A stretch of DNA of 64,000 nt. Source: Roseibium sp. MMSF_3544 (GTDB lineage: Bacteria > Pseudomonadota > Alphaproteobacteria > Rhizobiales > Stappiaceae). The stretch covers positions 310,001-374,000 of the forward strand of contig NZ_JASHKA010000001.1 of NCBI RefSeq assembly GCF_030732845.1. Direction: 5' to 3'. Below are positions 1 to 64,000 of this stretch, in pieces (within the stretch, counting starts at the first letter, position 1; each line of letters begins with the position of its first letter). The notes beneath the pieces were generated by a model. That model was given only the letters and a program-made list of their open reading frames with translations, was not told the origin of the DNA and made no database searches. A program made the translations under genes and the position numbers.

Positions 1-749
1 CCGGCGGAGCGCTTGCGACCGCAACTTCCTCATGGCTCGTGCTGGCATTGACCGCGCTGTCATCCATTGTGACCGGCGCAGTCGTGATGTCATTGCCACG
101 GCAACATCGCGACCAGGCAGATGAGAGCGGCAACGAGACCGGCCAGGTTGCTCCCTTTCGAGAAATCTGGTTCTGGCCAGTTCTTGTTGTTCTCGGGCTG
201 TTTCAGGCATCCCACGCTGCGTTTTACGGTTTCGGCACGATTTATCTGCAGGCGAACCATGTTCCGGACTTTGCCATTGGCGCACTCTGGGCCATCGGCG
301 TTGTTGCCGAAGTCGCACTTTTCACGGTTGCCGGAAAACTCTCGCTGCGCTTCGACCCGCCGACCTTCCTGATCGTCGCAGGCATCGCGTCCGTCATTCG
401 CTGGGTTCTGTTTCCGTTTGCCGACACGCTCGCGTTTCTGGTCGCGTTGCAGCTTCTGCACGGGCTGACTTTCGGGGCCGCCCATCTCGGCGCGGTTGCA
501 ATCCTGTCGAAGGTCGTTCCCTCCCGATGGGCCGGGACGGGGCAGGGACTGTTCATGATGTCGATCGGCGTACAGATGTCCGCTGGACTTGCGGTCTCCG
601 GAGCGATTTACGAGACCGATCCGCATGCCCCGTTTTATCTCATGGCTGCCGTCGCCGCAGTCGGCACGGTAGCCCTAATTGTTCTGACGCCAATGATCCG
701 TCGGCAGATCAGGATGAGAGTAGTGCAGGGAATCGAGAGCTCTGGCTAG
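1..749 (+). CDS. MFS transporter, 3-phenylpropionate-permease-like, 5' partial
   Basis: C-terminal part of a major facilitator superfamily permease. The reading frame is open to the left edge, so the true start lies outside the window. The visible protein has about six hydrophobic segments. An internal loop (about 80-90 bp in) is rich in charged residues and precedes a segment starting EIWFWPVLVV, as expected for the central cytoplasmic loop between two six-helix halves. The pattern of the second half (FGTIYLQ, LWAIGVVAEV, LLHGLTFGAAHLGA) resembles the HcaT/3-phenylpropionate-type MFS group, but substrate is not predictable. Its stop overlaps the stop of the convergent dgcA gene by a few bases. 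Confidence 0.85.
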   Translation, partial: GGALATATSSWLVLALTALSSIVTGAVVMSLPRQHRDQADESGNETGQVAPFREIWFWPVLVVLGLFQASHAAFYGFGTIYLQANHVPDFAIGALWAIGVVAEVALFTVAGKLSLRFDPPTFLIVAGIASVIRWVLFPFADTLAFLVALQLLHGLTFGAAHLGAVAILSKVVPSRWAGTGQGLFMMSIGVQMSAGLAVSGAIYETDPHAPFYLMAAVAAVGTVALIVLTPMIRRQIRMRVVQGIESSG

Positions 750-1729
750 CCCCAAAGCGCCCCGACAGGCGGATAAAGCGTGCTGCCTTCGAACGTCAGT
801 CCCGGCGACCGGTCATGGGCGAGCAGGAGCGGTCCGTCCAGATCGACAAAGTCGACCTTTTGCGCAAGCAAAACGGCGGGCGCCATCGCGAGCGAAGTTC
901 CGAGCATACAGCCGACCATAACCTTGAAGTCGGCGCCGCGGGCGGCATCCAGAAGCTTAAGCGCTTCGGTCAGCCCGCCGGCCTTGTCGAGCTTGATGTT
1001 GACCGCATCGTATTTCGTTTTCAGGCCATCGAGGCCCTTGCCGGGCGAAAGGCTCTCGTCAGCGCAGATGGCGATGGGATGGTCTATCGAAGCAAGAAGA
1101 TCGTCCTCTTTTGCCGGTAACGGCTGTTCGATGAGCTCAACACCGGCGGTGACACAGGCGTTCATGTTCTCCTGAAAACAGGTTTCGTCCCAGGCTTCGT
1201 TGGCATCGACAATCAAGGTGCTTTGCGGCGCTGCTTTGCGAACCGCGAGAATGCGTGCGGCGTCGCCCGGACCGGCCAGTTTGACCTTCAACAGGGGGCG
1301 GTCGGCAGCAGCAGATGCCTTTTCAGCCATCTGTTCGGGCGTGTCGACGCTGATCGTGAAAGCGGTTGTGACCGGATGCAGTTCGCCGATGCCGGCGATC
1401 TCGGCTGCAGGACGGCCCGAGCTCTTAGCTTCAAGGTCCCAAAGTGCACAATCCACCGCATTCCGGGCAGCCCCTGGCGGCATTGCGTTGAGCAAGTCGT
1501 CTCTCGACAGTCCGGATTTCAGGAGCGGAGCGATTTCCTCGATCTGCGTTTGTACGGTTTCCAGCGTCTCGCCATAGCGCGGATAGGGAACGCACTCGCC
1601 ACGGCCTGAAAAGTCGCCATCGCCGATGGCAACGACCACCACCTGTGCATGTGTTCTTGTCTCACGCGAGATCTTGAAACCGCCTGCAATTTCATAGCGC
1701 TGCGCTTCGATGCTGACAGTTCGATTCAT
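746..1729 (-). CDS. dgcA: Enolase-superfamily epimerase, probable N-acetyl-D-glutamate racemase DgcA
   Basis: A 327-residue member of the muconate-lactonizing subgroup of the enolase superfamily, close to L-Ala-D/L-Glu dipeptide epimerases. Visible catalytic set: KVK at 148-150, metal ligands D175 (VDAN), E201 (IEQP) and D224 (ADES), and the second lysine K246 (NIKLDKAGG). Its start overlaps the stop of the upstream dgcN by ATGA. In the DgcN-DgcA route of D-glutamate catabolism described in marine bacteria, DgcN acetylates D-Glu and DgcA racemises N-acetyl-D-Glu to the L form. That tight pairing favours this role over peptidoglycan dipeptide epimerisation. Cytoplasmic. Family certain, substrate inferred from context. 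Confidence 0.88.
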   Translation of the reverse strand: MNRTVSIEAQRYEIAGGFKISRETRTHAQVVVVAIGDGDFSGRGECVPYPRYGETLETVQTQIEEIAPLLKSGLSRDDLLNAMPPGAARNAVDCALWDLEAKSSGRPAAEIAGIGELHPVTTAFTISVDTPEQMAEKASAAADRPLLKVKLAGPGDAARILAVRKAAPQSTLIVDANEAWDETCFQENMNACVTAGVELIEQPLPAKEDDLLASIDHPIAICADESLSPGKGLDGLKTKYDAVNIKLDKAGGLTEALKLLDAARGADFKVMVGCMLGTSLAMAPAVLLAQKVDFVDLDGPLLLAHDRSPGLTFEGSTLYPPVGALWG

Positions 1730-2739
1730 GGGGCACCGTATTCGGCAGCGACCTTGTCGACGATTGCTTCCATGCCGTAACGGACCGGGTCGGTGGCAGG
1801 CAGCCCGTGCTTTTCTCCAACCTTGGCGAGAAAGGCGAGGGCTTCGTCGTCATCCAGAGCGGCTGTGTTGACCGCAATGCCGATGCACTGAATATCCGGA
1901 TTGGTCAGCCGCCCGCACTGTATCGTCATGTCGATGACCTGCTGGATTGTCGGCAGGGGTGTTTCGACACCGCGCATTTTCGTGCGGGTCGGTTCGTGGC
2001 AGACGATGAACCCGTCCGGCTGTGACCCGTGAAGAAGGCCGAGCGTGACGCCCGCGAAAGAGGGATGAAACAGCGATCCCTGGCCCTCGATGATCTGCCA
2101 CTGGTCTTCCTCGACGTCCGGCGAAATCCATTCGGCGGCGCCGGAGATGAAATCGGCAACAACGGCATCCAGGGCAACACCGCGCCCGGAAATGAAGACG
2201 CCTGTCTGCCCGGTTGCGCAGAAAGCGCTTTTGTAGCCGCGCTCTGACATGGCACGATCCATGGCCAGTGCGGTGTATTTCTTGCCGACAGAACAGTCGG
2301 TTCCAACGGCCAGTATCCGTTTGCCGGAGCGTTTCGTGCCCTTGCCGGTTGCGAAGGTCATGGTGTTGTGTCGGACATCGTGAAGCTGACGTCCGTTTCG
2401 CTCCGCCGCTTCAAGGATTTCAGGAACGTCCCCAAGACGCACATGAAGACCGGAAGCGACATCCAGGCCCGCATCCAGCGCTTCGACGACAGACGTGATC
2501 CAGTGATCGGGAAGCCGGCCACCTGCGTTCACCGCGCCGATGATCATTGTTTTCGCGCCGGCGGCGGCGCCATCGCCGATACTCATGTCGGTTAGGCCCG
2601 TGTCTGCGGCGCAGCCCGGCAACCGGACCTGTCCGATGCACCAGTCCTTGCGCCAGTCGACGATACCGATGGCAGTCTTGGCGGCCAACGCATCAGGGAC
2701 GTCGCCGAGGAACAAAAGATAGGGACGGGCAATTTCCAT
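1726..2739 (-). CDS. dgcN: DUF1611 P-loop protein, probable D-glutamate N-acetyltransferase DgcN
   Basis: DUF1611 family protein of 337 residues: an N-terminal Rossmann-like domain, then a P-loop domain with a Walker-A-like stretch (VGTDCSVGKKYTAL), a FISG/GRG motif and the conserved Q..EGQGSLFHPSFAGVTLGLL region. DUF1611 proteins paired with a dipeptide-epimerase homologue have been shown to N-acetylate D-glutamate. I start the gene at the ATG at 2739. A TTG five codons upstream is possible but has no better ribosome site. It is divergent from the mla operon over about 90 bp. The dgcN-dgcA order with a 4-base overlap implies one transcript. Confidence 0.87.
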   Translation of the reverse strand: MEIARPYLLFLGDVPDALAAKTAIGIVDWRKDWCIGQVRLPGCAADTGLTDMSIGDGAAAGAKTMIIGAVNAGGRLPDHWITSVVEALDAGLDVASGLHVRLGDVPEILEAAERNGRQLHDVRHNTMTFATGKGTKRSGKRILAVGTDCSVGKKYTALAMDRAMSERGYKSAFCATGQTGVFISGRGVALDAVVADFISGAAEWISPDVEEDQWQIIEGQGSLFHPSFAGVTLGLLHGSQPDGFIVCHEPTRTKMRGVETPLPTIQQVIDMTIQCGRLTNPDIQCIGIAVNTAALDDDEALAFLAKVGEKHGLPATDPVRYGMEAIVDKVAAEYGAP

Positions 2740-2831
2740 GGACAAAGCTTTCAAGTGGCTGCTGGACGTTGAAGTTCTCCATCAGGTATACGGGGGATAT
2801 CGAACCAGCGGCAAGAGGGCAGCCATCCGGA

Positions 2832-3980
2832 ATGGCATTCTTGGAAAAAAACATTGAACCGGCGATGCAACTGGAGCCGGACGGCCCGGATCACCAGTAC
2901 CTTGCTCTCTCAGGCGACTGGACCGTCAGTACGATCGGCGACGCTGAAAATGCGATTGGCAAGCTCAACGTTGCCAAGGACCGGCTGACCTGCATCGACG
3001 TTTCCAAAATCGAACACCTGGATACCAGCGGCGCCTGGCTGATTCACAGAACCCGCGGGCGGCTGGAATTTGAGGGGCGCAAGGTCGGGCTGACCGGCGT
3101 GACGCCGACCCGGAAACTGCTGTTCGACGAGATTGAGCATCACCATCCGCCAAGGTACAAACCGGACCGCAGCGGCTTCACGATTGTCGGTTTCCTCGAA
3201 GCGACGGGAAAGCAGATGGTCGATTCCGGCAAGGACGGCCTGGCGATGCTGCACATCCTCGGGTCGTTGGGACTGGTCTTGTCGACCGTCCTGTTCAACC
3301 CAAGGCGCCTTCGAAGCATCTCGATTGCCGTGCAATTCGACCGCAGCTGTATCGGTGCGGTGCCGATCGTTGCCCTGATGAGTTTCCTGATCGGCGCAAT
3401 CATTTCACAGCAGGGCGGCTTCTACCTCAAACAGTTCGGTGTCGATATCTACGTGGTCGACCTTGCGGGTATTCTTATTCTTCGCGAGATTGGCGTCATC
3501 CTGACGGCGATTATGGTTGCGGGCCGATCCGGCTCGGCCTTTACCGCGGAACTGGGCGCCATGCGCATGCAGGAAGAGGTGGATGCGCTGCATGTGATTG
3601 GGCTCAGCGTTACCGAAGTGCTCGTCCTGCCGCGCATTCTGGCGCTCATGATCGCGCTGCCCATCCTGACGTTCATCGCGGATATGTCGGCGCTGTTCGG
3701 GTCCTTGCTTGTCACCTGGGCGTATCTCGATATTCCACCGGCCGCATTCATCACGCAATTGCAGGTGGCAATCACACCCGAGACGCTGGCCGTGGGTATG
3801 ATCAAGGCGCCGTTCATGGCGCTCATCGTGGGCCTGATTGCCTGTGTGGAAGGACTGAAAGTGGAAGGTTCTTCGGAATCTCTTGGACGGCACACCACCA
3901 TGTCGGTCGTTAAAGCGATTTTCCTGGTGATTGTCGTGGACGGCTTCTTTGCCATGTTCTTTGCCGCAATTGGAGTATGA
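2832..3980 (+). CDS. mlaE: MlaE-type ABC permease with N-terminal STAS domain
   Basis: Inner-membrane permease of an MCE/Mla-type lipid ABC transporter, 382 residues. Residues about 15-110 form a STAS-like domain (IDVSKIEHLDTSGAWLI). Residues about 130-380 are the MlaE domain with five to six membrane segments and the signature AGRSGSAFTAELGAM followed by EEVDALHVIG. E. coli carries the STAS protein (MlaB) as a separate gene; a fused form is common in alphaproteobacteria. The frame is open further upstream, but those residues overlap dgcN antisense and do not look conserved, so the ATG at 2832 is chosen. Stop overlaps the ATPase start (ATGA). Confidence 0.93.
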   Translation: MAFLEKNIEPAMQLEPDGPDHQYLALSGDWTVSTIGDAENAIGKLNVAKDRLTCIDVSKIEHLDTSGAWLIHRTRGRLEFEGRKVGLTGVTPTRKLLFDEIEHHHPPRYKPDRSGFTIVGFLEATGKQMVDSGKDGLAMLHILGSLGLVLSTVLFNPRRLRSISIAVQFDRSCIGAVPIVALMSFLIGAIISQQGGFYLKQFGVDIYVVDLAGILILREIGVILTAIMVAGRSGSAFTAELGAMRMQEEVDALHVIGLSVTEVLVLPRILALMIALPILTFIADMSALFGSLLVTWAYLDIPPAAFITQLQVAITPETLAVGMIKAPFMALIVGLIACVEGLKVEGSSESLGRHTTMSVVKAIFLVIVVDGFFAMFFAAIGV

Positions 3981-4798
3981 CCAGAAAGATGTCGCTTACC
4001 CAGCCAGAAGACATCAGCGAAGAAGCGATCGCGCCCAACGTAGAGACGGAAAACGTTCTGTCTGTACGAGGGGTCACCGTGGGTTTCGGCGACAAGATCA
4101 TCCTGCAGGACCTTGATCTCGATGTGCGGCGCGGCGAAGTGCTAGGATTCGTCGGCGGGTCGGGAACGGGCAAATCCGTGCTGATGCGAACGATTCTCGG
4201 TCTGACACCCAAGCGCAACGGCACCATCAAGGTCTTCGGGCATGATCTTTCCACTGCAAATGCGCAGGAACGCAAGAGCATCGAAAGGCGCTGGGGCGTG
4301 CTGTTTCAGCAAGGGGCGTTGTTTTCCTCGCTCACCGTCAAGCAGAACATTCAGGTGCCGATGCGCGAGTATCTCAAGCTGTCGCCGGAACTGATGGATG
4401 AGCTCGCAACGTTGAAACTGGAACTGGTCGGCTTGCCGCAGGACGCTGCGGACAAATTGCCGTCGGAACTCTCGGGCGGGATGGTCAAACGTGCAAGTCT
4501 CGCGCGTGCGCTTGCACTTGACCCGGATTTGGTGTTTCTGGACGAGCCGACGTCCGGGCTGGACCCGATCGGGGCGGCGGCATTCGATTCGTTGATAGAA
4601 AACTTGAGTTCGACCCTCGGATTGACCGTTTATATGGTCACACATGATCTGGATAGCCTGCATTCCATCTGCAATCGCATTGCAGTTCTTGGGAAAAAAC
4701 GTGTTCTGGCTATCGGAACCATGGACGATATGATGAAAAATGATGATCCCTGGATTAAAGAGTATTTCAGGGGTGAACGGGCGCTGCGCCGAGCATAG
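3977..4798 (+). CDS. mlaF: MlaF-type ABC transporter ATPase
   Basis: ATP-binding subunit that powers the MlaE permease, 273 residues. Walker A is GGSGTGKS (residues 60-67), the signature is LSGGMVKRASLARA with the MVKR variant typical of MlaF, Walker B is LVFLDEPTSGLDP and the switch histidine lies in MVTHD. About 28 extra residues precede the first strand. It overlaps the permease stop by four bases and lies 10 bp before the MCE gene, so the set is one operon. Cytoplasmic face of the inner membrane. Confidence 0.95.
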   Translation: MTRKMSLTQPEDISEEAIAPNVETENVLSVRGVTVGFGDKIILQDLDLDVRRGEVLGFVGGSGTGKSVLMRTILGLTPKRNGTIKVFGHDLSTANAQERKSIERRWGVLFQQGALFSSLTVKQNIQVPMREYLKLSPELMDELATLKLELVGLPQDAADKLPSELSGGMVKRASLARALALDPDLVFLDEPTSGLDPIGAAAFDSLIENLSSTLGLTVYMVTHDLDSLHSICNRIAVLGKKRVLAIGTMDDMMKNDDPWIKEYFRGERALRRA

Positions 4799-4808
4799 GT
4801 TGGACTGA

Positions 4809-6806
4809 ATGGAAACCCGCGCAAGTTATATCTGGATCGGTTCCTTCATGGTTGCCGTTTTGGCTGCTGCGTTCGGGTTCGTCTTCTGGCTCGCCGCAAC
4901 GGCCGAGTCCCGCCAGAACGTTGAACTCAAGATCATTTACCCAGGCCCCGTAACCGGCCTGCCGGTCGGGGGACAGGTTCTTTTCAACGGGATCAAGGTC
5001 GGGGATGTGAAAACGTTGGATTTCGCACCCGATGATCCGACCAAGGTTGTCGCCACTGTCGGCATCAAGCCGACAACGCCGATACGCGAAGACACCAAGG
5101 CAACCCTGAATTTCACCGGCCTGACGGGCATCGCCTATGTTGACCTGTCCGGTGGGACGTCGTCTTCACCGTTGCTGCTGGGCAAGGATGACGGCAAGGT
5201 ACCGGTTCTTTATGCCGAAAGATCCTTCTTCGACGACATTGTTGACGGCGCGCGTGATGTTCTCAAGCGCACCGATACGACGATGAAAACGATTGAGGAA
5301 ATCCTGGTCGACAACAAGCCGGCGATCAACGAAACGATCCAGAACGTGGAGACTTTCTCGGCCGCTCTTGCCGCCAATTCCGACGGGGTCAAGGACTTCA
5401 TGGCCAGCATCGGTCAGGCGTCAGAAGCGTTTTCAAGTCTGTCCGGACGCCTTGAAAAGCTTGTCGATCAGGGTGAGCGTCTGCTGGCGGCGGTGCCGTC
5501 CGACAAGGTCACGGCGATTGTCGACGACCTGAGCAAATTCTCCGACAGCCTTGGCAAGGCCAGCGACGACATCGATCTTCTGATGTCGGACGCGCAAAGC
5601 GCTGCCAAGGAACTCGACACGTTCACCAAGAAGCTCAATGAGGGCCTTGGCCACGTCCAGACCATCGTTCAGGCGGTGAAGCCGGAAGAAGTTGAAAGCG
5701 TCATGAAAGGCGCGGCGGCGCTCGGCACCGTCCTTCAGGACCGGACCGGCGACATCGACAAGCTGATCACGGCAACCAGCGAAACGATGCAGGGCGTCAA
5801 CAATATCGTCGAAGTCGTGCAGCAGCGCGAAGGTGCGATTTCCGACATTCTGGAAGGCGGCCGCGATGTCGTCGTGAAGGTCGATGCGATCGTTTCACGG
5901 GGGGTCGAAATCGCTTCGGCAATCGATCCGCTACAGATCGAAGAGGTTGTTGCCTCGGTCAACACCTTCACCACGGGCATAAATGCATCGCTCCTGCGCG
6001 TGGATGAAGTTCTGGCCAGCGTCGATCCGGAGACGGTCGGCAATGCGGTCGACGGCGTTGCCAGCGTGATCGACAATTTCAACAATCAGCAAAGCCAGAT
6101 CAACGAGATCATCGCATCGACGAAATCGACGGTGCAGAATTTTGAAGCGGTTTCCGCGACTGTCCGCGATCAGGACGACCGGATCGCCGCTCTGATCACC
6201 GACGTTCAGGAAGCTGCGGAGCGCTTCGCGGAAACACTTCAGACTGCCGATAACCTGCTCCAGGCTGTCGATCCGGAAAAGGTCGCCAATATTGTCGGCT
6301 CCGTGGAAACCACTGCGTCGGAGCTTGCCAGCCAGGAAAACGGCATTCCGGCAATCCTGCAGAGCGCCCAGAAGGCTGCCGACAATGTTCAGCAGATGAC
6401 GGCGGATCTTTCCAAGCGCACGCCGGATGTGGATCAGATCATCACCGATGCCAAGCAGATGACGGCAACGCTGAACGCAACGTCTGTACGGGTTGAAAGC
6501 CTGGTGGAAAAGGTGTCGACCATGGTGGATGGCGACGGCGAGGGGCTGATCAAGGAAGCAACGCTTGCTGCGCAGGCGATCCGGAAAGTGGCCGTTGCCT
6601 TCGAAAGCCGTGCGGACTCCATTGCCGGTGGCCTTGCAAAATTCGCGACGCAGGGGTCATCGGACTTCACGGCGGCGCTGGGACAGGTTAATCGGACGCT
6701 GGTGTCGATCCAAAGGGCGGCGGAAAGCTTCGAACGCAGTCCGAACCGGGTCATCTTCGGAGGCGAGGATGTTCCGACTTTCTCCGGCGGCGGCCGGCGC
6801 AGATAA
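4809..6806 (+). CDS. mlaD: MlaD/MCE-domain protein with very long coiled-coil tail
   Basis: Periplasmic substrate-binding subunit of the lipid transporter. One N-terminal membrane segment (residues about 8-30) anchors it. A single MCE domain follows (about 38-115, GPVTGLPVGGQVLFNGIKVGDV then LNFTGLTGIAYVDLSGG). The remaining 530 or so residues are predicted long helices with recurring motifs such as IDPLQIEEVVASV, VDPETVGNAVDGV and VDPEKVANIVGSV, spaced about 100 residues apart. E. coli MlaD is only 183 residues. Long tails in other MCE proteins form a tunnel across the periplasm, so a similar role is plausible here. The repeated VDPE(K/T)V units suggest internal duplication. Confidence 0.92.
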   Translation: METRASYIWIGSFMVAVLAAAFGFVFWLAATAESRQNVELKIIYPGPVTGLPVGGQVLFNGIKVGDVKTLDFAPDDPTKVVATVGIKPTTPIREDTKATLNFTGLTGIAYVDLSGGTSSSPLLLGKDDGKVPVLYAERSFFDDIVDGARDVLKRTDTTMKTIEEILVDNKPAINETIQNVETFSAALAANSDGVKDFMASIGQASEAFSSLSGRLEKLVDQGERLLAAVPSDKVTAIVDDLSKFSDSLGKASDDIDLLMSDAQSAAKELDTFTKKLNEGLGHVQTIVQAVKPEEVESVMKGAAALGTVLQDRTGDIDKLITATSETMQGVNNIVEVVQQREGAISDILEGGRDVVVKVDAIVSRGVEIASAIDPLQIEEVVASVNTFTTGINASLLRVDEVLASVDPETVGNAVDGVASVIDNFNNQQSQINEIIASTKSTVQNFEAVSATVRDQDDRIAALITDVQEAAERFAETLQTADNLLQAVDPEKVANIVGSVETTASELASQENGIPAILQSAQKAADNVQQMTADLSKRTPDVDQIITDAKQMTATLNATSVRVESLVEKVSTMVDGDGEGLIKEATLAAQAIRKVAVAFESRADSIAGGLAKFATQGSSDFTAALGQVNRTLVSIQRAAESFERSPNRVIFGGEDVPTFSGGGRRR

Positions 6807-6833
6807 CGAAAAAGACGTATAAAGGCAGGGCGT

Positions 6834-7436
6834 ATGACAAAGGCAACCAACGACATGACCCGCCGGGGCGTTCTGGGCGCTCTCGGGCTCGCCGTGGTGG
6901 TGTCCGGCTGCTCGAGCACGGCACCGTCTGCCTTTTACAGTCTGACATCTGCCGACGTTGACAGCTTGCAGGGCCGTTCTAGTCGTGTCCAGGTACTGGT
7001 CGCCCCGCCACGCGCGCTTAAGGCGCTCGACACGAGCTATATCGCCGTTGTCGATGACGGGCCCGTCTACAGCTACTATCCGAAATCAGCCTGGGCAGAC
7101 ACGCTGCCCAACGTGGTTCAGGCCAAACTTCAGGAAACACTGCAAAATACCGGTCGCCTGCGCGGTGTCGGCCTGCCGGGCGATGGTCTCCTGATCGATT
7201 ATCAGCTTCAGACCGAAATCCGGAAATTCGAGCTTCAGGTCTCGGGGAACCGAGCCGTTGTTGAAATTTCTGCCCGGGTGGTCAACGACCGGAACGGGCG
7301 GACCGTGGCAACACAGGTCTTCCGCGCCGAAACACCGGCAGGCAGCGCATCCGTCGACAAGGCGGTGGAAGCCATGAATGCCTCCGCGGACCGGGTCTTT
7401 GCCGAAATGGCGGCCTGGACGCTCCGAAACGTCTAA
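6834..7436 (+). CDS. ABC-type transport auxiliary lipoprotein (PqiC/ABC_trans_aux family)
   Basis: A 200-residue lipoprotein completing the mla operon. The N terminus has twin arginines (TRRGVLGAL) followed by a hydrophobic stretch and lipobox VSGC, so Tat-dependent export of a lipoprotein is possible. The mature part opens with the family-typical FYSLT and continues with VQVLVAPPRALKALDTSYIAVV and WADTLPNVVQAKLQETL. Proteins of this family sit in the outer membrane and partner MCE systems such as Pqi and alphaproteobacterial Mla. A strong purine-rich ribosome site precedes the ATG at 6834. Confidence 0.9.
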   Translation: MTKATNDMTRRGVLGALGLAVVVSGCSSTAPSAFYSLTSADVDSLQGRSSRVQVLVAPPRALKALDTSYIAVVDDGPVYSYYPKSAWADTLPNVVQAKLQETLQNTGRLRGVGLPGDGLLIDYQLQTEIRKFELQVSGNRAVVEISARVVNDRNGRTVATQVFRAETPAGSASVDKAVEAMNASADRVFAEMAAWTLRNV

Positions 7437-7446
7437 GGCCTTCAGC

Positions 7447-8754
7447 TCAAATCAGCATCAAGGATAGCGCGGGGACCGCGATCAGCAGGGCCAGCCGAAA
7501 TATGTCGGCTGCCCAAAAGGGCAGGACGCCGGCGAAAATCGTCCGAAGCGGTACGTCCGTCAGGACCGAGCGCAACACAAAGACATTCAGGCCGATCGGA
7601 GGCGAGATCAGGCTGATCTCGGTAACGACGACCACAACGATGCCGAACCAGATCAGAACCATTTCCGGATCGCTGAGGATGCCTGTCCCGAAATCGAGTG
7701 AGGTTACCAGCGGAAAGAAGACCGGCACCGTCAGCAGGATCATGGAAAGGCTCTCCAGGACGGCTCCAAGCACGATATAGATCAGGACCAGCACCAACAT
7801 CACAACGTAGGCATTGACGTCGAGCGACTGGACGAAGGTCAGCAGGGCATCGGGGACACCGGCATAGCTGATGAAGTTTGAAAAGACTTCCGCACCGATA
7901 ATGATGGCGAAGATCATCGCAGTGGTGCGGGCGCAGTTGAGCCCTGCGGTAAAGAGCTTTTCGAAGGTCAATCCGCCGGACAGGAACGCGATAACCAGAG
8001 CCGTTGCCGCGCCGATTGCAGCCGCTTCCGTGGGTGTGAAAAACCCGCCATAGATGCCGATCATGATCACGGCAAAGAGGCCGAGGACGGCGAGAACGCC
8101 CCAGACATCCTTGCGTTCCAGTGTGATGTCGTCATGCTCGCCCGGGGCGAGCGCAGGCCTCAACAGCACGGTCACGTACACCGCCGCAAGGTAAAACAGG
8201 ACCCCGAGAAGACCCGGTATGATCCCGGCGACAAACAGTTTGCCTATATCGGCTTCCGTCAACAGGCCGTAGATGATCAGGATCACGCTTGGTGGAATCA
8301 GGATGCCGAGGGTGCCGCCTGCCGCGATGGAGCCGGTTGCAAGGCTGTCGGCGTAGCCGGCCTTGCGCATGGAGGGCATTGCGACCTTGGACATGGTCGC
8401 TGCCGTTGCAAGCGATGATCCGCAGACGGCGGAGAACCCGCCGCAGGCGACGATCGAGGCCATGGCGAGCCCGCCGCGCATGCGGTGCAGGAGCGAATGG
8501 GCGGTGCTGAAGAGAGATTGGCTGACGCCGGAGATGGTCAGCAAGTTGCCCATCAGGATAAAGAGCGGGATGACCGACAGCGTGTAGGACAGGCCGGTGT
8601 CGAACGCAGCATTGCCCAGAAGGTTGAGGGCCGCATTCCAGTTGCGCAGCGCGGCGAAGCCGGCCGTGCCGACAATGATCATGGCGACGGCGATCGGAAC
8701 GCGCAGCAGGACGAGCCCGAAGAGGGCCACAAAACCAATTAAAGCTTCAAGCAC
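7447..8754 (-). CDS. dctM: TRAP transporter large permease, DctM type
   Basis: Large membrane subunit (435 residues, about 12 hydrophobic segments) of a tripartite ATP-independent periplasmic transporter. Family hallmarks are the GTLGILIPPSVILIIYG and PTEAAAIGA motifs and the closing SPPIGLNVFV region. It is the last gene of a dctP-dctQ-dctM operon; only 3 bp separate it from dctQ. Import of an organic anion driven by the sodium gradient is the family activity. The actual substrate cannot be read from the sequence. Confidence 0.95.
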   Translation of the reverse strand: MLEALIGFVALFGLVLLRVPIAVAMIIVGTAGFAALRNWNAALNLLGNAAFDTGLSYTLSVIPLFILMGNLLTISGVSQSLFSTAHSLLHRMRGGLAMASIVACGGFSAVCGSSLATAATMSKVAMPSMRKAGYADSLATGSIAAGGTLGILIPPSVILIIYGLLTEADIGKLFVAGIIPGLLGVLFYLAAVYVTVLLRPALAPGEHDDITLERKDVWGVLAVLGLFAVIMIGIYGGFFTPTEAAAIGAATALVIAFLSGGLTFEKLFTAGLNCARTTAMIFAIIIGAEVFSNFISYAGVPDALLTFVQSLDVNAYVVMLVLVLIYIVLGAVLESLSMILLTVPVFFPLVTSLDFGTGILSDPEMVLIWFGIVVVVVTEISLISPPIGLNVFVLRSVLTDVPLRTIFAGVLPFWAADIFRLALLIAVPALSLMLI

Positions 8755-8757
8755 GTG

Positions 8758-9270
8758 TCAGGCCTTTTTGCGCAAGCGAGCGATGGTCCAGAAAACGGCG
8801 ATGACAGCGGAAACTGCAAAAGACGCCGTGCCGAGCCAGCCAATCAGGTAAAGCGGAATTTCAAGGGAGTCGGTAACTTGTTCGCGGCGCTGAAGTTTTT
8901 CGGCATGTTCGAAAAGCTCCAGGGCGACCACCGCGAAGACGCCAACCGTTGCAACACCCGCGCAAATCGCGCCAAAAGCTTGAAAAACCTTGCTCTTCAG
9001 ACCGTCCAGCAACTCGACTTCGATGTGTTCACCGGCCGCTGTCGTCAGGGGCAGGGCAAGAAAGATCAGAGACGCGAGCAGCAACTGTGTCAGTTCATAG
9101 GCGCCGTTCACAGGGCTGTTGAAGAGGTAACGTGCGACGACATCGACACAGGTGAGAGCGATCATCGCCGCGAGCACCGCAAGGCAGGCAAGCCCGAGCA
9201 GGAAGGTGGCGCCGCGCCGCAATCCGTTTGTCCAGTGCGGCGCGGCCTTGTCAGACCCTGTCTGCGTCAT
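8758..9270 (-). CDS. dctQ: TRAP transporter small permease, DctQ type
   Basis: Small membrane subunit of 170 residues with four hydrophobic helices. The family motif region is present (CVDVVARYLFNSPVNGAYEL, then LPLTTAAGEHIEVELLDGL). Its start codon overlaps the stop of dctP, so the two are translationally coupled. It scaffolds DctM in the inner membrane. Confidence 0.93.
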   Translation of the reverse strand: MTQTGSDKAAPHWTNGLRRGATFLLGLACLAVLAAMIALTCVDVVARYLFNSPVNGAYELTQLLLASLIFLALPLTTAAGEHIEVELLDGLKSKVFQAFGAICAGVATVGVFAVVALELFEHAEKLQRREQVTDSLEIPLYLIGWLGTASFAVSAVIAVFWTIARLRKKA

Positions 9271-10298
9271 CAGTTGGCGATACCGGTCTGGGTCCGCATT
9301 TCGGCAAGCGCTGCAGCACCGTCAAATCCGGTTTCCTTGACAGCTTCTGCCCAGGTGGCTTCGTGTTTTGCCGCAAGTTCTTCGATCTTGCTGAGCACAG
9401 CCGCCGGCGCATCGTAGACTTCGACGTCCTTGTCGGTGATGTATTCGGCACCACGTGCATCAGCACCGTCCCAAACGCCACCTGCCAGTTCGGCAAGAGC
9501 TGAGCCGGAAACCGCTTCAATGGCAGCCTTGTCCTCATCGGACAGTCCGTCCCAGACATCTTCGTTCATCACCATGAACCAGGACGTATTGTAGATGCCG
9601 CCCGGGACTTTCATGGATGAATTGACATAGTCGGTGAGTTTGAATGCCTGAAGGGCTTCTATGGGGAAGGTGACACCGTCGATCACGCCGCGCGAGAGCT
9701 TTTCATAGACCTCGCCCGGACCCATGAACTGGGTGGTGATGCCGAGATCCTGCGACAGGTCGGCGATGTAACCGCCGGGGGTTCGGATCTTGAGGCCGGA
9801 GAAGTCGGCAGGAGCTTCGATTTTGCGCTGGTTGTTGTGGAACATGCCGGGTCCGTGAATCCACAGTCCGAGCAACTTGGTTCCCTGGTGTTCTGCCTGT
9901 GCATCGAGCTTGCCGCCATAGACATCCCAATACGCCTTGGAACCGTCGGTCGCCGTGTCGGCTATGAACGAGAATTGTCCGATGCGCGAGCGCAGGAACC
10001 GGTCATCCCGCGTGAAGGAATGCAGACCATAGGTGATGTCCGCAACGCCATCGGCGGCAAGATCGTAGTGGGCCGGCGGCGGGCCGAGCGGCTTGGGAAG
10101 GATACGCACGGTCACACGGCCGTCGGTAGCGTCGGCGACCTGCTGTGCCCAGGGTTCCATGACACCTGTGACGATTGGGTGTTTCGGCGGTAGCCAGGAC
10201 GACAGCACCAGCTCGTCAGCCACTGCGCTGGCCACAAATCCGGACAGAGCCGTTGCTGTCAGGCCGGCCAGTATTGAAAGGCACTTGATGGATTTCAC
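9270..10298 (-). CDS. dctP: TRAP transporter substrate-binding protein, DctP type
   Basis: Periplasmic binding protein of 342 residues with a cleavable signal peptide (basic start, hydrophobic core, cleavage near SAVADE). The DctP fold is recognisable: LSSWLPPKHPIVTGVMEPW at the start, GLKIRTPGGYIADLSQDLG (the conserved carboxylate-binding arginine lies in the KIRTPG motif), and DGVTFPIEALQAFKL with NTSWFMVMNEDVWDGLSDED later. It is the first gene of the operon and is divergent from the marR gene over 126 bp. Confidence 0.95.
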   Translation of the reverse strand: MKSIKCLSILAGLTATALSGFVASAVADELVLSSWLPPKHPIVTGVMEPWAQQVADATDGRVTVRILPKPLGPPPAHYDLAADGVADITYGLHSFTRDDRFLRSRIGQFSFIADTATDGSKAYWDVYGGKLDAQAEHQGTKLLGLWIHGPGMFHNNQRKIEAPADFSGLKIRTPGGYIADLSQDLGITTQFMGPGEVYEKLSRGVIDGVTFPIEALQAFKLTDYVNSSMKVPGGIYNTSWFMVMNEDVWDGLSDEDKAAIEAVSGSALAELAGGVWDGADARGAEYITDKDVEVYDAPAAVLSKIEELAAKHEATWAEAVKETGFDGAAALAEMRTQTGIAN

Positions 10299-10377
10299 GG
10301 TTTCCTCCTCCCGTTATCCCGCTGATCGCCCGTCTTCCACGGAAAATCAGCGATTTCAGAACGCGTCACTCGAAAAT

Positions 10378-10393
10378 AGTTGCATGTGAAACT
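10378..10393. promoter_or_regulatory. Candidate MarR-type operator between dctP and marR
   Basis: AGTTGCATGTGAAACT is an imperfect dyad (AGTT/AACT ends, 12 of 16 positions symmetric; one flanking T/A pair extends it). It lies midway in the divergent intergenic region, where a MarR dimer would control both directions. The size and TT..AA symmetry fit MarR-family operators. No binding evidence. Confidence 0.4.
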
Positions 10394-10424
10394 AAGTCAA
10401 TCTTAAAATCAATCCCCAATCCGT

Positions 10425-10979
10425 ATGAATGATCGAGGCCATAGGACCGTGCCCGAAGAAATCAGAAGCAAGATGCAAACGCGTGCTGGCCGGGGCGGGG
10501 AGCAGGCAGACAGATCGGTGCCCGGTTTCGAGCTGCAGACCTTCTTTCCCTATCTCGTGCGCGTCTTTTACAGCGATGTCACCAGTGCGCTTTCGGAGGT
10601 TTATCAGCGTGACTATGGCATGATGCCGGCCGAATGGCGCACCATGGCGATCCTTGGATCCGCGTCCTTGGGCCTCCAGGCGAGTGAAATCGTTTCACGC
10701 TCTTCCATGGACAAAGTGGTTGTCAGCCGGGCCGTCAAGCGCATGGAAGAACGCGGATATCTGACCCGGTCGGCGAATTCGGAAGATGGGCGGAGCCAGT
10801 TGCTTGAGCTCTCCGGCGAGGGACGGGCGGTTTATGATGATCTTGCGCCGAAGCTTCTGGCGGTTGAACGAAAAATGCTAAGCGGGCTCACGGAGGCGGA
10901 AATCGCTGGGTTTCTGGCTGTGGCGCAGCGGATACGGGACAATCTGGCAGAGGCTGGGGACGCCAAGGGCGAGCCTTGA
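10425..10979 (+). CDS. MarR family transcriptional regulator
   Basis: A 184-residue winged-helix regulator. Central region: YGMMPAEWRTMAILG, then the recognition helix area EIVSRSSMDKVVVSRAVKRMEERGYLTRS and the wing SEDGRSQLLELSGEGR. It is divergent from the TRAP operon, which makes it the likely local regulator. The start is uncertain: the ATG at 10425 lacks a clear ribosome site, and an in-frame ATG at 10472 lies after a purine-rich run, which would give a protein about 16 residues shorter. Confidence 0.9.
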   Translation: MNDRGHRTVPEEIRSKMQTRAGRGGEQADRSVPGFELQTFFPYLVRVFYSDVTSALSEVYQRDYGMMPAEWRTMAILGSASLGLQASEIVSRSSMDKVVVSRAVKRMEERGYLTRSANSEDGRSQLLELSGEGRAVYDDLAPKLLAVERKMLSGLTEAEIAGFLAVAQRIRDNLAEAGDAKGEP

Positions 10980-11360
10980 CTACGGCCGTTCAGGGCCCCG
11001 CAGCGCACAATAAGCCAAAGCTGCTGCACGACGATAAAATGTCGTGCCATGACTTGACCCGCCGCTTTTCGGTTTGGTGGCAATTGGGTTCTGTGGGGTG
11101 ATCCGAGAACGTTAGCCTCGTAATCCCGTCTTGCCGCTTACGCAGCAAACCGGGACGACAAACCCGAGAAACCGTTTCGCGTCCCGTTCTTCCGGCGACC
11201 AGAATTATACCTGTTTTTCAAAGACTTGTACTCACTTGTGCTTTCTAAACCGGACGGCCTGGATCACGTCTGGCAATGACGGATCAGCGTGTATCTCTGA
11301 CCAAGACTAGCACCTGTGCGGTTGCGATCGCTCACTTTGAGCCGATTGAAAGCCTAGGAC
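10980..11360. other. Intergenic region without a recognised gene
   Basis: About 380 bp between marR and the terminator of the giant gene. It contains a hairpin just after marR (GCACGAC at 11026-11032 pairing with GTCGTGC at 11041-11047 across an AT-rich loop), which may end marR transcription although no clear T-run follows. No ORF with a convincing start and no RNA gene was recognised in the rest. Confidence 0.5.
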
Positions 11361-11387
11361 AAAAAAAGGCGGCCGGTGGCCGCCTTC
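11361..11387 (-). terminator. Rho-independent terminator of the giant repeat gene
   Basis: GGCGGCC-GGT-GGCCGCC (11368-11384) forms a 7-bp all-GC stem. Read on the minus strand it is followed directly by seven T residues. It sits 23 bp past the stop codon of the 2022-residue gene. Confidence 0.88.
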
Positions 11388-11409
11388 TCGTGAATTTGTC
11401 GCGTCCGTT

Positions 11410-14400
11410 TTAGTCGAAACGGCCGCTGGCGTGGGCCAGCATGGTGTAGACCTTGCCCGTGTCGGAGGTCAGATAGGTCTGGCCCAGCATGTTGTCACGG
11501 TCGTTTCTAGACACTTGTGCAAGCAACTGCTCGAAATCGGTCACGTAACGCTCCACTGCGGTGCGGAACTCCGGATCACGGGAGTACTTCTGACGGATCT
11601 CGTCAAATGTCTGCTGACCCTGGAGCGTGTAGAGGCGGCGGGTGAAAACGTTTCGCTCTCCGCCCCGGTAACGGTTCCACAGGTCGATGAAGGTCTCATG
11701 ATCGATTGCCCTGGCGATATCGACCGACAGTGAGTTGAGGCTTTCAACCGTGTGCAACGGGTTGCGGCCCATGCTGGTGTCTTCACCCGCATCATCCTCG
11801 TCCTGTGACGCGCGACGCAGAAGATCCGCGACCCAGCCCTTGCCGGCAGGGTTGCCGCTCTGCGGCTGTGCCGGTTGCTGGCGGCGCGGCTCCACCGGCC
11901 GGCCCTGGGCCGGGCGAAGGTCTGCAGACGGTGCCTGATGCACCGACGCCTGCTGTACCGGCGCAAATTGTGCCGGTGCGGGTGTGGACGGTTGCTGCGG
12001 GGCAGGGGCCGCGCTTGCGGTTGCCGCCTGCGCCTGCGGGCGGGAAATGTCGAGCGTGTTGGACTGCTTCGCCACGATCTCGGAGAGTTCGGTCAGCGCG
12101 CGGATCTGCTCGTTGACCACCTTGCGCAGCGCGGCAGAGCTCTCTTCGGCCTCGTCGGGCAGGTTGAGAACACCCTGTTTCAGCTCGTTGCGGGTTGCTT
12201 CCAGTTCGCGGTGGACATCACGGGCAACGTCGCGCATGCGCGTTGCCGCGTCACTGAAGCGTTCCGATGCATCGCTGACCGTTTTGGTCATCTCCGAAAT
12301 GATGTCGTCCTGAGCAGACCGGATCGCGTCGCGTGCTTTCTGGCCTTCCATGCCGGCCGTGAGACGCATGGATTCGAACTGCTCGGAAACCTGGTTGGAG
12401 GCGGCTTCTGCAGCCGCTCCCAGCATGTTGGCCGCATCGCGCGCCCGGTCGTCCGCCGACTCCAGGGTCTCGGAAAGCGTCTGGGTGAAGGACCGCATCA
12501 GCGTGTCGACCGCTTCCGTCTTTGCCAAAAGCGTATCGGCGACTTCCTCGATCGCCGTGCGGCGTGCCGCTACACGGCCCTCGACCGACGTGTTGGTGTC
12601 TTCCAGGTGACGTGCAGCGCGCGTCAGTTCTTCAGACTGATCACCAAAGCGGTTGGTCAGGTTCATGATGTCGGCAAGCGTCGTTTGCGTGACATCGCGC
12701 AGGTTGGACACCTGCTCATCAATGAGCGAGGTGGTCTGGTTGGTTTCCTGAACGGCCCGGTCGACAGCGGAGCGGAACTCGCCGGCGCGGCGGGCAAGGT
12801 TGCCTTCCACCTCGGTGAGGTTTTCCCCGGCAGTCGTGACAATGCCCTGCAGGTTGGTGTTCGATTCCTCGACCTTGTTGAGGATGTCGGTGACGTCGGC
12901 TTCCAGACGCTGCTTGGTATCGCTGAGGAGCGTCGCTGCCTTGTCGCTGCGCTCGCTGATGCTGGCGATGATGCGGTCGCCCGCTTCCACGAGCGTGCGG
13001 GTCGCATCGAGACCGGTGTTTGCAAACGTATCGGTGACATCGCGGCCCTTGACCGTGATGGCGTCGAGGATTGCACCATGGACTTCGGAAAGCCGGCCGG
13101 TCAGATCGTTGGCGCGGGCTTCGATCGCATTGATGAGCTCGTTGCCGTCTGTGCCGACAAGTTTGGCCAGTTCGCCGGAGCGGGCACCAAAGGCCTCGTT
13201 GAGCTGGGTTGCCTTTTCAAGCAGGTCGTTGGCGACATCATTACCACGCCCGACCAGCAAGTCAGCTGCTTCGGAAACGGCACTGTTGACGCGGGCGCGA
13301 ACCATGCCGGCTTCGCTCGACATCTGACCGCGGATCTCCTCCAGCGTGTTCGAAAGGGTCGCGCGTGCCTGCTCGCTCTCTGCGGAGAGGTTGCCGGAAA
13401 TCTCCGCAATTAGGCCGGACAGCTGGTTGCGGACCTTTTCGCTTTCGCCGGTGAGCGAGCCGCTGAATTCGGCAAGCGTTCCAGCATAGAGCGTGCGTGC
13501 CTTTTCACTCTCGGCGGCCATTGCTCTGGCTGCATCGCCGACGGCGGCAAGAACAAGATCCCGGATCTTGTTGCTTTCGCCGGAAAGTGCACCGGTTGCC
13601 TGTTGCATGGCGTTGCTGACGGTGTCGGCGGCCTTCTGGCTCTCACCGACGAGAACGCCACGTGCTTCGCCAACAGAGCCCAGGACGACCTGGCGCATCC
13701 GATCGCTCTCGCCCGTAAGCTTCTCGGTTGCCTGGGTGAGGGCACCATCAACGATTTCAACGGTTTTGGTGCGCTCGTCGGAGAGTGTCTGAACAGCTCC
13801 CGTCACCGCTTCCTCAACAACGTCGCGCAGGCGTGTGCTTTCCGTCGAGAGCGTTGCGCCCGCTTCGGAAATCACGGCCGTCAGAATGTCGCGGGCCCGT
13901 TCGCTTTCATCAGTAAGCGTACCGGAAATGCTTTCCAGACGGTCATTGAGGATCGATTCAAGCTGCGTGGCGCGGCTGTCGAGCGTTTCTGCGACTTCAA
14001 AGACCTTCGCTCCAAGAGAGACATTGATCTCGGCAATGCGCTCGGAGAGGGACTCCGTCAGTTCCTCGCTCTGCTTGCTGAGAACGTTGCCTGCTTCCGA
14101 CAAGCGGTTGTCGAGAGCGTTGGTCATCTCGTCCTGACCTTCGACGAAGGCCTTGGCGATTTCCTTGGTCCTGGTGATCAGGGTTTCCGAAATCTGCCTT
14201 GCACGTGCATCGAGTGTCTCGTCGATGCGATCAGTGCCGCTGGTCATGGAAGCTGACAGCAGTTCCGCCTTTTCGGCCATGGATGCTGCGGCACCGTCAA
14301 CGCGATCCGACAGGGTCTGACCGATTTCGGACGCCCGGTCTGCAAGCGTGTTGCCTGCGGATTCAATGCGTTGTCCAAGCTGGAGTGTGATCGCGTCGGA

Positions 14401-17400
14401 GCGGTCGGCCAGCACATCTGTAATGTTGCGGGTCTTTTCCTCCAGCGCATCGCTGATGCCCGTCGTGCGGTTCTCGATGGCATCTGCCAGGATCTGGGTG
14501 CGTGCTTCAAGCGTGGCTTCAAATGCCGCCGTGCGCTGATCGAGGGTCAAGTCGAGCGTGTTGATATGGCTGCCGAGCGAGGCATCCATCGTGGTAATGC
14601 GCTCGCCGAGGGACCGGTCCATCGTGGACAGACGGTTTTCAAGCGTGGCATCGATCGTGCTGACACGGGCGCCGAGCGACGTATCCATGCTCGCCAGACG
14701 GCTCTCCAGCGTCGTGTCCATGTAGGCGATTTTTTCACCGAGGGAGTTGTCCGCTGACATGAACCGGTGCTCGAGCGAGGCATCCATGGTGCTGATGCGA
14801 TCGGCAAGCGTCGCGTCCATCGTCGTGAACCTGTGCTCAAGCGACGTGTCCATTGTCGCGATACGCTCGCTCAGAGTTGCATCGATGGTGCCGTAGCGCT
14901 GGTCGAGGGAAGCGTCCATTGCGGCAATGCGGCCGTCAAGGGAGGCGTCAATCGAGGACAGACGCTCACCAAGCGTGGCATCCATCGTGGAGAGACGGTC
15001 GCCAAGCGTGTGATTGATCGTCGAGATACGTTCGCTGAGCGTGGCATCGAATGTCGAAATGCGCTGGTTGAGCGTGGAGTCGATGGCCGCAGTCCGGCTG
15101 TCCAGGGAATTGTCCATGGCAGCGATGCGGTCGCCGAGCGTGTTGTCGAGCGTGGAGAGGCGATCACCGAGCGTGGTATCAAACGTTGAAATACGCTCGT
15201 TGAGAGTGGAGTCGATTGCCGCTGCCCGGTTGCCCAGGGAGTTGTCCATGGCCGCAATACGGTCCCCGAGCGATGCGTCCATGGCGTCGATGCGCGTCGC
15301 GAACGTCGTGTCGAGGGTGGACAGGCGGGAATCGAGCGACTCCGACAGAAGAAGCGTCTTTGTGTCGAATGCATCGACGAGCTGCCCGCCGCGTTCGGAA
15401 ACGATCGTGTCCAGTTCGGCGAGCCGGCTCGACAGGCCCTCCTGAAGCGCGCCACCGCGGACTTCGAGCGTTTCGGCAATCTGGCTGCTCACCTGATTGA
15501 TGTTGTTCGCGACCCGGTCGCCGCGGCTGCCGATCAGTTCGGCAAGCTGCGTGCCCGTGTCCGCCAGCTTGTGGGTGAGGGTACCTGTCTGTTCGCCAAG
15601 ACCGGCGGCAAACTGGCTGGAGACGCTTTCAAGCGTGTTGCGGAAGCCGACCGTCTGTTGCTCCAGCATGGTCGCCATTTCGTTGCTGCGCGCTGTCAGG
15701 CGCTCGTCCAGCTCCGTACCATTGATGGAGATGGCGGTGTAAATGCGCTCAGAGATGCTGTCGAGCTTCTCTGCAAGCTCGCCGCCGCGCACGGATATTG
15801 TCTGCGTGAGAGAACCTGCCGTCTCGTCGAGCTTGGCGGCAATCTCGCCACCGCGCAGGGACAGGTCGACAACAATGCTCTCGCCGGTGCCGCGCAGGAT
15901 TTCCGCGACCTCGGTCGAACGGCCGGACAGCGTTTCGACGATTTCCGCTCCACGAATGGAGATCGTGTCGGTAACGGTCTGGCCGCGCTCGGAAATGCTC
16001 TCCACGACACGCTTTCCGGTCACCGCAAGCGACTCGTCAAGGCTGGTGACACGGCTGTCGACAGTGGTGACGAGTTCTTCGGTGCGCGAGGTGATCGTAT
16101 CGATCAGGCGGCCCGAGGTCAGCGACAGGTTGGCGTTGATCTCTTCGCCGCGCTGCGTGATGACGTCCCCGACGGTAATGCCGGTGTTCTCCAGCGTCGC
16201 ACGGAACTCTTCGGCCTTGTTGCTGAGCGTCGAAATCACGGAAGTGCTTGAAGATGAAAGCGTTTCGTTGATTTCGGTGCCGCGAAGCTCCAGCGTTTCG
16301 ACGAACGCGCTTGCAGTTTCTGCGAAACGTTCGTTCACTTGGTTGCCGCGCGCGGAAAGGGTTTCCCACATGGTCGAGCCGGTTTCGGCCAGATTATCGA
16401 CCAGTTCGTGACCCGTCAGGGACAGGCGGGACACATAGTCCTCTGCACGAACGCTCAGATTGTCGACGAGTTCGTTGCCGGAGGCGTTCAGCGTCGCACC
16501 GAGGGACTCGATCCTGGAATCCACGGTCGTGGTCAGTTCCTCAACCCGGCTGTTGACGGCGTCGATCATGCGCTGGGTCGACTGGTCGACCGTGCTGCCC
16601 AGGTCTCCGGAAGTTTCAGCAAGCTGGGCGGAATACTTCTCGTGCGCGCCCGCGATGGTTTCGCGAACTCTTTCCGCATTGATCACGATGGATTCGCGCT
16701 GGCTGACCAGTTCCTCAATCAGGGCGCGGATCTTGAGTTCATTGTCGTTGTAGGACCGCTCGAGCGAAGATACCTCATTGTGCACAAGGACTTCGAGCTC
16801 GCTGGCGCGCGCGATCGCGCGTTCGATCCCGTCGCCCATCGCGGCAACTTCGCGGCGGATGGCCTGGCCGACGCTGAGAATGGATTCCTTGGCCATGTCC
16901 TCCGGTTCTGCGAGGCGCAGGGCAACTTCCGTCATGCCGCGGGCGACGATGCGCATTTCCTGCGCGCGCCAGATCATCATGGCCATGACGAAGAAGAAAA
17001 TGATCGGGACGAGAATTCCGACGGCTGCGAGGATCATTTCCGGCGAGGAGAAAAGAGCCTGCGGATCGCTCAGCGACGCCATCTTCTCGGAGAAGGCGGA
17101 CATGAAAAGGCTGATGCCAAGTGCAGCCCAGACCGCGCTCAGTGCGAGCGCTCCCCAGAACGGGGCCGAGGACGGCCGGCGCTGAAGGGCATAGATCAGG
17201 TTTCCGATGTTGCGGCGATCGTCATTGGCCGCAGGCGGGCGGTTGTTGCGTCCGCGCCTGCGGGAGGAGCGCTGCTCTTCACGCGGCGGAGCACTTTGCT
17301 TGGCGGGTTTGGACTTCTTCGCCGGCTCGGCGTCAGCTTCTGTCGCCACACTTGCTTCAGGTGCCGGTTCTTCGGCAGGGATATTTGCATCAGGACCGCC

Positions 17401-17478
17401 GAAATCGAGTTTCAACGCTTCTTCAACTGCTGACAGTGCCGCTTCCGCCGGATCTTTAGCCTTTGTCGGATTTGCCAT
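11410..17478 (-). CDS. gpr: Giant membrane-anchored hendecad-repeat protein, GPR/RgsE-like polar growth protein
   Basis: A 2022-residue protein. Residues 1-100 are disordered, acidic then Arg/Lys/Pro rich. Two hydrophobic helices (about 107-129 and 148-170) anchor it in the membrane. From about 185 to 1750 it is almost entirely helical and lacks proline and cysteine. Within this, 22-residue units (such as LELRGTEINETLSSSSTSV) run from about 350 to 715, then about 25 uninterrupted 11-residue units of form xDxxLxxRxxx occupy about 719-993. A Pro/Gln/Ala linker (about 1800-1890) leads to a compact conserved C-terminal domain. The size, anchor and apolipoprotein-like repeats match GPR (Growth Pole Ring) of Agrobacterium and RgsE of Sinorhizobium, which form a ring at the growing pole. 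The function is inferred from that architecture. Confidence 0.85.
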   Translation of the reverse strand: MANPTKAKDPAEAALSAVEEALKLDFGGPDANIPAEEPAPEASVATEADAEPAKKSKPAKQSAPPREEQRSSRRRGRNNRPPAANDDRRNIGNLIYALQRRPSSAPFWGALALSAVWAALGISLFMSAFSEKMASLSDPQALFSSPEMILAAVGILVPIIFFFVMAMMIWRAQEMRIVARGMTEVALRLAEPEDMAKESILSVGQAIRREVAAMGDGIERAIARASELEVLVHNEVSSLERSYNDNELKIRALIEELVSQRESIVINAERVRETIAGAHEKYSAQLAETSGDLGSTVDQSTQRMIDAVNSRVEELTTTVDSRIESLGATLNASGNELVDNLSVRAEDYVSRLSLTGHELVDNLAETGSTMWETLSARGNQVNERFAETASAFVETLELRGTEINETLSSSSTSVISTLSNKAEEFRATLENTGITVGDVITQRGEEINANLSLTSGRLIDTITSRTEELVTTVDSRVTSLDESLAVTGKRVVESISERGQTVTDTISIRGAEIVETLSGRSTEVAEILRGTGESIVVDLSLRGGEIAAKLDETAGSLTQTISVRGGELAEKLDSISERIYTAISINGTELDERLTARSNEMATMLEQQTVGFRNTLESVSSQFAAGLGEQTGTLTHKLADTGTQLAELIGSRGDRVANNINQVSSQIAETLEVRGGALQEGLSSRLAELDTIVSERGGQLVDAFDTKTLLLSESLDSRLSTLDTTFATRIDAMDASLGDRIAAMDNSLGNRAAAIDSTLNERISTFDTTLGDRLSTLDNTLGDRIAAMDNSLDSRTAAIDSTLNQRISTFDATLSERISTINHTLGDRLSTMDATLGERLSSIDASLDGRIAAMDASLDQRYGTIDATLSERIATMDTSLEHRFTTMDATLADRISTMDASLEHRFMSADNSLGEKIAYMDTTLESRLASMDTSLGARVSTIDATLENRLSTMDRSLGERITTMDASLGSHINTLDLTLDQRTAAFEATLEARTQILADAIENRTTGISDALEEKTRNITDVLADRSDAITLQLGQRIESAGNTLADRASEIGQTLSDRVDGAAASMAEKAELLSASMTSGTDRIDETLDARARQISETLITRTKEIAKAFVEGQDEMTNALDNRLSEAGNVLSKQSEELTESLSERIAEINVSLGAKVFEVAETLDSRATQLESILNDRLESISGTLTDESERARDILTAVISEAGATLSTESTRLRDVVEEAVTGAVQTLSDERTKTVEIVDGALTQATEKLTGESDRMRQVVLGSVGEARGVLVGESQKAADTVSNAMQQATGALSGESNKIRDLVLAAVGDAARAMAAESEKARTLYAGTLAEFSGSLTGESEKVRNQLSGLIAEISGNLSAESEQARATLSNTLEEIRGQMSSEAGMVRARVNSAVSEAADLLVGRGNDVANDLLEKATQLNEAFGARSGELAKLVGTDGNELINAIEARANDLTGRLSEVHGAILDAITVKGRDVTDTFANTGLDATRTLVEAGDRIIASISERSDKAATLLSDTKQRLEADVTDILNKVEESNTNLQGIVTTAGENLTEVEGNLARRAGEFRSAVDRAVQETNQTTSLIDEQVSNLRDVTQTTLADIMNLTNRFGDQSEELTRAARHLEDTNTSVEGRVAARRTAIEEVADTLLAKTEAVDTLMRSFTQTLSETLESADDRARDAANMLGAAAEAASNQVSEQFESMRLTAGMEGQKARDAIRSAQDDIISEMTKTVSDASERFSDAATRMRDVARDVHRELEATRNELKQGVLNLPDEAEESSAALRKVVNEQIRALTELSEIVAKQSNTLDISRPQAQAATASAAPAPQQPSTPAPAQFAPVQQASVHQAPSADLRPAQGRPVEPRRQQPAQPQSGNPAGKGWVADLLRRASQDEDDAGEDTSMGRNPLHTVESLNSLSVDIARAIDHETFIDLWNRYRGGERNVFTRRLYTLQGQQTFDEIRQKYSRDPEFRTAVERYVTDFEQLLAQVSRNDRDNMLGQTYLTSDTGKVYTMLAHASGRFD
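14491..15324 (-). repeat. 33-bp coding tandem repeat (about 25 hendecad units)
   Basis: DNA encoding the 11-residue array of the giant protein. Each unit is 33 bp and encodes patterns such as MDASLGDRIAA, IDSTLNERIST and MDATLGERLSS. About 25 consecutive units show no insertion or deletion. Copies are diverged at the third codon positions rather than identical, so the array is old or under selection for exact register. Confidence 0.85.
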
Positions 17479-17758
17479 TCTAGGATCGCCTCACGTCCGT
17501 ACTCATTACTTACCGGTAAGTCTTGCCAGCTGCGACGTGCAGCTGCATTCCAAAGTCACCGGATGCGCCAGTTTGCGGTTGCCGCTGGACTCTCGGTTCC
17601 GCAAAACTTGTTTCTCGGGAAGGGCCGCCGCTGACCGACCGTCTTTATTTCGCTAGACGGTTCACTACCCACCTTGCCGCATCACCAACTGTAATGGCAC
17701 AATCTCTCCTAACGAACAAGAAACAGCAATGGCGTGAATCACTTAGGGGGCGGTTTCG

Positions 17759-18073
17759 ATGCCGAAATCGGAGAAAAATGACGTAGCGGAAGCTGGCCGA
17801 CAAAGTGGTGAGCCGGCGGCGTTGAAAATCGGAAATCTGACCGCTGCGCAAAAGCGCTGGCTGAAAAGGGGATTGGATCAGCCGGGTGGAAAATTAGCTT
17901 TGTTCGACGAAAATGGACGCGAGATTTCAGCTCGGACAATTCGCGCCTGTATCGACGCAGGCTGGGCAGAGCCTTGGTTTTCCAACCCAATCAAGCCTGA
18001 CTGGCTTGTCTGCAAGCTGACCCCGGCGGCGATCAAGACCCTTACCGCAAGTCAAAAGCGGAAAAAAAGTTAA
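17759..18073 (+). CDS. Conserved-looking small hypothetical protein
   Basis: A 104-residue basic protein of unknown function. AGGGGG lies 8 bp before the ATG. The core reads LTAAQKRWLKRGLDQPGGKLALFDENGREI and then a C-terminal motif NPIKPDWLVCKLT. There is no signal peptide or membrane helix. The pattern (a helix, a short beta strand pair, a helix) might be a small nucleic-acid-binding fold, but I do not recognise the family. It lies in a region divergent from the giant gene. Confidence 0.7.
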   Translation: MPKSEKNDVAEAGRQSGEPAALKIGNLTAAQKRWLKRGLDQPGGKLALFDENGREISARTIRACIDAGWAEPWFSNPIKPDWLVCKLTPAAIKTLTASQKRKKS

Positions 18074-18324
18074 CGACAACACCTGACAATGAAACGCGTC
18101 CGCTTGTCGGAAACGGCGGAAAGACAAGGATTTTTTGAAACGAGTTTTCGACGCCGCCAAAGCGCGCGTTAACCAAAAATTCAATTTTTTGGGGACATTC
18201 GCCCGATACGGACGATTCTTCGACCGGTTTAACCGGGCATTTCACCTCTTCAGCGCACAGTTTTGTCATCGTAAGCCTGCGGCAAGGTGCCGGCGGGCGA
18301 GAGTTGAGTAGCGCGGAGGCCCAA

Positions 18325-18687
18325 ATGGTCCCTTCTTCGATGGCCCGCGTCAGCGGCCACTGCCGTCCGGAAGCACCGATCGATCTTGTGCAGCTGGCAA
18401 CAAGCACGCTTGGCAATCGCGACCTGGAAGTTCAGGTTCTTCATCTTTTCAAGTCACAGTCGAGTTCAACACTTGAACGGCTTGCTCAGGAGACCGACAC
18501 CTCTGTGAGGCTTGATCTGGTCCACACGCTCAAAGGTTCGGCCCGGGCGATCGGCGCAGCGCGGGTCGCTGAGGTCTGCGAGAACCTGGAAGGGCGGATG
18601 AAGCAGACGTCATCTGCAGCGACCGAGGGACTTGAAGCGGCAGTCGACGAGACCAACAGCTATATCAAGGACCTGCTCGAAGGCTGA
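18325..18687 (+). CDS. Hpt (histidine phosphotransfer) domain protein
   Basis: Stand-alone Hpt protein of 120 residues. The phosphorylatable histidine is in LVHTLKGSARAIGAARV, the classic HxxKG(S)AxxxG motif, followed by the helix VCENLEGRM. I choose the ATG at 18325 because GGAGG lies 5 bp before it; a TTG seven codons upstream is the alternative. Such proteins relay phosphate between hybrid kinases and response regulators, for example in CckA-ChpT-type pathways, but no kinase or receiver gene is adjacent, so partners are unknown. Confidence 0.87.
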   Translation: MVPSSMARVSGHCRPEAPIDLVQLATSTLGNRDLEVQVLHLFKSQSSSTLERLAQETDTSVRLDLVHTLKGSARAIGAARVAEVCENLEGRMKQTSSAATEGLEAAVDETNSYIKDLLEG

Positions 18688-18774
18688 CGGATTGTCACAA
18701 TCGAGCCAGAATTTCTTTCGAAAGCGGCAGGGTCCTTGACCTTTGCGGTGGAATCTTTATGTCGGTTCAGCTGA

Positions 18775-19125
<351 letters not shown>

Positions 19126-19147
19126 GCATTGCGCGCCTGATCGTAAG

Positions 19148-19176
19148 AAAAAACCGCCGGAAAACCGGCGGTTTTT
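19148..19176. terminator. Bidirectional terminator between ferredoxin and MFS genes
   Basis: CCGCCGG-AAAA-CCGGCGG with an A-run on its left and a T-run on its right. It therefore works for both converging genes. Confidence 0.9.
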
Positions 19177-19189
19177 GAGTCGTTGAACG

Positions 19190-20416
19190 TTACTCGGCCG
19201 CTTGTGGGGCTGGTTTTCGGAACCAGACATCGACTTCGCGGCCTTCTTCCGGATCGCTCGGGATCAACGATGCCAGCACGAGGCTGACAGCCGCCATGGC
19301 TGCGCCGGCGAGGAAGACGGCGGCCGGGGAAATCAGCCATACGAAGCCAAACAGCACAGGAATGAAGACTGCAGCAATGTGGTTGATCGTGAAGGCGACA
19401 CCCGCAGTCGGCGCAATATCCTTGGGATCGGCGATTTTCTGGAAATAGGTCTTCATGGCGATCGCGACTGCAAAGAATGCGTGATCGACCACATAAAGCG
19501 CGGCGGCGACCCAGGGCGTCGTGACGAACGCATAAGCGACGAAAACCCCGATCAGACCGATATATTCGAAGATCAGCGCCTTGCGTTCTCCGAACCGCAC
19601 GATCAGCTGGCCGATCTTTGGAGCCAGGATCATGCTGAAGACGCCGTTGACGAGGAAGAGCCCCGCTATTTCGTGAACGTCATAGCCGAAGCGTTCGACC
19701 ATCAGGAACCCTGCAAAAACCATGAAGATCTGCCGGCGGGCACCGCCCATGAATGTCAACGCGTAGTACAGCCAGTAGCGCCGCCTCAGGATCAGTTTCT
19801 TGTGCTGCGGCACGCCTTCCCTGAAATGCGGGAAGGCCATCATCAGGAATGCAAGCACGACGAGCGTCAGTCCGCCGGCGATCGCAAAAACCAGGGTGAA
19901 AGACAGGTCGAAGGTTTTCCAGGCAACAAATATGAGACCGTAGGCAATCAGTGAGGCAAAAGAGCCAACAGAGATAATCTTGCCCATTGTGGCAGCGGCA
20001 GTCGCTTTCGGAAGCCACTGCAGCGACAGCGACTGAGCCATGGTCTCGTAGTAGTGAAATCCGATCGACATGATCAGCGTGGTGACGTAAAAGCCGATCG
20101 CCGTCGGAAAGTAACCCGTGACAGCGACACCGACGCCAAGAAGCAGCAGCGAAACATAGGCAAGTGTCTGCTCGCGCATGACCAGCAGCAGATAAACTGC
20201 CAGAAAGCTCAGGAAACCGGGAATTTCCCGGATCGATTGCTGGATGCCGATCTCGCGTCCGGTGAAGTCGAGTTCCTGGACGGCGAAATTGTTCATCAGG
20301 TTCCACCAGGCAGCAAAAGAAAGCTGCATGGCACCGGCCATGATCATCAGGAGAACTGCAGGCGAGCGCCAGCCCCTCACTTCGTCGGGGTGTGCGCTTT
20401 GGGTGAAATATGTCAT
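19190..20416 (-). CDS. MFS transporter
   Basis: A 408-residue major facilitator permease with about twelve hydrophobic segments. A central basic loop (PHFREGVPQHKKLILRRRYW) separates the halves, and the tail is soluble and proline rich. It contains GFHYYETMAQSLSLQWLPK in the fourth/fifth helix region. Substrate not predictable. It is divergent from an AraC-type regulator gene over 161 bp, which suggests regulated efflux or uptake. That intergenic region shows no other obvious gene. Confidence 0.92.
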   Translation of the reverse strand: MTYFTQSAHPDEVRGWRSPAVLLMIMAGAMQLSFAAWWNLMNNFAVQELDFTGREIGIQQSIREIPGFLSFLAVYLLLVMREQTLAYVSLLLLGVGVAVTGYFPTAIGFYVTTLIMSIGFHYYETMAQSLSLQWLPKATAAATMGKIISVGSFASLIAYGLIFVAWKTFDLSFTLVFAIAGGLTLVVLAFLMMAFPHFREGVPQHKKLILRRRYWLYYALTFMGGARRQIFMVFAGFLMVERFGYDVHEIAGLFLVNGVFSMILAPKIGQLIVRFGERKALIFEYIGLIGVFVAYAFVTTPWVAAALYVVDHAFFAVAIAMKTYFQKIADPKDIAPTAGVAFTINHIAAVFIPVLFGFVWLISPAAVFLAGAAMAAVSLVLASLIPSDPEEGREVDVWFRKPAPQAAE

Positions 20417-20577
20417 TGCAAATCCGTTGCTACGAAGCGCGTCCTTTGAAATCCATTTTGCTTCTAATGCCGATCGGGTCTTGCGTGTTAGCGCTGTTTT
20501 GTCATGATATGTTTCCGAAACGCCAGAATTTGATGCGCTAGTGCAGATTTCCTGCCTTAAACAATACGGCTGATGTC

Positions 20578-21366
20578 ATGTCCATTCATCCTGAACTGTC
20601 GGAGTTACCGACAAAGACCATTTCTGCGCCGATCATAGGTTACGCCAAGTCGCAGTCACGCGGGACGCTCAACGAATGGCATGCACATGATGAAGGCCAG
20701 CTCTTTCATGTCGTGAAAGGGTCGCTGGCTATCGATACGGAACATGGAACGTTCTTTGCCCCACCGGAGCGGGCTGTCTGGCTTCCCTCACATGTCGCTC
20801 ACCAGACCCGTTATCTGACCGACACCGATCTCAGGTATGTCTACGTCCAGATCGAGCACGCGAGCGACCTGCCGAGCACCCCACAGGTTATCCAGGTCAC
20901 GACATTGCTGAGATCGCTCATTCTGGAGTTCATGTCCTATCCGCGCGCCGAAACCGAAAAGGGGCCGGCCGCTCGGATCGCCGCAGTCATTCTCGACCAG
21001 CTCAAGATGCTTCCTGCGGCACCGCTGGAACTGCCGATGCCGCAGGATGCGCGGCTCAGATCGCTTTGTGAGGGCGTCGTGCGGTGCCCGGCGCACATAC
21101 CCCCATTGGGCGAAGCTGCTCGCCAATGCGCCGTTTCCGTAAGGTCGTTCGAGCGGAAGATGAAAGCCGAGACGGGTCTCAGTTACCGCACGTGGTGCCG
21201 CCAGGTGAAACTCTTCCGCGCGCTCGAGTTGCTGGCGTCTGGCCGTACGGTCTCGGACGTGTCGCACAAACTCGGATACGAAGGCCCAAGCGCATTCGTG
21301 GCCACGTTCAAGAAGGCCTTCGGAGTTACACCCGGCCGATATTTCGGGGCGGCTGAAGCGGATTGA
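20578..21366 (+). CDS. AraC family regulator with cupin sensor domain
   Basis: A 262-residue regulator. The N-terminal cupin-like sensor (about 20-110) includes EWHAHDEGQLFHVVKGSLAI and FFAPPERAVWLPSHVAHQTR. The C-terminal double helix-turn-helix (about 160-255) includes RSFERKMKAETGLSYRTW, VSDVSHKLGYEGPSAFVATFKKAFGVTPGRYF. The divergent MFS gene is the likely target. This cupin plus AraC layout is shared with small-molecule sensors such as NimR-type repressors of efflux genes. Ligand unknown. Confidence 0.93.
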   Translation: MSIHPELSELPTKTISAPIIGYAKSQSRGTLNEWHAHDEGQLFHVVKGSLAIDTEHGTFFAPPERAVWLPSHVAHQTRYLTDTDLRYVYVQIEHASDLPSTPQVIQVTTLLRSLILEFMSYPRAETEKGPAARIAAVILDQLKMLPAAPLELPMPQDARLRSLCEGVVRCPAHIPPLGEAARQCAVSVRSFERKMKAETGLSYRTWCRQVKLFRALELLASGRTVSDVSHKLGYEGPSAFVATFKKAFGVTPGRYFGAAEAD

Positions 21367-21435
21367 TCTGGCTCATGGCAGGTGCTGGCCCAAATCGCCA
21401 AGAGTTGCGTTTAGAAACATCTTGGAGAAAGAGCC

Positions 21436-21861
21436 ATGTTCAAGAAAATCCTCGTTCCTGTTGATCCTGCGGAGTCGGGATTTGCAGCTGACGCCCTGTC
21501 GAAGGCATCGCAACTTGCCCGGGACTATGGCGCCAAGATCCACCTCCTGGCGGTTTGCCCGGAAGTGCAGAGTTTTGTGTCGAGCCAGTTGCCTGATGGC
21601 TGGCAACAGCGTGAAATCGACGAAACGGGCGTCATTCTCGACAAGATTGCTGCCGAGCTCGACGTGCCCGATGGAGCGATCGATATCGAGGTCCGGATGG
21701 GCAGTGTCTACCACGAAGTGATCGAGGAAGCGGAGCGGTCAGGGTGTGACCTTGTTCTGATGACATCGCACAAGCCGGGCCTGTCCACTTATTTCATCGG
21801 TTCCAATGCCGCGCATATCGTGCGCCACGCGCCGTGCTCCGTCCTGGTCTTGCGAGATTAG
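21436..21861 (+). CDS. Universal stress protein, UspA family
   Basis: A 141-residue single-domain Usp. It opens with FKKILVPVDPAESG and closes with LVLMTSHKPGLSTYFIGSNAAHIVRHAPCSVLVLRD, the region of the nucleotide-binding loop (a G..G(S/N) pattern). Cytoplasmic stress protein; whether it binds ATP cannot be decided. A GAAAGAG ribosome site precedes the ATG. Its TAG stop is formed at the left end of the MITE-like element that follows immediately. Confidence 0.92.
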   Translation: MFKKILVPVDPAESGFAADALSKASQLARDYGAKIHLLAVCPEVQSFVSSQLPDGWQQREIDETGVILDKIAAELDVPDGAIDIEVRMGSVYHEVIEEAERSGCDLVLMTSHKPGLSTYFIGSNAAHIVRHAPCSVLVLRD

Positions 21862-22124
21862 GGTCCGGACTCATAAATGAAGTCGATTTGGTTTGGATCG
21901 TTTTGACCAGCGGCAAGGAGCGAAAGTGCAGGAAATGTGGTTCATTTTCAAACCTTTCGCGACGAAGCAGATGGTCAAAAAGACCAAATCCGAAGGACGG
22001 CAAAATGGCTTCACCTCGCAGCGTCAACGCGCTTGACCGGGCATAAAGCCCGCTCTTCACACGCTTCCTCGCGAGATTTTGCCATTTCTGCCGCCAAATC
22101 GGCTTCATTAATGGGTCCGTACCC
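21861..22124. mobile_element. MITE-like non-autonomous element, 264 bp
   Basis: The two ends are inverted repeats of 31 bp (21861-21891 and 22094-22124) matching at 27 of 31 positions, beginning GGGTCCGGACTC and GGGTACGGACCC. TA dinucleotides flank both ends (21859-21860 and 22125-22126), as a 2-bp target duplication. There is no transposase. TA duplication and GGG ends fit IS5 (IS427-group) or IS630-type parents. The only internal ORF is a short minus-strand frame with no recognisable domain. Confidence 0.75.
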
Positions 22125-22126
22125 TA

Positions 22127-22138
22127 GGGTCCGTACCC
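22127..22138. repeat. Extra copy of the element's terminal 12 bp
   Basis: GGGTCCGTACCC occurs at the right end of the element (22113-22124) and again, directly repeated, right after the flanking TA. It may be the remnant end of a second element or a previous insertion. Confidence 0.6.
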
Positions 22139-22154
22139 TTGCAAACGTCTTGTC

Positions 22155-23291
22155 TCAGCCCTTCCGTGTGAGCAGCATTTCAACGGCCAGATAGCGGAAG
22201 GGATAGAGATCCGGATTGGTTTTCAGGATCTCTTGTGAGTGCGCATAGACGCGCTCGACCAGGGTTTGCCTGTCGGGTGTTTCGGGAAGTGCATTCCTCA
22301 AGACGGCTTCGGTGAACGCTCTGAAGAAATTGACATAATCCCTCGCATAGCGCTCCAGGTCGCCGTCTTTTTGGTACTGTTCGACAAACGGAACGGCGAC
22401 CTCGTAGTCGCGGGATTCTTCAAGATCGAAAAGGCCCGCCGACCCGAACCGGTCGTCTGAGACAGGTTCGGTCAATTCCTTCAGGCGCCGCATGTAGACC
22501 GGCTGATAATAGCGCTCGTAAGTTTCCCGCGAGATTTCGCCGGATTCAACGAAAGCCAGCACCGCGTCGTTCAACAGATCGTAGATGCCGTCGCAGGTGC
22601 GCGCATCGTCTGTGGCGCCGAAGACCTGAACCAGCAGCTTTCCACCCGGCACAAGTTCCCTGGCCCGGACTTTCAGAAAGGTTTCGAGGTCGCGTTTGGC
22701 CTGATCTGCGAACGCTTCCTTGTCGGCTTCAGCAACGTAACCGTTGTTTCGCGCCGCGCTTGGGCCATTCGGAAAAATGTACCCCGGAAGCGATTTGAGA
22801 GGCCTTTTGGACAAAAACGCAATGGCATTGAAGGTCATGGCGAGATGAACGCTTTCGTCCGGGCGAAGCTGATCGTACATGGATCCGCCAACCGCAGACG
22901 AAAAGACGCGATCGCTGCCAAAAACCGACTTTGCGTTGGGGCGCAGGTTCAAAAACAGTGTTGAAAAATCGTTGGTCGGAATGTCGGAGTGCACGGTCTG
23001 AACCGGCAGGGATGTGCGGGGAAGGAGGGTCTTCAGCGCCTGTGCCATCGCGGTGACCGAGTTGCGGCCCTCCGAGCAACCGTAGTCGGCAAGCGTGATG
23101 ACGCCGTCCGCAGGCAGCGGCAGCGTCGCGGCTGCAATGTCGAGTGTCGGCAGAACGGCGGATATCGCATTCCATTGCGTCTGAGAATTCGCGTCGTAAA
23201 AGCCATGACCGGTCATGCCCGTCGTCGTGGCGTGGCTGTCCGGATCCAGATCGGGGCTCTTGCCGTCAGGCCTTTGGGGATCTGAAGTCAT
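22155..23291 (-). CDS. SAM-dependent carboxyl methyltransferase, SABATH-like
   Basis: A 378-residue class I methyltransferase of the SAM:carboxyl methyltransferase family (the plant salicylate/jasmonate/caffeine group). The opening GHGFYDANSQTQWNAI is the bacterial equivalent of the plant NxxYxxNSxxQ substrate/SAM motif. LADYGCSEGRNSV is the SAM-binding loop. HSDIPTNDFSTLF and RPNAKSVFGSDRVFSSAVGGSMYDQL match the plant ND(L)P..DFN..F and SMYxRLFP.S blocks. Likely product is the methyl ester of a small acid. It is followed on the same strand, 25 bp upstream, by the VWA gene. Alternative start at the ATG at 23216. Confidence 0.85.
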   Translation of the reverse strand: MTSDPQRPDGKSPDLDPDSHATTTGMTGHGFYDANSQTQWNAISAVLPTLDIAAATLPLPADGVITLADYGCSEGRNSVTAMAQALKTLLPRTSLPVQTVHSDIPTNDFSTLFLNLRPNAKSVFGSDRVFSSAVGGSMYDQLRPDESVHLAMTFNAIAFLSKRPLKSLPGYIFPNGPSAARNNGYVAEADKEAFADQAKRDLETFLKVRARELVPGGKLLVQVFGATDDARTCDGIYDLLNDAVLAFVESGEISRETYERYYQPVYMRRLKELTEPVSDDRFGSAGLFDLEESRDYEVAVPFVEQYQKDGDLERYARDYVNFFRAFTEAVLRNALPETPDRQTLVERVYAHSQEILKTNPDLYPFRYLAVEMLLTRKG

Positions 23292-23316
23292 GATCGCATC
23301 ACGTTTGCGAAAATCG

Positions 23317-24492
23317 TCACCGTGCGAGTTCCTTCATGGCTTCGGTCAGGCCCTCGACTGTCATCGGGAACATGCGGCCTTCCATCAGCTCGTTCAACAT
23401 TTCGATGGAGTGGGTGTAATTCCAATGCTCCTCGCGGACCGGATTGAGCCAGACGGCGCTTTTGTAGAGCGCGGTGATGCGCTGCATCCAGGCGGCGCCG
23501 GCTTCCTCGTTCCAGTGTTCAACCGATCCGCCGGGATAAGCGATCTCGTAAGGGCTCATCGAAGCGTCGCCGACAAAGATGATCTTGTAGTCAGAGGGGT
23601 ATTTGTGCAGCACATCCATCGTGTCGATACGCTCACTGTGTCGGCGCCGGTTCTCCTTCCAGACATATTCATAAAGGCAGTTGTGGAAGTAGAAATGCTC
23701 CATCACCTTGAATTCGGACCTGGCGGCGGAAAACAGCTCCTCGCACACACGGATGTGGTCGTCCATCGACCCGCCGATATCGAAGAAGAGCAATACTTTT
23801 ACAGCGTTGTGACGCTCGGGCCGCATTTTGATGTCGAGCAGCCCCTTGTGCGCGGTTGCGCGGATCGTGTCATCAAGATCGAGCTCCTCGGCTGCGCCAG
23901 TACGCGCGAAATTGCGCAGTCGCTTCAGCGCGACCTGAATGTTGCGCGTGCCGAGCAGCTGTGTGTCATCGAGATCCTTGAACTCGCGCTTGTCCCAGAC
24001 CTTTACCGCGCGGCGGTGCCGGCTTTCCTTCTGGCCGATGCGTACACCTTCCGGGTTGTAGCCATAGGCACCGAATGGAGATGTCCCTGCTGTGCCGATC
24101 CACTTGTTGCCGCCCTGGTGGCGTTTTTCCTGTTCTTTCAGCCGTTCTCGCAGCGTTTCCATGAGCTTTTCGAAGCCGCCCAGGGCTTCAATCTGTGCTT
24201 TTTCTTCTTCGCTCAGGTGTTTTTCCGCCAGTTTGCGCAGCCAGTCTTCAGGAATTTCGGTGGCCGGTACCTCGCTCATGAGATCCAGGCCCTTGAAGAC
24301 GTGGCCGAACACCCGGTCGAACTTGTCGAGGTTGCTTTCGTCCTTCACCAGGGAGAGGCGGGCGAGATAATAGAAATCCTCAACGCTCCGCTCCGCAAGG
24401 TCCTTCTCCACCGCTTCCATAAGCGTCAGGTATTCTCTTAGCGAAACCGGAATACCGGCGGATTTTAGTTCGGAGAAGAAGCTGATGAACAT
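23317..24492 (-). CDS. VWA-domain protein, CoxE-like
   Basis: A 391-residue protein of the CoxE/YehP-like group that works with MoxR AAA ATPases in maturation of metalloenzymes or envelope proteins. The N-terminal half is helical and charged (FFSELKSAGIPVSLREYLTL). The C-terminal von Willebrand A domain starts near 215 with VLLFFDIGGSMDDH, a variant MIDAS (DxGGS in place of DxSxS), and contains KIIFVGDASMSPYEI. The expected partner moxR lies not next to it but 24 kb away at 48150-48995. Confidence 0.9.
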   Translation of the reverse strand: MFISFFSELKSAGIPVSLREYLTLMEAVEKDLAERSVEDFYYLARLSLVKDESNLDKFDRVFGHVFKGLDLMSEVPATEIPEDWLRKLAEKHLSEEEKAQIEALGGFEKLMETLRERLKEQEKRHQGGNKWIGTAGTSPFGAYGYNPEGVRIGQKESRHRRAVKVWDKREFKDLDDTQLLGTRNIQVALKRLRNFARTGAAEELDLDDTIRATAHKGLLDIKMRPERHNAVKVLLFFDIGGSMDDHIRVCEELFSAARSEFKVMEHFYFHNCLYEYVWKENRRRHSERIDTMDVLHKYPSDYKIIFVGDASMSPYEIAYPGGSVEHWNEEAGAAWMQRITALYKSAVWLNPVREEHWNYTHSIEMLNELMEGRMFPMTVEGLTEAMKELAR

Positions 24493-24574
24493 GGCATGAA
24501 ACTAATGATCGATCCCGAGGCTGTCGAGACGGGAATTGCATCGAAACAGGATGGTGCCGTTCGGAAAAATCCCG

Positions 24575-25627
24575 CTATTTGCTTTCCTTGGCTTCTTTCT
24601 CCGCCCGCTCTGAAGAGGCGATCAGCTCACCCATGAAGTCCTTCACATTCGGGCCGTTGCTGTCAACAAAGGGTGCGGGGCGGCAGACGGAGATCGCGGC
24701 AATCCCGATACGAGCGGTGAGAATGCCGTTGATCACGCCTTCTCCCAGCCGCGCCGACAAACGCGCCGCCAGTCCGTGCCCGAGCAGCTCGGAAGCGAGA
24801 CTGTCACCGGCGGCCATGCCTCCGGTCACCGCAAGGTGGGCAAGCACATGTTTGGCGAGCCGAAGGAAACCGAGCGTTCCCGGGCGTCCGCCATAAAGGG
24901 CAGACAGGCGGCGAATGATGCGCAGGTTTTCAAACAGGACCACGAGCAGGTCGACCAGCGCCCGCGGACTGACTGCCGTGACAAGCGAGACACGCTTGGC
25001 GCTGTTCAGGACAATTTTCCGGGCTTCCTGATCGAGCGGTGCCAGCAAATCCCGTTCGGCAAGGCTTACCAGGTCTCTTCCGTCGATAACCTCGCGCATA
25101 TGACCGGCCAGTTCCTTGCGGCCTCGGGCAGTCTCCGGACGATCGCGGTAAAGATCGAGAAGTTCTTTCAAGCCTGCGGATGCCTTTCTGGCATCGTCTT
25201 CATCGGCGGCCACCTGTAGCTTTTCGCGCAGATGATCAATGCGGCCAAGGCGCATCAGCCCGCTGACTTCCCGGATCACCAGCCCAAGCAGACCCAACGC
25301 GGCAATGGCGGCAAGGGCGACACCGAGCCAGCCCAGCCAATCGGTCCGCGCAAACAAATCGCGGATCAGGCTGTCGACGGCGAGACCGACCGCGAGCGAG
25401 ACGAGACCGCTCAAGCCGATCATCAGCCATTTGCCGAAACCGAAACCGGACTTTGGTGTGCTGGCGTTGCGTGGGAGCCGTGGTTCGTCCTCTTCATGAA
25501 CGTTCTGGGTGATGATGGCTTCATCGGCGACAGGCATCCTGACATCGTCATCGGACACGTGTACCTTGCTGTCATCGAGACGGAAGGCGGCCGGTTTGCG
25601 GCTGTCGGGCGGTGTTGTTCCGGTCAT
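24575..25627 (-). CDS. YcjF/TIGR01620 family membrane protein (DUF697)
   Basis: A 350-residue protein with a soluble N-terminal segment of about 70 residues, two hydrophobic helices (about 70-95 and 100-122), and a C-terminal DUF697-type helical domain with further hydrophobic stretches (LLVVLFENLRIIRRLSALYGGRPG). The family pairs with YcjX; here the ATG overlaps the ycjX stop by 4 bp (ATGA), so the two are cotranslated. In E. coli ycjX-ycjF are phage-shock (PspF) regulon members. Function unknown, envelope stress suspected. Confidence 0.92.
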   Translation of the reverse strand: MTGTTPPDSRKPAAFRLDDSKVHVSDDDVRMPVADEAIITQNVHEEDEPRLPRNASTPKSGFGFGKWLMIGLSGLVSLAVGLAVDSLIRDLFARTDWLGWLGVALAAIAALGLLGLVIREVSGLMRLGRIDHLREKLQVAADEDDARKASAGLKELLDLYRDRPETARGRKELAGHMREVIDGRDLVSLAERDLLAPLDQEARKIVLNSAKRVSLVTAVSPRALVDLLVVLFENLRIIRRLSALYGGRPGTLGFLRLAKHVLAHLAVTGGMAAGDSLASELLGHGLAARLSARLGEGVINGILTARIGIAAISVCRPAPFVDSNGPNVKDFMGELIASSERAEKEAKESK

Positions 25628-27276
25628 GCCAGTCGGTCTCCGATCAGGAATTCAAGCGCGCGGTCCAGACGGATATGCGGCAAGGACAAGGTCAGGCCCT
25701 CGGCTGTGGTATCTAGCTCCGGAGGACGAAAGCGCAGGAACTGAAGGCTGGCGGGCTTTTGGCGGATCTTGGGTCCGGTGACTTCAGAAACTGATTCATC
25801 CAGCCGAAAAAGTGATTCAGGATCTTTCGGCAAGTCACCGGGAAACATGGCGATTTCCGTGTTGCCGTCGTATTCGTCACCGTTCAACTGTTGGCCGGGC
25901 AGAGGTGTTCCGAGGATCGCCGGAAGCTCTTGTCCGCGGTGTTTGACGGTGGCTTCCCGCGTTGCGCGGACGGCAGCCATGGCAAGCACTTCCACTTCCG
26001 CGCCCTTGAAACGGGCACGTTCTTCAGCGCGCGTCACGAGCCGTTTCAGGATCGCCTCAAGCCGGTCGTGATCCGCGCTGTGCAGGTGATCCGCCTTGGT
26101 GGCTGCAAAGAGGATCCGGTCGATCCGTCTCGTCAGAATGGAAGAGAGCCAGCTGCGTTTTCCGGGCCGGAAGGCGCTTAAGACTTCGCCGAGCGCGACT
26201 TCCAGATCAGCGATCGCATGCGGTCCGGCATTCAGCGCATGAAGCACGTCGACCAGAACGATCTGGCGGTCGAGCCTGGCGAAATGATGCCTGAAGAAGG
26301 GGCGCACGACATGGGTTTTGTAAGCCTCGTAGCGACGCTCCATCATCGCGCGAAGCGTCCCGGAGCGGGCAGGGGGCGCATCGGCGGGAATGTCGAGCGG
26401 TGCAAATGTCAGGGCAGGAGAGCCGTCCAAGTCGCCCGGCATCAGGAACCGACCCGGTGGCAGCATGGAAAGCGCATGCGCATCGGCCCGGCAGGCAGCG
26501 AGATAGGTCTTGAAACGGGACGCCAGTTCCTGGGCGGCTGGTTCGTTTTCGTCCGACTGCGGATCGCTATCGGCAAGTATCGTCAGAAAGGGCTCGGCAA
26601 TCCGGGACCGGTTCTCAGCCCGTGCGCGTGTGAGGGCTTCGGCGGAAAAGGTCGCGAAGTCCTTGCCCAACAGCGGCAGGTCCAGAAGCCATTCACCCGG
26701 ATAGTCGATCAGATCGACATGAAGACGCCCCGGCCCGAGCTTGCGGTAGAAGTAGGACGCGCTCTCGTAGTCGATTGTCAGCCTCAATTCGGAAACCTGG
26801 CGTGTCGAGTCCGGCCATATGCGTTCCTTTACGAGCGCACCCACATGGCTTTCGTAGTCGAAACGCGGAACAGCATCGTCCGGCTGTGGCTGGAGCTGGG
26901 CTGACGTCATCCGGCGCCCGGCCGACGCACTGAAAAGCGGCAACCGCCCGCCGTGGACAAGATTATGCACAAGCGCGGTCAGGAACACGGTTTTGCCGGA
27001 CCTTGCCAGGCCCGTCACACCGAGTCTCAGGCTTGGTACTGCAAGCCCGGTCGCCGCATCAGCAAGGTTGGCGAGCGTGAGCCGGGTTTCTTCCGTTAAT
27101 GAAGTCAGTGAATTCAAGAGCGCCTCCAGGGCGTTCATGTAGGCGAGCGGTGGCTCAAGTGCAATCGGAGACGGAAATCGCGTCTTGCCAATTTGCAGCG
27201 CTCGCATGAGGAAGCATTGCTTGCGGTCTGCCGACGTTCTGGCTCTACCGAGTGCTGTTAAGCTTACATTAGTCAT
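25624..27276 (-). CDS. YcjX family P-loop protein (DUF463)
   Basis: A 550-residue YcjX-type GTPase-like protein. The Walker A motif is GLARSGKTVFLTALV (near residue 85-100). Later conserved parts are DLIDYPGEWLLDLPLL (Walker B region), FFRHHFARLDRQIVLVDVLHALNAG and LFAATKADHLHS (NKxD-like TKAD). The family is usually about 470-500 residues, so the first 46 residues may be an over-extension. The ATG at 27276 has a GAGG ribosome site, while ATGs at 27207 and 27138 are alternatives. It is coupled to the YcjF-type gene. Confidence 0.92.
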   Translation of the reverse strand: MTNVSLTALGRARTSADRKQCFLMRALQIGKTRFPSPIALEPPLAYMNALEALLNSLTSLTEETRLTLANLADAATGLAVPSLRLGVTGLARSGKTVFLTALVHNLVHGGRLPLFSASAGRRMTSAQLQPQPDDAVPRFDYESHVGALVKERIWPDSTRQVSELRLTIDYESASYFYRKLGPGRLHVDLIDYPGEWLLDLPLLGKDFATFSAEALTRARAENRSRIAEPFLTILADSDPQSDENEPAAQELASRFKTYLAACRADAHALSMLPPGRFLMPGDLDGSPALTFAPLDIPADAPPARSGTLRAMMERRYEAYKTHVVRPFFRHHFARLDRQIVLVDVLHALNAGPHAIADLEVALGEVLSAFRPGKRSWLSSILTRRIDRILFAATKADHLHSADHDRLEAILKRLVTRAEERARFKGAEVEVLAMAAVRATREATVKHRGQELPAILGTPLPGQQLNGDEYDGNTEIAMFPGDLPKDPESLFRLDESVSEVTGPKIRQKPASLQFLRFRPPELDTTAEGLTLSLPHIRLDRALEFLIGDRLA

Positions 27277-27388
27277 CGCCTCGCGAAAGGCCTGGAGCTA
27301 ACGGAATCGTAACAGGCTCCAATATAAAGATCTCAGCAAGACAGTTTACGACTTGGACAATAGAAGTTGTCGTGCGAAGGGTTTTTTA

Positions 27389-28810
27389 ATGTCTGAGCCG
27401 GTTCTTGTAGTAGATCTTGATGGAACACTACTTAAGTCAGATGTTTTATTTGAGAATTTTTGGAATGCGCTCGGGAAAAATTGGCTCGGTTGCTTGAAGG
27501 CATTGGCATTGCTGCCTCAGGGCCGCGCCGCATTCAAGGCGAAACTGGCCGAAGTCGCCAAGCTTGAACCGGAAACCTTGCCCTATAATCAGGACGTCAT
27601 TTCCTACGTGAAGTCCTGGCGAGACAGGGGCGGTAGAACCGCGCTGGTAACTGCCACCAATCAGACGCAGGCCCAGATGATCGCGGAGCACCTGGCTCTG
27701 TTTGACGAGGTGCATGGGTCAGACGAGAACAGGAACCTGAAAGGGTCTACCAAGGCGGATTTTCTGTCCGAGCATTTCGGTGACGCCGGGTTTCACTACG
27801 TGGGGGACTCAACGGCGGATCTGCATGTCTGGCAAAAGGCAAAGAAGGCGATCACGGTCGGAATTCCGAAGAGCCTGAAAACCAAGGTTGCTGCGCTAGG
27901 TGTCGAGACCGAACATCTTCGTTCCGGGGCACGAGACTTCAAGCCCTATGTCAAAGCAATGCGCCCGCACCAGTGGCTCAAGAACGTTCTGGTCTTCGTG
28001 CCGATGTTTACGGCGCATCAGATTGATTTAGCGACATTTTTCCTCAGCGTGCTTGCCTTCATCGCCTTCGGTCTCATCGCCTCGAGCGTCTATCTGGTGA
28101 ATGATCTGCTTGACCTTAACTCGGACAGAACGCACCCGAGAAAATGCAAGCGGCCACTCGCCTCAGGCAGTCTGCCCATCCTGCACGGATCCCTCCTGGC
28201 ACCAGCGCTTCTTGCCGGTGGCATCGTAATCTCGCTTTATCTGGGCTGGCAATTCCTGCTGGTAATGGCCGCCTACTACGTGGCAACGACCGCTTATTCG
28301 TTCAATTTGAAGAAACGCAGCATTGTCGATATCTGCGTTTTGGCTGCGCTTTACACTGTTCGGATCGTCGCTGGGGGCGTTGCGACGGGATTGCCGCTCA
28401 CTGTCTGGCTGCTCGCGTTTTCGCTCTTCTTCTTCTTTGCGCTGGCCGCCGTGAAACGGCAGGCCGAACTTCTGGACAATGCCGAGCGCGGCAAGCTGAA
28501 CGTGACAGGGCGAGGCTATTTCGTCGATGATCTGCCAATCATCCCGATCATGGCCATAGCGTCAGGCTATGTTTCGATCCTCGTCTTCGCGCTTTACATC
28601 AACTCGCCGGCGGTTGCCGAGCTCTACTCCTACCCGCCTGCACTTTGGGCCATCTGCTTTGTGTTGCTCTATTGGGTCAGCCGCTTGGTCATGGTCACCC
28701 ACCGCGGGCACATGCATGATGATCCGCTCGTTTTCGCAGCCAAGGACCGCAACAGTTACATCTGTGCCGTGTTCATTCTGGTCTGCCTGCTGACCGGAGC
28801 GCTTCTATGA
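27389..28810 (+). CDS. HAD phosphatase-UbiA prenyltransferase fusion, probable decaprenyl-phosphate phosphoribosyltransferase
   Basis: A 473-residue fusion. Residues 1-190 form a HAD hydrolase with VVDLDGTLLKSD (motif I), ALVTATN (motif II) and VGDSTADLHVW (motif IV). Residues about 200-473 form a UbiA prenyltransferase: MRPHQWLKN, first Asp-rich motif NDLLDLNSDRTHPRK, second region YSFNLKKRSIVDI and about eight membrane helices. In mycobacteria the UbiA enzyme Rv3806c moves phosphoribose from PRPP to decaprenyl phosphate and a separate phosphatase follows; here the HAD part could do that step. The related NoeC of Azorhizobium serves Nod-factor arabinosylation. GAAGG lies 8 bp before the chosen ATG. 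First gene of a coupled operon. Confidence 0.88.
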   Translation: MSEPVLVVDLDGTLLKSDVLFENFWNALGKNWLGCLKALALLPQGRAAFKAKLAEVAKLEPETLPYNQDVISYVKSWRDRGGRTALVTATNQTQAQMIAEHLALFDEVHGSDENRNLKGSTKADFLSEHFGDAGFHYVGDSTADLHVWQKAKKAITVGIPKSLKTKVAALGVETEHLRSGARDFKPYVKAMRPHQWLKNVLVFVPMFTAHQIDLATFFLSVLAFIAFGLIASSVYLVNDLLDLNSDRTHPRKCKRPLASGSLPILHGSLLAPALLAGGIVISLYLGWQFLLVMAAYYVATTAYSFNLKKRSIVDICVLAALYTVRIVAGGVATGLPLTVWLLAFSLFFFFALAAVKRQAELLDNAERGKLNVTGRGYFVDDLPIIPIMAIASGYVSILVFALYINSPAVAELYSYPPALWAICFVLLYWVSRLVMVTHRGHMHDDPLVFAAKDRNSYICAVFILVCLLTGALL

Positions 28811-29235
28811 CGCTCCATGTTTTGATCATCCGATACAGCTTCTTCGCGGTTCTGGCGACGCTTGCCAATCTGCTTGCCCAACGCGTGGTTCTGTCCACTG
28901 GAGAAACGGTTGTTCACTACATTATTGCCGTCGGCGCCGGGACGCTTTGCGGCCTTGTTCTGAAATACATTTTGGACAAGAAGTGGATTTTCTACGACGA
29001 GACGACCGACCTTAAGCAGAACGGCTGGCAGTTCGTTTTTTATACCGGAATGGGTGTCGTCACGACGGCGATTTTCTGGGCGACGGAGACAGCCTTCTGG
29101 GTTTTCTTCGGGACAGATCAGATGCGGGAGCTCGGTGCAATTCTCGGACTGAGCGTCGGGTATATCGTCAAGTATCAGCTCGACCGGCGGTATGTTTTCA
29201 CGGACGCAAAACTTCATGTGGGACAGTGCACATGA
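28807..29235 (+). CDS. GtrA family membrane protein
   Basis: A 142-residue protein with four membrane helices and the GtrA pattern (YSFFAVLATLANLLAQ, LVLKYILDKKWIF, VGYIVKYQLDRRYVF). GtrA proteins are thought to flip polyprenyl-linked sugars across the inner membrane. Its ATG overlaps the UbiA stop and its stop overlaps the dprE1 start (ATGA at both ends). In mycobacteria a GtrA homologue (Rv3789) also lies beside dprE1-dprE2, which supports a shared pathway. Confidence 0.9.
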   Translation: MTLHVLIIRYSFFAVLATLANLLAQRVVLSTGETVVHYIIAVGAGTLCGLVLKYILDKKWIFYDETTDLKQNGWQFVFYTGMGVVTTAIFWATETAFWVFFGTDQMRELGAILGLSVGYIVKYQLDRRYVFTDAKLHVGQCT

Positions 29236-30554
29236 AGCTGAGCGGCTGGGGCAGATATCCGGTTTGTGAGACCGAGGTGCAGTTTCCGCGCACGCAGGAA
29301 GCTGTCAGTGCGGCGTTGCGGGAAGGCCCAGCGATTGCACGCGGCAATGGACGCTCCTATGGTGACACCGCGCTCGGAGCACCGAATACGCTCGACATGC
29401 GGCACTTCAACCGCATGATTTCCTTCGACGATGCCACCGGAACACTGACCGCAGAAGCCGGCGTTCTCCTGGCGGACGTGATCTCCTCCTTTCTGCCGCG
29501 TGGCTGGTTCCCCGCCGTGACGCCGGGAACCAAATTCGTCACTCTCGGTGGCATGATCGCCGCCGATGTGCACGGCAAGAACCATCATCGCGATGGCAGT
29601 TTCCGCCAATTTGTCGACTGGATCGACCTGATGGACGAAACGGGCGAAGTCCTGAGATGTTCCAGAACGCAAAACGCGGAGCTCTTCGACTGGACCTTGG
29701 GTGGAATGGGGCTTACGGGCGTCATTCTACGCACGGCAATCAGGCTCCGCCGCGTTGAAACCGGATGGATCTCGCAGACAACTCTGCCGGCGCCCAATCT
29801 CGATGCAGCGATTGACCTGATCGAGTCAAACCTGGACGCACTCTATTCCGTTGCCTGGATCGATTGCCTTGCCACTGGTTCCGATACGGGCCGCTCGCTG
29901 GTCATGCTCGGGGAGCACGCGCTTTTGGCGGAACTCGGCAAAGACCAGTCCGCTCATCCTTTCGGCACCGAAGCCAAACGGTCGCTCTCCGTGCCAATCG
30001 ACTTTCCTGCCTTCAGCTTGAACAGGTACTCGATCAGGGCGTTCAACAGCCTCTATTACTGGAACGGCGGGCGTAAATCCGGTGAGAGCCTCGTCCACTG
30101 GAACGGCTATTTTTATCCGTTGGACGCGATCCTTGCATGGAACCGGATCTACGGGCGTCGCGGGTTTTGCCAGTTTCAATGCGCTCTTCCCCTGGAAACG
30201 TCGGCAAAGGGTCTGAAGGCGCTTTTGACCGAGACTTCCAATGCTGGCCTCGGATCGTTTCTGGCGGTGCTAAAGCGTTTTGGAGAACAAAGCGGCCAGT
30301 TTTCCTTCCCGATGCCGGGCTACACACTGGCGCTTGATTTCCCGATGGGGCGGTACACGGAAGATCTTCTGAAGCGTCTTGACGACATCACGATCGAAAA
30401 TGGCGGGCGCTTTTATCTTGCCAAGGATGCTCGCATGTCCGCTGCGACATTCGCTCGAAGCGACGATCGGGTGAGAAATTTCAAACACATGAGACGCGAC
30501 GCGGGGCTCGATCACCGTTTCCAGTCGCATCAGTCAAAGAGGCTAGAACTTTGA
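29232..30554 (+). CDS. dprE1: DprE1-like FAD oxidase of decaprenylphosphoryl-ribose epimerisation
   Basis: A 440-residue VAO-type flavoprotein. The FAD-binding part includes AIARGNGRSYGDTALG, VTPGTKFVTLGGMIAADVHGKNHH and TLGGMGLTGVILRT. The C-terminal half has FSFPMPGYTLALDFPMG and FYLAKDARMS, where the Lys equals the catalytic K418 of mycobacterial DprE1. It oxidises the ribose 2'-OH of decaprenylphosphoryl ribose. At the position of mycobacterial Cys387 (NVCVDFP) this protein has Ala (TLALDFP). An ATGA overlap with gtrA decides the start at 29232. Homology is strong; the substrate in this organism is inferred. Confidence 0.9.
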   Translation: MKLSGWGRYPVCETEVQFPRTQEAVSAALREGPAIARGNGRSYGDTALGAPNTLDMRHFNRMISFDDATGTLTAEAGVLLADVISSFLPRGWFPAVTPGTKFVTLGGMIAADVHGKNHHRDGSFRQFVDWIDLMDETGEVLRCSRTQNAELFDWTLGGMGLTGVILRTAIRLRRVETGWISQTTLPAPNLDAAIDLIESNLDALYSVAWIDCLATGSDTGRSLVMLGEHALLAELGKDQSAHPFGTEAKRSLSVPIDFPAFSLNRYSIRAFNSLYYWNGGRKSGESLVHWNGYFYPLDAILAWNRIYGRRGFCQFQCALPLETSAKGLKALLTETSNAGLGSFLAVLKRFGEQSGQFSFPMPGYTLALDFPMGRYTEDLLKRLDDITIENGGRFYLAKDARMSAATFARSDDRVRNFKHMRRDAGLDHRFQSHQSKRLEL

Positions 30555-31288
30555 GCAAAGGGTCAATCCTCATTCTCGGAGCCCGTTCGGATATCGGCAA
30601 GGCGGTAGCGCATAGATTTGCCGCTCTCGGGTACTCAATTCAGCTGGCAGCGCGGAACGCCGGCAGCCTGGAACCGGACAAAGCCGACATCAAGGTCAGG
30701 CACAACGTCGATGTGGACCTGTTCGAATTTGACGCGCTTGATCTTGATAGCCATCAGGCCTTTGCGACCGGCCTGCCGGTCTTGCCCGATGTTATCGTCT
30801 GCGCTGTCGGCATGCTGGGTGACCAGGCCGCGGACGAGAAGGATGAAATGGCCGCTTGCAAGGTCATGCGAAGCAACTACGAGGGACCGGCCTCAATTTT
30901 CTCTGTTTTTGCCAATCTTTTCGAAAAGCGCGATTCCGGGACCTTGGTCGGCATCAGTTCGGTCGCCGGGGAAAGAGGGCGCGCAGCAAACTATGTCTAC
31001 GGGTCCGCGAAGGCCGGCTTCACCGCCTACCTTTCCGGTTTGAGAAACCGGCTTGCCGCAAAAGGCGTCCACGTGATCACCGTGCTGCCCGGCTTTGTTG
31101 CCACGCAAATGACTGAGGGTCTCGATCTGCCCCAAAAGCTTACGGCTGAGCCGGAAGAAGTGGCAGCGGCAATTGAAAAAGCGGTCGGCAAAGGCAGCAA
31201 TGTCATCTATGTCCGCCGCATTTGGCAGCTCATAATGATGATCATCAGGAACATCCCGGAAGCGGTGTTCAAGAGGATGAGTATATGA
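30551..31288 (+). CDS. dprE2: DprE2-like short-chain dehydrogenase
   Basis: A 245-residue SDR that would reduce the 2'-keto intermediate to decaprenylphosphoryl arabinose. The NAD(P) motif is ILGARSDIGKAVAHRFAALG (a GxxxxIG variant). The catalytic set is S in GISSVAGERG and YVYGSAKAG (YxxxK). It starts at a TTG that overlaps the dprE1 stop (TTGA), and no ATG occurs nearby, so translational coupling decides this start. Cytoplasmic or membrane associated by its C-terminal hydrophobic helix (WQLIMMIIRNIPEAVF). Confidence 0.9.
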   Translation: MSKGSILILGARSDIGKAVAHRFAALGYSIQLAARNAGSLEPDKADIKVRHNVDVDLFEFDALDLDSHQAFATGLPVLPDVIVCAVGMLGDQAADEKDEMAACKVMRSNYEGPASIFSVFANLFEKRDSGTLVGISSVAGERGRAANYVYGSAKAGFTAYLSGLRNRLAAKGVHVITVLPGFVATQMTEGLDLPQKLTAEPEEVAAAIEKAVGKGSNVIYVRRIWQLIMMIIRNIPEAVFKRMSI

Positions 31289-32382
31289 CTGCCGTCCTGT
31301 TTCCGGTTATTCGCCGGTTTTTTGTTCCACTTTCCCTGCTGTCATACCTTTTCGGGTCGGCCTATACGTTTCTGCACGCCTGGAGCCATCAGGGATTTGG
31401 CTTGATCCAGTGGCTGCTCACGCAATATCACATCAACTACATAGACTTTGGATTTGCCAAACGTGCCATGGTCGGCACCATGCTTTATCCGGTCATGCAG
31501 GCGCTGCCGGATGGCGAGGCACCAGAGTATTTCGCGTTTCTTTTTGTCGACTTTGTGCTGTTTCTCGCGATCGTCTACATCGCACATTCTGCTTTGAAAC
31601 GGGTTGGCGAGGAGCACACCGGATTTGCTGACTGGTTTCGCCTTCTTTTGCTCATAGCGCCCGTTGGATTTGTTCAGTATGCCTCCGACTCCGGCCGTTA
31701 CGACCACTACAATTATCTCCTCGTTTTCTTGGCGGCCTATCTGGTTCTAAATCGAAAATTGGCTTGGGGCGGTGCCATTCTGGCGCTTGGAGCTCTGGTT
31801 CATGAAGCCATCTTCTTTTACGGGGTGCCGATTATCTCGATCCTTGCATTTTTGCAGAGTTACAAATTCCGGGAGGTGGCACTCAGTCTGTTGCCGGTGA
31901 CAGTCGTCATGGCTGCAGTGTTCCTTTACGGGAACCTAGAGGTCGACCTTGCAAGCGTGCTTGGGGAGAAGGTGGCCGCAGGTGCAGAAGTGTGGAGCAG
32001 GGGGGTGCTTGAACCTGCTGAAAATCTGGGTCTTTTCGACGTGGCGGGCCTGATTTTCTATACAGTTCTGCCGTACTATTTCTTCTTCCGATTCTTTGAG
32101 GAAAATCGCCTGCCTCTGATCCTTGTGGGTTGTCAGATGTTTTTTGTCTGCGCGCTTTTCCTTCTGGGGATCGATTATGCACGGTGGGCGCACCTTGTGT
32201 TTTTCTCGTGCGCGACGGTCGTGATTTCGCTGTTGTGTCACGATCAAAAACTGAGGCTTCCATCCTTGAACGGTTGGGAAAAAATTGTGTTTGCACTCTA
32301 CCTGGTGCCGGCGGGCCCGCTCGGGACGACACATCCGCTGCCTTATGTCAGCAAAATCGCTGAAAAACTGTTTCAGTCGTGA
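31285..32382 (+). CDS. Polytopic membrane protein of the DPA-type operon, candidate sugar transferase or export protein
   Basis: A 365-residue protein with about nine membrane helices. Notable soluble motifs are HINYIDFGFAKRAMVGTML near residue 45 and YASDSGRYDHYNYLL near 135, followed by GALVHEAIFFYGVP. Such acidic/His loops near the membrane face recall EpsG-like or GT-C-type proteins, but I cannot assign a family. Its ATG overlaps the dprE2 stop (ATGA), so it belongs to the operon and may use the lipid-linked pentose. The ATG at 31285 is chosen over an upstream frame extension that overlaps dprE2. Confidence 0.85.
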   Translation: MTAVLFPVIRRFFVPLSLLSYLFGSAYTFLHAWSHQGFGLIQWLLTQYHINYIDFGFAKRAMVGTMLYPVMQALPDGEAPEYFAFLFVDFVLFLAIVYIAHSALKRVGEEHTGFADWFRLLLLIAPVGFVQYASDSGRYDHYNYLLVFLAAYLVLNRKLAWGGAILALGALVHEAIFFYGVPIISILAFLQSYKFREVALSLLPVTVVMAAVFLYGNLEVDLASVLGEKVAAGAEVWSRGVLEPAENLGLFDVAGLIFYTVLPYYFFFRFFEENRLPLILVGCQMFFVCALFLLGIDYARWAHLVFFSCATVVISLLCHDQKLRLPSLNGWEKIVFALYLVPAGPLGTTHPLPYVSKIAEKLFQS

Positions 32383-32561
32383 GTTCGAATACGCGGTCGG
32401 CAGAGTGCCAATGCCCATCGCCCGCGATCTTAGGCCGACATCATTCTCGCCGTACACGCGTATTCTGAGAAGGTTTGTCTTTCTCGGATTGCCTTGTGAT
32501 CGAACTTCGCGCCATGATGCCTCAATAGCGTGGGGCGCGGCGCAGTGTCGATGAAGGCCGG

Positions 32562-33332
32562 ATGACCGAAGCCTCGCAGCAACGGGTCGAAATGTGGGAG
32601 AGCGGCTTGAGCCTAAAGTTCATTTTCATGCTCACCCGCGACGACCGCACGGTGGAAGATGCCCAAATCCATCTGGAAACAGCGATTTCGTTGGGTCTCC
32701 GGCACATTGGGTTCAAAGATGTCGGCCTGCCGGTGGATGTGCTCAGAACCCTCAACAAGCGGATCAGGGAAACCGGCGCGACATCCTATCTGGAGGTCGT
32801 CTCGCTTGATCGTGACAGCGAGATCAAGTCGGCAAGAACGGCGGTTGATCTTGGCGTTGACGTCCTTCTTGGTGGCACACGTGTTGATGACGTCCTTCCC
32901 GTTTTGGAAGGCAGCGCATTGAAATACTATCCGTTTCCAGGGCGCATCACCGGCCATCCGAGCGTGCTGGAGGGGACGTTTGGAGACATCGTGGCAAGCG
33001 CAAGAAAACTTGCGGCACATCACGGTGTAGCGGGTCTCGACCTGCTGGCTTATCGCTCCAGTCTGCCGGACATTCCAGGCCTGATCAAAGCGGTCACCAA
33101 TGCGGCTGGTAAACCAGTGATCGTTGCAGGATCCATTGCGGACAAGACCCGTATCGAGGCCTTGTACAGAGCCGGTGCGTCAGGCTTTACAATTGGAACC
33201 GCCGCCCTGGACGGCACCTATCCAGCTTCGGACAGAGACCTGAAGTCACAATTGTCGAAGATCGTTCAGGATGTCGCTGACCTGACCGGTGAGGGGTCGG
33301 TTGCCGAGAGAGCCACAAGGAAAGAAAGCTGA
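32562..33332 (+). CDS. TIM-barrel protein, phosphate-binding HisA/ThiE-like
   Basis: A 256-residue soluble protein predicted to be a beta/alpha barrel. Strand-like segments occur in order: KFIFMLTRDD, HIGFKDVGLP, YLEVVSLDRD, VDVLLGGTRVDD, YYPFPGRITGHPS, GLDLLAYRSS, PVIVAGSIAD and GFTIGTAALDG. The last two resemble the GSI and GT phosphate-binding loops of phosphosugar barrels. A lysine/aspartate near FKDVG and an RITGH loop may line the site. I do not recognise the exact family. It follows the DPA-type operon after a 179-bp gap, so a link is not assured. Confidence 0.8.
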   Translation: MTEASQQRVEMWESGLSLKFIFMLTRDDRTVEDAQIHLETAISLGLRHIGFKDVGLPVDVLRTLNKRIRETGATSYLEVVSLDRDSEIKSARTAVDLGVDVLLGGTRVDDVLPVLEGSALKYYPFPGRITGHPSVLEGTFGDIVASARKLAAHHGVAGLDLLAYRSSLPDIPGLIKAVTNAAGKPVIVAGSIADKTRIEALYRAGASGFTIGTAALDGTYPASDRDLKSQLSKIVQDVADLTGEGSVAERATRKES

Positions 33333-33399
33333 CGTTTCGGCCTTGCCCGAGAGTGTGGCACCTGAGGATTTGCTGGTGCGGTCAGCCTAAGAAAGAGTG

Positions 33400-34437
33400 T
33401 CAGGCGGCCTTTTTTTGAAAGGCGCTTACGCGATTTCGACCTTCGGATTTGGCTTGGTAGAGGGCTTTGTCGGCTTGGTCCAGAAGGTCGTCCAGATCGA
33501 AACTCTCCTCTTCGGTACTCGTCGCGCCGACACTTATGTTGACGGAAATTGCGCCGCAGCTCGTCTGAATAGGCGCTGCTGCAACTGCCAGTCTTGTCAT
33601 GTCGGCGAGCTTCAATGCGGCATCCAGATGAGTGTTTGGAAGAGCAATGGCAAACTCTTCGCCGCCCATTCGTCCAATTATGTCGCGCTCACCAAAGGCG
33701 GTCGACAAACGCTCGCAAATGCCGGTCAGCACTTCATCGCCGACTTTGTGCCCGTGGCCGTCGTTGATGCGCTTGAAATGGTCGACATCAAGCATGAGCA
33801 GCGAGAAGGGCAGGGTGTTGCGCCGTGCCAAGGCAAGCTGAATTTCTGCTTCCGAGCGAAAGCCCCGCCGCGAACGGACCGACGTCAGCGGATCGAACAG
33901 GGCAAGCTTCCGCAACTCCAGTTGTTCCATCACGATTGACGAAAGGTCTTTTACCAGCCGGACTTCGTCTTCGGTGAAGTTGCGGGGTTCTTTGTCGACA
34001 CAACACACCGACCCAATGCGATAGCCATCCGGCGTCTCAAGCGGCACCCCGAGATAGGCCCTGATATGTGGTGCATTGACCACCAATAAATTGTCCTGAA
34101 ACCGCTCATCACAATGCGTGTCTGACACGACTGTGGGTTCGCGCCGCTGTATTGTGTGATTGCAGAACGAATGCTGGCGCGGAAGTTCGCCGCGATTGCC
34201 ACCGGCAACCGCCTTGAACCAGCGCCGGTCTTCGTCAATCAGAGCAATTGCGGCCATGGGTGCGTTCAACGCGCTCTTGATGATCCGCGGAATTCTGTCG
34301 AATGCCTCTTCTTCAACCGTGTCGAGGATCTGGTAGCGATAAAGCGCTGAAAGGCGCGCAACCTCGTCCGGCGCGTCATCAGACTGCAAGCTCGGGTCGG
34401 TCTTGTCGCTTTTTGTCATGGTTGCCACCGGTCTCAT
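33400..34437 (-). CDS. GAF-GGDEF diguanylate cyclase
   Basis: A 345-residue cytoplasmic protein. The GAF domain (about 25-165) contains DTVEEEAFDRIPRIIKSALN, FCNHTIQRREP and YLGVPLETPDGYRIGSVCCVD. The GGDEF domain (about 180-340) contains LLMLDVDHFKRINDGHGH and the active site GGEEF, so it should make c-di-GMP. The inhibitory I-site RxxD is altered to GERD (Arg to Gly), suggesting no product feedback. Monocistronic. An in-frame ATG six codons downstream is an alternative start. Confidence 0.93.
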   Translation of the reverse strand: MRPVATMTKSDKTDPSLQSDDAPDEVARLSALYRYQILDTVEEEAFDRIPRIIKSALNAPMAAIALIDEDRRWFKAVAGGNRGELPRQHSFCNHTIQRREPTVVSDTHCDERFQDNLLVVNAPHIRAYLGVPLETPDGYRIGSVCCVDKEPRNFTEDEVRLVKDLSSIVMEQLELRKLALFDPLTSVRSRRGFRSEAEIQLALARRNTLPFSLLMLDVDHFKRINDGHGHKVGDEVLTGICERLSTAFGERDIIGRMGGEEFAIALPNTHLDAALKLADMTRLAVAAAPIQTSCGAISVNISVGATSTEEESFDLDDLLDQADKALYQAKSEGRNRVSAFQKKAA

Positions 34438-34758
34438 TTTCCACAGGAGCAGTTGCGTTCAGGGCAGGGCTGCTCTCAAACATGTCGCTGGTATGTCACC
34501 AGATCGTTTTCGACCGCGCTCGCGATCGACATCATGCCCCGGCACTGAGCCCCTGAATGACCTGGACCATTGCACAACGGTCCCAAGGCAGCACTAATTT
34601 TGGCTAAAGAAGAGCTGCCAGGATGCTGCGAGATGCGATCATAGTTAATCGAAGCTTAAGAAATCTTGGCGATGGAAAACTCGGCGTCCATCGAGCGGGT
34701 ACCAGAGCCGGAATTACCAGCGGCGCGCTGCAGTTTGCTGAACTTTCGCTCTGAGGGT
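34438..34758. other. Intergenic region between GGDEF and anti-sigma genes
   Basis: A 321-bp stretch upstream of the GGDEF gene and downstream of the anti-sigma gene. It presumably holds the GGDEF promoter. I see no ORF with coding character, tRNA or strong terminator. Confidence 0.45.
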
Positions 34759-35484
34759 TCAGATCCGTCCCTTCAGGTCGCTCGCAATGCTGTTGACCTG
34801 GTTCAGATCGCCGCCGCCGATGACCAGAAAACCGAAGCCGTCGTCGACCCAATGAGCTGAGGCAAGGCCTGCCAGCATCTCAGCTTCCGGCCCATAGGAT
34901 GGTTCATCGACAGGCGTTATACAGATGGCGAAGGGTTCATTTCCGTCTGACAGATATGCAATTTGAACCAGCGGCTCCGAGCCAAGGCCTAGCATTTGTG
35001 CCCGGCGATAGCTCAGACCTTCAACCGTGATTGCGCTTTCGAGGTCCCGGCCCAGTTTTTCAGAGAGCTGCGACAGTTTTTCAGTCGCCTGATCAGGTGC
35101 AGGTTCTTTGCCCGCAAGGGTTTCAGGCACATAGAGAACCTGGTAGTTGGCAACCGCCATCTTCCAGTCCGTATCGGCTTGCCGGGTGAGCCAGGGAGAC
35201 CAGACGCCGACCAGGACGCCGATGGCGAAAACGGCTGCGACGGCAGCGCGCGTGGACCAGGACACCCGCGATCGGGGTGCAGACCCGTGAACTGGGGCCG
35301 GGGCGGTCTTGAGCAGTGCATCGAAGGCGGTTTTGATATCCGCCACCGGTATATCAAGCGCTTCCAGTCTGGCGGCTAGCGCTGGATCGGCGGCGATCGC
35401 AGCCTCGACGTTGCGGTGCTCTTCGTCAGAGAGTTCGCCATCGAGAAAAGCGGTCAGAGTCTCATCGCTTATGGTGGACGTCAT
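34759..35484 (-). CDS. Transmembrane anti-sigma factor
   Basis: A 241-residue anti-sigma protein. The N-terminal part (ISDETLTAFLDGELSDEEHRNVEAAI) has the family pattern of ECF anti-sigma domains. A proline-rich linker leads to one membrane helix (about 92-110, RAAVAAVFAIGVLVGVW). The periplasmic C-terminal domain holds a WVDDGFGFLVIGG motif. No HxxxCxxC zinc motif is present. The ATG overlaps the sigma gene stop (ATGA), so both are made together and the protein should hold the sigma factor at the membrane. Confidence 0.9.
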   Translation of the reverse strand: MTSTISDETLTAFLDGELSDEEHRNVEAAIAADPALAARLEALDIPVADIKTAFDALLKTAPAPVHGSAPRSRVSWSTRAAVAAVFAIGVLVGVWSPWLTRQADTDWKMAVANYQVLYVPETLAGKEPAPDQATEKLSQLSEKLGRDLESAITVEGLSYRRAQMLGLGSEPLVQIAYLSDGNEPFAICITPVDEPSYGPEAEMLAGLASAHWVDDGFGFLVIGGGDLNQVNSIASDLKGRI

Positions 35485-36080
35485 CGCAATCCGGTCTTTC
35501 GTTGCTCCTGGGCCGTCTGCAGTTTGGTTCGCGCTGCAGCGAGCCGGCTCATGACTGTGCCAATCGGAATGCCGAGCACTTCCGAGGCTTCCCGATAGGT
35601 GTATCCCTCGACATAGACCAGAACGACAGTGGATCGTTGGGCCTCCGGCAGAGCCATTACCTGCTTTAACACCTGTCGGGCAAAAGTATTCATTTCTGCG
35701 TCGGCTTCGGGGGAGGGCAGCTCGAATTCGTCGATCGAAACCAGGCCGCCTGCGCCACGTATGCGTTCGGCACGTTTTTCGTTCAGCCAGATCCGGCGCG
35801 CCATCGTGAACAGCCAGGCAGCGAGCGAAGTGCCGGCCTGAAATTTTTCCGCATGCTCCAGAGCGCGGGCCGAAGTCGCCTGCGCGAGGTCATCGGCGCT
35901 GTTTCTGTCCCCGGAAAGAGACAGCGAAAAGCGCCACAATCTTGGATAAATGCCGGGGAGTTGGGACCTGACTTCCTCCTGCCCGGATCCCTTGGCGAAA
36001 AAATTTCGAATAATTGGCTCCGATCGCGTGTTTCCCCTGCTGTGCACTAGGCTGCACGAACCTAGGAGGAAGTCAAACAT
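35481..36080 (-). CDS. ECF-type RNA polymerase sigma factor
   Basis: Region 2 (LPGIYPRLWRFSLSLSGDRNSADDLAQATSARALE, AWLFTMARRIWLNEKR) and region 4 (LPEAQRSTVVLVYVEGYTYREASEVLGIPIGTVMSRLAAARTKLQ) are clear, so this is a group IV sigma factor. The start is uncertain: an ATG at 36080 overlaps the start codon of the divergent DUF4399 gene and has no ribosome site. A GTG at 36047 would give 188 residues and is equally likely. The neighbouring DUF4399 gene is a candidate target. Spacing suggests a tight bidirectional promoter region. Confidence 0.88.
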   Translation of the reverse strand: MFDFLLGSCSLVHSRGNTRSEPIIRNFFAKGSGQEEVRSQLPGIYPRLWRFSLSLSGDRNSADDLAQATSARALEHAEKFQAGTSLAAWLFTMARRIWLNEKRAERIRGAGGLVSIDEFELPSPEADAEMNTFARQVLKQVMALPEAQRSTVVLVYVEGYTYREASEVLGIPIGTVMSRLAAARTKLQTAQEQRKTGLR

Positions 36081-36531
36081 GAACAAGATTGCCCTTGCCG
36101 CCGCCTTCGCGTTTTCCGGGTTTGCCGGTACCGCCGCCGCAGATGATCACCTTGCCTGGCCTGCCAGCGAAGGGGCCTATGTCTATTTCATCAATCTGGA
36201 GGACGGTGCGACCGTGAAATCACCCGTTCTTGTGCAGATGGGTGTGAACGGCATGGGTGTTGCCCCGGCCGGTATCGAGAAAGAGGGAACCGGTCATCAC
36301 CATATTCTCCTCAACCGGGCGCCCATGGGTGAAGGCGAGGACGGCGCTGACGAGTGGCTTTACGGAATTCCTGCCGACGAAAACCACATTCACTATGGCG
36401 GCGGCCAAACCGAAGCAAGCCTCGATCTGCCGGCCGGGACGCACACCTTGCAAATGGTGTTCGGCGACATGAACCACGTACCGTTTGGCGAGCAAATGGT
36501 CACCGACGTTATCACCATAACCGTCGAGTAA
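36079..36531 (+). CDS. DUF4399 secreted protein
   Basis: A 150-residue exported protein. The signal peptide (residues 1-21) ends near TAAADD. The DUF4399 core reads VYFINLEDGATVKSPVLVQMGVNGMGVAPAGIEKEGTGHHHILL and ENHIHYGGGQTEASLDLPAGTHTLQMVFGDMNHVPF. Many histidines (GTGHHH, HIHYGGG, NHVPF) suggest metal binding. AGGAGGA lies 8 bp before the ATG. It is divergent from the sigma/anti-sigma operon and could be its target. Function unknown. Confidence 0.9.
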   Translation: MNKIALAAAFAFSGFAGTAAADDHLAWPASEGAYVYFINLEDGATVKSPVLVQMGVNGMGVAPAGIEKEGTGHHHILLNRAPMGEGEDGADEWLYGIPADENHIHYGGGQTEASLDLPAGTHTLQMVFGDMNHVPFGEQMVTDVITITVE

Positions 36532-36555
36532 AGCCGGCCTTACAGACGTTCTGGA

Positions 36556-36578
36556 GCACTGCGCAGCCAGCGCAGTGC
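36556..36578. repeat. 9-bp perfect inverted repeat after DUF4399 gene
   Basis: GCACTGCGC-AGCCA-GCGCAGTGC lies 24 bp past the stop. The stem is strong but there is no T-run, so it is either a processing/stability hairpin or a weak terminator. Confidence 0.55.
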
Positions 36579-36741
36579 CCAACTTGTGCCCTTTAAATCT
36601 GGCGCTATTTCAACGCATTGACCTGATGTTCTCACGCCCATTCCTTGCTGTCTGGTTCGCGATTGGGGGATTGACCCCATACTGACGCGAAGGTGCCGCT
36701 CTTAGCTTTCTGACAACGGAAACGCTGTCAGGAGCTGCAAG

Positions 36742-37212
36742 ATGACCAGCAGGCAACTCGATAAACACATTACTTTTTCAATGCTCGGCGAAGCGACCGC
36801 TCTCATGGCGGAAAGCCCGCTTCACAAAAACCGGAGCATTTCTGAAATAGGTGGCCTGATCCTGCCGCCGCTCATGCTCGGCCAGCTTCGCATTTGGCGT
36901 CGTGGCGGTCTGCCGGTTGCTCTTGCGACCTGGGCCTGGCTTGACGAGGAGACGGAACAGGCCGTTCTCCACCGCGACCACCTGCCGGCACCCGACCAGT
37001 GGAACAACGGCCGGAATCCGGTCGTCATCGATTTCATCGCACCCTTCGGCGACGGCTTTCAGACCGCGCGCGATCTTAAACGGACCGTTTTTCCGGGCCG
37101 CGCCCTGCGCTCGGTCCGCCGCGATGAAAAGGGCCATGTCCTGCGCATTGTCCAGCATCCCGGCCGCGATCAGTTCGGCCGTCCCGTCAAGGCACGCGCC
37201 TTTGCGGCCTGA
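36742..37212 (+). CDS. HlyC/RtxC-type toxin-activating lysine acyltransferase
   Basis: A 156-residue cytoplasmic protein of the TAAT (HlyC) family, which moves a fatty acyl group from acyl-ACP to lysines of RTX proteins. Both catalytic residues are in place: H28 in SPLHKNRSI and D104 in DFIAPFGD, equivalent to HlyC H23 and D92. AGGAG precedes the ATG. The glycine-rich repeat gene begins 37 bp after its stop, in the acyltransferase-then-substrate order of hlyCA/rtxCA operons. No type I secretion genes are nearby. Confidence 0.9.
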   Translation: MTSRQLDKHITFSMLGEATALMAESPLHKNRSISEIGGLILPPLMLGQLRIWRRGGLPVALATWAWLDEETEQAVLHRDHLPAPDQWNNGRNPVVIDFIAPFGDGFQTARDLKRTVFPGRALRSVRRDEKGHVLRIVQHPGRDQFGRPVKARAFAA

Positions 37213-37249
37213 TCCTTCATTTTTCACTCGATACTAAGGAATTTTCAAA

Positions 37250-40200
37250 ATGGGTTCTTCTTCCAAAAGCATTCATCAGACCTACAAGCTCTACGGCCTT
37301 TACGGCAACAAGGACGGCGGGTCGGGCAACGACAAGCTTTACGGCTATTCAGCGATCAAGAACGATCTGCGCGGCGGCTCGGGCAACGATTTCGTCGGTG
37401 GCTGGGCGCCGCTCAATTATCTGCGTGGCGGCTCCGGCAACGATACCGTCAAGGCCTATGGCGCAACCAATCACCTTTGGGGCGACAGCGGCCATGACAA
37501 GCTCTACGGCTACGGAGCCTACAACGCCATGTATGGCGGCACCGGTCACGACAGCCTTTATGGTTACGGCGCGAAAAACGTCATGCGCGGCGACAGCGGC
37601 GAAGACAAGCTCTACGGCTACGGCGCCTACAACGACATGGACGGCGGCAGCTGGAACGACAAGCTCTACGGCTATGGCGCGTCCAACAAGATGAAGGGTG
37701 GCTCGGGCCACGACAGTCTCTATGGCTACGGTGCTTCAAACAACATGTATGGCGGCACCGGCAACGACACGTTGAAAGGCTATGGAGCCTCCAATGTCAT
37801 GCGCGGCGAGGACGGCAACGACACCCTTGAGGGCCGGGGTGCCTCCAACGTCATGTATGGCGGTGACGACAATGACACCCTGAAGGGTTATGGCGCATCA
37901 AACGTCATGAACGGCGACAGCGGCAATGACCAACTTTACGGCTACGGCGCATCCAACGTGATGCGCGGGGGAAGCGGTAACGATCATATGGAAGGTCACG
38001 GTCTCTCAAACGTGATGTATGGCGACAGTGGCGACGACACGATGGAAGGCCGCGGTGCCTCCAATGTCATGCATGGCGGCACCGGGAATGACGACATGGC
38101 CGGCTACGGCGCCTCGAACGTCATGTACGGCAATGACGGTGAGGACCTTATGGAAGGCCGCGGCGCTTCGAACGTCATGCGCGGTGGCAACCAAGACGAT
38201 GAAATGTACGGCTACGGTGCCAACAACGTCATCCACGGCGACAACGGCAATGATTACATTGAAGCCAAGGCTGGCGTGACGACAGCCTTCGGCGGTGATG
38301 GCAATGACACCATCAAGGCCGCCGGCGGCGTTAATGTCCTCAACGGCAATGACGGCGACGACACGATCGAAGCCATCGGCGGCGTCAATGTCGTGCACGG
38401 CGATGCGGGCAACGATGACATGTTCGCGCTTGGCGGCGTCAACACGATGTTCGGCGGGACCGGAGACGACCGGATGAAGGCACTCGGCGTTGCCAACGTC
38501 CAGTTCGGCGGCGAGGGGGAAGACCTGATGGCCGCTGCCGGCAACGGCAACCTTCAACTCGGCGAAGCAGGCAACGACCAGCTCTACGGTCTCGGCGTGA
38601 ATGTCGGACAATTCGGCGGCGACGGGGAGGACATCCTGGTCGGCGTAGCGGGCCTCAACCTGCAGCACGGCGGTGCGGGCAAGGACAAGCTGTTCGCCGT
38701 CGGCGGTGCCAACATACAGATCGGCGGATCCGACGATGACTTCCTGATGGCAGGCGGTGCCAACAACATTCAGTTTGGCGATCACCTCTGGAGCGCGATC
38801 CCCTCGGATCTCGGCTTTGACGACGGCAAGTTCGCGGAAGTCATCGAGAACTTCGACGAATATTTCGAAACCGAAGGTGGCGGCACCAACGTGATGATCG
38901 GTGGCGGAACCAACAATCTGCAGTTCGGCGGCTCCGGAAAGGACTATGCGTTCGGTGCCGGCGGCATGACCACCCAGGTCATGGGCCAGGGCAATGACGT
39001 CATGGTTGGCGGCGGCATCGGCGTCGTTCAATATGCGGATGCCGGAAATGACATCGTCATCGGCGGCGGCCAGGGCGTCGCGCAGTTCGGCGGCGACGGG
39101 TCGGACGTCATGTTCGCCGCGGCAAAGGTTGTGGCTCCTCAATACAAGGCCGCCGCCTCCTTCCAGTACGGCGGTGCCGGGACGGATGTCATGTTGGGCC
39201 TTTCCATCGGGAAGGACGCAACGGCAACCCTGTCACTGAACACCGAGACGGACAGCAACGGCAACCGTAAAGGTGGCATCATAGAGGGAGCCCTGCCTGA
39301 CGAACTCGTCGTGACTGCTCAGCTTGGCGGCGAGGGGGCGGACCTCATGGTGGCCGAGGGGCCGGGTGCAATTGTCCACGGCGGTGCCGACAACGACGTT
39401 GCGCTCAGCCTGGCAGATGCAAATTCGCTCGTGATGGGCGGTGCAGGCGATGATCTCGTCCTGACGGCGAAGGGTCTCGGCGAGATGGCAGAGGTCCTGG
39501 CGATGCCGGAGGAGATCGACAGCATCGACGAACTTGCGGACCTGTCCTTCAGCTTCGGCAATTTCTACGCCGGCGGCAGCGGTTCGGACGTGATCATGGA
39601 CGTTATGGATTTCACCAAGATCATGACCCACGACGCGCTGACCGATGTTCCCTGGGTCCAGGATTTCCGTTCAGCACTGACTGCCACGGTAACAGCGATT
39701 GAAGGAATTGCCGCACCGATCACCGATCTGATCGATACGGTCTCCGATCTCAGCCCGGAGCTTGGGATTGCCGGCCTCGGGTCCTACGAAGTCAGCGCCA
39801 ATGTCACCATGGGCGGCATCGGTGACGATGTTCTGGGCGGCGAAGGGTTCCTCTCCGGTGAGGCGGGCGACGACATCTACACGATCTGGGCGAATGGCGA
39901 GGCGACAATCGCCGAGCGTGCGACGGATGGCGTGAAATCCTTCCTGGAGGATTTCGGTGTCGAACTGCCGGTTCTGGATGAGGTTTCTCAAACGCCGGAC
40001 GGCAACGACATCATCGAATTGCGCAGTTTCTCGCTTCAGGCCATGGATCAGGACGCCTTCCACTTCGTCAAGTCGGACGATGCGCTCCAGATCCAGCTTG
40101 ACGACAAGACGGTCGCCACCGTGCACGGCATGGACGATGAGACGACCGCGGTTGAGTGGTTGAAGGTTGTCCAGGGTGCGGACAGTTTCCAGTTCGACCT

Positions 40201-40441
40201 GAAGGCAATCTACGACGAGCCGGATCCGATGGATGATTTCGCGTTTGCCGTCGAAAGTGTCTCGGTCGGTTCGGACACGCTCGCGTCCGGTGATATCCTG
40301 GGCCTTCTGTCTGGCGCCGCCGAAACGCTGTCCGCGTTCGGCTCGTCCGAAAGCGACGCGGCCCAGACCGACCTGGCGGCCGCTCAGGCACACGGTGCCA
40401 ACGCCCTCACAACGATCATTCCGGAAACGGATTTCATCTGA
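37250..40441 (+). CDS. RTX/MARTX-like glycine-rich repeat protein, probable substrate of the adjacent acyltransferase
   Basis: A 1063-residue acidic protein. After 19 residues it enters 27 consecutive 18-residue units (residues 20-505) of form NVMxGGSGNDxLxGYGAS, combining the RTX calcium motif GGxGxD with a GxxN turn. These units fit the G-7x-GxxN pattern known from MARTX repeats. Less regular GG-rich units continue to about 720. Residues about 770-1063 form a distinct acidic C-terminal region with more RTX blocks (GGIGDDVLGGEGFLSGEAGDDIYTIWANG), typical of type I export signals. There is no signal peptide and no N-terminal hydrophobic pore-forming domain. Role unknown: adhesin, surface-layer protein or unusual toxin. 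Confidence 0.9.
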   Translation: MGSSSKSIHQTYKLYGLYGNKDGGSGNDKLYGYSAIKNDLRGGSGNDFVGGWAPLNYLRGGSGNDTVKAYGATNHLWGDSGHDKLYGYGAYNAMYGGTGHDSLYGYGAKNVMRGDSGEDKLYGYGAYNDMDGGSWNDKLYGYGASNKMKGGSGHDSLYGYGASNNMYGGTGNDTLKGYGASNVMRGEDGNDTLEGRGASNVMYGGDDNDTLKGYGASNVMNGDSGNDQLYGYGASNVMRGGSGNDHMEGHGLSNVMYGDSGDDTMEGRGASNVMHGGTGNDDMAGYGASNVMYGNDGEDLMEGRGASNVMRGGNQDDEMYGYGANNVIHGDNGNDYIEAKAGVTTAFGGDGNDTIKAAGGVNVLNGNDGDDTIEAIGGVNVVHGDAGNDDMFALGGVNTMFGGTGDDRMKALGVANVQFGGEGEDLMAAAGNGNLQLGEAGNDQLYGLGVNVGQFGGDGEDILVGVAGLNLQHGGAGKDKLFAVGGANIQIGGSDDDFLMAGGANNIQFGDHLWSAIPSDLGFDDGKFAEVIENFDEYFETEGGGTNVMIGGGTNNLQFGGSGKDYAFGAGGMTTQVMGQGNDVMVGGGIGVVQYADAGNDIVIGGGQGVAQFGGDGSDVMFAAAKVVAPQYKAAASFQYGGAGTDVMLGLSIGKDATATLSLNTETDSNGNRKGGIIEGALPDELVVTAQLGGEGADLMVAEGPGAIVHGGADNDVALSLADANSLVMGGAGDDLVLTAKGLGEMAEVLAMPEEIDSIDELADLSFSFGNFYAGGSGSDVIMDVMDFTKIMTHDALTDVPWVQDFRSALTATVTAIEGIAAPITDLIDTVSDLSPELGIAGLGSYEVSANVTMGGIGDDVLGGEGFLSGEAGDDIYTIWANGEATIAERATDGVKSFLEDFGVELPVLDEVSQTPDGNDIIELRSFSLQAMDQDAFHFVKSDDALQIQLDDKTVATVHGMDDETTAVEWLKVVQGADSFQFDLKAIYDEPDPMDDFAFAVESVSVGSDTLASGDILGLLSGAAETLSAFGSSESDAAQTDLAAAQAHGANALTTIIPETDFI
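37307..38764 (+). repeat. 54-bp coding tandem repeat, 27 units
   Basis: DNA encoding the 27 units of 18 residues in the glycine-rich protein. No unit is longer or shorter. The first 17 or so units keep GYGAS-NVM; later ones drift to AxGGV-NVx, showing a gradual change along the array. Confidence 0.88.
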
Positions 40442-40506
40442 TATCCGCAGAATTGAGGAGGATCGCCAACGGTGTGCTTTGCGCCTCAGTTCTCTGTGAA
40501 GCCTTA

Positions 40507-40538
40507 GCGGGGCGGCCATTGGCCGCTCCGCATTCTTT
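40507..40538 (+). terminator. Terminator of the repeat-protein gene
   Basis: An 11-bp stem (GCGGGGCGGCC with GGCCGCTCCGC, one G-U pair) around an ATT loop, followed by ATTCTTT. It lies 66 bp after the stop codon. Confidence 0.75.
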
Positions 40539-40658
40539 ACCTGTTGTTAAGCCTGTCGCGCTTGACTGAAACCGTTGTTCTTGGCCTTGCCAATGGACAA
40601 GATTGGTTGTGTTGGCCTCGATGCACAAAGGGGTCTGGCTGGCGAGGAGATCTACGAA

Positions 40659-40997
40659 GTGATAAACGGCGACCGTTTTTCAGTCATCCGCTCTGGTTTT
40701 CCTGTCAGACTTCTGGCCTGCACCCTCCTGTTTGGAATAGTGTCAGCCTGCAATCTGGCGCAGTCTCCGAACAGTGTAGAGCCTGTCGCGACTGTCACCC
40801 CGCCGGCATTTTCCGGCAAGACAGTCAAAAGCTTCGCCAAGGCACCTACATCGACTCGCGATGTGCAATCTTCGGTCGCGGACAAATCTCCCATTGAAAA
40901 GCTGAAATTGGCAATGTCCGCCGATCATGGAGATGCGGCCTGGATTTGCTCGCCGAGCGGTTTCGGCCAGAAGTCCAAATGCCGGCGCCGGACTTGA
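40659..40997 (+). CDS. Small putative lipoprotein
   Basis: A 112-residue predicted lipoprotein of unknown function. The signal (RSGFPVRLLACTLLFGIVSAC) has lipobox IVSAC with Cys31. The mature part is Ser/Thr/Pro rich, and the C terminus reads AWICSPSGFGQKSKC, with two cysteines that could form a disulfide. I choose the GTG at 40659, which has GAGGAG 9 bp before it; the same frame is open upstream to an ATG at 40593. Real coding is likely but not proven. Confidence 0.6.
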   Translation: MINGDRFSVIRSGFPVRLLACTLLFGIVSACNLAQSPNSVEPVATVTPPAFSGKTVKSFAKAPTSTRDVQSSVADKSPIEKLKLAMSADHGDAAWICSPSGFGQKSKCRRRT

Positions 40998-41399
40998 GCA
41001 ACCAGCAAGACCCCAAACTTTCCCGTTTGTGACATTTGTTGACGCGCATCTTGAAGATGAACGGTGCGTGACCACTGCATTAACATTTATTCATAGTATT
41101 GAGCATCGTATTGATACCAGTCGCCTTAGGCGCCAACTGTACCCCTGCAAGGATGTGAAGGAAAACAAGAATTAAGTATTTCGCGGCACGACCGCGAATA
41201 CGTAAGCTTGTTTGACGAGAAAGTTTTCCCACCAGCAGAGGGTGGGTAGTTCCTGCGAAAAATCTGTGGTTCAGAACAAAGCTCCGAAGCGGAAATTTGT
41301 ACTGGACAGCCTGTCCCGCGTCTAACCGGAAACGGACAAGACAGGGAGACCCTCGCGGCTTGCCTGAAGGCTGTCCGCGCCTGATTTCGGAGACACGGA
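40998..41399 (+). promoter_or_regulatory. Long intergenic leader of the polysaccharide locus with possible RNA structure
   Basis: A 402-bp stretch without a convincing gene. It contains TTCGCGG/CCGCGAA and CCCACC/GGGTGGG hairpins near 41178-41250. Closer to the uxs start are GGACAGCCT (41304-41312) and its exact complement AGGCTGTCC (41368-41376). CCTGTC (41310-41315) can also pair with GACAGG (41340-41345), which excludes the first stem. Two alternative folds just before the start codon would suit a regulated leader, but no known riboswitch class is recognised. Confidence 0.4.
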
Positions 41400-42449
41400 A
41401 TGCGGACTGAACAAACCTTTGATGAGTCGATCACCGGGGCGCCGGGCAAGTCGTCACCCATCTACCGGAAGAAGAAAGCGCTCGTGACCGGAGGTGCCGG
41501 TTTTCTGGGGTCTCACCTATGCAAGCGTCTGCTTGACGAGGGCTACCAGGTCATCTGCCTGGACAATTTTTCAACCGGCCAGTTCTCCAATATCGATGAC
41601 CTGACAACGCACGCGGATTTTCAGCTCGTCGTCCAGGACATCGAGAAGACACTTGACGGTGTCGGGGATGAGCTTGACGAAATCTATAATCTTGCGTGCC
41701 CCGCGTCCCCGCCGCACTACCAGCTCGATCCTGTCCGGACGATGAAGACCAACGTTATGGGAGCAGTCAGTGTTCTTGACTTGGCCTGTCGGACCGGTGC
41801 GACGGCGTTTCAGGCCTCCACGTCGGAAGTCTACGGTGACCCGCTGGTCCATCCGCAGCCGGAATCCTATTTCGGCAATGTCAATCCGACCGGACCGCGA
41901 GCTTGCTACGACGAAGGAAAGAGAGCCGCTGAAACACTTTTCTTCGACTACGCCCGAACACGGGCTGTGCCGATCAAGGTTGTTCGGATTTTCAACACCT
42001 ACGGTCCGAACATGCGGCCCGATGACGGACGCGTCGTTTCAAATTTCATCATTCAGGCTCTGCGCGGTGAGGACATCACAATATATGGAACCGGCAACCA
42101 GACCCGTTCCTTTTGTTATGTCGATGATCTGATTGAGGGTTTCCGGCGTTTCATGATGACGCCTGACAATGCCCTGGGTCCGATGAATCTCGGCAACCCA
42201 GGTGAATTCACCATTCTGGAGCTTGCCGAAAAGGTCATAGAGAAGACTGGGTCCCCATCGAAACTCGTCTTTCTTGAAAAGCCGAAGGACGATCCGCAAC
42301 AAAGGAAGCCTGATATCAGCCAGGCCAGCCAGGAGCTTGGATGGAAACCTGAAATCAGCCTCGACAAAGGGCTGGATTTCACGATTGCGCATTTCGACAA
42401 CGTGCTCAGCAAGGCAGATGCCGGACCATTTGTGGAGGCGGCTGAATGA
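41400..42449 (+). CDS. uxs: UDP-glucuronate decarboxylase (UDP-xylose synthase)-like SDR
   Basis: A 349-residue extended SDR. The NAD motif is [11 protein letters not shown]. The family-typical block [26 protein letters not shown] is followed by [39 protein letters not shown], with Tyr/Lys in YDEGK, and [22 protein letters not shown]. These are hallmarks of Uxs, which makes UDP-xylose from UDP-glucuronate. The first 25 residues form an extra basic tail. Stop and the next start overlap (ATGA), so uxs and the epimerase gene are coupled. First gene of the polysaccharide locus. Confidence 0.9.
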
Positions 42450-43429
42450 ACAAGCACAAGATCCTTGTGACAGGCGGTGCGGGTTTCATCGGCAGCCACA
42501 CCTGCAAGCAACTTGCCTCCGAGGGCATCGAGCCCGTCACATACGACAACTTGAGCACAGGCAATCTTGAAGCCGTTCGCTGGGGCCCGTTCCTGCGAGG
42601 TGACATTCGCGATACGGCGCATCTGCGTGAGACCCTTGCCGCATTCGGCGTGGAGACGGTCATTCACTTTGCTGCGTCGGCCTATGTCGGGGAATCCGTC
42701 AAAGATCCGGCTGCTTACTACGACAACAATGTGCGCGGTACGCTCTCGGTGCTGGAGGCATGCCGCGCGGCCGGGGTCGACCAACTGATATTCTCAAGCA
42801 GTTGTGCAACATATGGCATTCCGCCAAAGTTGCCGATTTCCGAAGACAGTGTTCAGGACCCAATCAATCCATACGGCAAAACCAAGCTCATGGCGGAGCA
42901 CATCATAAAGGATTACGCCAATGCCTACGGATTGAAGTATGTCATTCTGCGCTACTTCAATGCCTCTGGCGCTGATCCCGATGGAGAGCTCGGCGAGTGG
43001 CACGATCCAGAAACGCATCTGATCCCGAGGGCCATGATGGCCGCTGCCGGTCGGTTGCCGCATCTGGATGTGTTCGGCGCAACATACGACACGTCCGATG
43101 GAACATGTCTACGCGACTATGTCCATGTGCGGGATCTCGCCGACGCACATGTGCTCGCCTGGCGTCATCTGGATAATGGCGGTGAGAGCTCTGCGTACAA
43201 TATCGGATCGGGTCAATGCCATTCCGTGCGCGAAATCGTCGACAGCGTCGAGCGTGTCACCGCGCAACCTGTCCCGATGCAGGTCAGGGAAAAACGTGCT
43301 GGCGATCCGCCGGTCCTTTATGCAAATCCGCAAAAGGCAAGCGACGAGATAGGCTTTAAGGCACGCTACTCGGATATCGACACAATCGTCAGGACAGCGG
43401 CTCCGTTTTTTGGTCTGGAGGCCCGCTGA
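42446..43429 (+). CDS. galE: GalE-like UDP-sugar 4-epimerase
   Basis: A 327-residue SDR. NAD motif [51 protein letters not shown] site with SSSCATYG and NPYGKTK, and [28 protein letters not shown] typical of GalE. It could interconvert UDP-Glc/UDP-Gal or, in view of the coupled uxs gene, UDP-Xyl/UDP-L-Ara as Uxe does in Sinorhizobium. The sequence alone does not settle which. Confidence 0.92.
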
Positions 43430-43430
43430 G

Positions 43431-45317
43431 ATGAATGGCCGATCAGCATCGACGCAGGCCGAAGGCCGCGAAAAAGATCGGTATCTTGTGCCAATGCTGT
43501 CGCGGAGACAGAAACTGCGCTATGGCATTGGAGTTGGCTTGTGGGTCGTCGCCATCGCTTTTTTTTGGAGCTGGTGGCTCGACCCCAGCCATAATGCCGG
43601 CACGATCAGGTTTGTCGGCGTGTCGCTGATCCTGGCCTGGATCACGTTGCTGCCACTCTATTTCCTAGCAATGTTCCTTCCGGCCAAGGTGCCGTCACCA
43701 TCACTTCGGTTGCCGGCTGGACGGCGGGTGGCAATGGTTGTCACCAAGGCGCCGTCTGAACCGTTTTCAGTCGTCCGGAAAACGCTTGAAGCCATGCTTG
43801 CCCAGACGATGGAGCACGACACCTGGTTGGCCGACGAGGATCCATCCGCAGAAACGATCGCGTGGTGCGAAGCAAACGGCGTAAAAATTTCGACGCGAAA
43901 AGACCGACCGGATTATCACCGGCAAACGTGGCCGCGCCGGACCAGATGCAAAGAAGGCAACCTGGCGTTCTTTTACGATCACTACGGTTACGAAAACTAT
44001 GACTTCGTCAGCCAATTGGACGCCGACCATGTGCCGGATCCCGACTATCTGGAAAAGCTCATGGCACCCTTCGCAGATCCGGAGGTCGGCTATGTGTCCG
44101 CCCCGAGCATCTGTGACAGCAACGCGGACAAGAGCTGGGCGGCGCGCGGGCGGCTTTATGCCGAAGGCACACTGCATGGAGCGCTGCAGGCGGGCTATAC
44201 CAACGGATGGGCTCCACTTTGCATCGGTTCACACTACGCGGTCCGGACAAAAGCTCTGAAGGAAGCCGGTGGCCTTGGGCCGGAGTTGGCCGAGGACCAC
44301 TCGACGACGCTGCTGATGAACGCGGCGGGGTGGCGCGGTGTTCATGCAATGGAAGCCATCGCGCACGGAGATGGCCCGAATACGTTCGCTGATCTTGCGA
44401 CGCAGGAATTCCAGTGGTCGCGGAGCCTGGTCACGATCCTGCTGCAGTATATGCCCAGCTACGTCGGCAAGCTTCCGCTCAGGCTCAAATTCCAGTTCCT
44501 GTTTGCACAGATCTGGTATCCGCTGTTTGCGATTTTCATGGCTGCCATGTTCGCAATGCCCATCGTGGCACTTCTGGCCGGTGTGCCATTCGCGAACGTC
44601 ACTTACCCACAATTCCTGCTGCATTTTGTGCCGATTTCAATCGTGCTGACCGTTATGGCCTATTGGTGGAAGCGCGACGGCTGGTGTCGGCCCTACAACG
44701 CGAAAGTGCTTAGTTGGGAGGCGTTGCTTTTTCTTGCAGCGCGTTGGCCCTGGGCGCTGCTTGGATGCCTGGCAGCGCTGCGGGACTGGCTGACCGGATC
44801 GTTCGTCGATTTCAGGGTCACGCCCAAGGGCGGGGATAAAGCGGGTCCGCTGCCTCAGCGGGTGCTTGCGCCATACGTGATGCTCGCGCTGCTGTCGGTC
44901 GCACCGGTGTTACTGCTCGCGGATGTCGGCGATGCCAGGGGCTTTTATCTCTTTGCCGGCCTGAATGCGGCGATCTACATCACCTTGCTTGCCGTGATCA
45001 TCTTCATGCATGCGAAGGAAAACGGTCTGCTTTCTGATGCCCCATCCTTCAGAACGATAACGCAGGTTGCCTGCGTCGGGCTGCTGGCCATTTTGCCGGC
45101 CCAAGCGTTTGCCCTGCGTGCTCCCATCGGCCTTGAAGCTATCGAAATCGGAGCGGGCCCCGTCAAGCTGACGCGCGCAACCTATTCGGTTGCCGGTGCA
45201 GGGATGGGGAGTGCCGGTATTCGGACCGTGCGGATCCGTCCCCACCTGGCTCCCGAACCCGCAAAACCCTTTACCCAGTATTCAGAGGCGGCATCAGACG
45301 CGACGCAACGGTCATAA
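43431..45317 (+). CDS. Processive GT2 glycosyltransferase, cellulose-synthase-like
   Basis: A 628-residue membrane glycosyltransferase. Two N-terminal membrane helices (about 28-75) precede a GT2 domain: VVTKAPSEPF, DEDPSAETIAWCE, LDADHVPDPDYL (DxD), AEDHSTTLL (TED-like) and QEFQWSRSL in place of QxxRW. At least six C-terminal helices would form the polymer channel. There is no PilZ RxxxR motif visible. GGAGG precedes the ATG, which sits just after the galE stop. It probably makes and exports a beta-linked polymer. The neighbouring GH26 gene suggests mannan or glucomannan. Confidence 0.9.
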   Translation: MNGRSASTQAEGREKDRYLVPMLSRRQKLRYGIGVGLWVVAIAFFWSWWLDPSHNAGTIRFVGVSLILAWITLLPLYFLAMFLPAKVPSPSLRLPAGRRVAMVVTKAPSEPFSVVRKTLEAMLAQTMEHDTWLADEDPSAETIAWCEANGVKISTRKDRPDYHRQTWPRRTRCKEGNLAFFYDHYGYENYDFVSQLDADHVPDPDYLEKLMAPFADPEVGYVSAPSICDSNADKSWAARGRLYAEGTLHGALQAGYTNGWAPLCIGSHYAVRTKALKEAGGLGPELAEDHSTTLLMNAAGWRGVHAMEAIAHGDGPNTFADLATQEFQWSRSLVTILLQYMPSYVGKLPLRLKFQFLFAQIWYPLFAIFMAAMFAMPIVALLAGVPFANVTYPQFLLHFVPISIVLTVMAYWWKRDGWCRPYNAKVLSWEALLFLAARWPWALLGCLAALRDWLTGSFVDFRVTPKGGDKAGPLPQRVLAPYVMLALLSVAPVLLLADVGDARGFYLFAGLNAAIYITLLAVIIFMHAKENGLLSDAPSFRTITQVACVGLLAILPAQAFALRAPIGLEAIEIGAGPVKLTRATYSVAGAGMGSAGIRTVRIRPHLAPEPAKPFTQYSEAASDATQRS

Positions 45318-45356
45318 GGCCTGCTGCCGCTCAAATGGACTGTTCAGGAGATCAGA

Positions 45357-46310
45357 ATGAACCAGAAATGGAAATTCCCGCGCGTGTCGGCCAGAACCGG
45401 CATTGTCGCTTCGCTCTTCGGAGCTGCCTCGATTTTCGTTGTTACGCAAGCTGCCATCGGGAACACGGACGCTGGTGTAGTCGTACCGAAGCCCAGTGCT
45501 GATATCGCATTCGGCGCATACGACCCCCCCGGGTTTTTCATCAACGACGATGGCGTTTCAGTTGAACATCTCTTTCTGCCTTGGGAAGACGTTGAGCTAG
45601 AGAGCCTTCTGCTTGCCGACCAGTACGCAAAAGAACGCGGTCGCTCTGTCTTGATTACAGTGGAACCCTGGACCTGGGGAGAAAACTGGGATGTCTCACC
45701 AGCGGAACTCAGAAGCGGTATCGCTTCCGGGGCGTATGACCCGAATATCTCGGCCATTTGTACTGTTGCGAATGCCATGGAAAGTCCGGTGACCATTCGG
45801 TGGGCTCAGGAGATGGAAAGCACCTCGGGTCGCTTTACGTGGTCCGGCTGGGAGCCAGACGCATATATCGATGCATATCAGCACGTTGTGGACGTTTGCC
45901 GCGAAAATGCGCCCGATGCGAGCTTCATGTGGTCACCGAAGGGAGAGGAGGGGCTTCAAGCCTACTATCCAGGCGATGACTATGCAGACGTGGTGGGACT
46001 GTCCGTCTTCGGCCTGCAGGAATGGGACAAGGACAAGTACGGTGGCGATCGCACCTTTGCCGAAACTCTCGCTCCTGCATATGAGCGCGTTGTCGGCTTC
46101 GGCAAGCCTGTTTACGTTGCTGAGCTTGGCTATGTCGGTGATCGTGAATATGTCACCAAGTGGGCCGAAGACGTCACAAACGTTGGGCCCGAATTTCCTG
46201 AACTGACAACGGTTGTCTACTTCAACGACAAGGAAGTCTGGCCGTGGCCGGACGGATATGGGCTGCCTGACTGGCGGATCACCGAACAGATCCTCCCGGA
46301 AAATTCCTGA
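45357..46310 (+). CDS. Exported glycoside hydrolase, GH26-like
   Basis: A 317-residue secreted or inner-membrane-anchored hydrolase. The N-terminal hydrophobic segment (about 14-36) may be a signal peptide. The barrel contains FFINDDGVSVEHLFLPWEDV, VEPWTWGEN, TIRWAQEMES (candidate acid/base Glu) and PVYVAELGYVGD (candidate nucleophile Glu). GH26 enzymes cut beta-1,4-mannan or related glucans. Endoglycanases beside processive synthases commonly trim or release the polymer, as BcsZ does for cellulose. Confidence 0.82.
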   Translation: MNQKWKFPRVSARTGIVASLFGAASIFVVTQAAIGNTDAGVVVPKPSADIAFGAYDPPGFFINDDGVSVEHLFLPWEDVELESLLLADQYAKERGRSVLITVEPWTWGENWDVSPAELRSGIASGAYDPNISAICTVANAMESPVTIRWAQEMESTSGRFTWSGWEPDAYIDAYQHVVDVCRENAPDASFMWSPKGEEGLQAYYPGDDYADVVGLSVFGLQEWDKDKYGGDRTFAETLAPAYERVVGFGKPVYVAELGYVGDREYVTKWAEDVTNVGPEFPELTTVVYFNDKEVWPWPDGYGLPDWRITEQILPENS

Positions 46311-46349
46311 GGTAACTCAAGACAAGATACAACTCAAAGGAGATGTCAC

Positions 46350-46880
46350 ATGAAAAGCAAACTGACTGCGCTGGCTGCTGCGGTGTCTATCGCGGGTTTT
46401 GCCCTAACCGCCGGCGTTTCGACCGGAGTGCAGGCCGCGACGCAGGATGCTGTTAATGCAGCAGCGGAAGCTGCGAGCCCGATGAGCGTGGATGAGGTCT
46501 TTGGGCTCTACGCCAACAAATCCTGGATTTGGAGCGATGGTGCAGGTTACTTCGCCAACAGCAAGCGGGCCTTTACCGCGTATTCCGGTAGTGGTCGGAA
46601 CGCTTCGTATGGAGAGGGCAACTGGTTCATCAAGTCGAACGGTTCCCTGTGCTTCCGAGCGACCTGGTATGCGGCCGATGGATCGGCGCCTGCCGTCACG
46701 TGTTTCGATCATCGCAAAAACGGCAACACCATCTATCAGCGCAAGGCACCGGGCGGAGACTGGTATGCGTTCCAATCGACACCGGCGCGACGCAGCAACG
46801 AGATCCGCAAATTACGGAGCGGCGACTATGTCAGCTCGCGATTGAACCGGATTAAATCCCAGCTGTCTCCGTCCGCATAA
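46350..46880 (+). CDS. DUF995 secreted protein
   Basis: A 176-residue exported protein with a clear signal peptide (residues 1-30, cut near VQAATQD). The DUF995 core reads FGLYANKSWIWSDGAGYFANSKRAFTAYSG, GNWFIKSNGSLCFRATWY and CFDHRKNGNTIYQRK with two cysteines. DUF995 genes are frequent beside alphaproteobacterial exopolysaccharide loci, but the function is unknown. AAAGGAG precedes its ATG, and it is the last gene of the locus. Confidence 0.88.
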   Translation: MKSKLTALAAAVSIAGFALTAGVSTGVQAATQDAVNAAAEAASPMSVDEVFGLYANKSWIWSDGAGYFANSKRAFTAYSGSGRNASYGEGNWFIKSNGSLCFRATWYAADGSAPAVTCFDHRKNGNTIYQRKAPGGDWYAFQSTPARRSNEIRKLRSGDYVSSRLNRIKSQLSPSA

Positions 46881-46923
46881 GCGGCGATGTACGCTTGGCA
46901 TAGCCTGAGCAGCTGACTTTCGA

Positions 46924-47448
46924 TCAGTCGTCGTCGCTCTTTAGGTCTCTCGGCTTGACGAACCGTTCCAGGTGACCGGTGCCGGTGCCGAGTTCGGACC
47001 AGTCGGAAATGTCAAAATCGAGGACGGCGAGTGCTGCGGTCGGGAACTTTTCCTGCATGTCGGGCAGGGCATCGGGTGCGCTGGTGCCCGTCAGTGCGTA
47101 GGCGGTTTCCTCCGTTGCGGGATTGTGGCCGAGCACCATCAGGGTTTGCGCTCTGCCGCCGTATTTGCGGATAAGCGGGCTGTAGTTGTTTTCGCTCTGC
47201 CAGTAGAGATCGGAAATCAGCTGGATGTAGGCTTCCTGCGGCAGGTAGGGAAGCAGACGTGCAAGGGTTTCGCGCGTTCTCTGCGATGTCGAGCAGAGGA
47301 TCACGCTTGGCATCAGTTTCTCATCGCGAAGGTAGCGCGCCATCGTGATTGCAGCGGCTTTGCCACGAGCGTTCAGGGGCCGGTCGATATCGTCAAGCTG
47401 GGGATCTCCCCAGTCGGATTTCGCGTGTCTTAGCAGGAGCAGCCGCAT
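46924..47448 (-). CDS. SixA-type histidine phosphatase
   Basis: A 174-residue histidine phosphatase superfamily protein. The catalytic RHA motif is LLLRHAKSDWGD (H8), with DRPLNARGKAAA following, SQRTRETL (second Arg) and LGHNPATEE (second His). Short length and RHAKSxW match SixA, which dephosphorylates phosphohistidine on Hpt proteins or PTS components. A separate Hpt gene is at 18325-18687, but any link is speculative. Confidence 0.92.
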   Translation of the reverse strand: MRLLLLRHAKSDWGDPQLDDIDRPLNARGKAAAITMARYLRDEKLMPSVILCSTSQRTRETLARLLPYLPQEAYIQLISDLYWQSENNYSPLIRKYGGRAQTLMVLGHNPATEETAYALTGTSAPDALPDMQEKFPTAALAVLDFDISDWSELGTGTGHLERFVKPRDLKSDDD

Positions 47449-47521
47449 GTCGAGCTTCTTCGCATATTATTTGTGTCCCGTCTCAATAAATGACGGGAGC
47501 CCCACTAAGCAATTGCGAATT

Positions 47522-48076
47522 TCAGTTTTGCTGCGTGAGCGCCTGAGTGAAGGCGGCAATGGTTGGACCGATCTCGCCTTCCTGCGAGGGCAACGTATAG
47601 GAAAGCCAGAGCGTGAAATCCGCGTTGTTGCCGGAAAAATACCAAAGCGTTTCGTATAGGGCCGTGGCGGTCCAGTTCCGGGTTCTGAAGGAAATACCGG
47701 TCGCGGATGCACCGCTGAGTTTGACCGGTTCAAACCCTGCGGCCTTGTAATTTCGGGAAAATTTCAACGCTTCGCGCCGGCCTGTCTCCTGAAGATGCTG
47801 CCTCAGCACCGCGGTCATACCGTCCCGGCCCGTATAGATGCAGCCGGCAAGGCTCGTGGCATCGCCCTCGATCACCTTGATCCGGTAGAAGGGACCAATC
47901 ACGTCCGGACAGCGAAGGCCGGTAAAGTGGCGCAGGCCGCTGACGTCACTTTGCCAGCCGGCTTCCTTCTCGGGCGGCACCTGCGCGGCAGAGGGCAGGG
48001 CGGTGATGCCGGCCAAGCCGAACAGGGTCAGGACACCCCAAAGCAACCATTTTGCGACCCCAGAGGACGGTTTCAT
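47522..48076 (-). CDS. Exported hypothetical protein
   Basis: A 184-residue protein with a signal peptide (hydrophobic 9-30, cut near PSAAQV). The mature part has RHFTGLRCPDVIGPFYRIKVIEGDATSLAGCIYTGRDGMTAVL, with two cysteines that may pair, and a beta-rich ending (LWLSYTLPSQEGEIGPTIAAF). I do not recognise the family. It is 73 bp from the end of moxR on the same strand and could be cotranscribed. Confidence 0.8.
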   Translation of the reverse strand: MKPSSGVAKWLLWGVLTLFGLAGITALPSAAQVPPEKEAGWQSDVSGLRHFTGLRCPDVIGPFYRIKVIEGDATSLAGCIYTGRDGMTAVLRQHLQETGRREALKFSRNYKAAGFEPVKLSGASATGISFRTRNWTATALYETLWYFSGNNADFTLWLSYTLPSQEGEIGPTIAAFTQALTQQN

Positions 48077-48149
48077 TTATGAACCCGTATCCCGGTGCGT
48101 TTGGAAAAAATCTCGATGCCAGGTTTTGCTGTCAATTCCGTCCTCCGGC

Positions 48150-48995
48150 TCAGGTCCGCTCGCGGCGGGCCATGAACGCAATGCGCTCGAAAAGATGGAC
48201 ATCCTGCTCGTTTTTCAGAAGGGCGCCATGAAGCGGTGGGATCAGTTTGCCGCCATCTTGTTGACGAAGCGTTTCCGGATCGATGTCCTCGTTCAGCAAG
48301 AGTTTGATCCAGTCAATCAGTTCGGATGTCGACGGTTTCTTTTTGACGCCGGGAACATCGCGTACATCGAAAAAGAGCCTGAGGGCCTCAGACAGGAGGC
48401 GTTTCTTGATTCCGGGGAAATGGACTTCAACAATCTCTGCCATCGTGTCCGCGTCAGGGAACTTGATGAAATGGAAAAAGCACCGGCGCAGGAAGGCGTC
48501 GGGGAGATCCTTTTCGTTGTTCGAGGTAATGATCACAACGGGCCGCTGTCTGGCCTGCACGGTCTCGCCCGTCTCGTAGACGTGAAACTCCATCCGGTCG
48601 AGCTCCAGAAGGAGGTCGTTTGGAAACTCGATGTCGGCCTTGTCGATCTCGTCGATCAGGAGGACGGGCTTTTCCGACGCCTCGAAGGCTTCCCAGAGCT
48701 TGCCCTTGCGGATGTAGTTGTTGATGTCCTTGACCCGCTCATCGCCCAGCTGGCTGTCGCGCAAGCGCGAGACGGCGTCATACTCATAAAGACCCTGTTG
48801 CGCCTTGGTGGTGGATTTCACATGCCACTCAATCAGCTGCGTGTTCAGGGCGGCCGCCACCTGTTGCGCCAGGACCGTTTTCCCGGTGCCGGGCTCACCT
48901 TTCACAAGAAGGGGCCGCTCCAGGGCAACCGCAGCATTGACCGCTACCCGCAGGTCTTCCGTCGCAATGTAGTTTTCAGTTCCTTCAAAACGCAT
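48150..48995 (-). CDS. MoxR-type AAA+ ATPase
   Basis: A 281-residue AAA+ chaperone. Walker A GEPGTGKT, Walker B VLLIDEIDKAD, sensor 1 VIITSNNEKDLPDAFLRRCFFHF and the arginine finger region are present. MoxR proteins act with VWA partners to insert cofactors or assemble complexes. The CoxE-like partner is at 23317-24492 rather than adjacent, an unusual split for this pair. Confidence 0.94.
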   Translation of the reverse strand: MRFEGTENYIATEDLRVAVNAAVALERPLLVKGEPGTGKTVLAQQVAAALNTQLIEWHVKSTTKAQQGLYEYDAVSRLRDSQLGDERVKDINNYIRKGKLWEAFEASEKPVLLIDEIDKADIEFPNDLLLELDRMEFHVYETGETVQARQRPVVIITSNNEKDLPDAFLRRCFFHFIKFPDADTMAEIVEVHFPGIKKRLLSEALRLFFDVRDVPGVKKKPSTSELIDWIKLLLNEDIDPETLRQQDGGKLIPPLHGALLKNEQDVHLFERIAFMARRERT

Positions 48996-49227
48996 CTGGC
49001 CGTCCGTCTTTCATGTGTCCGGCGGAAATTGGCAGGCGCAGCGCCCGGACGCAAGTCCTCAAAATGCAGGATGTGGACCGTCGGCCTTTGAGGGGACAGT
49101 CTTGCCGGGCCGAGGGGAAGAAATTGCCTGCCGCGTCCGGGTTTGCCGGGTTGGAATAAAAGGCCTTGGGGAAGTGGATTTCTTACAAGTGTCTGAAACG
49201 AAATGACTAATCTCGCTCTTGGTTGAC

Positions 49228-49243
49228 TTGGCACAAGCCTTGC
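49228..49243 (+). promoter_or_regulatory. Candidate sigma-54 promoter of flgE
   Basis: TTGGCACAAGCCTTGC has GG and GC spaced by 10 bases, as in the -24/-12 consensus TGGCAC-N5-TTGC. It lies 64 bp before the flgE start codon. Its position and exact spacing make it a good candidate. The rest of the 311-bp region upstream shows no gene. Confidence 0.72.
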
Positions 49244-49306
49244 GGAGAAGGGGCGATTATGGGCGAAAGCCCGTGCGCAACGTCCGATCTATCAAGAGGA
49301 CCACAA

Positions 49307-50689
49307 ATGGGTATTTATGGGGCTATCAACTCGGCTGTCTCCGGACTGACCGCGCAGGCAACCGCGCTGGAGAATATCTCCGGTAACGTCGCCAACTCGC
49401 AGACAACCGGATACAAGCGTCTCGACACGACATTTTCCGATCTCGTTTCCGGCGGCGGGGCGACACAAGGCTCCCAGGTTTCCGGGACGACGGTTGCAAC
49501 GTCGCGCGCCACCAACACCATCCAGGGCGACATCAGCCAGTCCGATGTCGATACCTACATGGCGATCAACGGTGAGGGATACTTCGTCGTCACCCAGGCG
49601 GCCGATGTGGTGGACGGCTCGACGACCTTTGCCGACGAGACTTTCTACACCCGTGCAGGTGATTTTGAGCGCGATCAGGACGGCTATCTCGTCAACAGTG
49701 CCGGTTACTACCTGCAAGGGTTTCCGCTTGATCCGACAACAGGAAATGCGGTCGGCGACGATCCGTCCGTGATCCGGATCGAAAATCAGCCGCTTGCGGC
49801 CTCGGCAACCACGCAAGTCGACTATCAGGCCAACCTGCCGCGCATTCCCGACACCAACGACTATGACGGCTCGACCGCTTCCACGGCATTGCTGGCTGCT
49901 GCCGTCGGCACCGGTGATGTTGCGGTTGCCAACGAAACAGACTTTTTGAACAGTTCGATCTCCGGTGGGTCGATCACCGTCTACAACCAGAACGGCACGG
50001 CGATGAACGTGGAAGTCCGCTATGCCAAGACCGTCAACGAGGACACGTCGGTTCCCGTCAACGACACCTGGACGATGTATATCAGTTCTGGCGGCGATGC
50101 GACGACGGCCTATTACGACGTCGGCGATCTTGAGTTCGACAGCACGGGTGCCCTTACCAACATGACCGCCGGTTCCATCGGCGCGGTCAATTCGACCAGC
50201 GACGGCTTCGACATCGCAACGCTTACCATCAACAGCACGACCGCCTCGGGCGTCGAGTTTTCCTTCGCCAACAACTCCCTGACACAGTATTCGGACCCCG
50301 ACGGCACCGCGAGTTCGGTTGCGCTGGACCAGGACGGATACCCGGCAGGTGAGTTGACGGGGGTCGCCGTTGATGAATCGGGCCGCGTCATCGCGAGCTA
50401 CTCGAACAGCCAGCAGCGCGCCGTTTACGAGATCCCACTGGCAACCTTTGAGGCCGAGCAGAACCTGAAGCGGGTCGACGGTGCGGCGTTTTCAGCCACC
50501 ACGTCTTCAGGCGAGGCAGACCTGACCGGTGGCGGGCAGATCCTGTCAAACAACCTGGAGCTTTCCAACGCCGATATTGCGGACGAGTTCTCCAAGCTGA
50601 TCATCACGCAGCAGGCCTATTCAGCCAACTCACGGATCGTCACCTCGGCCGATGAGATGCTGGACGATGCGCTCAACATGGTCCGGTAA
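49307..50689 (+). CDS. flgE: Flagellar hook protein FlgE
   Basis: Structural protein of the flagellar hook, 460 residues. The N-terminal rod/hook motif is GIYGAINSAVSGLTAQATAL with NISGNVANSQTTGYKR. The C terminus is EFSKLIITQQAYSANSRIVTSADEMLDDAL. AAGAGGA lies 6 bp before the ATG at 49307. The frame is open upstream, but the conserved N terminus fixes this start. It is the first gene of flgE-flgK-flgL, under the sigma-54-like site. Exported by the flagellar type III system. Confidence 0.96.
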   Translation: MGIYGAINSAVSGLTAQATALENISGNVANSQTTGYKRLDTTFSDLVSGGGATQGSQVSGTTVATSRATNTIQGDISQSDVDTYMAINGEGYFVVTQAADVVDGSTTFADETFYTRAGDFERDQDGYLVNSAGYYLQGFPLDPTTGNAVGDDPSVIRIENQPLAASATTQVDYQANLPRIPDTNDYDGSTASTALLAAAVGTGDVAVANETDFLNSSISGGSITVYNQNGTAMNVEVRYAKTVNEDTSVPVNDTWTMYISSGGDATTAYYDVGDLEFDSTGALTNMTAGSIGAVNSTSDGFDIATLTINSTTASGVEFSFANNSLTQYSDPDGTASSVALDQDGYPAGELTGVAVDESGRVIASYSNSQQRAVYEIPLATFEAEQNLKRVDGAAFSATTSSGEADLTGGGQILSNNLELSNADIADEFSKLIITQQAYSANSRIVTSADEMLDDALNMVR

Positions 50690-50699
50690 TGACATCCTT

Positions 50700-50723
50700 T
50701 CCGGCGGGTCATGACCCGCCGGA
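50700..50723. repeat. Perfect 12-bp palindrome between flgE and flgK
   Basis: TCCGGCGGGTCA and its exact complement TGACCCGCCGGA abut with no spacer. In RNA it would make a very stable hairpin. No T-run follows, so it may act as an mRNA stabiliser or attenuator that keeps flgK expression below that of flgE. Confidence 0.7.
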
Positions 50724-50762
50724 CGCACCGGCGAAGTAGCGTTCCTTGAAGGAGTACCCGCT

Positions 50763-52616
50763 ATGGGTCTGACAAGCGCCCTGAACACTGCGGTCTTCGG
50801 CATCACGTACAACCAGCGTCAGCTGGATGTGACGGCGAACAATATCGCCAACGCCGACACGGTCGGTTACACGAAGAAGACCATCGCCGCCAATGCCTAT
50901 TTCGACGGGCAGGGGAATGTCGCGGGCCTGGTCGCTACGGAACTCACTCGAATTCTCGATGAGCAGATCCAGGCGGACTATTTCGATTCTCTCGCCGATA
51001 CCAACTACGCCAAGCAGATCGCCAATTTCACCGAACGGCTCGACGGTATCTTCGGCACGATCAACGACAACAGCGGGCTCTCGTCGCTGATCACCAACCT
51101 GTCGTCGTCGCTTGCCACGCTCGTGAACGATCCGGGGAATTATACCGCGCAGCAGGAGGTGGTTGCCGCGGCTGACGCTTTCGCGCGTGAACTCAACAGC
51201 GCCTACGAGCGGATCGCCGATCTGAGGCAAGAGGCTGACGATTCCCTGTCGCTGCAGACGCAGACAGTCAACAATCTTCTGACCAGCATCGAAGACATCG
51301 ATACGGCCATCCGGGACGCGACCCAGTCCAACGTTTCGACCGCCGACATGGAGGACGAGCGCGACCGGCTGATCGAACAGCTTTCCGGCTATCTCGACAT
51401 TGAAGTTTCCGAAGGCACAAACAACACGCTGTTCATCCAGACCTCCGACGGACAGCAGCTTTACTCCGATGGCCAGGCTTCGACGCTGAGTTTCTCAACA
51501 ACGCATTTGTTGCAGCCGGGCGTGTCGGGTCAGACGGTTGTCGCGACCACGCCTGGCGGCTCGACTTACGATGTCATCGCCGCCTCCAAGTCCGGGGCGA
51601 TGGTGGCAACCGCCGAACTCAGGGACGAAATCCTGGTCGAGGCGCAAAAGCAGCTCGACACGATCGCGGCGGAGATTTCACTCGCATTTTCCAATGTCAC
51701 GGTTGAAAGCTCAGAGGTAACCGTCGGGGCAGACACGGGATTTGACCTCGATGTGTCATCGCTTGAGCCCGGCAACACGATCACTCTCGAATATACCGAT
51801 ACCTCAGGTGTGGCGCAGACCGTTACGCTGATGGCGGTCTCCGATGCAAGCCTGTTGCCTCTGGACGACTCATCAACCTCGAACCCGAACGATACGGTCT
51901 TCGGTATCGACATTTCGAGCGGCCTGCCGGCAACCTACATCACCAATATCTCGGCAGCCCTTGCTGCAACGGGGCTGCAGGTCAGCAACAACGGCTCGGA
52001 CGAGTTGCGGATCTTGGGCGATACGACCGCACCGACGAGCGTGGAAGGCCTGACTGCCGATGTGACCGTCACATCCAGCACGGATGCAGGTTTGGGGCTG
52101 GCCATCTTTGTCGATCAGCGCGTCGGCACGGAGACGTTTTCGGACGCGCTTGAAGATGGCGGCCAGCGGGTTGGTTATGCGAGCGGGATCAGTGTCAATC
52201 CGGACCTTCTCGCTGACAGCAGCTTGTTGGTGAACTACCAGACGACGCCAACCGCAAACACAACAAACGATCCCGCGAGGCCTGAGCATCTGCTCAACGC
52301 TTTGAACTCTGAAACCGTCTACTTTGATCCGAGCGCAGGGATCGGCAGTGCAGCGACGCCTTTCGAAGGCACTGTGACGGACTACATCAACCAGACAATC
52401 GCGTTCCAGGGCAATCAGGCTGAAGACGCCAAGACCTACGCCACCGCAAAAGAAACCCTGACCATCAATCTGGCCGTCCGTTACGAGGAGAGCTACGCGG
52501 TGGATCTGGATACCGAGCTTGCCTTCATGGTGCAGCTTGAAAACGCATACGCGGCCAATGCCCGGGTCATGCAGACAATCAAGGAGCTCTTCGAAGAGCT
52601 TCTGAACATCGTTTAA
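50763..52616 (+). CDS. flgK: Flagellar hook-associated protein FlgK (HAP1)
   Basis: A 617-residue hook-filament junction protein. The N terminus carries GLTSALNTAVFGITYNQRQL and TANNIANADTVGYTKK. The C terminus carries YEESYAVDLDTELAFMVQLENAYAANARVMQTIKELFEELLNI. GAAGGAG precedes the ATG. The flgL gene begins 8 bp after its stop. Confidence 0.95.
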   Translation: MGLTSALNTAVFGITYNQRQLDVTANNIANADTVGYTKKTIAANAYFDGQGNVAGLVATELTRILDEQIQADYFDSLADTNYAKQIANFTERLDGIFGTINDNSGLSSLITNLSSSLATLVNDPGNYTAQQEVVAAADAFARELNSAYERIADLRQEADDSLSLQTQTVNNLLTSIEDIDTAIRDATQSNVSTADMEDERDRLIEQLSGYLDIEVSEGTNNTLFIQTSDGQQLYSDGQASTLSFSTTHLLQPGVSGQTVVATTPGGSTYDVIAASKSGAMVATAELRDEILVEAQKQLDTIAAEISLAFSNVTVESSEVTVGADTGFDLDVSSLEPGNTITLEYTDTSGVAQTVTLMAVSDASLLPLDDSSTSNPNDTVFGIDISSGLPATYITNISAALAATGLQVSNNGSDELRILGDTTAPTSVEGLTADVTVTSSTDAGLGLAIFVDQRVGTETFSDALEDGGQRVGYASGISVNPDLLADSSLLVNYQTTPTANTTNDPARPEHLLNALNSETVYFDPSAGIGSAATPFEGTVTDYINQTIAFQGNQAEDAKTYATAKETLTINLAVRYEESYAVDLDTELAFMVQLENAYAANARVMQTIKELFEELLNIV

Positions 52617-52624
52617 GGTGCATC

Positions 52625-54160
52625 ATGACCCTGTCGTCGATCACAACCTCACGCTCTTATCTCACGCTGCAGCTCGGTCAGTTGAATGACCAGCTGACAG
52701 ACAAGACGACCCAGCTCGCGACTGGCAAGGTTGGCACCACCTATGGCGAGATCGGCGACAACCGGCTTCTGGATATCCAGCTGACACAGAAGGTCAGTCT
52801 CATCGAGAGCTATCAGGAGACCATCACGATCTCCAACCTGCATCTGGAAACGTTGTCACTGTCGCTTGAGCGGCTGGAAACCATCCGGCAGGACTCCAAG
52901 TCGGCGATGGATACGAATGATTTCGTTATCCAGAGCGATGGCCAGACGCAAACCCAGTCGCGTGCCGAGCTTCTTTTGACCGAAACGCTCAATATTCTGA
53001 ATACGGAAATTGCCGGCTACTACATTTTCGGCGGAACCGACTCCATCGCCGATCCGGTTGCGAACCTAGACGCGATCCTGAACGGATCGGGAGGGCTGGA
53101 CGGCCTGTCTGCCTTTCTCGACGAATACAGCCAGGCAAATCTGGGAGCATCCAACAACGGACGTCTGTCGATCTCGGCACTCACGACCAATTACGCGGCG
53201 GGTGTTCCGACGGACTCCACCTTCACAATCGCCGAAGACGGTGCGCATGACTTCGGGTTTGATATTTCAAGCGTTACGTCAACGCTCAGCAATGCCTCGA
53301 TCACAGGGCCGCTGGCAGCCGATCCCGACAGTTTCGATGTTCAGTTTACCGGCCAGCCCGCTCTGGGCGAAACAATCACGATTGAGCTGACCCTTCCTCC
53401 TGATCACACAGAGACCGTGTCGATCGAGTTCACGGCAGCTTCGACGAACGAGGCTGAGGGTACTTTCGCGATCGGTGCGGATCTTGAGGAAACGGCACAA
53501 AACCTTCTTGCCGAAATAACGGCCGAAATCGAAAACCAGGCGCAAACAACGCTGAGAGCCGTATCGGACCAATGGGCGTCAGATGAGTTTTTCACGACGT
53601 TCGGCGGCGAAGAGCCCCAGCGCGTCGACGGTCCTCCCTATGACACGGCAACGGCTCAGATCGCTGGCGGATCAACGACCGTTGAATGGTATACGGGCAG
53701 AAACACCGCTACGACCGATGCGCGCGCAGACAAGAACGCCGTCATCGATTCAAATCTGACCGCGAGTTATGGCGTCAGGGCCAACGAAACGGCGCTCCAG
53801 GAACTGGTTCAGTCTCTGGCGACCTTTGTTGCCGCTGACTTTTCCGGCGGAACGCAGACCGACGAGGAATACTACAACGCACTGTCCTCAAACCTGCGCA
53901 GCCTGCTGCAGCCGGTCGGTGTGGATCAGTCGGGTATCGTCGACATATCAACGGACATTGCGATCACGCACAGGACAGTCTCACTGACGAGCGAACGGCA
54001 TGTGCAGATGAAAAGCACATATGAAGGAACGATTGCCGAGATCGAAGGGATTGACCAGAACCAGGTTGCTGCCGAGATCCTGACACTTCAGAACAACCTC
54101 GAAGTGTCTTACCGCGCGTCATCGATCCTGTTCAATCTGAGCCTGTCGGATTACATCTGA
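52625..54160 (+). CDS. flgL: Flagellar hook-associated protein FlgL (HAP3)
   Basis: A 511-residue HAP3, longer than the 300-350 residues of most FlgL proteins. The N terminus (SRSYLTLQLGQLNDQLTDKTTQLATGKVGTTYGEIGD) and C terminus (TYEGTIAEIEGIDQNQVAAEILTLQNNLEVSYRASSILFNLSLSDYI) are the conserved coiled-coil ends. About 180 extra residues in the middle (around 170-350, with ITIELTLPPDHTETVSIEF) probably form an exposed domain. Last gene of the flgEKL operon. Confidence 0.93.
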   Translation: MTLSSITTSRSYLTLQLGQLNDQLTDKTTQLATGKVGTTYGEIGDNRLLDIQLTQKVSLIESYQETITISNLHLETLSLSLERLETIRQDSKSAMDTNDFVIQSDGQTQTQSRAELLLTETLNILNTEIAGYYIFGGTDSIADPVANLDAILNGSGGLDGLSAFLDEYSQANLGASNNGRLSISALTTNYAAGVPTDSTFTIAEDGAHDFGFDISSVTSTLSNASITGPLAADPDSFDVQFTGQPALGETITIELTLPPDHTETVSIEFTAASTNEAEGTFAIGADLEETAQNLLAEITAEIENQAQTTLRAVSDQWASDEFFTTFGGEEPQRVDGPPYDTATAQIAGGSTTVEWYTGRNTATTDARADKNAVIDSNLTASYGVRANETALQELVQSLATFVAADFSGGTQTDEEYYNALSSNLRSLLQPVGVDQSGIVDISTDIAITHRTVSLTSERHVQMKSTYEGTIAEIEGIDQNQVAAEILTLQNNLEVSYRASSILFNLSLSDYI

Positions 54161-54210
54161 CGAGGTCGGTAGTTCTGCGCGTATTGCTTTCAGCCAGATA
54201 TCTAACAACA

Positions 54211-54238
54211 AAAGCCGGTCGCTCAACGCGCCGGCTTT
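54211..54238. terminator. Bidirectional terminator between flgL and flaF
   Basis: AAAGCCGG and CCGGCTTT arms around an internal GC-rich loop, in the gap between two convergent genes. Confidence 0.75.
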
Positions 54239-54257
54239 CAACTTTTTGAAGCAGGGA

Positions 54258-54638
54258 TTACTCGGCTTCGGCGCGTGCCCGAAGTCCTTCGGCGATTGCC
54301 CGGTTGATGCTGATGAGAGAATTCATCTTCTCGGCGTCGTCCGTGGTGATCACCGTAATCGTCTGTTTGAAAACAAAAACCGCCAGGGAAGCTATGTTGT
54401 TCTTCACATCCTGCGGAAGCTGGCTTTCGTCACTTGTGGCTGACGTTACGAGAATGCTCCAGAGCTTGCGATTGTAGACCAATGCATCGTCTTTTTCGGC
54501 GAGTGAGGCCTCGCTCCATTCATCCTTGATCAGCTGCAGCCTGGCTGCGGCTTTCATCAGCAGATTCGCTTCCAGCTCTCTCGGTGACACCGCCACCTGG
54601 CTCGTTTTCTGGTAAGCTTGCGCTGCCTGTTTGTACAT
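54258..54638 (-). CDS. flaF: Flagellar biosynthesis regulator FlaF
   Basis: A 126-residue cytoplasmic protein required for flagellin synthesis and secretion in alphaproteobacteria. The family pattern is visible: MYKQAAQAYQKTS, SPRELEANLLMKAAARLQ, ALVYNRKLWSILVTS and LPQDVKNNIASLAVFVFK. Its first 119 bp lie inside the 3' end of flbT in another frame. FlaF and FlbT act as opposing regulators of flagellin mRNA translation in Caulobacter. Confidence 0.93.
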   Translation of the reverse strand: MYKQAAQAYQKTSQVAVSPRELEANLLMKAAARLQLIKDEWSEASLAEKDDALVYNRKLWSILVTSATSDESQLPQDVKNNIASLAVFVFKQTITVITTDDAEKMNSLISINRAIAEGLRARAEAE

Positions 54639-55014
54639 GACCGATCAGCGTCCCTTCGTACTCGATGAGCTTGCGTGCTTCTTTCAGTGCTTTATAGAAG
54701 GCGCCGGTTAGGATGGCGTTACTGATCCTGGTAACATACGGTATCGTGCTCGGCGCGGCTTTTACGATGTCGTTGACGAGAGTGAAGTAATTCTCCTGAA
54801 TTCTCTCCAGATCAGTAGACAGATACATCAGCTGAACGGCCAAATAGACCCGTTTTGCAGGCGTATCCGCGGTCGCAGGCGTGAGAATATCCTTTTCTCT
54901 CAGAATGGGAGCCTGGCCTTCGATAAAGAGACGGGTTCGCTGATTGTCATTTGTGATGACACTGTCACCAATGATAATCCGCTCGCCCGGTTTTAATTCG
55001 ACCTTGAGCGCCAT
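54520..55014 (-). CDS. flbT: Flagellin mRNA repressor FlbT
   Basis: A 164-residue FlbT. The start ALKVELKPGERIIIGDSVITN and the block VYLAVQLMYLSTDLERIQENYFTLVNDIVKAAP are typical. I choose the ATG at 55014, after GGAGGTCAAGGA. The C-terminal 39 residues (a Gly/Ser/Glu/Ala-rich tail) overlap flaF, making the protein longer than the usual 140-150 residues. In Caulobacter FlbT binds the flagellin mRNA 5' region and promotes its decay. Position next to four flagellin genes fits that role. Confidence 0.93.
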   Translation of the reverse strand: MALKVELKPGERIIIGDSVITNDNQRTRLFIEGQAPILREKDILTPATADTPAKRVYLAVQLMYLSTDLERIQENYFTLVNDIVKAAPSTIPYVTRISNAILTGAFYKALKEARKLIEYEGTLIGHVQTGSASLPENEPGGGVTERAGSESADESRSQAAADQG

Positions 55015-55105
55015 TCCTTGACCTCCACGCTTGAGTATCGCTTTCAAACGTTAACGAACTGGTTAACGACCGCTGCCGATACTGTACTGATGTTAACCCC
55101 TGATG

Positions 55106-56596
55106 TTAACCAAACAGGCTCAGGACGCTTTGGTCGGCCTGGTTGGCGAGCGACAGGGCGGTAGACGAAAGCTGCTGCCGCGTTTGCAGAGCAAGCATGT
55201 TCGCACCTTCCTCGTTCATGTCAGCGATGGTCAGCTCACCCGCGCCGACTTCCAGTGTGTTGATCAGATTCTGCGTGAAGTCTGTCCGGATTTCAACGGT
55301 AGAGAGCGACGTCCCCATGGACCGGGCTGCCGAGCGCAGCTCATCAAGCGCCGCGTTGATCGCCTGCAGCGTGCGGTCAATGTCCGTATCCGACTTGAAT
55401 TCAGAGGCCGCCGCCGTCAGGCCGACCGTACCGGTGGTGCTGCCGAGCGTGGTGCGGTTGAAGTCGGTGTTGCTGCTGGTGATATCAAACGAAACCTCGC
55501 CGATCAGACTGATGCTGCCGCCGGAGAACGAAGCGTCCAGGCCTTTCACATTGTCGATGAACGTTACAAGGTCGTTCACTGTGGTTTCATCGTCGATTTC
55601 AATCGAAGCCGGCTCGAAATCGTTGCCGTCCGTGATGGTGATCGTGTCACCGGCCTGGAAACCGCCGGAACTGATGAGGGTTGAGGCAGCCGTGAGAGCG
55701 GCAACGGTGAGGGACGTGGTGCCGGTTCCGCTGCCGCCGTTGGTCGCTGTACCGCCGCCTGCGGTGTTTTTCGAGATGGAGATCGTGTTGTCGCCACCTG
55801 ACGTGATTGAGATCGAGTCGGTCGCCTCGTCAAAGCTGGCATGGATGCCGTTCAGATCATTGAGGGCATCAACATAGTCCTGCACAGTCGTGATGTCGGT
55901 TCCGACGGTTAGCGTCGTGGTGCCGGAACTGTCCGTGATTTCAACCTGGTCGCCTGTGGACCATGCCCCAAGATCGGTCAGATTGGAGGACGCCTGCAGG
56001 CCGGTCACTGCGATTGTCGTACTGCCGCCGAAGAGATTGAACGACGATGTGCCGGTTCCACCAGTATCGAGGTCGTCCAGATTGAGCCCGTCATCCAGTG
56101 TCGTGTCGGTGAAGTCTACCGGATTGACGGTGAGATTGGATGTGCTGTCCTCGTTGAAGATGACTTCCAGTTCGTTGCCTGGACCGGCGAGAAGGTTCTT
56201 GCCCTTGTAGCTGGAGTCCCGGGCCATGTCCTCAATCTGCTCGAGGATGTCATTATACTGCGACGCGAATTGTTTGCGCTCGTATTCGCTGGATGTCTGA
56301 AGTGCCTGATTGGCAATCGCTTTTGCCGATTCGACCAGCTTGGTGATTGACGTGATGCCCTTGTCGGCCGCCTTGATGGTCTGAACCGCCTGACCCATGT
56401 TGTCCAGAAGGTTGGCAAGATCGCTGGCCCGGTCATTCAACGATTGAGCCGTGAAGAATGAGTTGGGATTGTCGAGTGCCGTGTTGACCTTCAACCCTGT
56501 CGCAAGCCGCGTCTGAGTGACAGACTGGAGATCCGCCGTTTGCTTGAGCGACAGGAGATTGTCCCGGACTGCGCTTGATAGAACAATATCAGACAT
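55106..56596 (-). CDS. Flagellin, 496 residues
   Basis: Filament protein with conserved N-terminal (SDIVLSSAVRDNLLSLKQTADLQSVTQTRLATGLKVN, NSFFTAQSLNDRASDL) and C-terminal (ANMLALQTRQQLSSTALSLANQADQSVLSLFG) helices. The middle of about 250 residues contains two similar beta-rich units (VTGLQASSNLTDLGAWSTGDQVEITD and VAALTAASTLISSGGFQAGDTITITD), related to flagellin_IN repeats. The start is the ATG at 56596, with a GTG just before it. It is the flagellin nearest flbT. Confidence 0.95.
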   Translation of the reverse strand: MSDIVLSSAVRDNLLSLKQTADLQSVTQTRLATGLKVNTALDNPNSFFTAQSLNDRASDLANLLDNMGQAVQTIKAADKGITSITKLVESAKAIANQALQTSSEYERKQFASQYNDILEQIEDMARDSSYKGKNLLAGPGNELEVIFNEDSTSNLTVNPVDFTDTTLDDGLNLDDLDTGGTGTSSFNLFGGSTTIAVTGLQASSNLTDLGAWSTGDQVEITDSSGTTTLTVGTDITTVQDYVDALNDLNGIHASFDEATDSISITSGGDNTISISKNTAGGGTATNGGSGTGTTSLTVAALTAASTLISSGGFQAGDTITITDGNDFEPASIEIDDETTVNDLVTFIDNVKGLDASFSGGSISLIGEVSFDITSSNTDFNRTTLGSTTGTVGLTAAASEFKSDTDIDRTLQAINAALDELRSAARSMGTSLSTVEIRTDFTQNLINTLEVGAGELTIADMNEEGANMLALQTRQQLSSTALSLANQADQSVLSLFG

Positions 56597-56702
56597 CACC
56601 GCTTTTCCTATTCAGACCCAAAGTGGGTGTCACCAAGTGCGCAAAGTCATGCGCGCACCTTTGACGTAAAACTAAATGGAAAGTTAATCGGTCATGCACT
56701 GA

Positions 56703-56717
56703 TTAACGCGATGTAAA
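56703..56717. promoter_or_regulatory. CtrA-like half-degenerate box upstream of flagellin 1
   Basis: TTAA-CGCGATG-TAAA, a TTAA-N7-TAAA arrangement with one mismatch to the CtrA consensus TTAA-N7-TTAA. It lies 107 bp before the ATG, at a similar distance to the boxes of the next two flagellin genes. Confidence 0.5.
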
Positions 56718-56805
56718 TAAAAGTTACCAAAAGCTTTCTTTTAACTAACTGAAAAACAAAGCGAAAATTTTCGAGCATCCGATTGTATTCGCAGCACAAA
56801 ACGAT

Positions 56806-56832
56806 AACGGCGGGCTAGGGGCCCGCCGTTTC
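56806..56832. terminator. Hairpin after the second flagellin gene
   Basis: AACGGCGGGC and GCCCGCCGTT arms around a short loop, 46 bp beyond the stop of the 56878-58371 gene. The T-run on the minus strand is weak. Confidence 0.6.
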
Positions 56833-56877
56833 TGATTGTCAGATTGTGAGTCGTGCGTCTGACTGATTCTTCTAGTC

Positions 56878-58371
56878 TTAGAAGAGGGATAGCACCGTCT
56901 GGTCCGCCTGCGACGCGAAGGACAGTGATGTCGATGCAAGCTGCTGTCTGGTCTGAAGGGCCAGAAGGTTTGCACCTTCCTCGTTGGTGTCGGCCAGGGT
57001 CAGAAGACCTGCACCTTCCTGAAGAGTATTGATCAACGTCTTGGTGAAGTCTTGCCGTATCTCAACAGTCGACAGGTTGGTACCGAATTCGGATGCTTGC
57101 GATCTCAGGTTCGAGAGTGCGGTGTTCAGTCGGTCAACAACCCGGTTGATGTCGTTGTCCGTCGCGAAGCCACTGTCGCTGAGGGCCGCGACACTCACGC
57201 CCGTACTGTTTGCCGTAAAGCCGGAAGTCGCGAAGTTCGAATTGTCACTTGTGAGTGACAGGTCCGTTTCACTTTGAATGTTGAGCTGACCGGAAGAGGA
57301 GTCAAAGTCGGCGCTTATGCCGTTGAAGTCATTGACGAAGTTTTCCAGATCATCAACCGTCGTATCCGCTTCGATCTCAAGCGAACCGAGTTCGAAGTTG
57401 TTGCCGTCGGTCAGAGTGAGCGTGTCGCCGACTGCGAAGGAACCGGAGTCCACCAGGGTCTGGGTGGTGGTTGTGAAGGCCGTGCCGTCAACAGAGGCAA
57501 ATGCCGCACCAGCCGTACCCGTGCTGACCGCAAGGTCTTCGTCGGAATAGATGGTCAATGCACCGTTGGTTTCATCGAATTCCGCCCGGACACCGGCGAT
57601 ACCGTTCAGGTTGTCGATCAGGTCCTGAACCGTCGCGCCACTGGCAGCCAGCGTGCCACCGGAGATGGCGGCTGCGGTTGCCGTCGTGTCATAAAGGGTG
57701 ATCGTGTTCGTTCCGGCGATGAGCGTGGAGTCAGCCAGAGACGAACTCGTGTTGAGGCTCGGGCCGCCGGTTGACGATTCCAGCGTGATCGTGGTCTTGC
57801 CACCCTGGATCTGGAACGAGGTCGCGCCGCCCTGGCCCTCGGCAAGGTCAGAAAGATTGAGACCTTGGGAGAGGGAGCTGTCGGTGTAGTCGACCGCTTC
57901 GATGGTGAGTTTCGAAGTTGCGTCTTCGTTGAAGATCGTGGTCAGGTCGTTGCCGTCACCGGCAAGCAGGTTCTTACCCTTGTAGGAGCTGTCCTTCGCG
58001 ACATCTTCAATTTGCTCGAGCAGGTCATTGTACTGCTGTGCGAACGTCTTGCGCTCATACTGGCTCTGGGTCTGCAGGGCCTGGTTGGCTTTCGCTTTCG
58101 CGGATTCGACCAGATCGGTAATCGTCTGAATACCTTTGTCAGCCGCCTTGATCGTCTGCAGGGACTGACCCATGTCGTCGAGCAGGTTGCTCAGGTCGCT
58201 GGCGCGAGAGCTGAGACCGGATGCCGTGAAGAAGGAATTCGGATTGTCGAGCGCCGAATTGACCTTGAGTCCCGTCGCCAGTTTGTTCTGGACGCCGGAC
58301 ATCAGGTCTGCGGTGGATTGAAGCGTGAGAAGGTTCTGCCGCACGGCAGCTGACAGGGTGATGTCCTGCAT
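56878..58371 (-). CDS. Flagellin, 497 residues
   Basis: Second long flagellin. The start at the ATG at 58371 follows AAGGGA; an in-frame ATG eight codons upstream is possible. The terminal helices (QDITLSAAVRQNLLTLQSTADLMSGVQNKLATG and ANLLALQTRQQLASTSLSFASQADQTVLSLF) are conserved. The centre has repeated IN-type units (TLVDSGSFAVGDTLTLTDGNNFELGSLEI). It shares this size class and unit with the 55106-56596 gene, and the two are more like each other than like the two short flagellins. Confidence 0.95.
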   Translation of the reverse strand: MQDITLSAAVRQNLLTLQSTADLMSGVQNKLATGLKVNSALDNPNSFFTASGLSSRASDLSNLLDDMGQSLQTIKAADKGIQTITDLVESAKAKANQALQTQSQYERKTFAQQYNDLLEQIEDVAKDSSYKGKNLLAGDGNDLTTIFNEDATSKLTIEAVDYTDSSLSQGLNLSDLAEGQGGATSFQIQGGKTTITLESSTGGPSLNTSSSLADSTLIAGTNTITLYDTTATAAAISGGTLAASGATVQDLIDNLNGIAGVRAEFDETNGALTIYSDEDLAVSTGTAGAAFASVDGTAFTTTTQTLVDSGSFAVGDTLTLTDGNNFELGSLEIEADTTVDDLENFVNDFNGISADFDSSSGQLNIQSETDLSLTSDNSNFATSGFTANSTGVSVAALSDSGFATDNDINRVVDRLNTALSNLRSQASEFGTNLSTVEIRQDFTKTLINTLQEGAGLLTLADTNEEGANLLALQTRQQLASTSLSFASQADQTVLSLF

Positions 58372-58480
58372 CGTCTTTTCCCTTTCCTGGGTCACAAGTA
58401 CTGCTGCTCGTCCTGAGCAGGTTGATTAGGATCATCTCCCGTTAACCCTAATCATTGGTTAATTGGATGGCATTATACGG

Positions 58481-58496
58481 TTAACGAGGTGTTAAC
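58481..58496. promoter_or_regulatory. CtrA-type box upstream of flagellin 2
   Basis: TTAACGAGGTGTTAAC is an exact TTAA-N7-TTAAC, the consensus of the cell-cycle regulator CtrA. It lies 110 bp before the start codon. Confidence 0.65.
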
Positions 58497-58594
58497 GCGT
58501 TGAGTGTGCTCGGAAAATCGGCAGGAAACCGGGAATGTGGGGGAGGGTGTGATCCGCCCGGGCATGTCCCGGGGGTAAGTGCCTGAACGGAATC

Positions 58595-58620
58595 AAAAAA
58601 GGCGGGCCTGGGCCCGCCTT
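58595..58620 (-). terminator. Terminator of the third flagellin gene
   Basis: GGCGGGCC-TG-GGCCCGCC stem, followed on the minus strand by six T residues; 28 bp past the stop. Confidence 0.88.
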
Positions 58621-58647
58621 TCGTTTTGTTTGCTGGTTCTGCTGGTC

Positions 58648-59805
58648 TTAGAAGAGACGCAGAACGTTCTGGTCGGCCTGAGCTGCCAGGGACAGGGACG
58701 TGGAAGCGAGCGATTGCTGGGTCTGCAGAGCCAGCAGGTTGGCGCCTTCCTCGTTGGTGTCCGCCAGGGTGAGCTTGCCGGCACCTTCTTCCAGCGTGTT
58801 GATCAGGGCATTGGTGAAGTCCTGACGGTTTTCCACGATGGAAAGGTTGGTACCGAATGTCGACGCCTGGGCCCGCAGGGTGTCCTGCGCGCTGGTCAAC
58901 CTGCTCAGAGTTGCCTCGATGTTTGAGTCAGTGGCAAAGCCGTTTGACGTGCCAGCGCTGATCGAAATGTCCGTGAAGCCGGATGCATCCGAAGACAGGC
59001 TCAGATCGATCGATGTCGTGACATCAACACCGCCAGCCGAAGTCGCCGCACTTACGTCGGAGTTCGAGCCATTGATGAAGTCGGCAACGTCTGCGACCGT
59101 GGTGCTGGCGGTGATTTCAAGGGTCGCAAGTTCTGTACCCGTGCTGTCAGACAGCGTCAGGGTGTCGCCTGCGGTGAAATCATCGTCCGTAACAACGGTA
59201 GCACCCGAAGCAAGTGCAGTAGCACCAGCTGAACCGTTGGTGAAGGCAACCGTGCTGGTGCCGTCTGCGGCCGCTGCCAGATCGGACAGGTTCAGACCGG
59301 TCGAGCTGGTTGTGTCGGTGTAATCGACCGAGGTAATCGACAAGGAAGACGTGCCGTCTTCGTTGAAGATGACCGACAGGTCGTTGCCGGAACCGCCAAG
59401 CAGGTTCTTGCCCTTGTAGCCGGCATCCTTCGCCAGATCCTCGATCTGGGTCAGAAGCTCGTTATACTCGGCTGCAAAATCCTTGCGCTCGGACTGGCTC
59501 GACGTCTGCAGAGCCTGGTTGGCTTTCGCCTTTGCGGCATCCACAAGATCGGAGATCGACGTGATCGCCTGGTCCGCTGCCTTCAGGGTCTGGACCGACT
59601 GGCCCATGTCGTCGAGCAGGGTGCTGAGGTCGCTTGCGCGGTTCTCAAGGCCCTTGGCCGTGAAGAAGGAATTCGGATTATCAAGGGCCGAATTGACCTT
59701 CTTGCCCGTTGCAAGTCTTTCTTGCACGGAGCTCATCAGCTGAGATGTTGACTGGAGAGCATTGAGGTTCGCGCGCACGGCGCTTGAAATGGTAATTTCA
59801 GGCAT
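58648..59805 (-). CDS. Flagellin, 385 residues, copy A
   Basis: Short flagellin with conserved ends (PEITISSAVRANLNALQSTSQLMSSVQERLATG and ANLLALQTQQSLASTSLSLAAQADQNVLRLF) and a single IN-type unit in the middle (GDTLTLSDSTGTELATLEI). It is a close paralogue of the 60035-61192 gene; the central and C-terminal parts are nearly identical and differences cluster in the first 35 residues. Filament subunit exported through the flagellar apparatus. Confidence 0.96.
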   Translation of the reverse strand: MPEITISSAVRANLNALQSTSQLMSSVQERLATGKKVNSALDNPNSFFTAKGLENRASDLSTLLDDMGQSVQTLKAADQAITSISDLVDAAKAKANQALQTSSQSERKDFAAEYNELLTQIEDLAKDAGYKGKNLLGGSGNDLSVIFNEDGTSSLSITSVDYTDTTSSTGLNLSDLAAAADGTSTVAFTNGSAGATALASGATVVTDDDFTAGDTLTLSDSTGTELATLEITASTTVADVADFINGSNSDVSAATSAGGVDVTTSIDLSLSSDASGFTDISISAGTSNGFATDSNIEATLSRLTSAQDTLRAQASTFGTNLSIVENRQDFTNALINTLEEGAGKLTLADTNEEGANLLALQTQQSLASTSLSLAAQADQNVLRLF

Positions 59806-59918
59806 TTTGTTTCCCTTCTAGGAATACGAGATACAAGAACCCTTCCTGGGTTCGGTGCTCATCAAACGGCTGAAATTGAGAACAAGCTGTAAAGATAATT
59901 GGTTAGCGGGATTTAACC

Positions 59919-59934
59919 TTAACGCGCTGTTACC
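59919..59934. promoter_or_regulatory. CtrA-like box upstream of flagellin copy A
   Basis: TTAACGCGCTGTTACC matches TTAA-N7-TTAAC except for one base. It lies 114 bp before the start. Beside it is a TTGGTTAGCG...TTTAACC element also found upstream of flagellin copy B. Confidence 0.5.
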
Positions 59935-59959
59935 AAAGGGAAATCCGGTTGGAATGAAG

Positions 59960-59992
59960 AAGGCACGGCGGACAGTGCGTCCGCCGTGCCTT
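59960..59992 (-). terminator. Hairpin terminator of flagellin copy B
   Basis: Long stem of GGCACGGCGGAC with GTCCGCCGTGCC around a 5-base loop, 43 bp past the stop of the 60035-61192 gene. A T-rich stretch on the minus strand is interrupted. Confidence 0.75.
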
Positions 59993-60034
59993 GTTTTGAT
60001 TTGCCGTCAGTTCAGCGGCTGCGTCTTTTTCAGC

Positions 60035-61192
60035 TTAGAAGAGACGCAGAACGTTCTGGTCGGCCTGAGCTGCCAGGGACAGGGACGTGGAGGCCAGGGT
60101 CTGCTGAGTCTGGAGAGCCAGCAGGTTGGCGCCTTCCTCGTTGGTGTCCGCCAGGGTGAGCTTGCCGGCACCTTCTTCCAGCGTGTTGATCAGGGCATTG
60201 GTGAAGTCCTGACGGTTTTCCACGATGGAGAGGTTGGTACCGAACGTCGACGCCTGGGCGCGAAGCGTGTTTTGTGCGCTTGTCAGCCTGGTCAGCGTTG
60301 CCTCGATGTTTGCGTCAGTGGCAAAGCCGTTTGACGTACCGGCGCTGATCGAAATGTCCGTGAAGCCGGATGCATCCGAAGACAGGCTCAGATCGATCGA
60401 TGTCGTGACATCAACACCGCCAGCCGAAGTCGCCGCACTGACGTCGGAGTTCGAGTCGTTGATGAAGTCAGCAACGTCTGCGACCGTGGTGCTGGCGGTG
60501 ATTTCAAGGGTCGCAAGTTCTGTACCCGTGCTGTCGGACAGCGTCAGGGTGTCGCCTGCGGTGAAATCATCGTCCGTAACAACGGTAGCACCCGAAGCAA
60601 GTGCGGTAGCACCAGCTGAACCGTTGGTGAAGGCAGCCGTGCTGGTGCCGTCTGCGGCCGCTGCCAGATCGGACAGGTTCAGACCGGTCGAGCTGGTTGT
60701 GTCGGTGTAGTCGACAGCGGAAATCGTCAGGTCCGACGATCCGTCTTCGTTGAAGATGACCGACAGGTCGTTGCCGGAACCGCCGAGCAGGTTCTTGCCA
60801 CCGTAACCTGCGTCCTTCGCCAGATCCTCGATCTGGGTCAGAAGCTCGTTATACTCGGCCGCAAAGTCCTTGCGCTCGGACTGGCTTGACGTCTGCAGAG
60901 CCTGGTTGGCTTTCGCCTTTGCGGCATCCACAAGATCGGAAATCGATGAGATCGCCTGGTCCGCTGCCTTCAGAGTCTGGACCGACTGGCCCATGTCGTC
61001 GAGCAGGGTGCTGAGATCGCTTGCGCGGTTCTCAAGACCTTTCGCGGTGAAGAACGAGTTCGGATTGTCCAGTGCGGAGTTGACTTTCTTTCCGGTGGAG
61101 AGGCGCTCCTGAACCGTGCTCATCAGGTCAGATGTTGCCTGAAGAGAGTTCAGGTTCGTGCGAACTGCACTTGAAAGAGTAATTCCAGTCAT
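60035..61192 (-). CDS. Flagellin, 385 residues, copy B
   Basis: Paralogue of the neighbouring short flagellin, the same length with no gaps. Differences from copy A include the opening TGITLSSAVRTNLNSLQATSDLMSTV, AGYGGKN for AGYKGKN, and a few central changes. It lies in tandem, same strand, 229 bp apart. The arrangement points to duplication followed by gene conversion. Confidence 0.96.
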   Translation of the reverse strand: MTGITLSSAVRTNLNSLQATSDLMSTVQERLSTGKKVNSALDNPNSFFTAKGLENRASDLSTLLDDMGQSVQTLKAADQAISSISDLVDAAKAKANQALQTSSQSERKDFAAEYNELLTQIEDLAKDAGYGGKNLLGGSGNDLSVIFNEDGSSDLTISAVDYTDTTSSTGLNLSDLAAAADGTSTAAFTNGSAGATALASGATVVTDDDFTAGDTLTLSDSTGTELATLEITASTTVADVADFINDSNSDVSAATSAGGVDVTTSIDLSLSSDASGFTDISISAGTSNGFATDANIEATLTRLTSAQNTLRAQASTFGTNLSIVENRQDFTNALINTLEEGAGKLTLADTNEEGANLLALQTQQTLASTSLSLAAQADQNVLRLF

Positions 61193-61527
61193 TACAGAGT
61201 TCCTTCTGCTTGAAACGCCATTCTTCCTGAATGACAGCTGAACTCTGTCGCGCGATATTGTATTAAATGATAATTTATTTGGTTAGCGTAGTTTAACCTA
61301 AAATATCTATGAACGATTATTGTAAATTTATTTGGTTAATTGGTTAATTGGATGATTCTTGAAGTGTTAACTACTTTCGTTAAGCTTCGCCGTTATTGCA
61401 GGCACGTCAATGGCTTCGCCAGCGTTGTGCGGGCGAATGGCGACTGAAAGGGAAGGGCAGACGAGCGATCACGACGGACGTCGCGCGCAGAGCGTCGCTG
61501 GCGCGGCTGATCAGGTTAAGTGACTGC
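61193..61527. promoter_or_regulatory. AT-rich promoter region of flagellin copy B
   Basis: A 335-bp gap, much more AT-rich than the rest of the window near 61255-61380. It holds TTGGTTAGCG...TTTAACC (around 61279-61298) shared with copy A, and two adjacent TGGTTAAT units (61333-61348). No ORF is seen. These TTGGTTA elements look like regulator sites; no exact TTAA-N7-TTAA was found here. Confidence 0.5.
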
Positions 61528-61923
61528 TCAGACGGTCCGCTGCAGATTGGGAGGCTGCAAAGGGGTGGTTTGAGTCTCGATGGACTTGGTATAGGCCCGC
61601 AGACGGCGCAGCGTTTCGCTCGGCACTTGCCGCACGACTTCGCCCGTATTGGTATTCGTCGCCACGTAGATCACGCTTTCGCTTTCCGGATCCACGATAT
61701 TGCGACGCTCCAATTGCGGTGTAACGCTTTCGAAGAGCGACTTGCCGTCACGCTTGTTGTTGGCAGCGCGCTGACCCTGGCTTGCATCCGAGGAGGGCTT
61801 GACAGTCTCCTCTGGCGGCAAGTCCGTGTTTACCGCAGGCTGGTTCTTTTCCGGAGCCCGCGTTACCGGCGTAATCGCCGTATACGTCGGCGATGGCGGC
61901 CGGGCAATTCCCGTATCCAACAT
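61528..61923 (-). CDS. FlaG-like flagellar protein
   Basis: A 131-residue protein resembling FlaG, a small cytoplasmic or filament-length-related protein. The C-terminal part is typical: ESESVIYVATNTNTGEVVRQVPSETLRRLRAYTKSI. The N-terminal half is Pro/Thr rich and disordered. I choose the ATG at 61923, with GGAGGG before it, although the frame is open further upstream from a TTG. It lies between the flagellins and the flgI-flgJ operon. Confidence 0.8.
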   Translation of the reverse strand: MLDTGIARPPSPTYTAITPVTRAPEKNQPAVNTDLPPEETVKPSSDASQGQRAANNKRDGKSLFESVTPQLERRNIVDPESESVIYVATNTNTGEVVRQVPSETLRRLRAYTKSIETQTTPLQPPNLQRTV

Positions 61924-62085
61924 CTTTCCCTCCGGGGTACTCTCTACAAACACCCGTACATTGTCGAAACTAACGTATGGGAATGAATCTTTTGTTAACG
62001 GATTGATTAGGATTTGCTGAATCGTGACGTTTGTACTCGTGCGCAATTGATTCGTTTATGGGTGTTCGACCCCAAAGACGCGGCC

Positions 62086-62112
62086 AAAGAAAAGGCTCCC
62101 GCCGGGAGCCTT
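62086..62112 (-). terminator. Terminator of the flgI-flgJ-flgN-like operon
   Basis: GGCTCCC-GCC-GGGAGCC stem (62094-62110), followed on the minus strand by TTTTCTTT; 44 bp past the FlgN-like stop. Confidence 0.85.
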
Positions 62113-62153
62113 GATCGAAGACCAATCGGTTGGCACGCTTCCAAGCGTGAGTT

Positions 62154-62648
62154 CTAAAGCGCCTGGTTTACCGCGATGCCGCGCGCTGATTGCGGTCCTG
62201 AAGGAGCTGCGCCGTCCCGGCCGTAGGTGGTTGGTGCGGTCGCGTTCTTTGCACCTGCAGCCTTTGCAACTGTCGCCACCAGGTTGTTGGCAACATCGCG
62301 CGCGGTCGACAGGACGGCGAGATTGATCCTCAGTACCGGCTGGAATTCACTATGTTGCCGACGCAAGGCCTGTGTTGCGGACGGCGAGAGGTTGCCGAGT
62401 GCGACCGCGTGTTCCTTTGCCGCCATCATGCCGCGCGTATACTCGTGGATGAGGCGCGCCTTGTCCGGCTGAAGTTCTCCGGCTTCCGCTAGTTTGCCGG
62501 CGCGCACGAGATCGGTCTCCATCTCTATGACAGACAGCAGCGCTTCCATGGTGCTCGACAGGGCGGAGCAGAAGTTGTCTGCGTCTTGTGGGCTTCCAGG
62601 CCGGTCAAGTGAGAACGGAAAGGTGTTTGCGTTAGGCTGTGCAGTCAT
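62154..62648 (-). CDS. FlgN-like flagellar chaperone
   Basis: A 164-residue, mostly helical protein. The helices ADNFCSALSSTMEALLSVIEMETDLVRAGKLAEAGELQPDKARLIHEYTRGM and RRQHSEFQPVLRINLAVLSTARDVANNLV resemble FlgN, the export chaperone for the hook-associated proteins FlgK and FlgL. Its ATG overlaps the flgJ stop (ATGA), so it is cotranslated with flgJ. The function is inferred from fold and location. Confidence 0.8.
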   Translation of the reverse strand: MTAQPNANTFPFSLDRPGSPQDADNFCSALSSTMEALLSVIEMETDLVRAGKLAEAGELQPDKARLIHEYTRGMMAAKEHAVALGNLSPSATQALRRQHSEFQPVLRINLAVLSTARDVANNLVATVAKAAGAKNATAPTTYGRDGAAPSGPQSARGIAVNQAL

Positions 62649-62956
62649 CTGGCCCCCTCCTGCAACGCCAGCAGTTCGCGCTCGACACTGTCGGCGAGCC
62701 CGATACCACCGGATTCGGATATTGAACGTGCGTATTCATCGATCAGAAAGCTCTGCCAGGTGTCCGAACCTTCGCCGCCACCCCAAGTGCCGCCTTCGTT
62801 CAGTCCTGTGAACATGTTCTGAAGCATGGTGTTGAGAAAAACCGCCTCAAATTCCTCGGCAGCTTCGCGTACCGCGCTCTTGCTGCTGGTATCGACACCG
62901 CGGATTGAATCGAGCGGGTTCGGCTGGCTTGTCATTGGCGCGGCGGATTGCAGCAT
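62645..62956 (-). CDS. flgJ: Rod-binding protein, FlgJ N-terminal domain
   Basis: A 103-residue protein with the FlgJ rod-binding domain only (AAEEFEAVFLNTMLQNMF, FLIDEYARSISESGGIGLADSVERELL). It lacks the C-terminal muramidase domain of enterobacterial FlgJ, as is usual in alphaproteobacteria. The ATG at 62956 shares a base with the flgI stop (TGATG), so translation is coupled. It helps assemble the rod through the peptidoglycan. Confidence 0.9.
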   Translation of the reverse strand: MLQSAAPMTSQPNPLDSIRGVDTSSKSAVREAAEEFEAVFLNTMLQNMFTGLNEGGTWGGGEGSDTWQSFLIDEYARSISESGGIGLADSVERELLALQEGAR

Positions 62957-64000
62957 CACAGCACCTCGATTTCGGCCTGCAATGCGCCTGCGGCCTTGAT
63001 TGCCTGAAGAATGGAGATCATGTCGCGCGGTCCGATGCCGAGCGCGTTGAGCCCGTCCACAAGCTGCTTGAGCGTGATTGTCTCAGGAACGATTGCCAGT
63101 TTGGTACCTTCCTCGTCCACACCAACTTCTGAACGGGGAACCACGACGGTCTGACCGTTGTCGGAGAATGGCAGCGGCTGGGAAACCTGCGGCGATTCAG
63201 CGATCGTCACGGTCAGGTTGCCCTGGGCGACTGCGACCATTGAAACCTTGACGTCCTGGCCCATCACGATGATGCCGGAGTTCTCGTCAATGACGATGCG
63301 TGCCGCCAGATCCGGTTCAACAATCAGCTGCTCGATATCCGTCAGGAGGTCGACGATATTGCCGTCATATTGCTGTGGCAGATCCAGGCGCACGGTGGCG
63401 GGGTCCAGCGGTTCTGCCGTCGGCAAGCCAATCAATTCATTGATTGAGAGTGCAACACGGCGTGCAGTCGTCAGATCGGGATTGCGAAGTGCCAGCCGAA
63501 GCGTCGTGAGGGAGGCCAGTTGGAAATCGAGTTCCCTTTCAACCAGGCCACCATTGGCAATACGGCCGGCCGTTGGAACGCCGCGCACGACCGAGGCAGC
63601 ATCGGCTTGTGCCGAAAATCCGCCAATGGCAACGGAGCCTTGGGCGATCGCATAGACTTCTCCGTCGGCACCGACGAGCGGCGTGACCAGCAATGTTCCG
63701 CCTTGTAGCGACTCCGCGTCGCCCAACGCACTGACATTGACATCGATGCGGGTGCCCTGTGTCGCAAAGGGCGGGAGATTTGCGGTCACCATGACGGCTG
63801 CAACGGTGTTTGTGTTTAGCGCGATGTTCCGGGTGTTGACGCCCAGACGTTCCAGCATGGCCTGCAGGCTTTGCTGGGTGAACGGCGTGTTGTTGAGCGA
63901 GTCGCCCGTGCCGCTCAGGCCTACCACAAGCCCGTAGCCGATGAGCTGGTTTTCGCGGATGCCTTCAAAGTCTGCAATGTCCTTAATGCGGGAGGCGGCC
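62956..64000 (-). CDS. flgI: Flagellar P-ring protein FlgI, 5' partial
   Basis: Ring protein around the rod in the peptidoglycan layer. The frame is open to the right edge and reads back into RIKDIADFEGIRENQLIGYG, the conserved N-terminal part of mature FlgI, followed by LSGTGDSLNNTPFTQQSLQAML. The signal peptide and true start lie outside the window. The C terminus is VDGLNALGIGPRDMISILQAIKAAGALQAEIEVL. First visible gene of the flgI-flgJ-flgN-like operon. Confidence 0.95.
   Translation of the reverse strand, partial: AASRIKDIADFEGIRENQLIGYGLVVGLSGTGDSLNNTPFTQQSLQAMLERLGVNTRNIALNTNTVAAVMVTANLPPFATQGTRIDVNVSALGDAESLQGGTLLVTPLVGADGEVYAIAQGSVAIGGFSAQADAASVVRGVPTAGRIANGGLVERELDFQLASLTTLRLALRNPDLTTARRVALSINELIGLPTAEPLDPATVRLDLPQQYDGNIVDLLTDIEQLIVEPDLAARIVIDENSGIIVMGQDVKVSMVAVAQGNLTVTIAESPQVSQPLPFSDNGQTVVVPRSEVGVDEEGTKLAIVPETITLKQLVDGLNALGIGPRDMISILQAIKAAGALQAEIEVL

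Follow-up and report, generated by a model that had tools for sequence, protein, structure and literature searches.

The window analysed here, that is, the whole 64,000-nt stretch of Roseibium sp. MMSF_3544 DNA, carries at positions 27389-32382 a run of five genes, all on the plus strand:

Gene 1, 27389..28810, plus strand: 473 aa, predicted HAD phosphatase domain fused to a putative UbiA-type polyprenyl-phosphate phosphoribosyltransferase
Gene 2, 28807..29235, plus strand: 142 aa, small GtrA-family membrane protein, candidate lipid-linked pentose flippase, noeN counterpart
Gene 3, 29232..30554, plus strand: 440 aa from ATG, DprE1-like FAD oxidase (predicted), noeH counterpart
Gene 4, 30551..31288, plus strand: 245 aa, TTG start, DprE2-like short-chain reductase (predicted), noeO counterpart
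Gene 5, 31285..32382, plus strand: 365 aa, about 10-11 membrane helices, unnamed membrane-protein family, proposed pentofuranosyltransferase

At each of the four junctions the stop and start codons overlap by 4 bases (ATGA at 28807, 29232 and 31285; TTGA at 30551), as had been claimed by the sequence-only reading from which this analysis started. Gene 3 has an alternative GTG start at 29226, with which its overlap with gene 2 would be 10 bases, and the start of gene 5 was placed at 31285; the ORF list has a longer version beginning at 31222, which is not needed. A scan of the window for RNA found no tRNA, and no RNA family reached gathering score.

The families that the same reading had assigned to genes 1-4 (HAD-UbiA, GtrA, DprE1-like and DprE2-like) were borne out by Pfam, NCBIfam and PDB matches. 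Gene 1 matched the Pfam models HAD (E 1e-8) and UbiA (E 4e-20), the NCBIfam HAD-UbiA model PRK08238 (634 bits, above the cut-off of 351) and, in the PDB, Rv3806c (E 6e-32). Its HAD part spans approximately residues 7-146, with a DxDGT motif at 9 and a GDSxxD motif at 139, and by these features is a candidate 5-phosphate phosphatase, the activity being predicted; the UbiA part begins at about residue 187. Among 11 residues contacting PRPP or Mg in Rv3806c that were checked, 10 are kept in gene 1 (R22, K28, Y70, N73, D77, K87, R90, Y138, K143 and Y157 in Rv3806c numbering) while Gln135 is replaced by Thr; Lys208, also named in the Rv3806c paper, falls outside the alignment. The retained PRPP site suggests that gene 1 encodes a UbiA-fold phosphoribosyltransferase. 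In a phylogenetic tree, its UbiA part joined NoeC and other cassette UbiAs with 94/94 support, apart from the four other UbiA proteins of the genome (heme O synthase, 4-hydroxybenzoate octaprenyltransferase, a chlorophyll-synthase-type protein and one unnamed UbiA protein). A grouping with quinone or heme prenyltransferases, the placement against which the earlier interpretation had been set, was not recovered, and the tree and the NCBIfam comparison together rule out a quinone-, heme- or chlorophyll-type prenyltransferase.

Gene 2 matched Pfam GtrA_DPMS_TM (GtrA E 1e-9) and passed the cut-off of NCBIfam gtrA_1 (163 bits against 50). Gene 3 matched Pfam FAD_binding_4, and its DVHGKNHH stretch aligns with DIHGKNHH of DprE1; gene 4 matched Pfam SDR and has a YxxxK motif at residues 150-154. 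Both matched over their full length in the PDB, gene 3 with DprE1 (E 2e-72) and gene 4 with DprE2 (E 1e-32), which points to a DprE1-type oxidase and a DprE2-type reductase. The NCBIfam equivalog cut-offs for DprE1, DprE2 and DPPR synthase were missed: gene 3 reached 396 of 500 bits for DprE1, gene 4 reached 199 of 250 for DprE2, and gene 1 reached 165 of 207 for DPPR synthase, of which NCBIfam holds three models with cut-offs of 207, 234 and 474, gene 1 being below all of them.

The closest characterised relative is the noeC-N-H-O-P operon for Nod-factor arabinosylation of Azorhizobium and of Rhizobium sp. IRBG74 (plasmid NC_022536), which has the identical order UbiA-GtrA-DprE1-DprE2-membrane protein, in keeping with the earlier suggestion that the rhizobial noe genes are a related case. 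Genes 1, 2, 3 and 4 are respectively 57, 46, 60 and 60% identical to their IRBG74 counterparts, the first value over the UbiA part only. That is, IRBG74 NoeC (387 aa) aligns only with that part, and no HAD domain was seen in it. No nod genes were recognised among the window proteins scanned. The product of the noe operon is D-arabinofuranose on Nod factors, whose arabinosylation is abolished by deletion of noeP and reduced by deletion of noeN. Homologues of Rv3806c, DprE1 and DprE2 of the mycobacterial DPA pathway are likewise present here, as judged from their sequences, whereas the mycobacterial phosphatase Rv3807c is unrelated to the fused HAD domain, and the neighbours of the operon that were scanned included no recognisable Emb/Aft-type protein. 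By family, GtrA presumably takes the place of Rv3789. A third comparison is offered by the three-component periplasmic pentofuranose addition of Citrobacter youngae O1/O2 (GT136), which shares an HAD-UbiA fusion (there polyprenyl-phosphoribose synthase and phosphatase), an exporter and a membrane transferase. The Citrobacter exporter is of the MATE type, however, in place of GtrA, and that system has no SDR or one SDR instead of the DprE1/E2 pair; gene 5 can be set beside the GT136 transferase by its proposed role.

Genes 1-4 are thus best read as a polyprenyl-phosphate D-arabinofuranose pathway, which supports the lipid-linked pentose previously proposed, and we consider that the operon probably makes and uses lipid-linked D-arabinofuranose. 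The chemistry, sugar, carrier lipid, roles of GtrA and gene 5, and acceptor that we infer are as follows. The HAD part of gene 1 would strip the 5-phosphate, the DprE1-like protein would carry out 2'-oxidation of polyprenyl-P-ribose (at C2 of ribose), and the resulting keto sugar would be reduced by the DprE2-like protein, giving the arabino configuration. GtrA would then carry the donor to the periplasmic face, where gene 5 may move arabinofuranose from the lipid onto an acceptor at the cell surface, be it exopolysaccharide, LPS or protein. Undecaprenyl phosphate is a likelier carrier than decaprenyl phosphate in the view of PMC11127046, which also describes a general Gram-negative version of the pathway. 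The pathway in Gram-negatives is already in print (PMC11127046, PMC5080398), and Kelly et al. found DprE1/E2 homologues in candidate systems of Araf-bearing glycans; what is new is gene 5.

Alternatively, the sugar could be a different pentofuranose, either xylose or unconverted ribose, in which case genes 3 and 4 would not act as DprE1 and DprE2 do. The missed NCBI cut-offs would agree with this, and related cassettes in the order bear an EamA protein, an epimerase and a class III aminotransferase; with such other auxiliary enzymes, DprE1-like proteins may serve other products. The 60% identity of genes 3 and 4 to NoeH and NoeO of an operon yielding D-arabinofuranose argues against it, as does the reliance of the xylofuranose system on one SDR epimerase, ORF13, and we regard this alternative as unlikely.

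Gene 5 lies last in the operon, after DprE2, which is the position of NoeP, although no family relation between the two could be detected: in BLAST against a small set, an alignment of 136 aa had 26% identity (E 0.04), hhalign gave a probability of 0.2-0.3% and the profile comparison E 2.7, none of them significant, and gene 5 is not shown by sequence to be NoeP. Gene 5 and its family profiles had no match in Pfam, NCBIfam or PDB sequences, including the known GT-C families. The family, found by profile searches, is divergent, with R60, G64, H173, P182, D297 and R300 kept in 16/16 members. A loose pattern running from E[AG]..F..P to D..R was matched by 8/115 membrane ORFs, namely three family members, IRBG74 NoeP twice, the S. 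alkalisoli counterpart of NoeP, and L104/L105. A stricter pattern including R..VG was matched by 3/115, all of the gene-5 family, and NoeP fails it.

GT-C glycosyltransferases, GT136 included, are expected to have 7-13 membrane helices and an active site facing the periplasm. Hydropathy suggested 10-11 helices for gene 5, and in our reading family-mean hydropathy and charge fit with R60, H173, D297 and R300 lying on the periplasmic side. Several solved GT-C enzymes have a proposed catalytic Asp in the loop following helix 1. No acid in that loop is kept in at least 12 of the 16 family members, and none is invariant; at position 47, D, E, Q and H all occur among nine of them, gene 5 having Q. 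An AlphaFold2 model of gene 5 built from 2 sequences had a pLDDT of 39 and was unusable for fold assignment.

Outside one genus, 11 loci of the gene-5 family were found regardless of context, and 10 were opened. Six of these lie at most 5 kb from UbiA and DprE1-like genes (G676, G466, Ruegeria, G865, G158 and G361), and one of the six belongs to another class. In G158, and also in G379, a locus picked by context and left out of the context-independent count, the relative comes immediately after DprE2, which is the arrangement seen in the window. The HAD is encoded by a gene of its own within the same run in G865 and G158, an arrangement that supports the phosphatase step. Within the one genus, a family member occurs in 11 genomes, with no adjoining cassette in 6/6 opened. 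The nearest relative of the Ruegeria member (51%) is a G676 copy without cassette link, which comes after a GMC oxidoreductase and an SDR; a similar pair lies 17 kb away in Ruegeria, so the link of the Ruegeria member may be to that pair. A second place in the Ruegeria record, counted by plasmid searches, was not found in 362000-460000 of the 787-kb record. The G101 relative was found at E 4.5e-8 in one search and was missed at E 0.001 by the profile search; all six invariant residues are present in its alignment. Weak profile matches were seen in G619, G446 and G947, and two viral contigs have only a short stretch in common with L080, in a protein with 0-1 membrane helices. A simple ORF chooser errs in GC-rich loci by taking the wrong strand, and reliance on its maps was limited to places with recognisable homologues. 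Polysaccharide genes adjoin several gene-5 relatives.

These neighbourhoods bear on whether gene 5 could be a flippase, alone or with GtrA, the donor pathway being unchanged and the transferase encoded elsewhere in the genome. The G865 run holds a gene-5 relative, none of the ORFs examined there matches GtrA, and a PMT_2 membrane protein that is a candidate transferase follows; more membrane proteins lie near the Ruegeria and G466 cassettes, and in L148, L160 and L040 another membrane protein near the cassette could be the transferase. Against this, an LPG_synthase_TM protein in G865 could flip, and a GtrA match accompanies gene 5 in the window and its relatives in G379, G676, G466, Ruegeria, G158 and G361, where a second flippase would be redundant. 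Gene 5 or its relative is also the sole further membrane protein recognised in the runs of the window, G379 and G158. We find a flippase role improbable. A polymerase or ligase of the Wzy/WaaL kind, joining preassembled arabinose-bearing chains rather than single residues, would be in line with the adjoining polysaccharide genes and with an invariant Arg and His without an invariant loop-1 carboxylate, unlike described GT-C enzymes, a combination in which we presume a likeness to Wzy/WaaL. As family members have no significant match to any Pfam or NCBIfam model and the window operon has no other glycosyltransferase, we hold this to be very unlikely.

Gene 5 is best read as a pentofuranosyltransferase, tentatively GT-C-like but without the conserved loop-1 carboxylate, because GtrA already offers a flippase. 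The original proposal that the last protein uses or exports the lipid-linked sugar is thereby narrowed to its use, since export would already be provided by GtrA and gene 5 occupies the place of the arabinosyltransferase NoeP. With slightly more doubt than belief, we further propose that gene 5 defines a new lipid-P-arabinofuranose transferase family, lacking the usual GT-C loop-1 carboxylate and having an Arg/His/Asp-Arg-Trp site, and that the four donor genes together make up a mobile module whose transferases are swapped (NoeP, GT87, GT2 and unnamed proteins elsewhere). If so, many surface glycans across Pseudomonadota would be served by one donor. Mycobacteria are the best-known case of D-arabinofuranose donors, and a compact five-gene alphaproteobacterial version lets each step be tested, besides supplying a candidate for an unassigned transferase family. 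It also suggests another reading of noeN in the Nod-factor operon, as a GtrA exporter rather than a phosphatase.

The operon is not a housekeeping feature of the genus: a single-sequence search found gene 5 in 0/60 relatives, of which 36 were congeners. For DprE1, the next best match in a congener was weaker (325 bits vs 395); a second, different cassette occurs in 6/36 congeners. As to whether the operon may be recently acquired foreign DNA, the GC3 of the five genes is 0.60-0.68 vs 0.685 +/- 0.039 for 45 window ORFs, which were chosen by a codon score partly trained on the operon itself. Synteny with the four congeners examined ends at 27145-27165, 0.2 kb ahead of gene 1.

The sequence-only reading had described five genes coupled stop to start, and this is borne out by the gene coordinates. 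The operon is close-packed and adjacent genes overlap by 4 bases at all four junctions (in order ATGA, ATGA, TTGA and ATGA). The operon and its neighbours are as follows.

27389-28810, plus strand: gene 1, HAD and UbiA domains
28807-29235, plus strand: gene 2, GtrA
29232-30554, plus strand: gene 3, DprE1-like
30551-31288, plus strand: gene 4, DprE2-like, SDR
31285-32382, plus strand: gene 5, membrane protein
25624-27276, divergent from the operon: YcjX-like gene, nearest upstream neighbour
from 32562, 180 bases past the operon: downstream neighbour gene, weak match only

Gene 1 scores 634 bits against NCBIfam PRK08238 (cut-off 351), and its UbiA part scores 165 bits against the NCBIfam model for decaprenyl-phosphate phosphoribosyltransferase, below the cut-off of 207, with weaker scores for heme O synthase (37 bits) and UbiA (21 bits). 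In an alignment with the solved structure of mycobacterial Rv3806c, whose PRPP/Mg contact residues are named in PMC10994848, 10 of the 11 contacts compared are kept in gene 1 (R192, K198, Y235, N238, D242, K252, R255, Y303, K308 and Y322, numbered from motif positions). The sole difference is Thr300 in place of Gln135; Lys208 of Rv3806c, likewise listed in that paper, falls outside the aligned region. A grouping of this protein with quinone or heme prenyltransferases, the outcome that the earlier assignment was to be checked against, is absent from the UbiA-domain tree (20 sequences, with a program warning of long branches), in which 16 proteins from cassettes, i.e. clusters of UbiA and DprE1-like genes, split from the genome's four other UbiA proteins with support of 94/94. 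Of these four, three score above NCBI's thresholds (as heme O synthase, 4-hydroxybenzoate octaprenyltransferase and a chlorophyll-synthase-type protein); for the fourth, nothing matched at E 1e-20. The (bacterio)chlorophyll-synthase-type protein (locus L003, 1390-2346; 318 bits, cut-off 212) suggests that the genome may hold a set of photosynthesis genes at another place.

Gene 2 belongs to the GtrA family (Pfam, NCBIfam). The match of gene 3 to DprE1 structures spans the full protein (E 2e-72); gene 4 matches DprE2 (E 1e-32) and retains the YxxxK motif of SDR enzymes. None of the window proteins reaches the NCBI equivalog cut-off of any of the three mycobacterial enzymes. At E values up to 1e-40, gene 3 has good matches in 64 plasmid records, 11 of which were opened. 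All 11 show the order UbiA, GtrA, DprE1-like, interrupted in Cereibacter by one additional gene after GtrA. The SDR gene comes immediately next in 10 of them; in Azospirillum an acyltransferase gene lies in between. One of them, the Rhizobium sp. IRBG74 symbiosis plasmid NC_022536, carries five genes corresponding by order to noeCNHOP, the Nod-factor arabinosylation operon described in PMC5080398. Genes 1-4 are 57, 46, 60 and 60% identical to its first four proteins (for gene 1 over 299 residues, the UbiA part).

According to PMC5080398, noeP deletion abolishes Nod-factor arabinosylation, noeN deletion lowers it, and NoeN is suggested as a possible phosphatase. We read NoeN as a putative exporter, because the second IRBG74 gene (noeN by order; locus L037, 5582-6004) is annotated GtrA and matches gene 2; the phosphatase proposed in that paper is not evident in this GtrA-family protein. 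The partial loss of arabinosylation on noeN deletion fits a redundant exporter. Since noe and Gram-negative versions have been published (PMC5080398, PMC2443382 and PMC11127046), the pathway is already known: noeC, noeH and noeO were likened to mycobacterial enzymes in PMC2443382, and in PMC11127046 the Gram-negative version is demonstrated by biochemistry, for ribofuranose, with DprE1/E2 homologues reported in cases where the glycans contain arabinofuranose. The operon is a known pathway in a new host, and the earlier pathway reading was a sensible one. A literature search, with most subscription journals outside its reach, found no paper on this operon or on the gene 5 family.

The set of four donor genes resembles a module that combines with varying users. 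In the 11 plasmid loci, the next protein behind them is NoeP or a counterpart (two loci), GT87 (one), GT2 (one) or an unnamed membrane protein (two in Rhizobium, one in Cereibacter); Azospirillum has its acyltransferase within the run, and in three loci the donor genes are not immediately followed by a membrane-protein or glycosyltransferase gene on the same strand. In the window, the donor would be made as in the noe, mycobacterial and Gram-negative systems, the lipid-linked donor would be exported by the GtrA protein, and the sugar would be transferred by gene 5, which we infer to be the transferase by elimination and from its position. Family-mean hydropathy and charge indicate about ten to eleven helices and would fit a cytoplasmic N terminus with the invariant polar residues in the periplasm, where the lipid-linked donor would be used. 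Unlike the GT-C enzymes described in PMC11127046, the family lacks an invariant acidic residue in the loop that follows helix 1 (in nine members, position 47 is D, E, Q or H; no acidic residue of the loop is kept in 12 or more of 16), and it resembles no known family. NoeP could be distantly related, judging from a match at E 0.04 and similarly spaced EA-F-P and D-x-x-R stretches; none of the tests reached significance, and NoeP misses the stricter family pattern. A structure prediction of gene 5 from two sequences gave a pLDDT of 39, too low for a usable model.

What is new, as an open and testable proposal, is an unnamed membrane-protein family often accompanying arabinose donor genes. Searches of Pfam, NCBIfam and PDB gave no match for gene 5; single-sequence searches found no relative among 60 related genomes (36 of them congeners), 396 other genomes of the order or the plasmid set, and six peptide patterns found none in a species-level genome collection. 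A marginal match was the membrane protein directly behind DprE2 at L080, a locus in another family of the order (genome G379). When a profile of these two sequences was run on 385 genomes from the class, genome G676 yielded two strong relatives and G466 one; the matches in G619 and G446 were weak. Wider profiles and searches with family members added further relatives: G823, G608 and G865, plus a weak match in G947, from 299 genomes of the phylum; Ruegeria conchae from the plasmids; and, from 395 genomes of the order, G158, G361, G101 and eleven genomes that belong to one genus. R60, G64, H173, P182, D297 and R300 are invariant in 16 aligned members.

L080 was excluded from the linkage count because it had been chosen by its position. 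Besides it, there were eleven loci outside the one genus, of which ten were opened, a second place in the Ruegeria record being unlocated. In six of the ten, the relative lies less than 5 kb from UbiA and DprE1-like genes:

G158: 12 bases behind DprE2
G676, first copy: 12 bases from cassette genes, convergent
G865: inside the run
Ruegeria: 1398 bases upstream
G466: at 1533 bases
G361: at 4482 bases

The HAD phosphatase is encoded by a separate gene within the run in G865 and G158. The other four (second G676 copy, G823, G608 and G101) have no UbiA or DprE1-like genes within 5 kb, the G608 contig ending 1.6 kb behind the relative. Scoring all unopened loci as misses gives a linkage of 6/22. At E 1e-70, UbiA proteins of this type, not all of which include the HAD part, were detected in 95 of 397 genomes from the order, and all but one of the 95 had a single copy; chance adjacency should therefore be rare. 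Directly before the second G676 copy lie a GMC oxidoreductase and an SDR (L145, 5998-9555), perhaps another oxidase/reductase epimerising pair. The Ruegeria member may belong to this setting rather than that of DprE1/E2, since its nearest kin is that copy (51%) and a like pair lies 17 kb away in a polysaccharide cluster (L194, 16404-18775). In the one genus, which has large genomes, six loci were opened (L178-L181, L184 and L185; four aligned); the relative has HH replacing HE in the family motif and a conserved place, beside what we take to be hslU, with no cassette in 20 kb.

The distribution of noe-type cassettes is sporadic. Synteny with four congeners stops at 27145-27165, just short of gene 1, and the 6-7 kb past this point in these congeners match nothing up to window position 46000; base composition of the operon differs only mildly. 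Six of the 36 congeners carry a different HAD-UbiA/DprE1 cassette. A second cassette type (L122, 1810-7690) comprises HAD-UbiA, DprE1-like, EamA membrane protein, NAD epimerase and class III aminotransferase genes, and may lead to a lipid-linked amino pentose; similar ones occur in congeners and other families (L120-L125, L104 and L105; Pfam scan of L122 only).

A small exopolysaccharide-like run of four genes lies 9 kb downstream of the operon (41400-46310: NAD-dependent sugar epimerase/dehydratase, GalE at 425 bits against a cut-off of 262, cellulose-synthase-like GT2, and a protein that matches GH26 weakly), and four similar flagellin-like ORFs stand in a row on the minus strand (55106-61192; Pfam confirms both of the two checked). 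That either supplies the acceptor is a guess. The window also encodes a protein of 2022 residues that has nine matches to apolipoprotein-like helical repeats (11410-17478) and a large protein with RTX calcium-binding repeats (37250-40441, scanned from 37250 to 40003).
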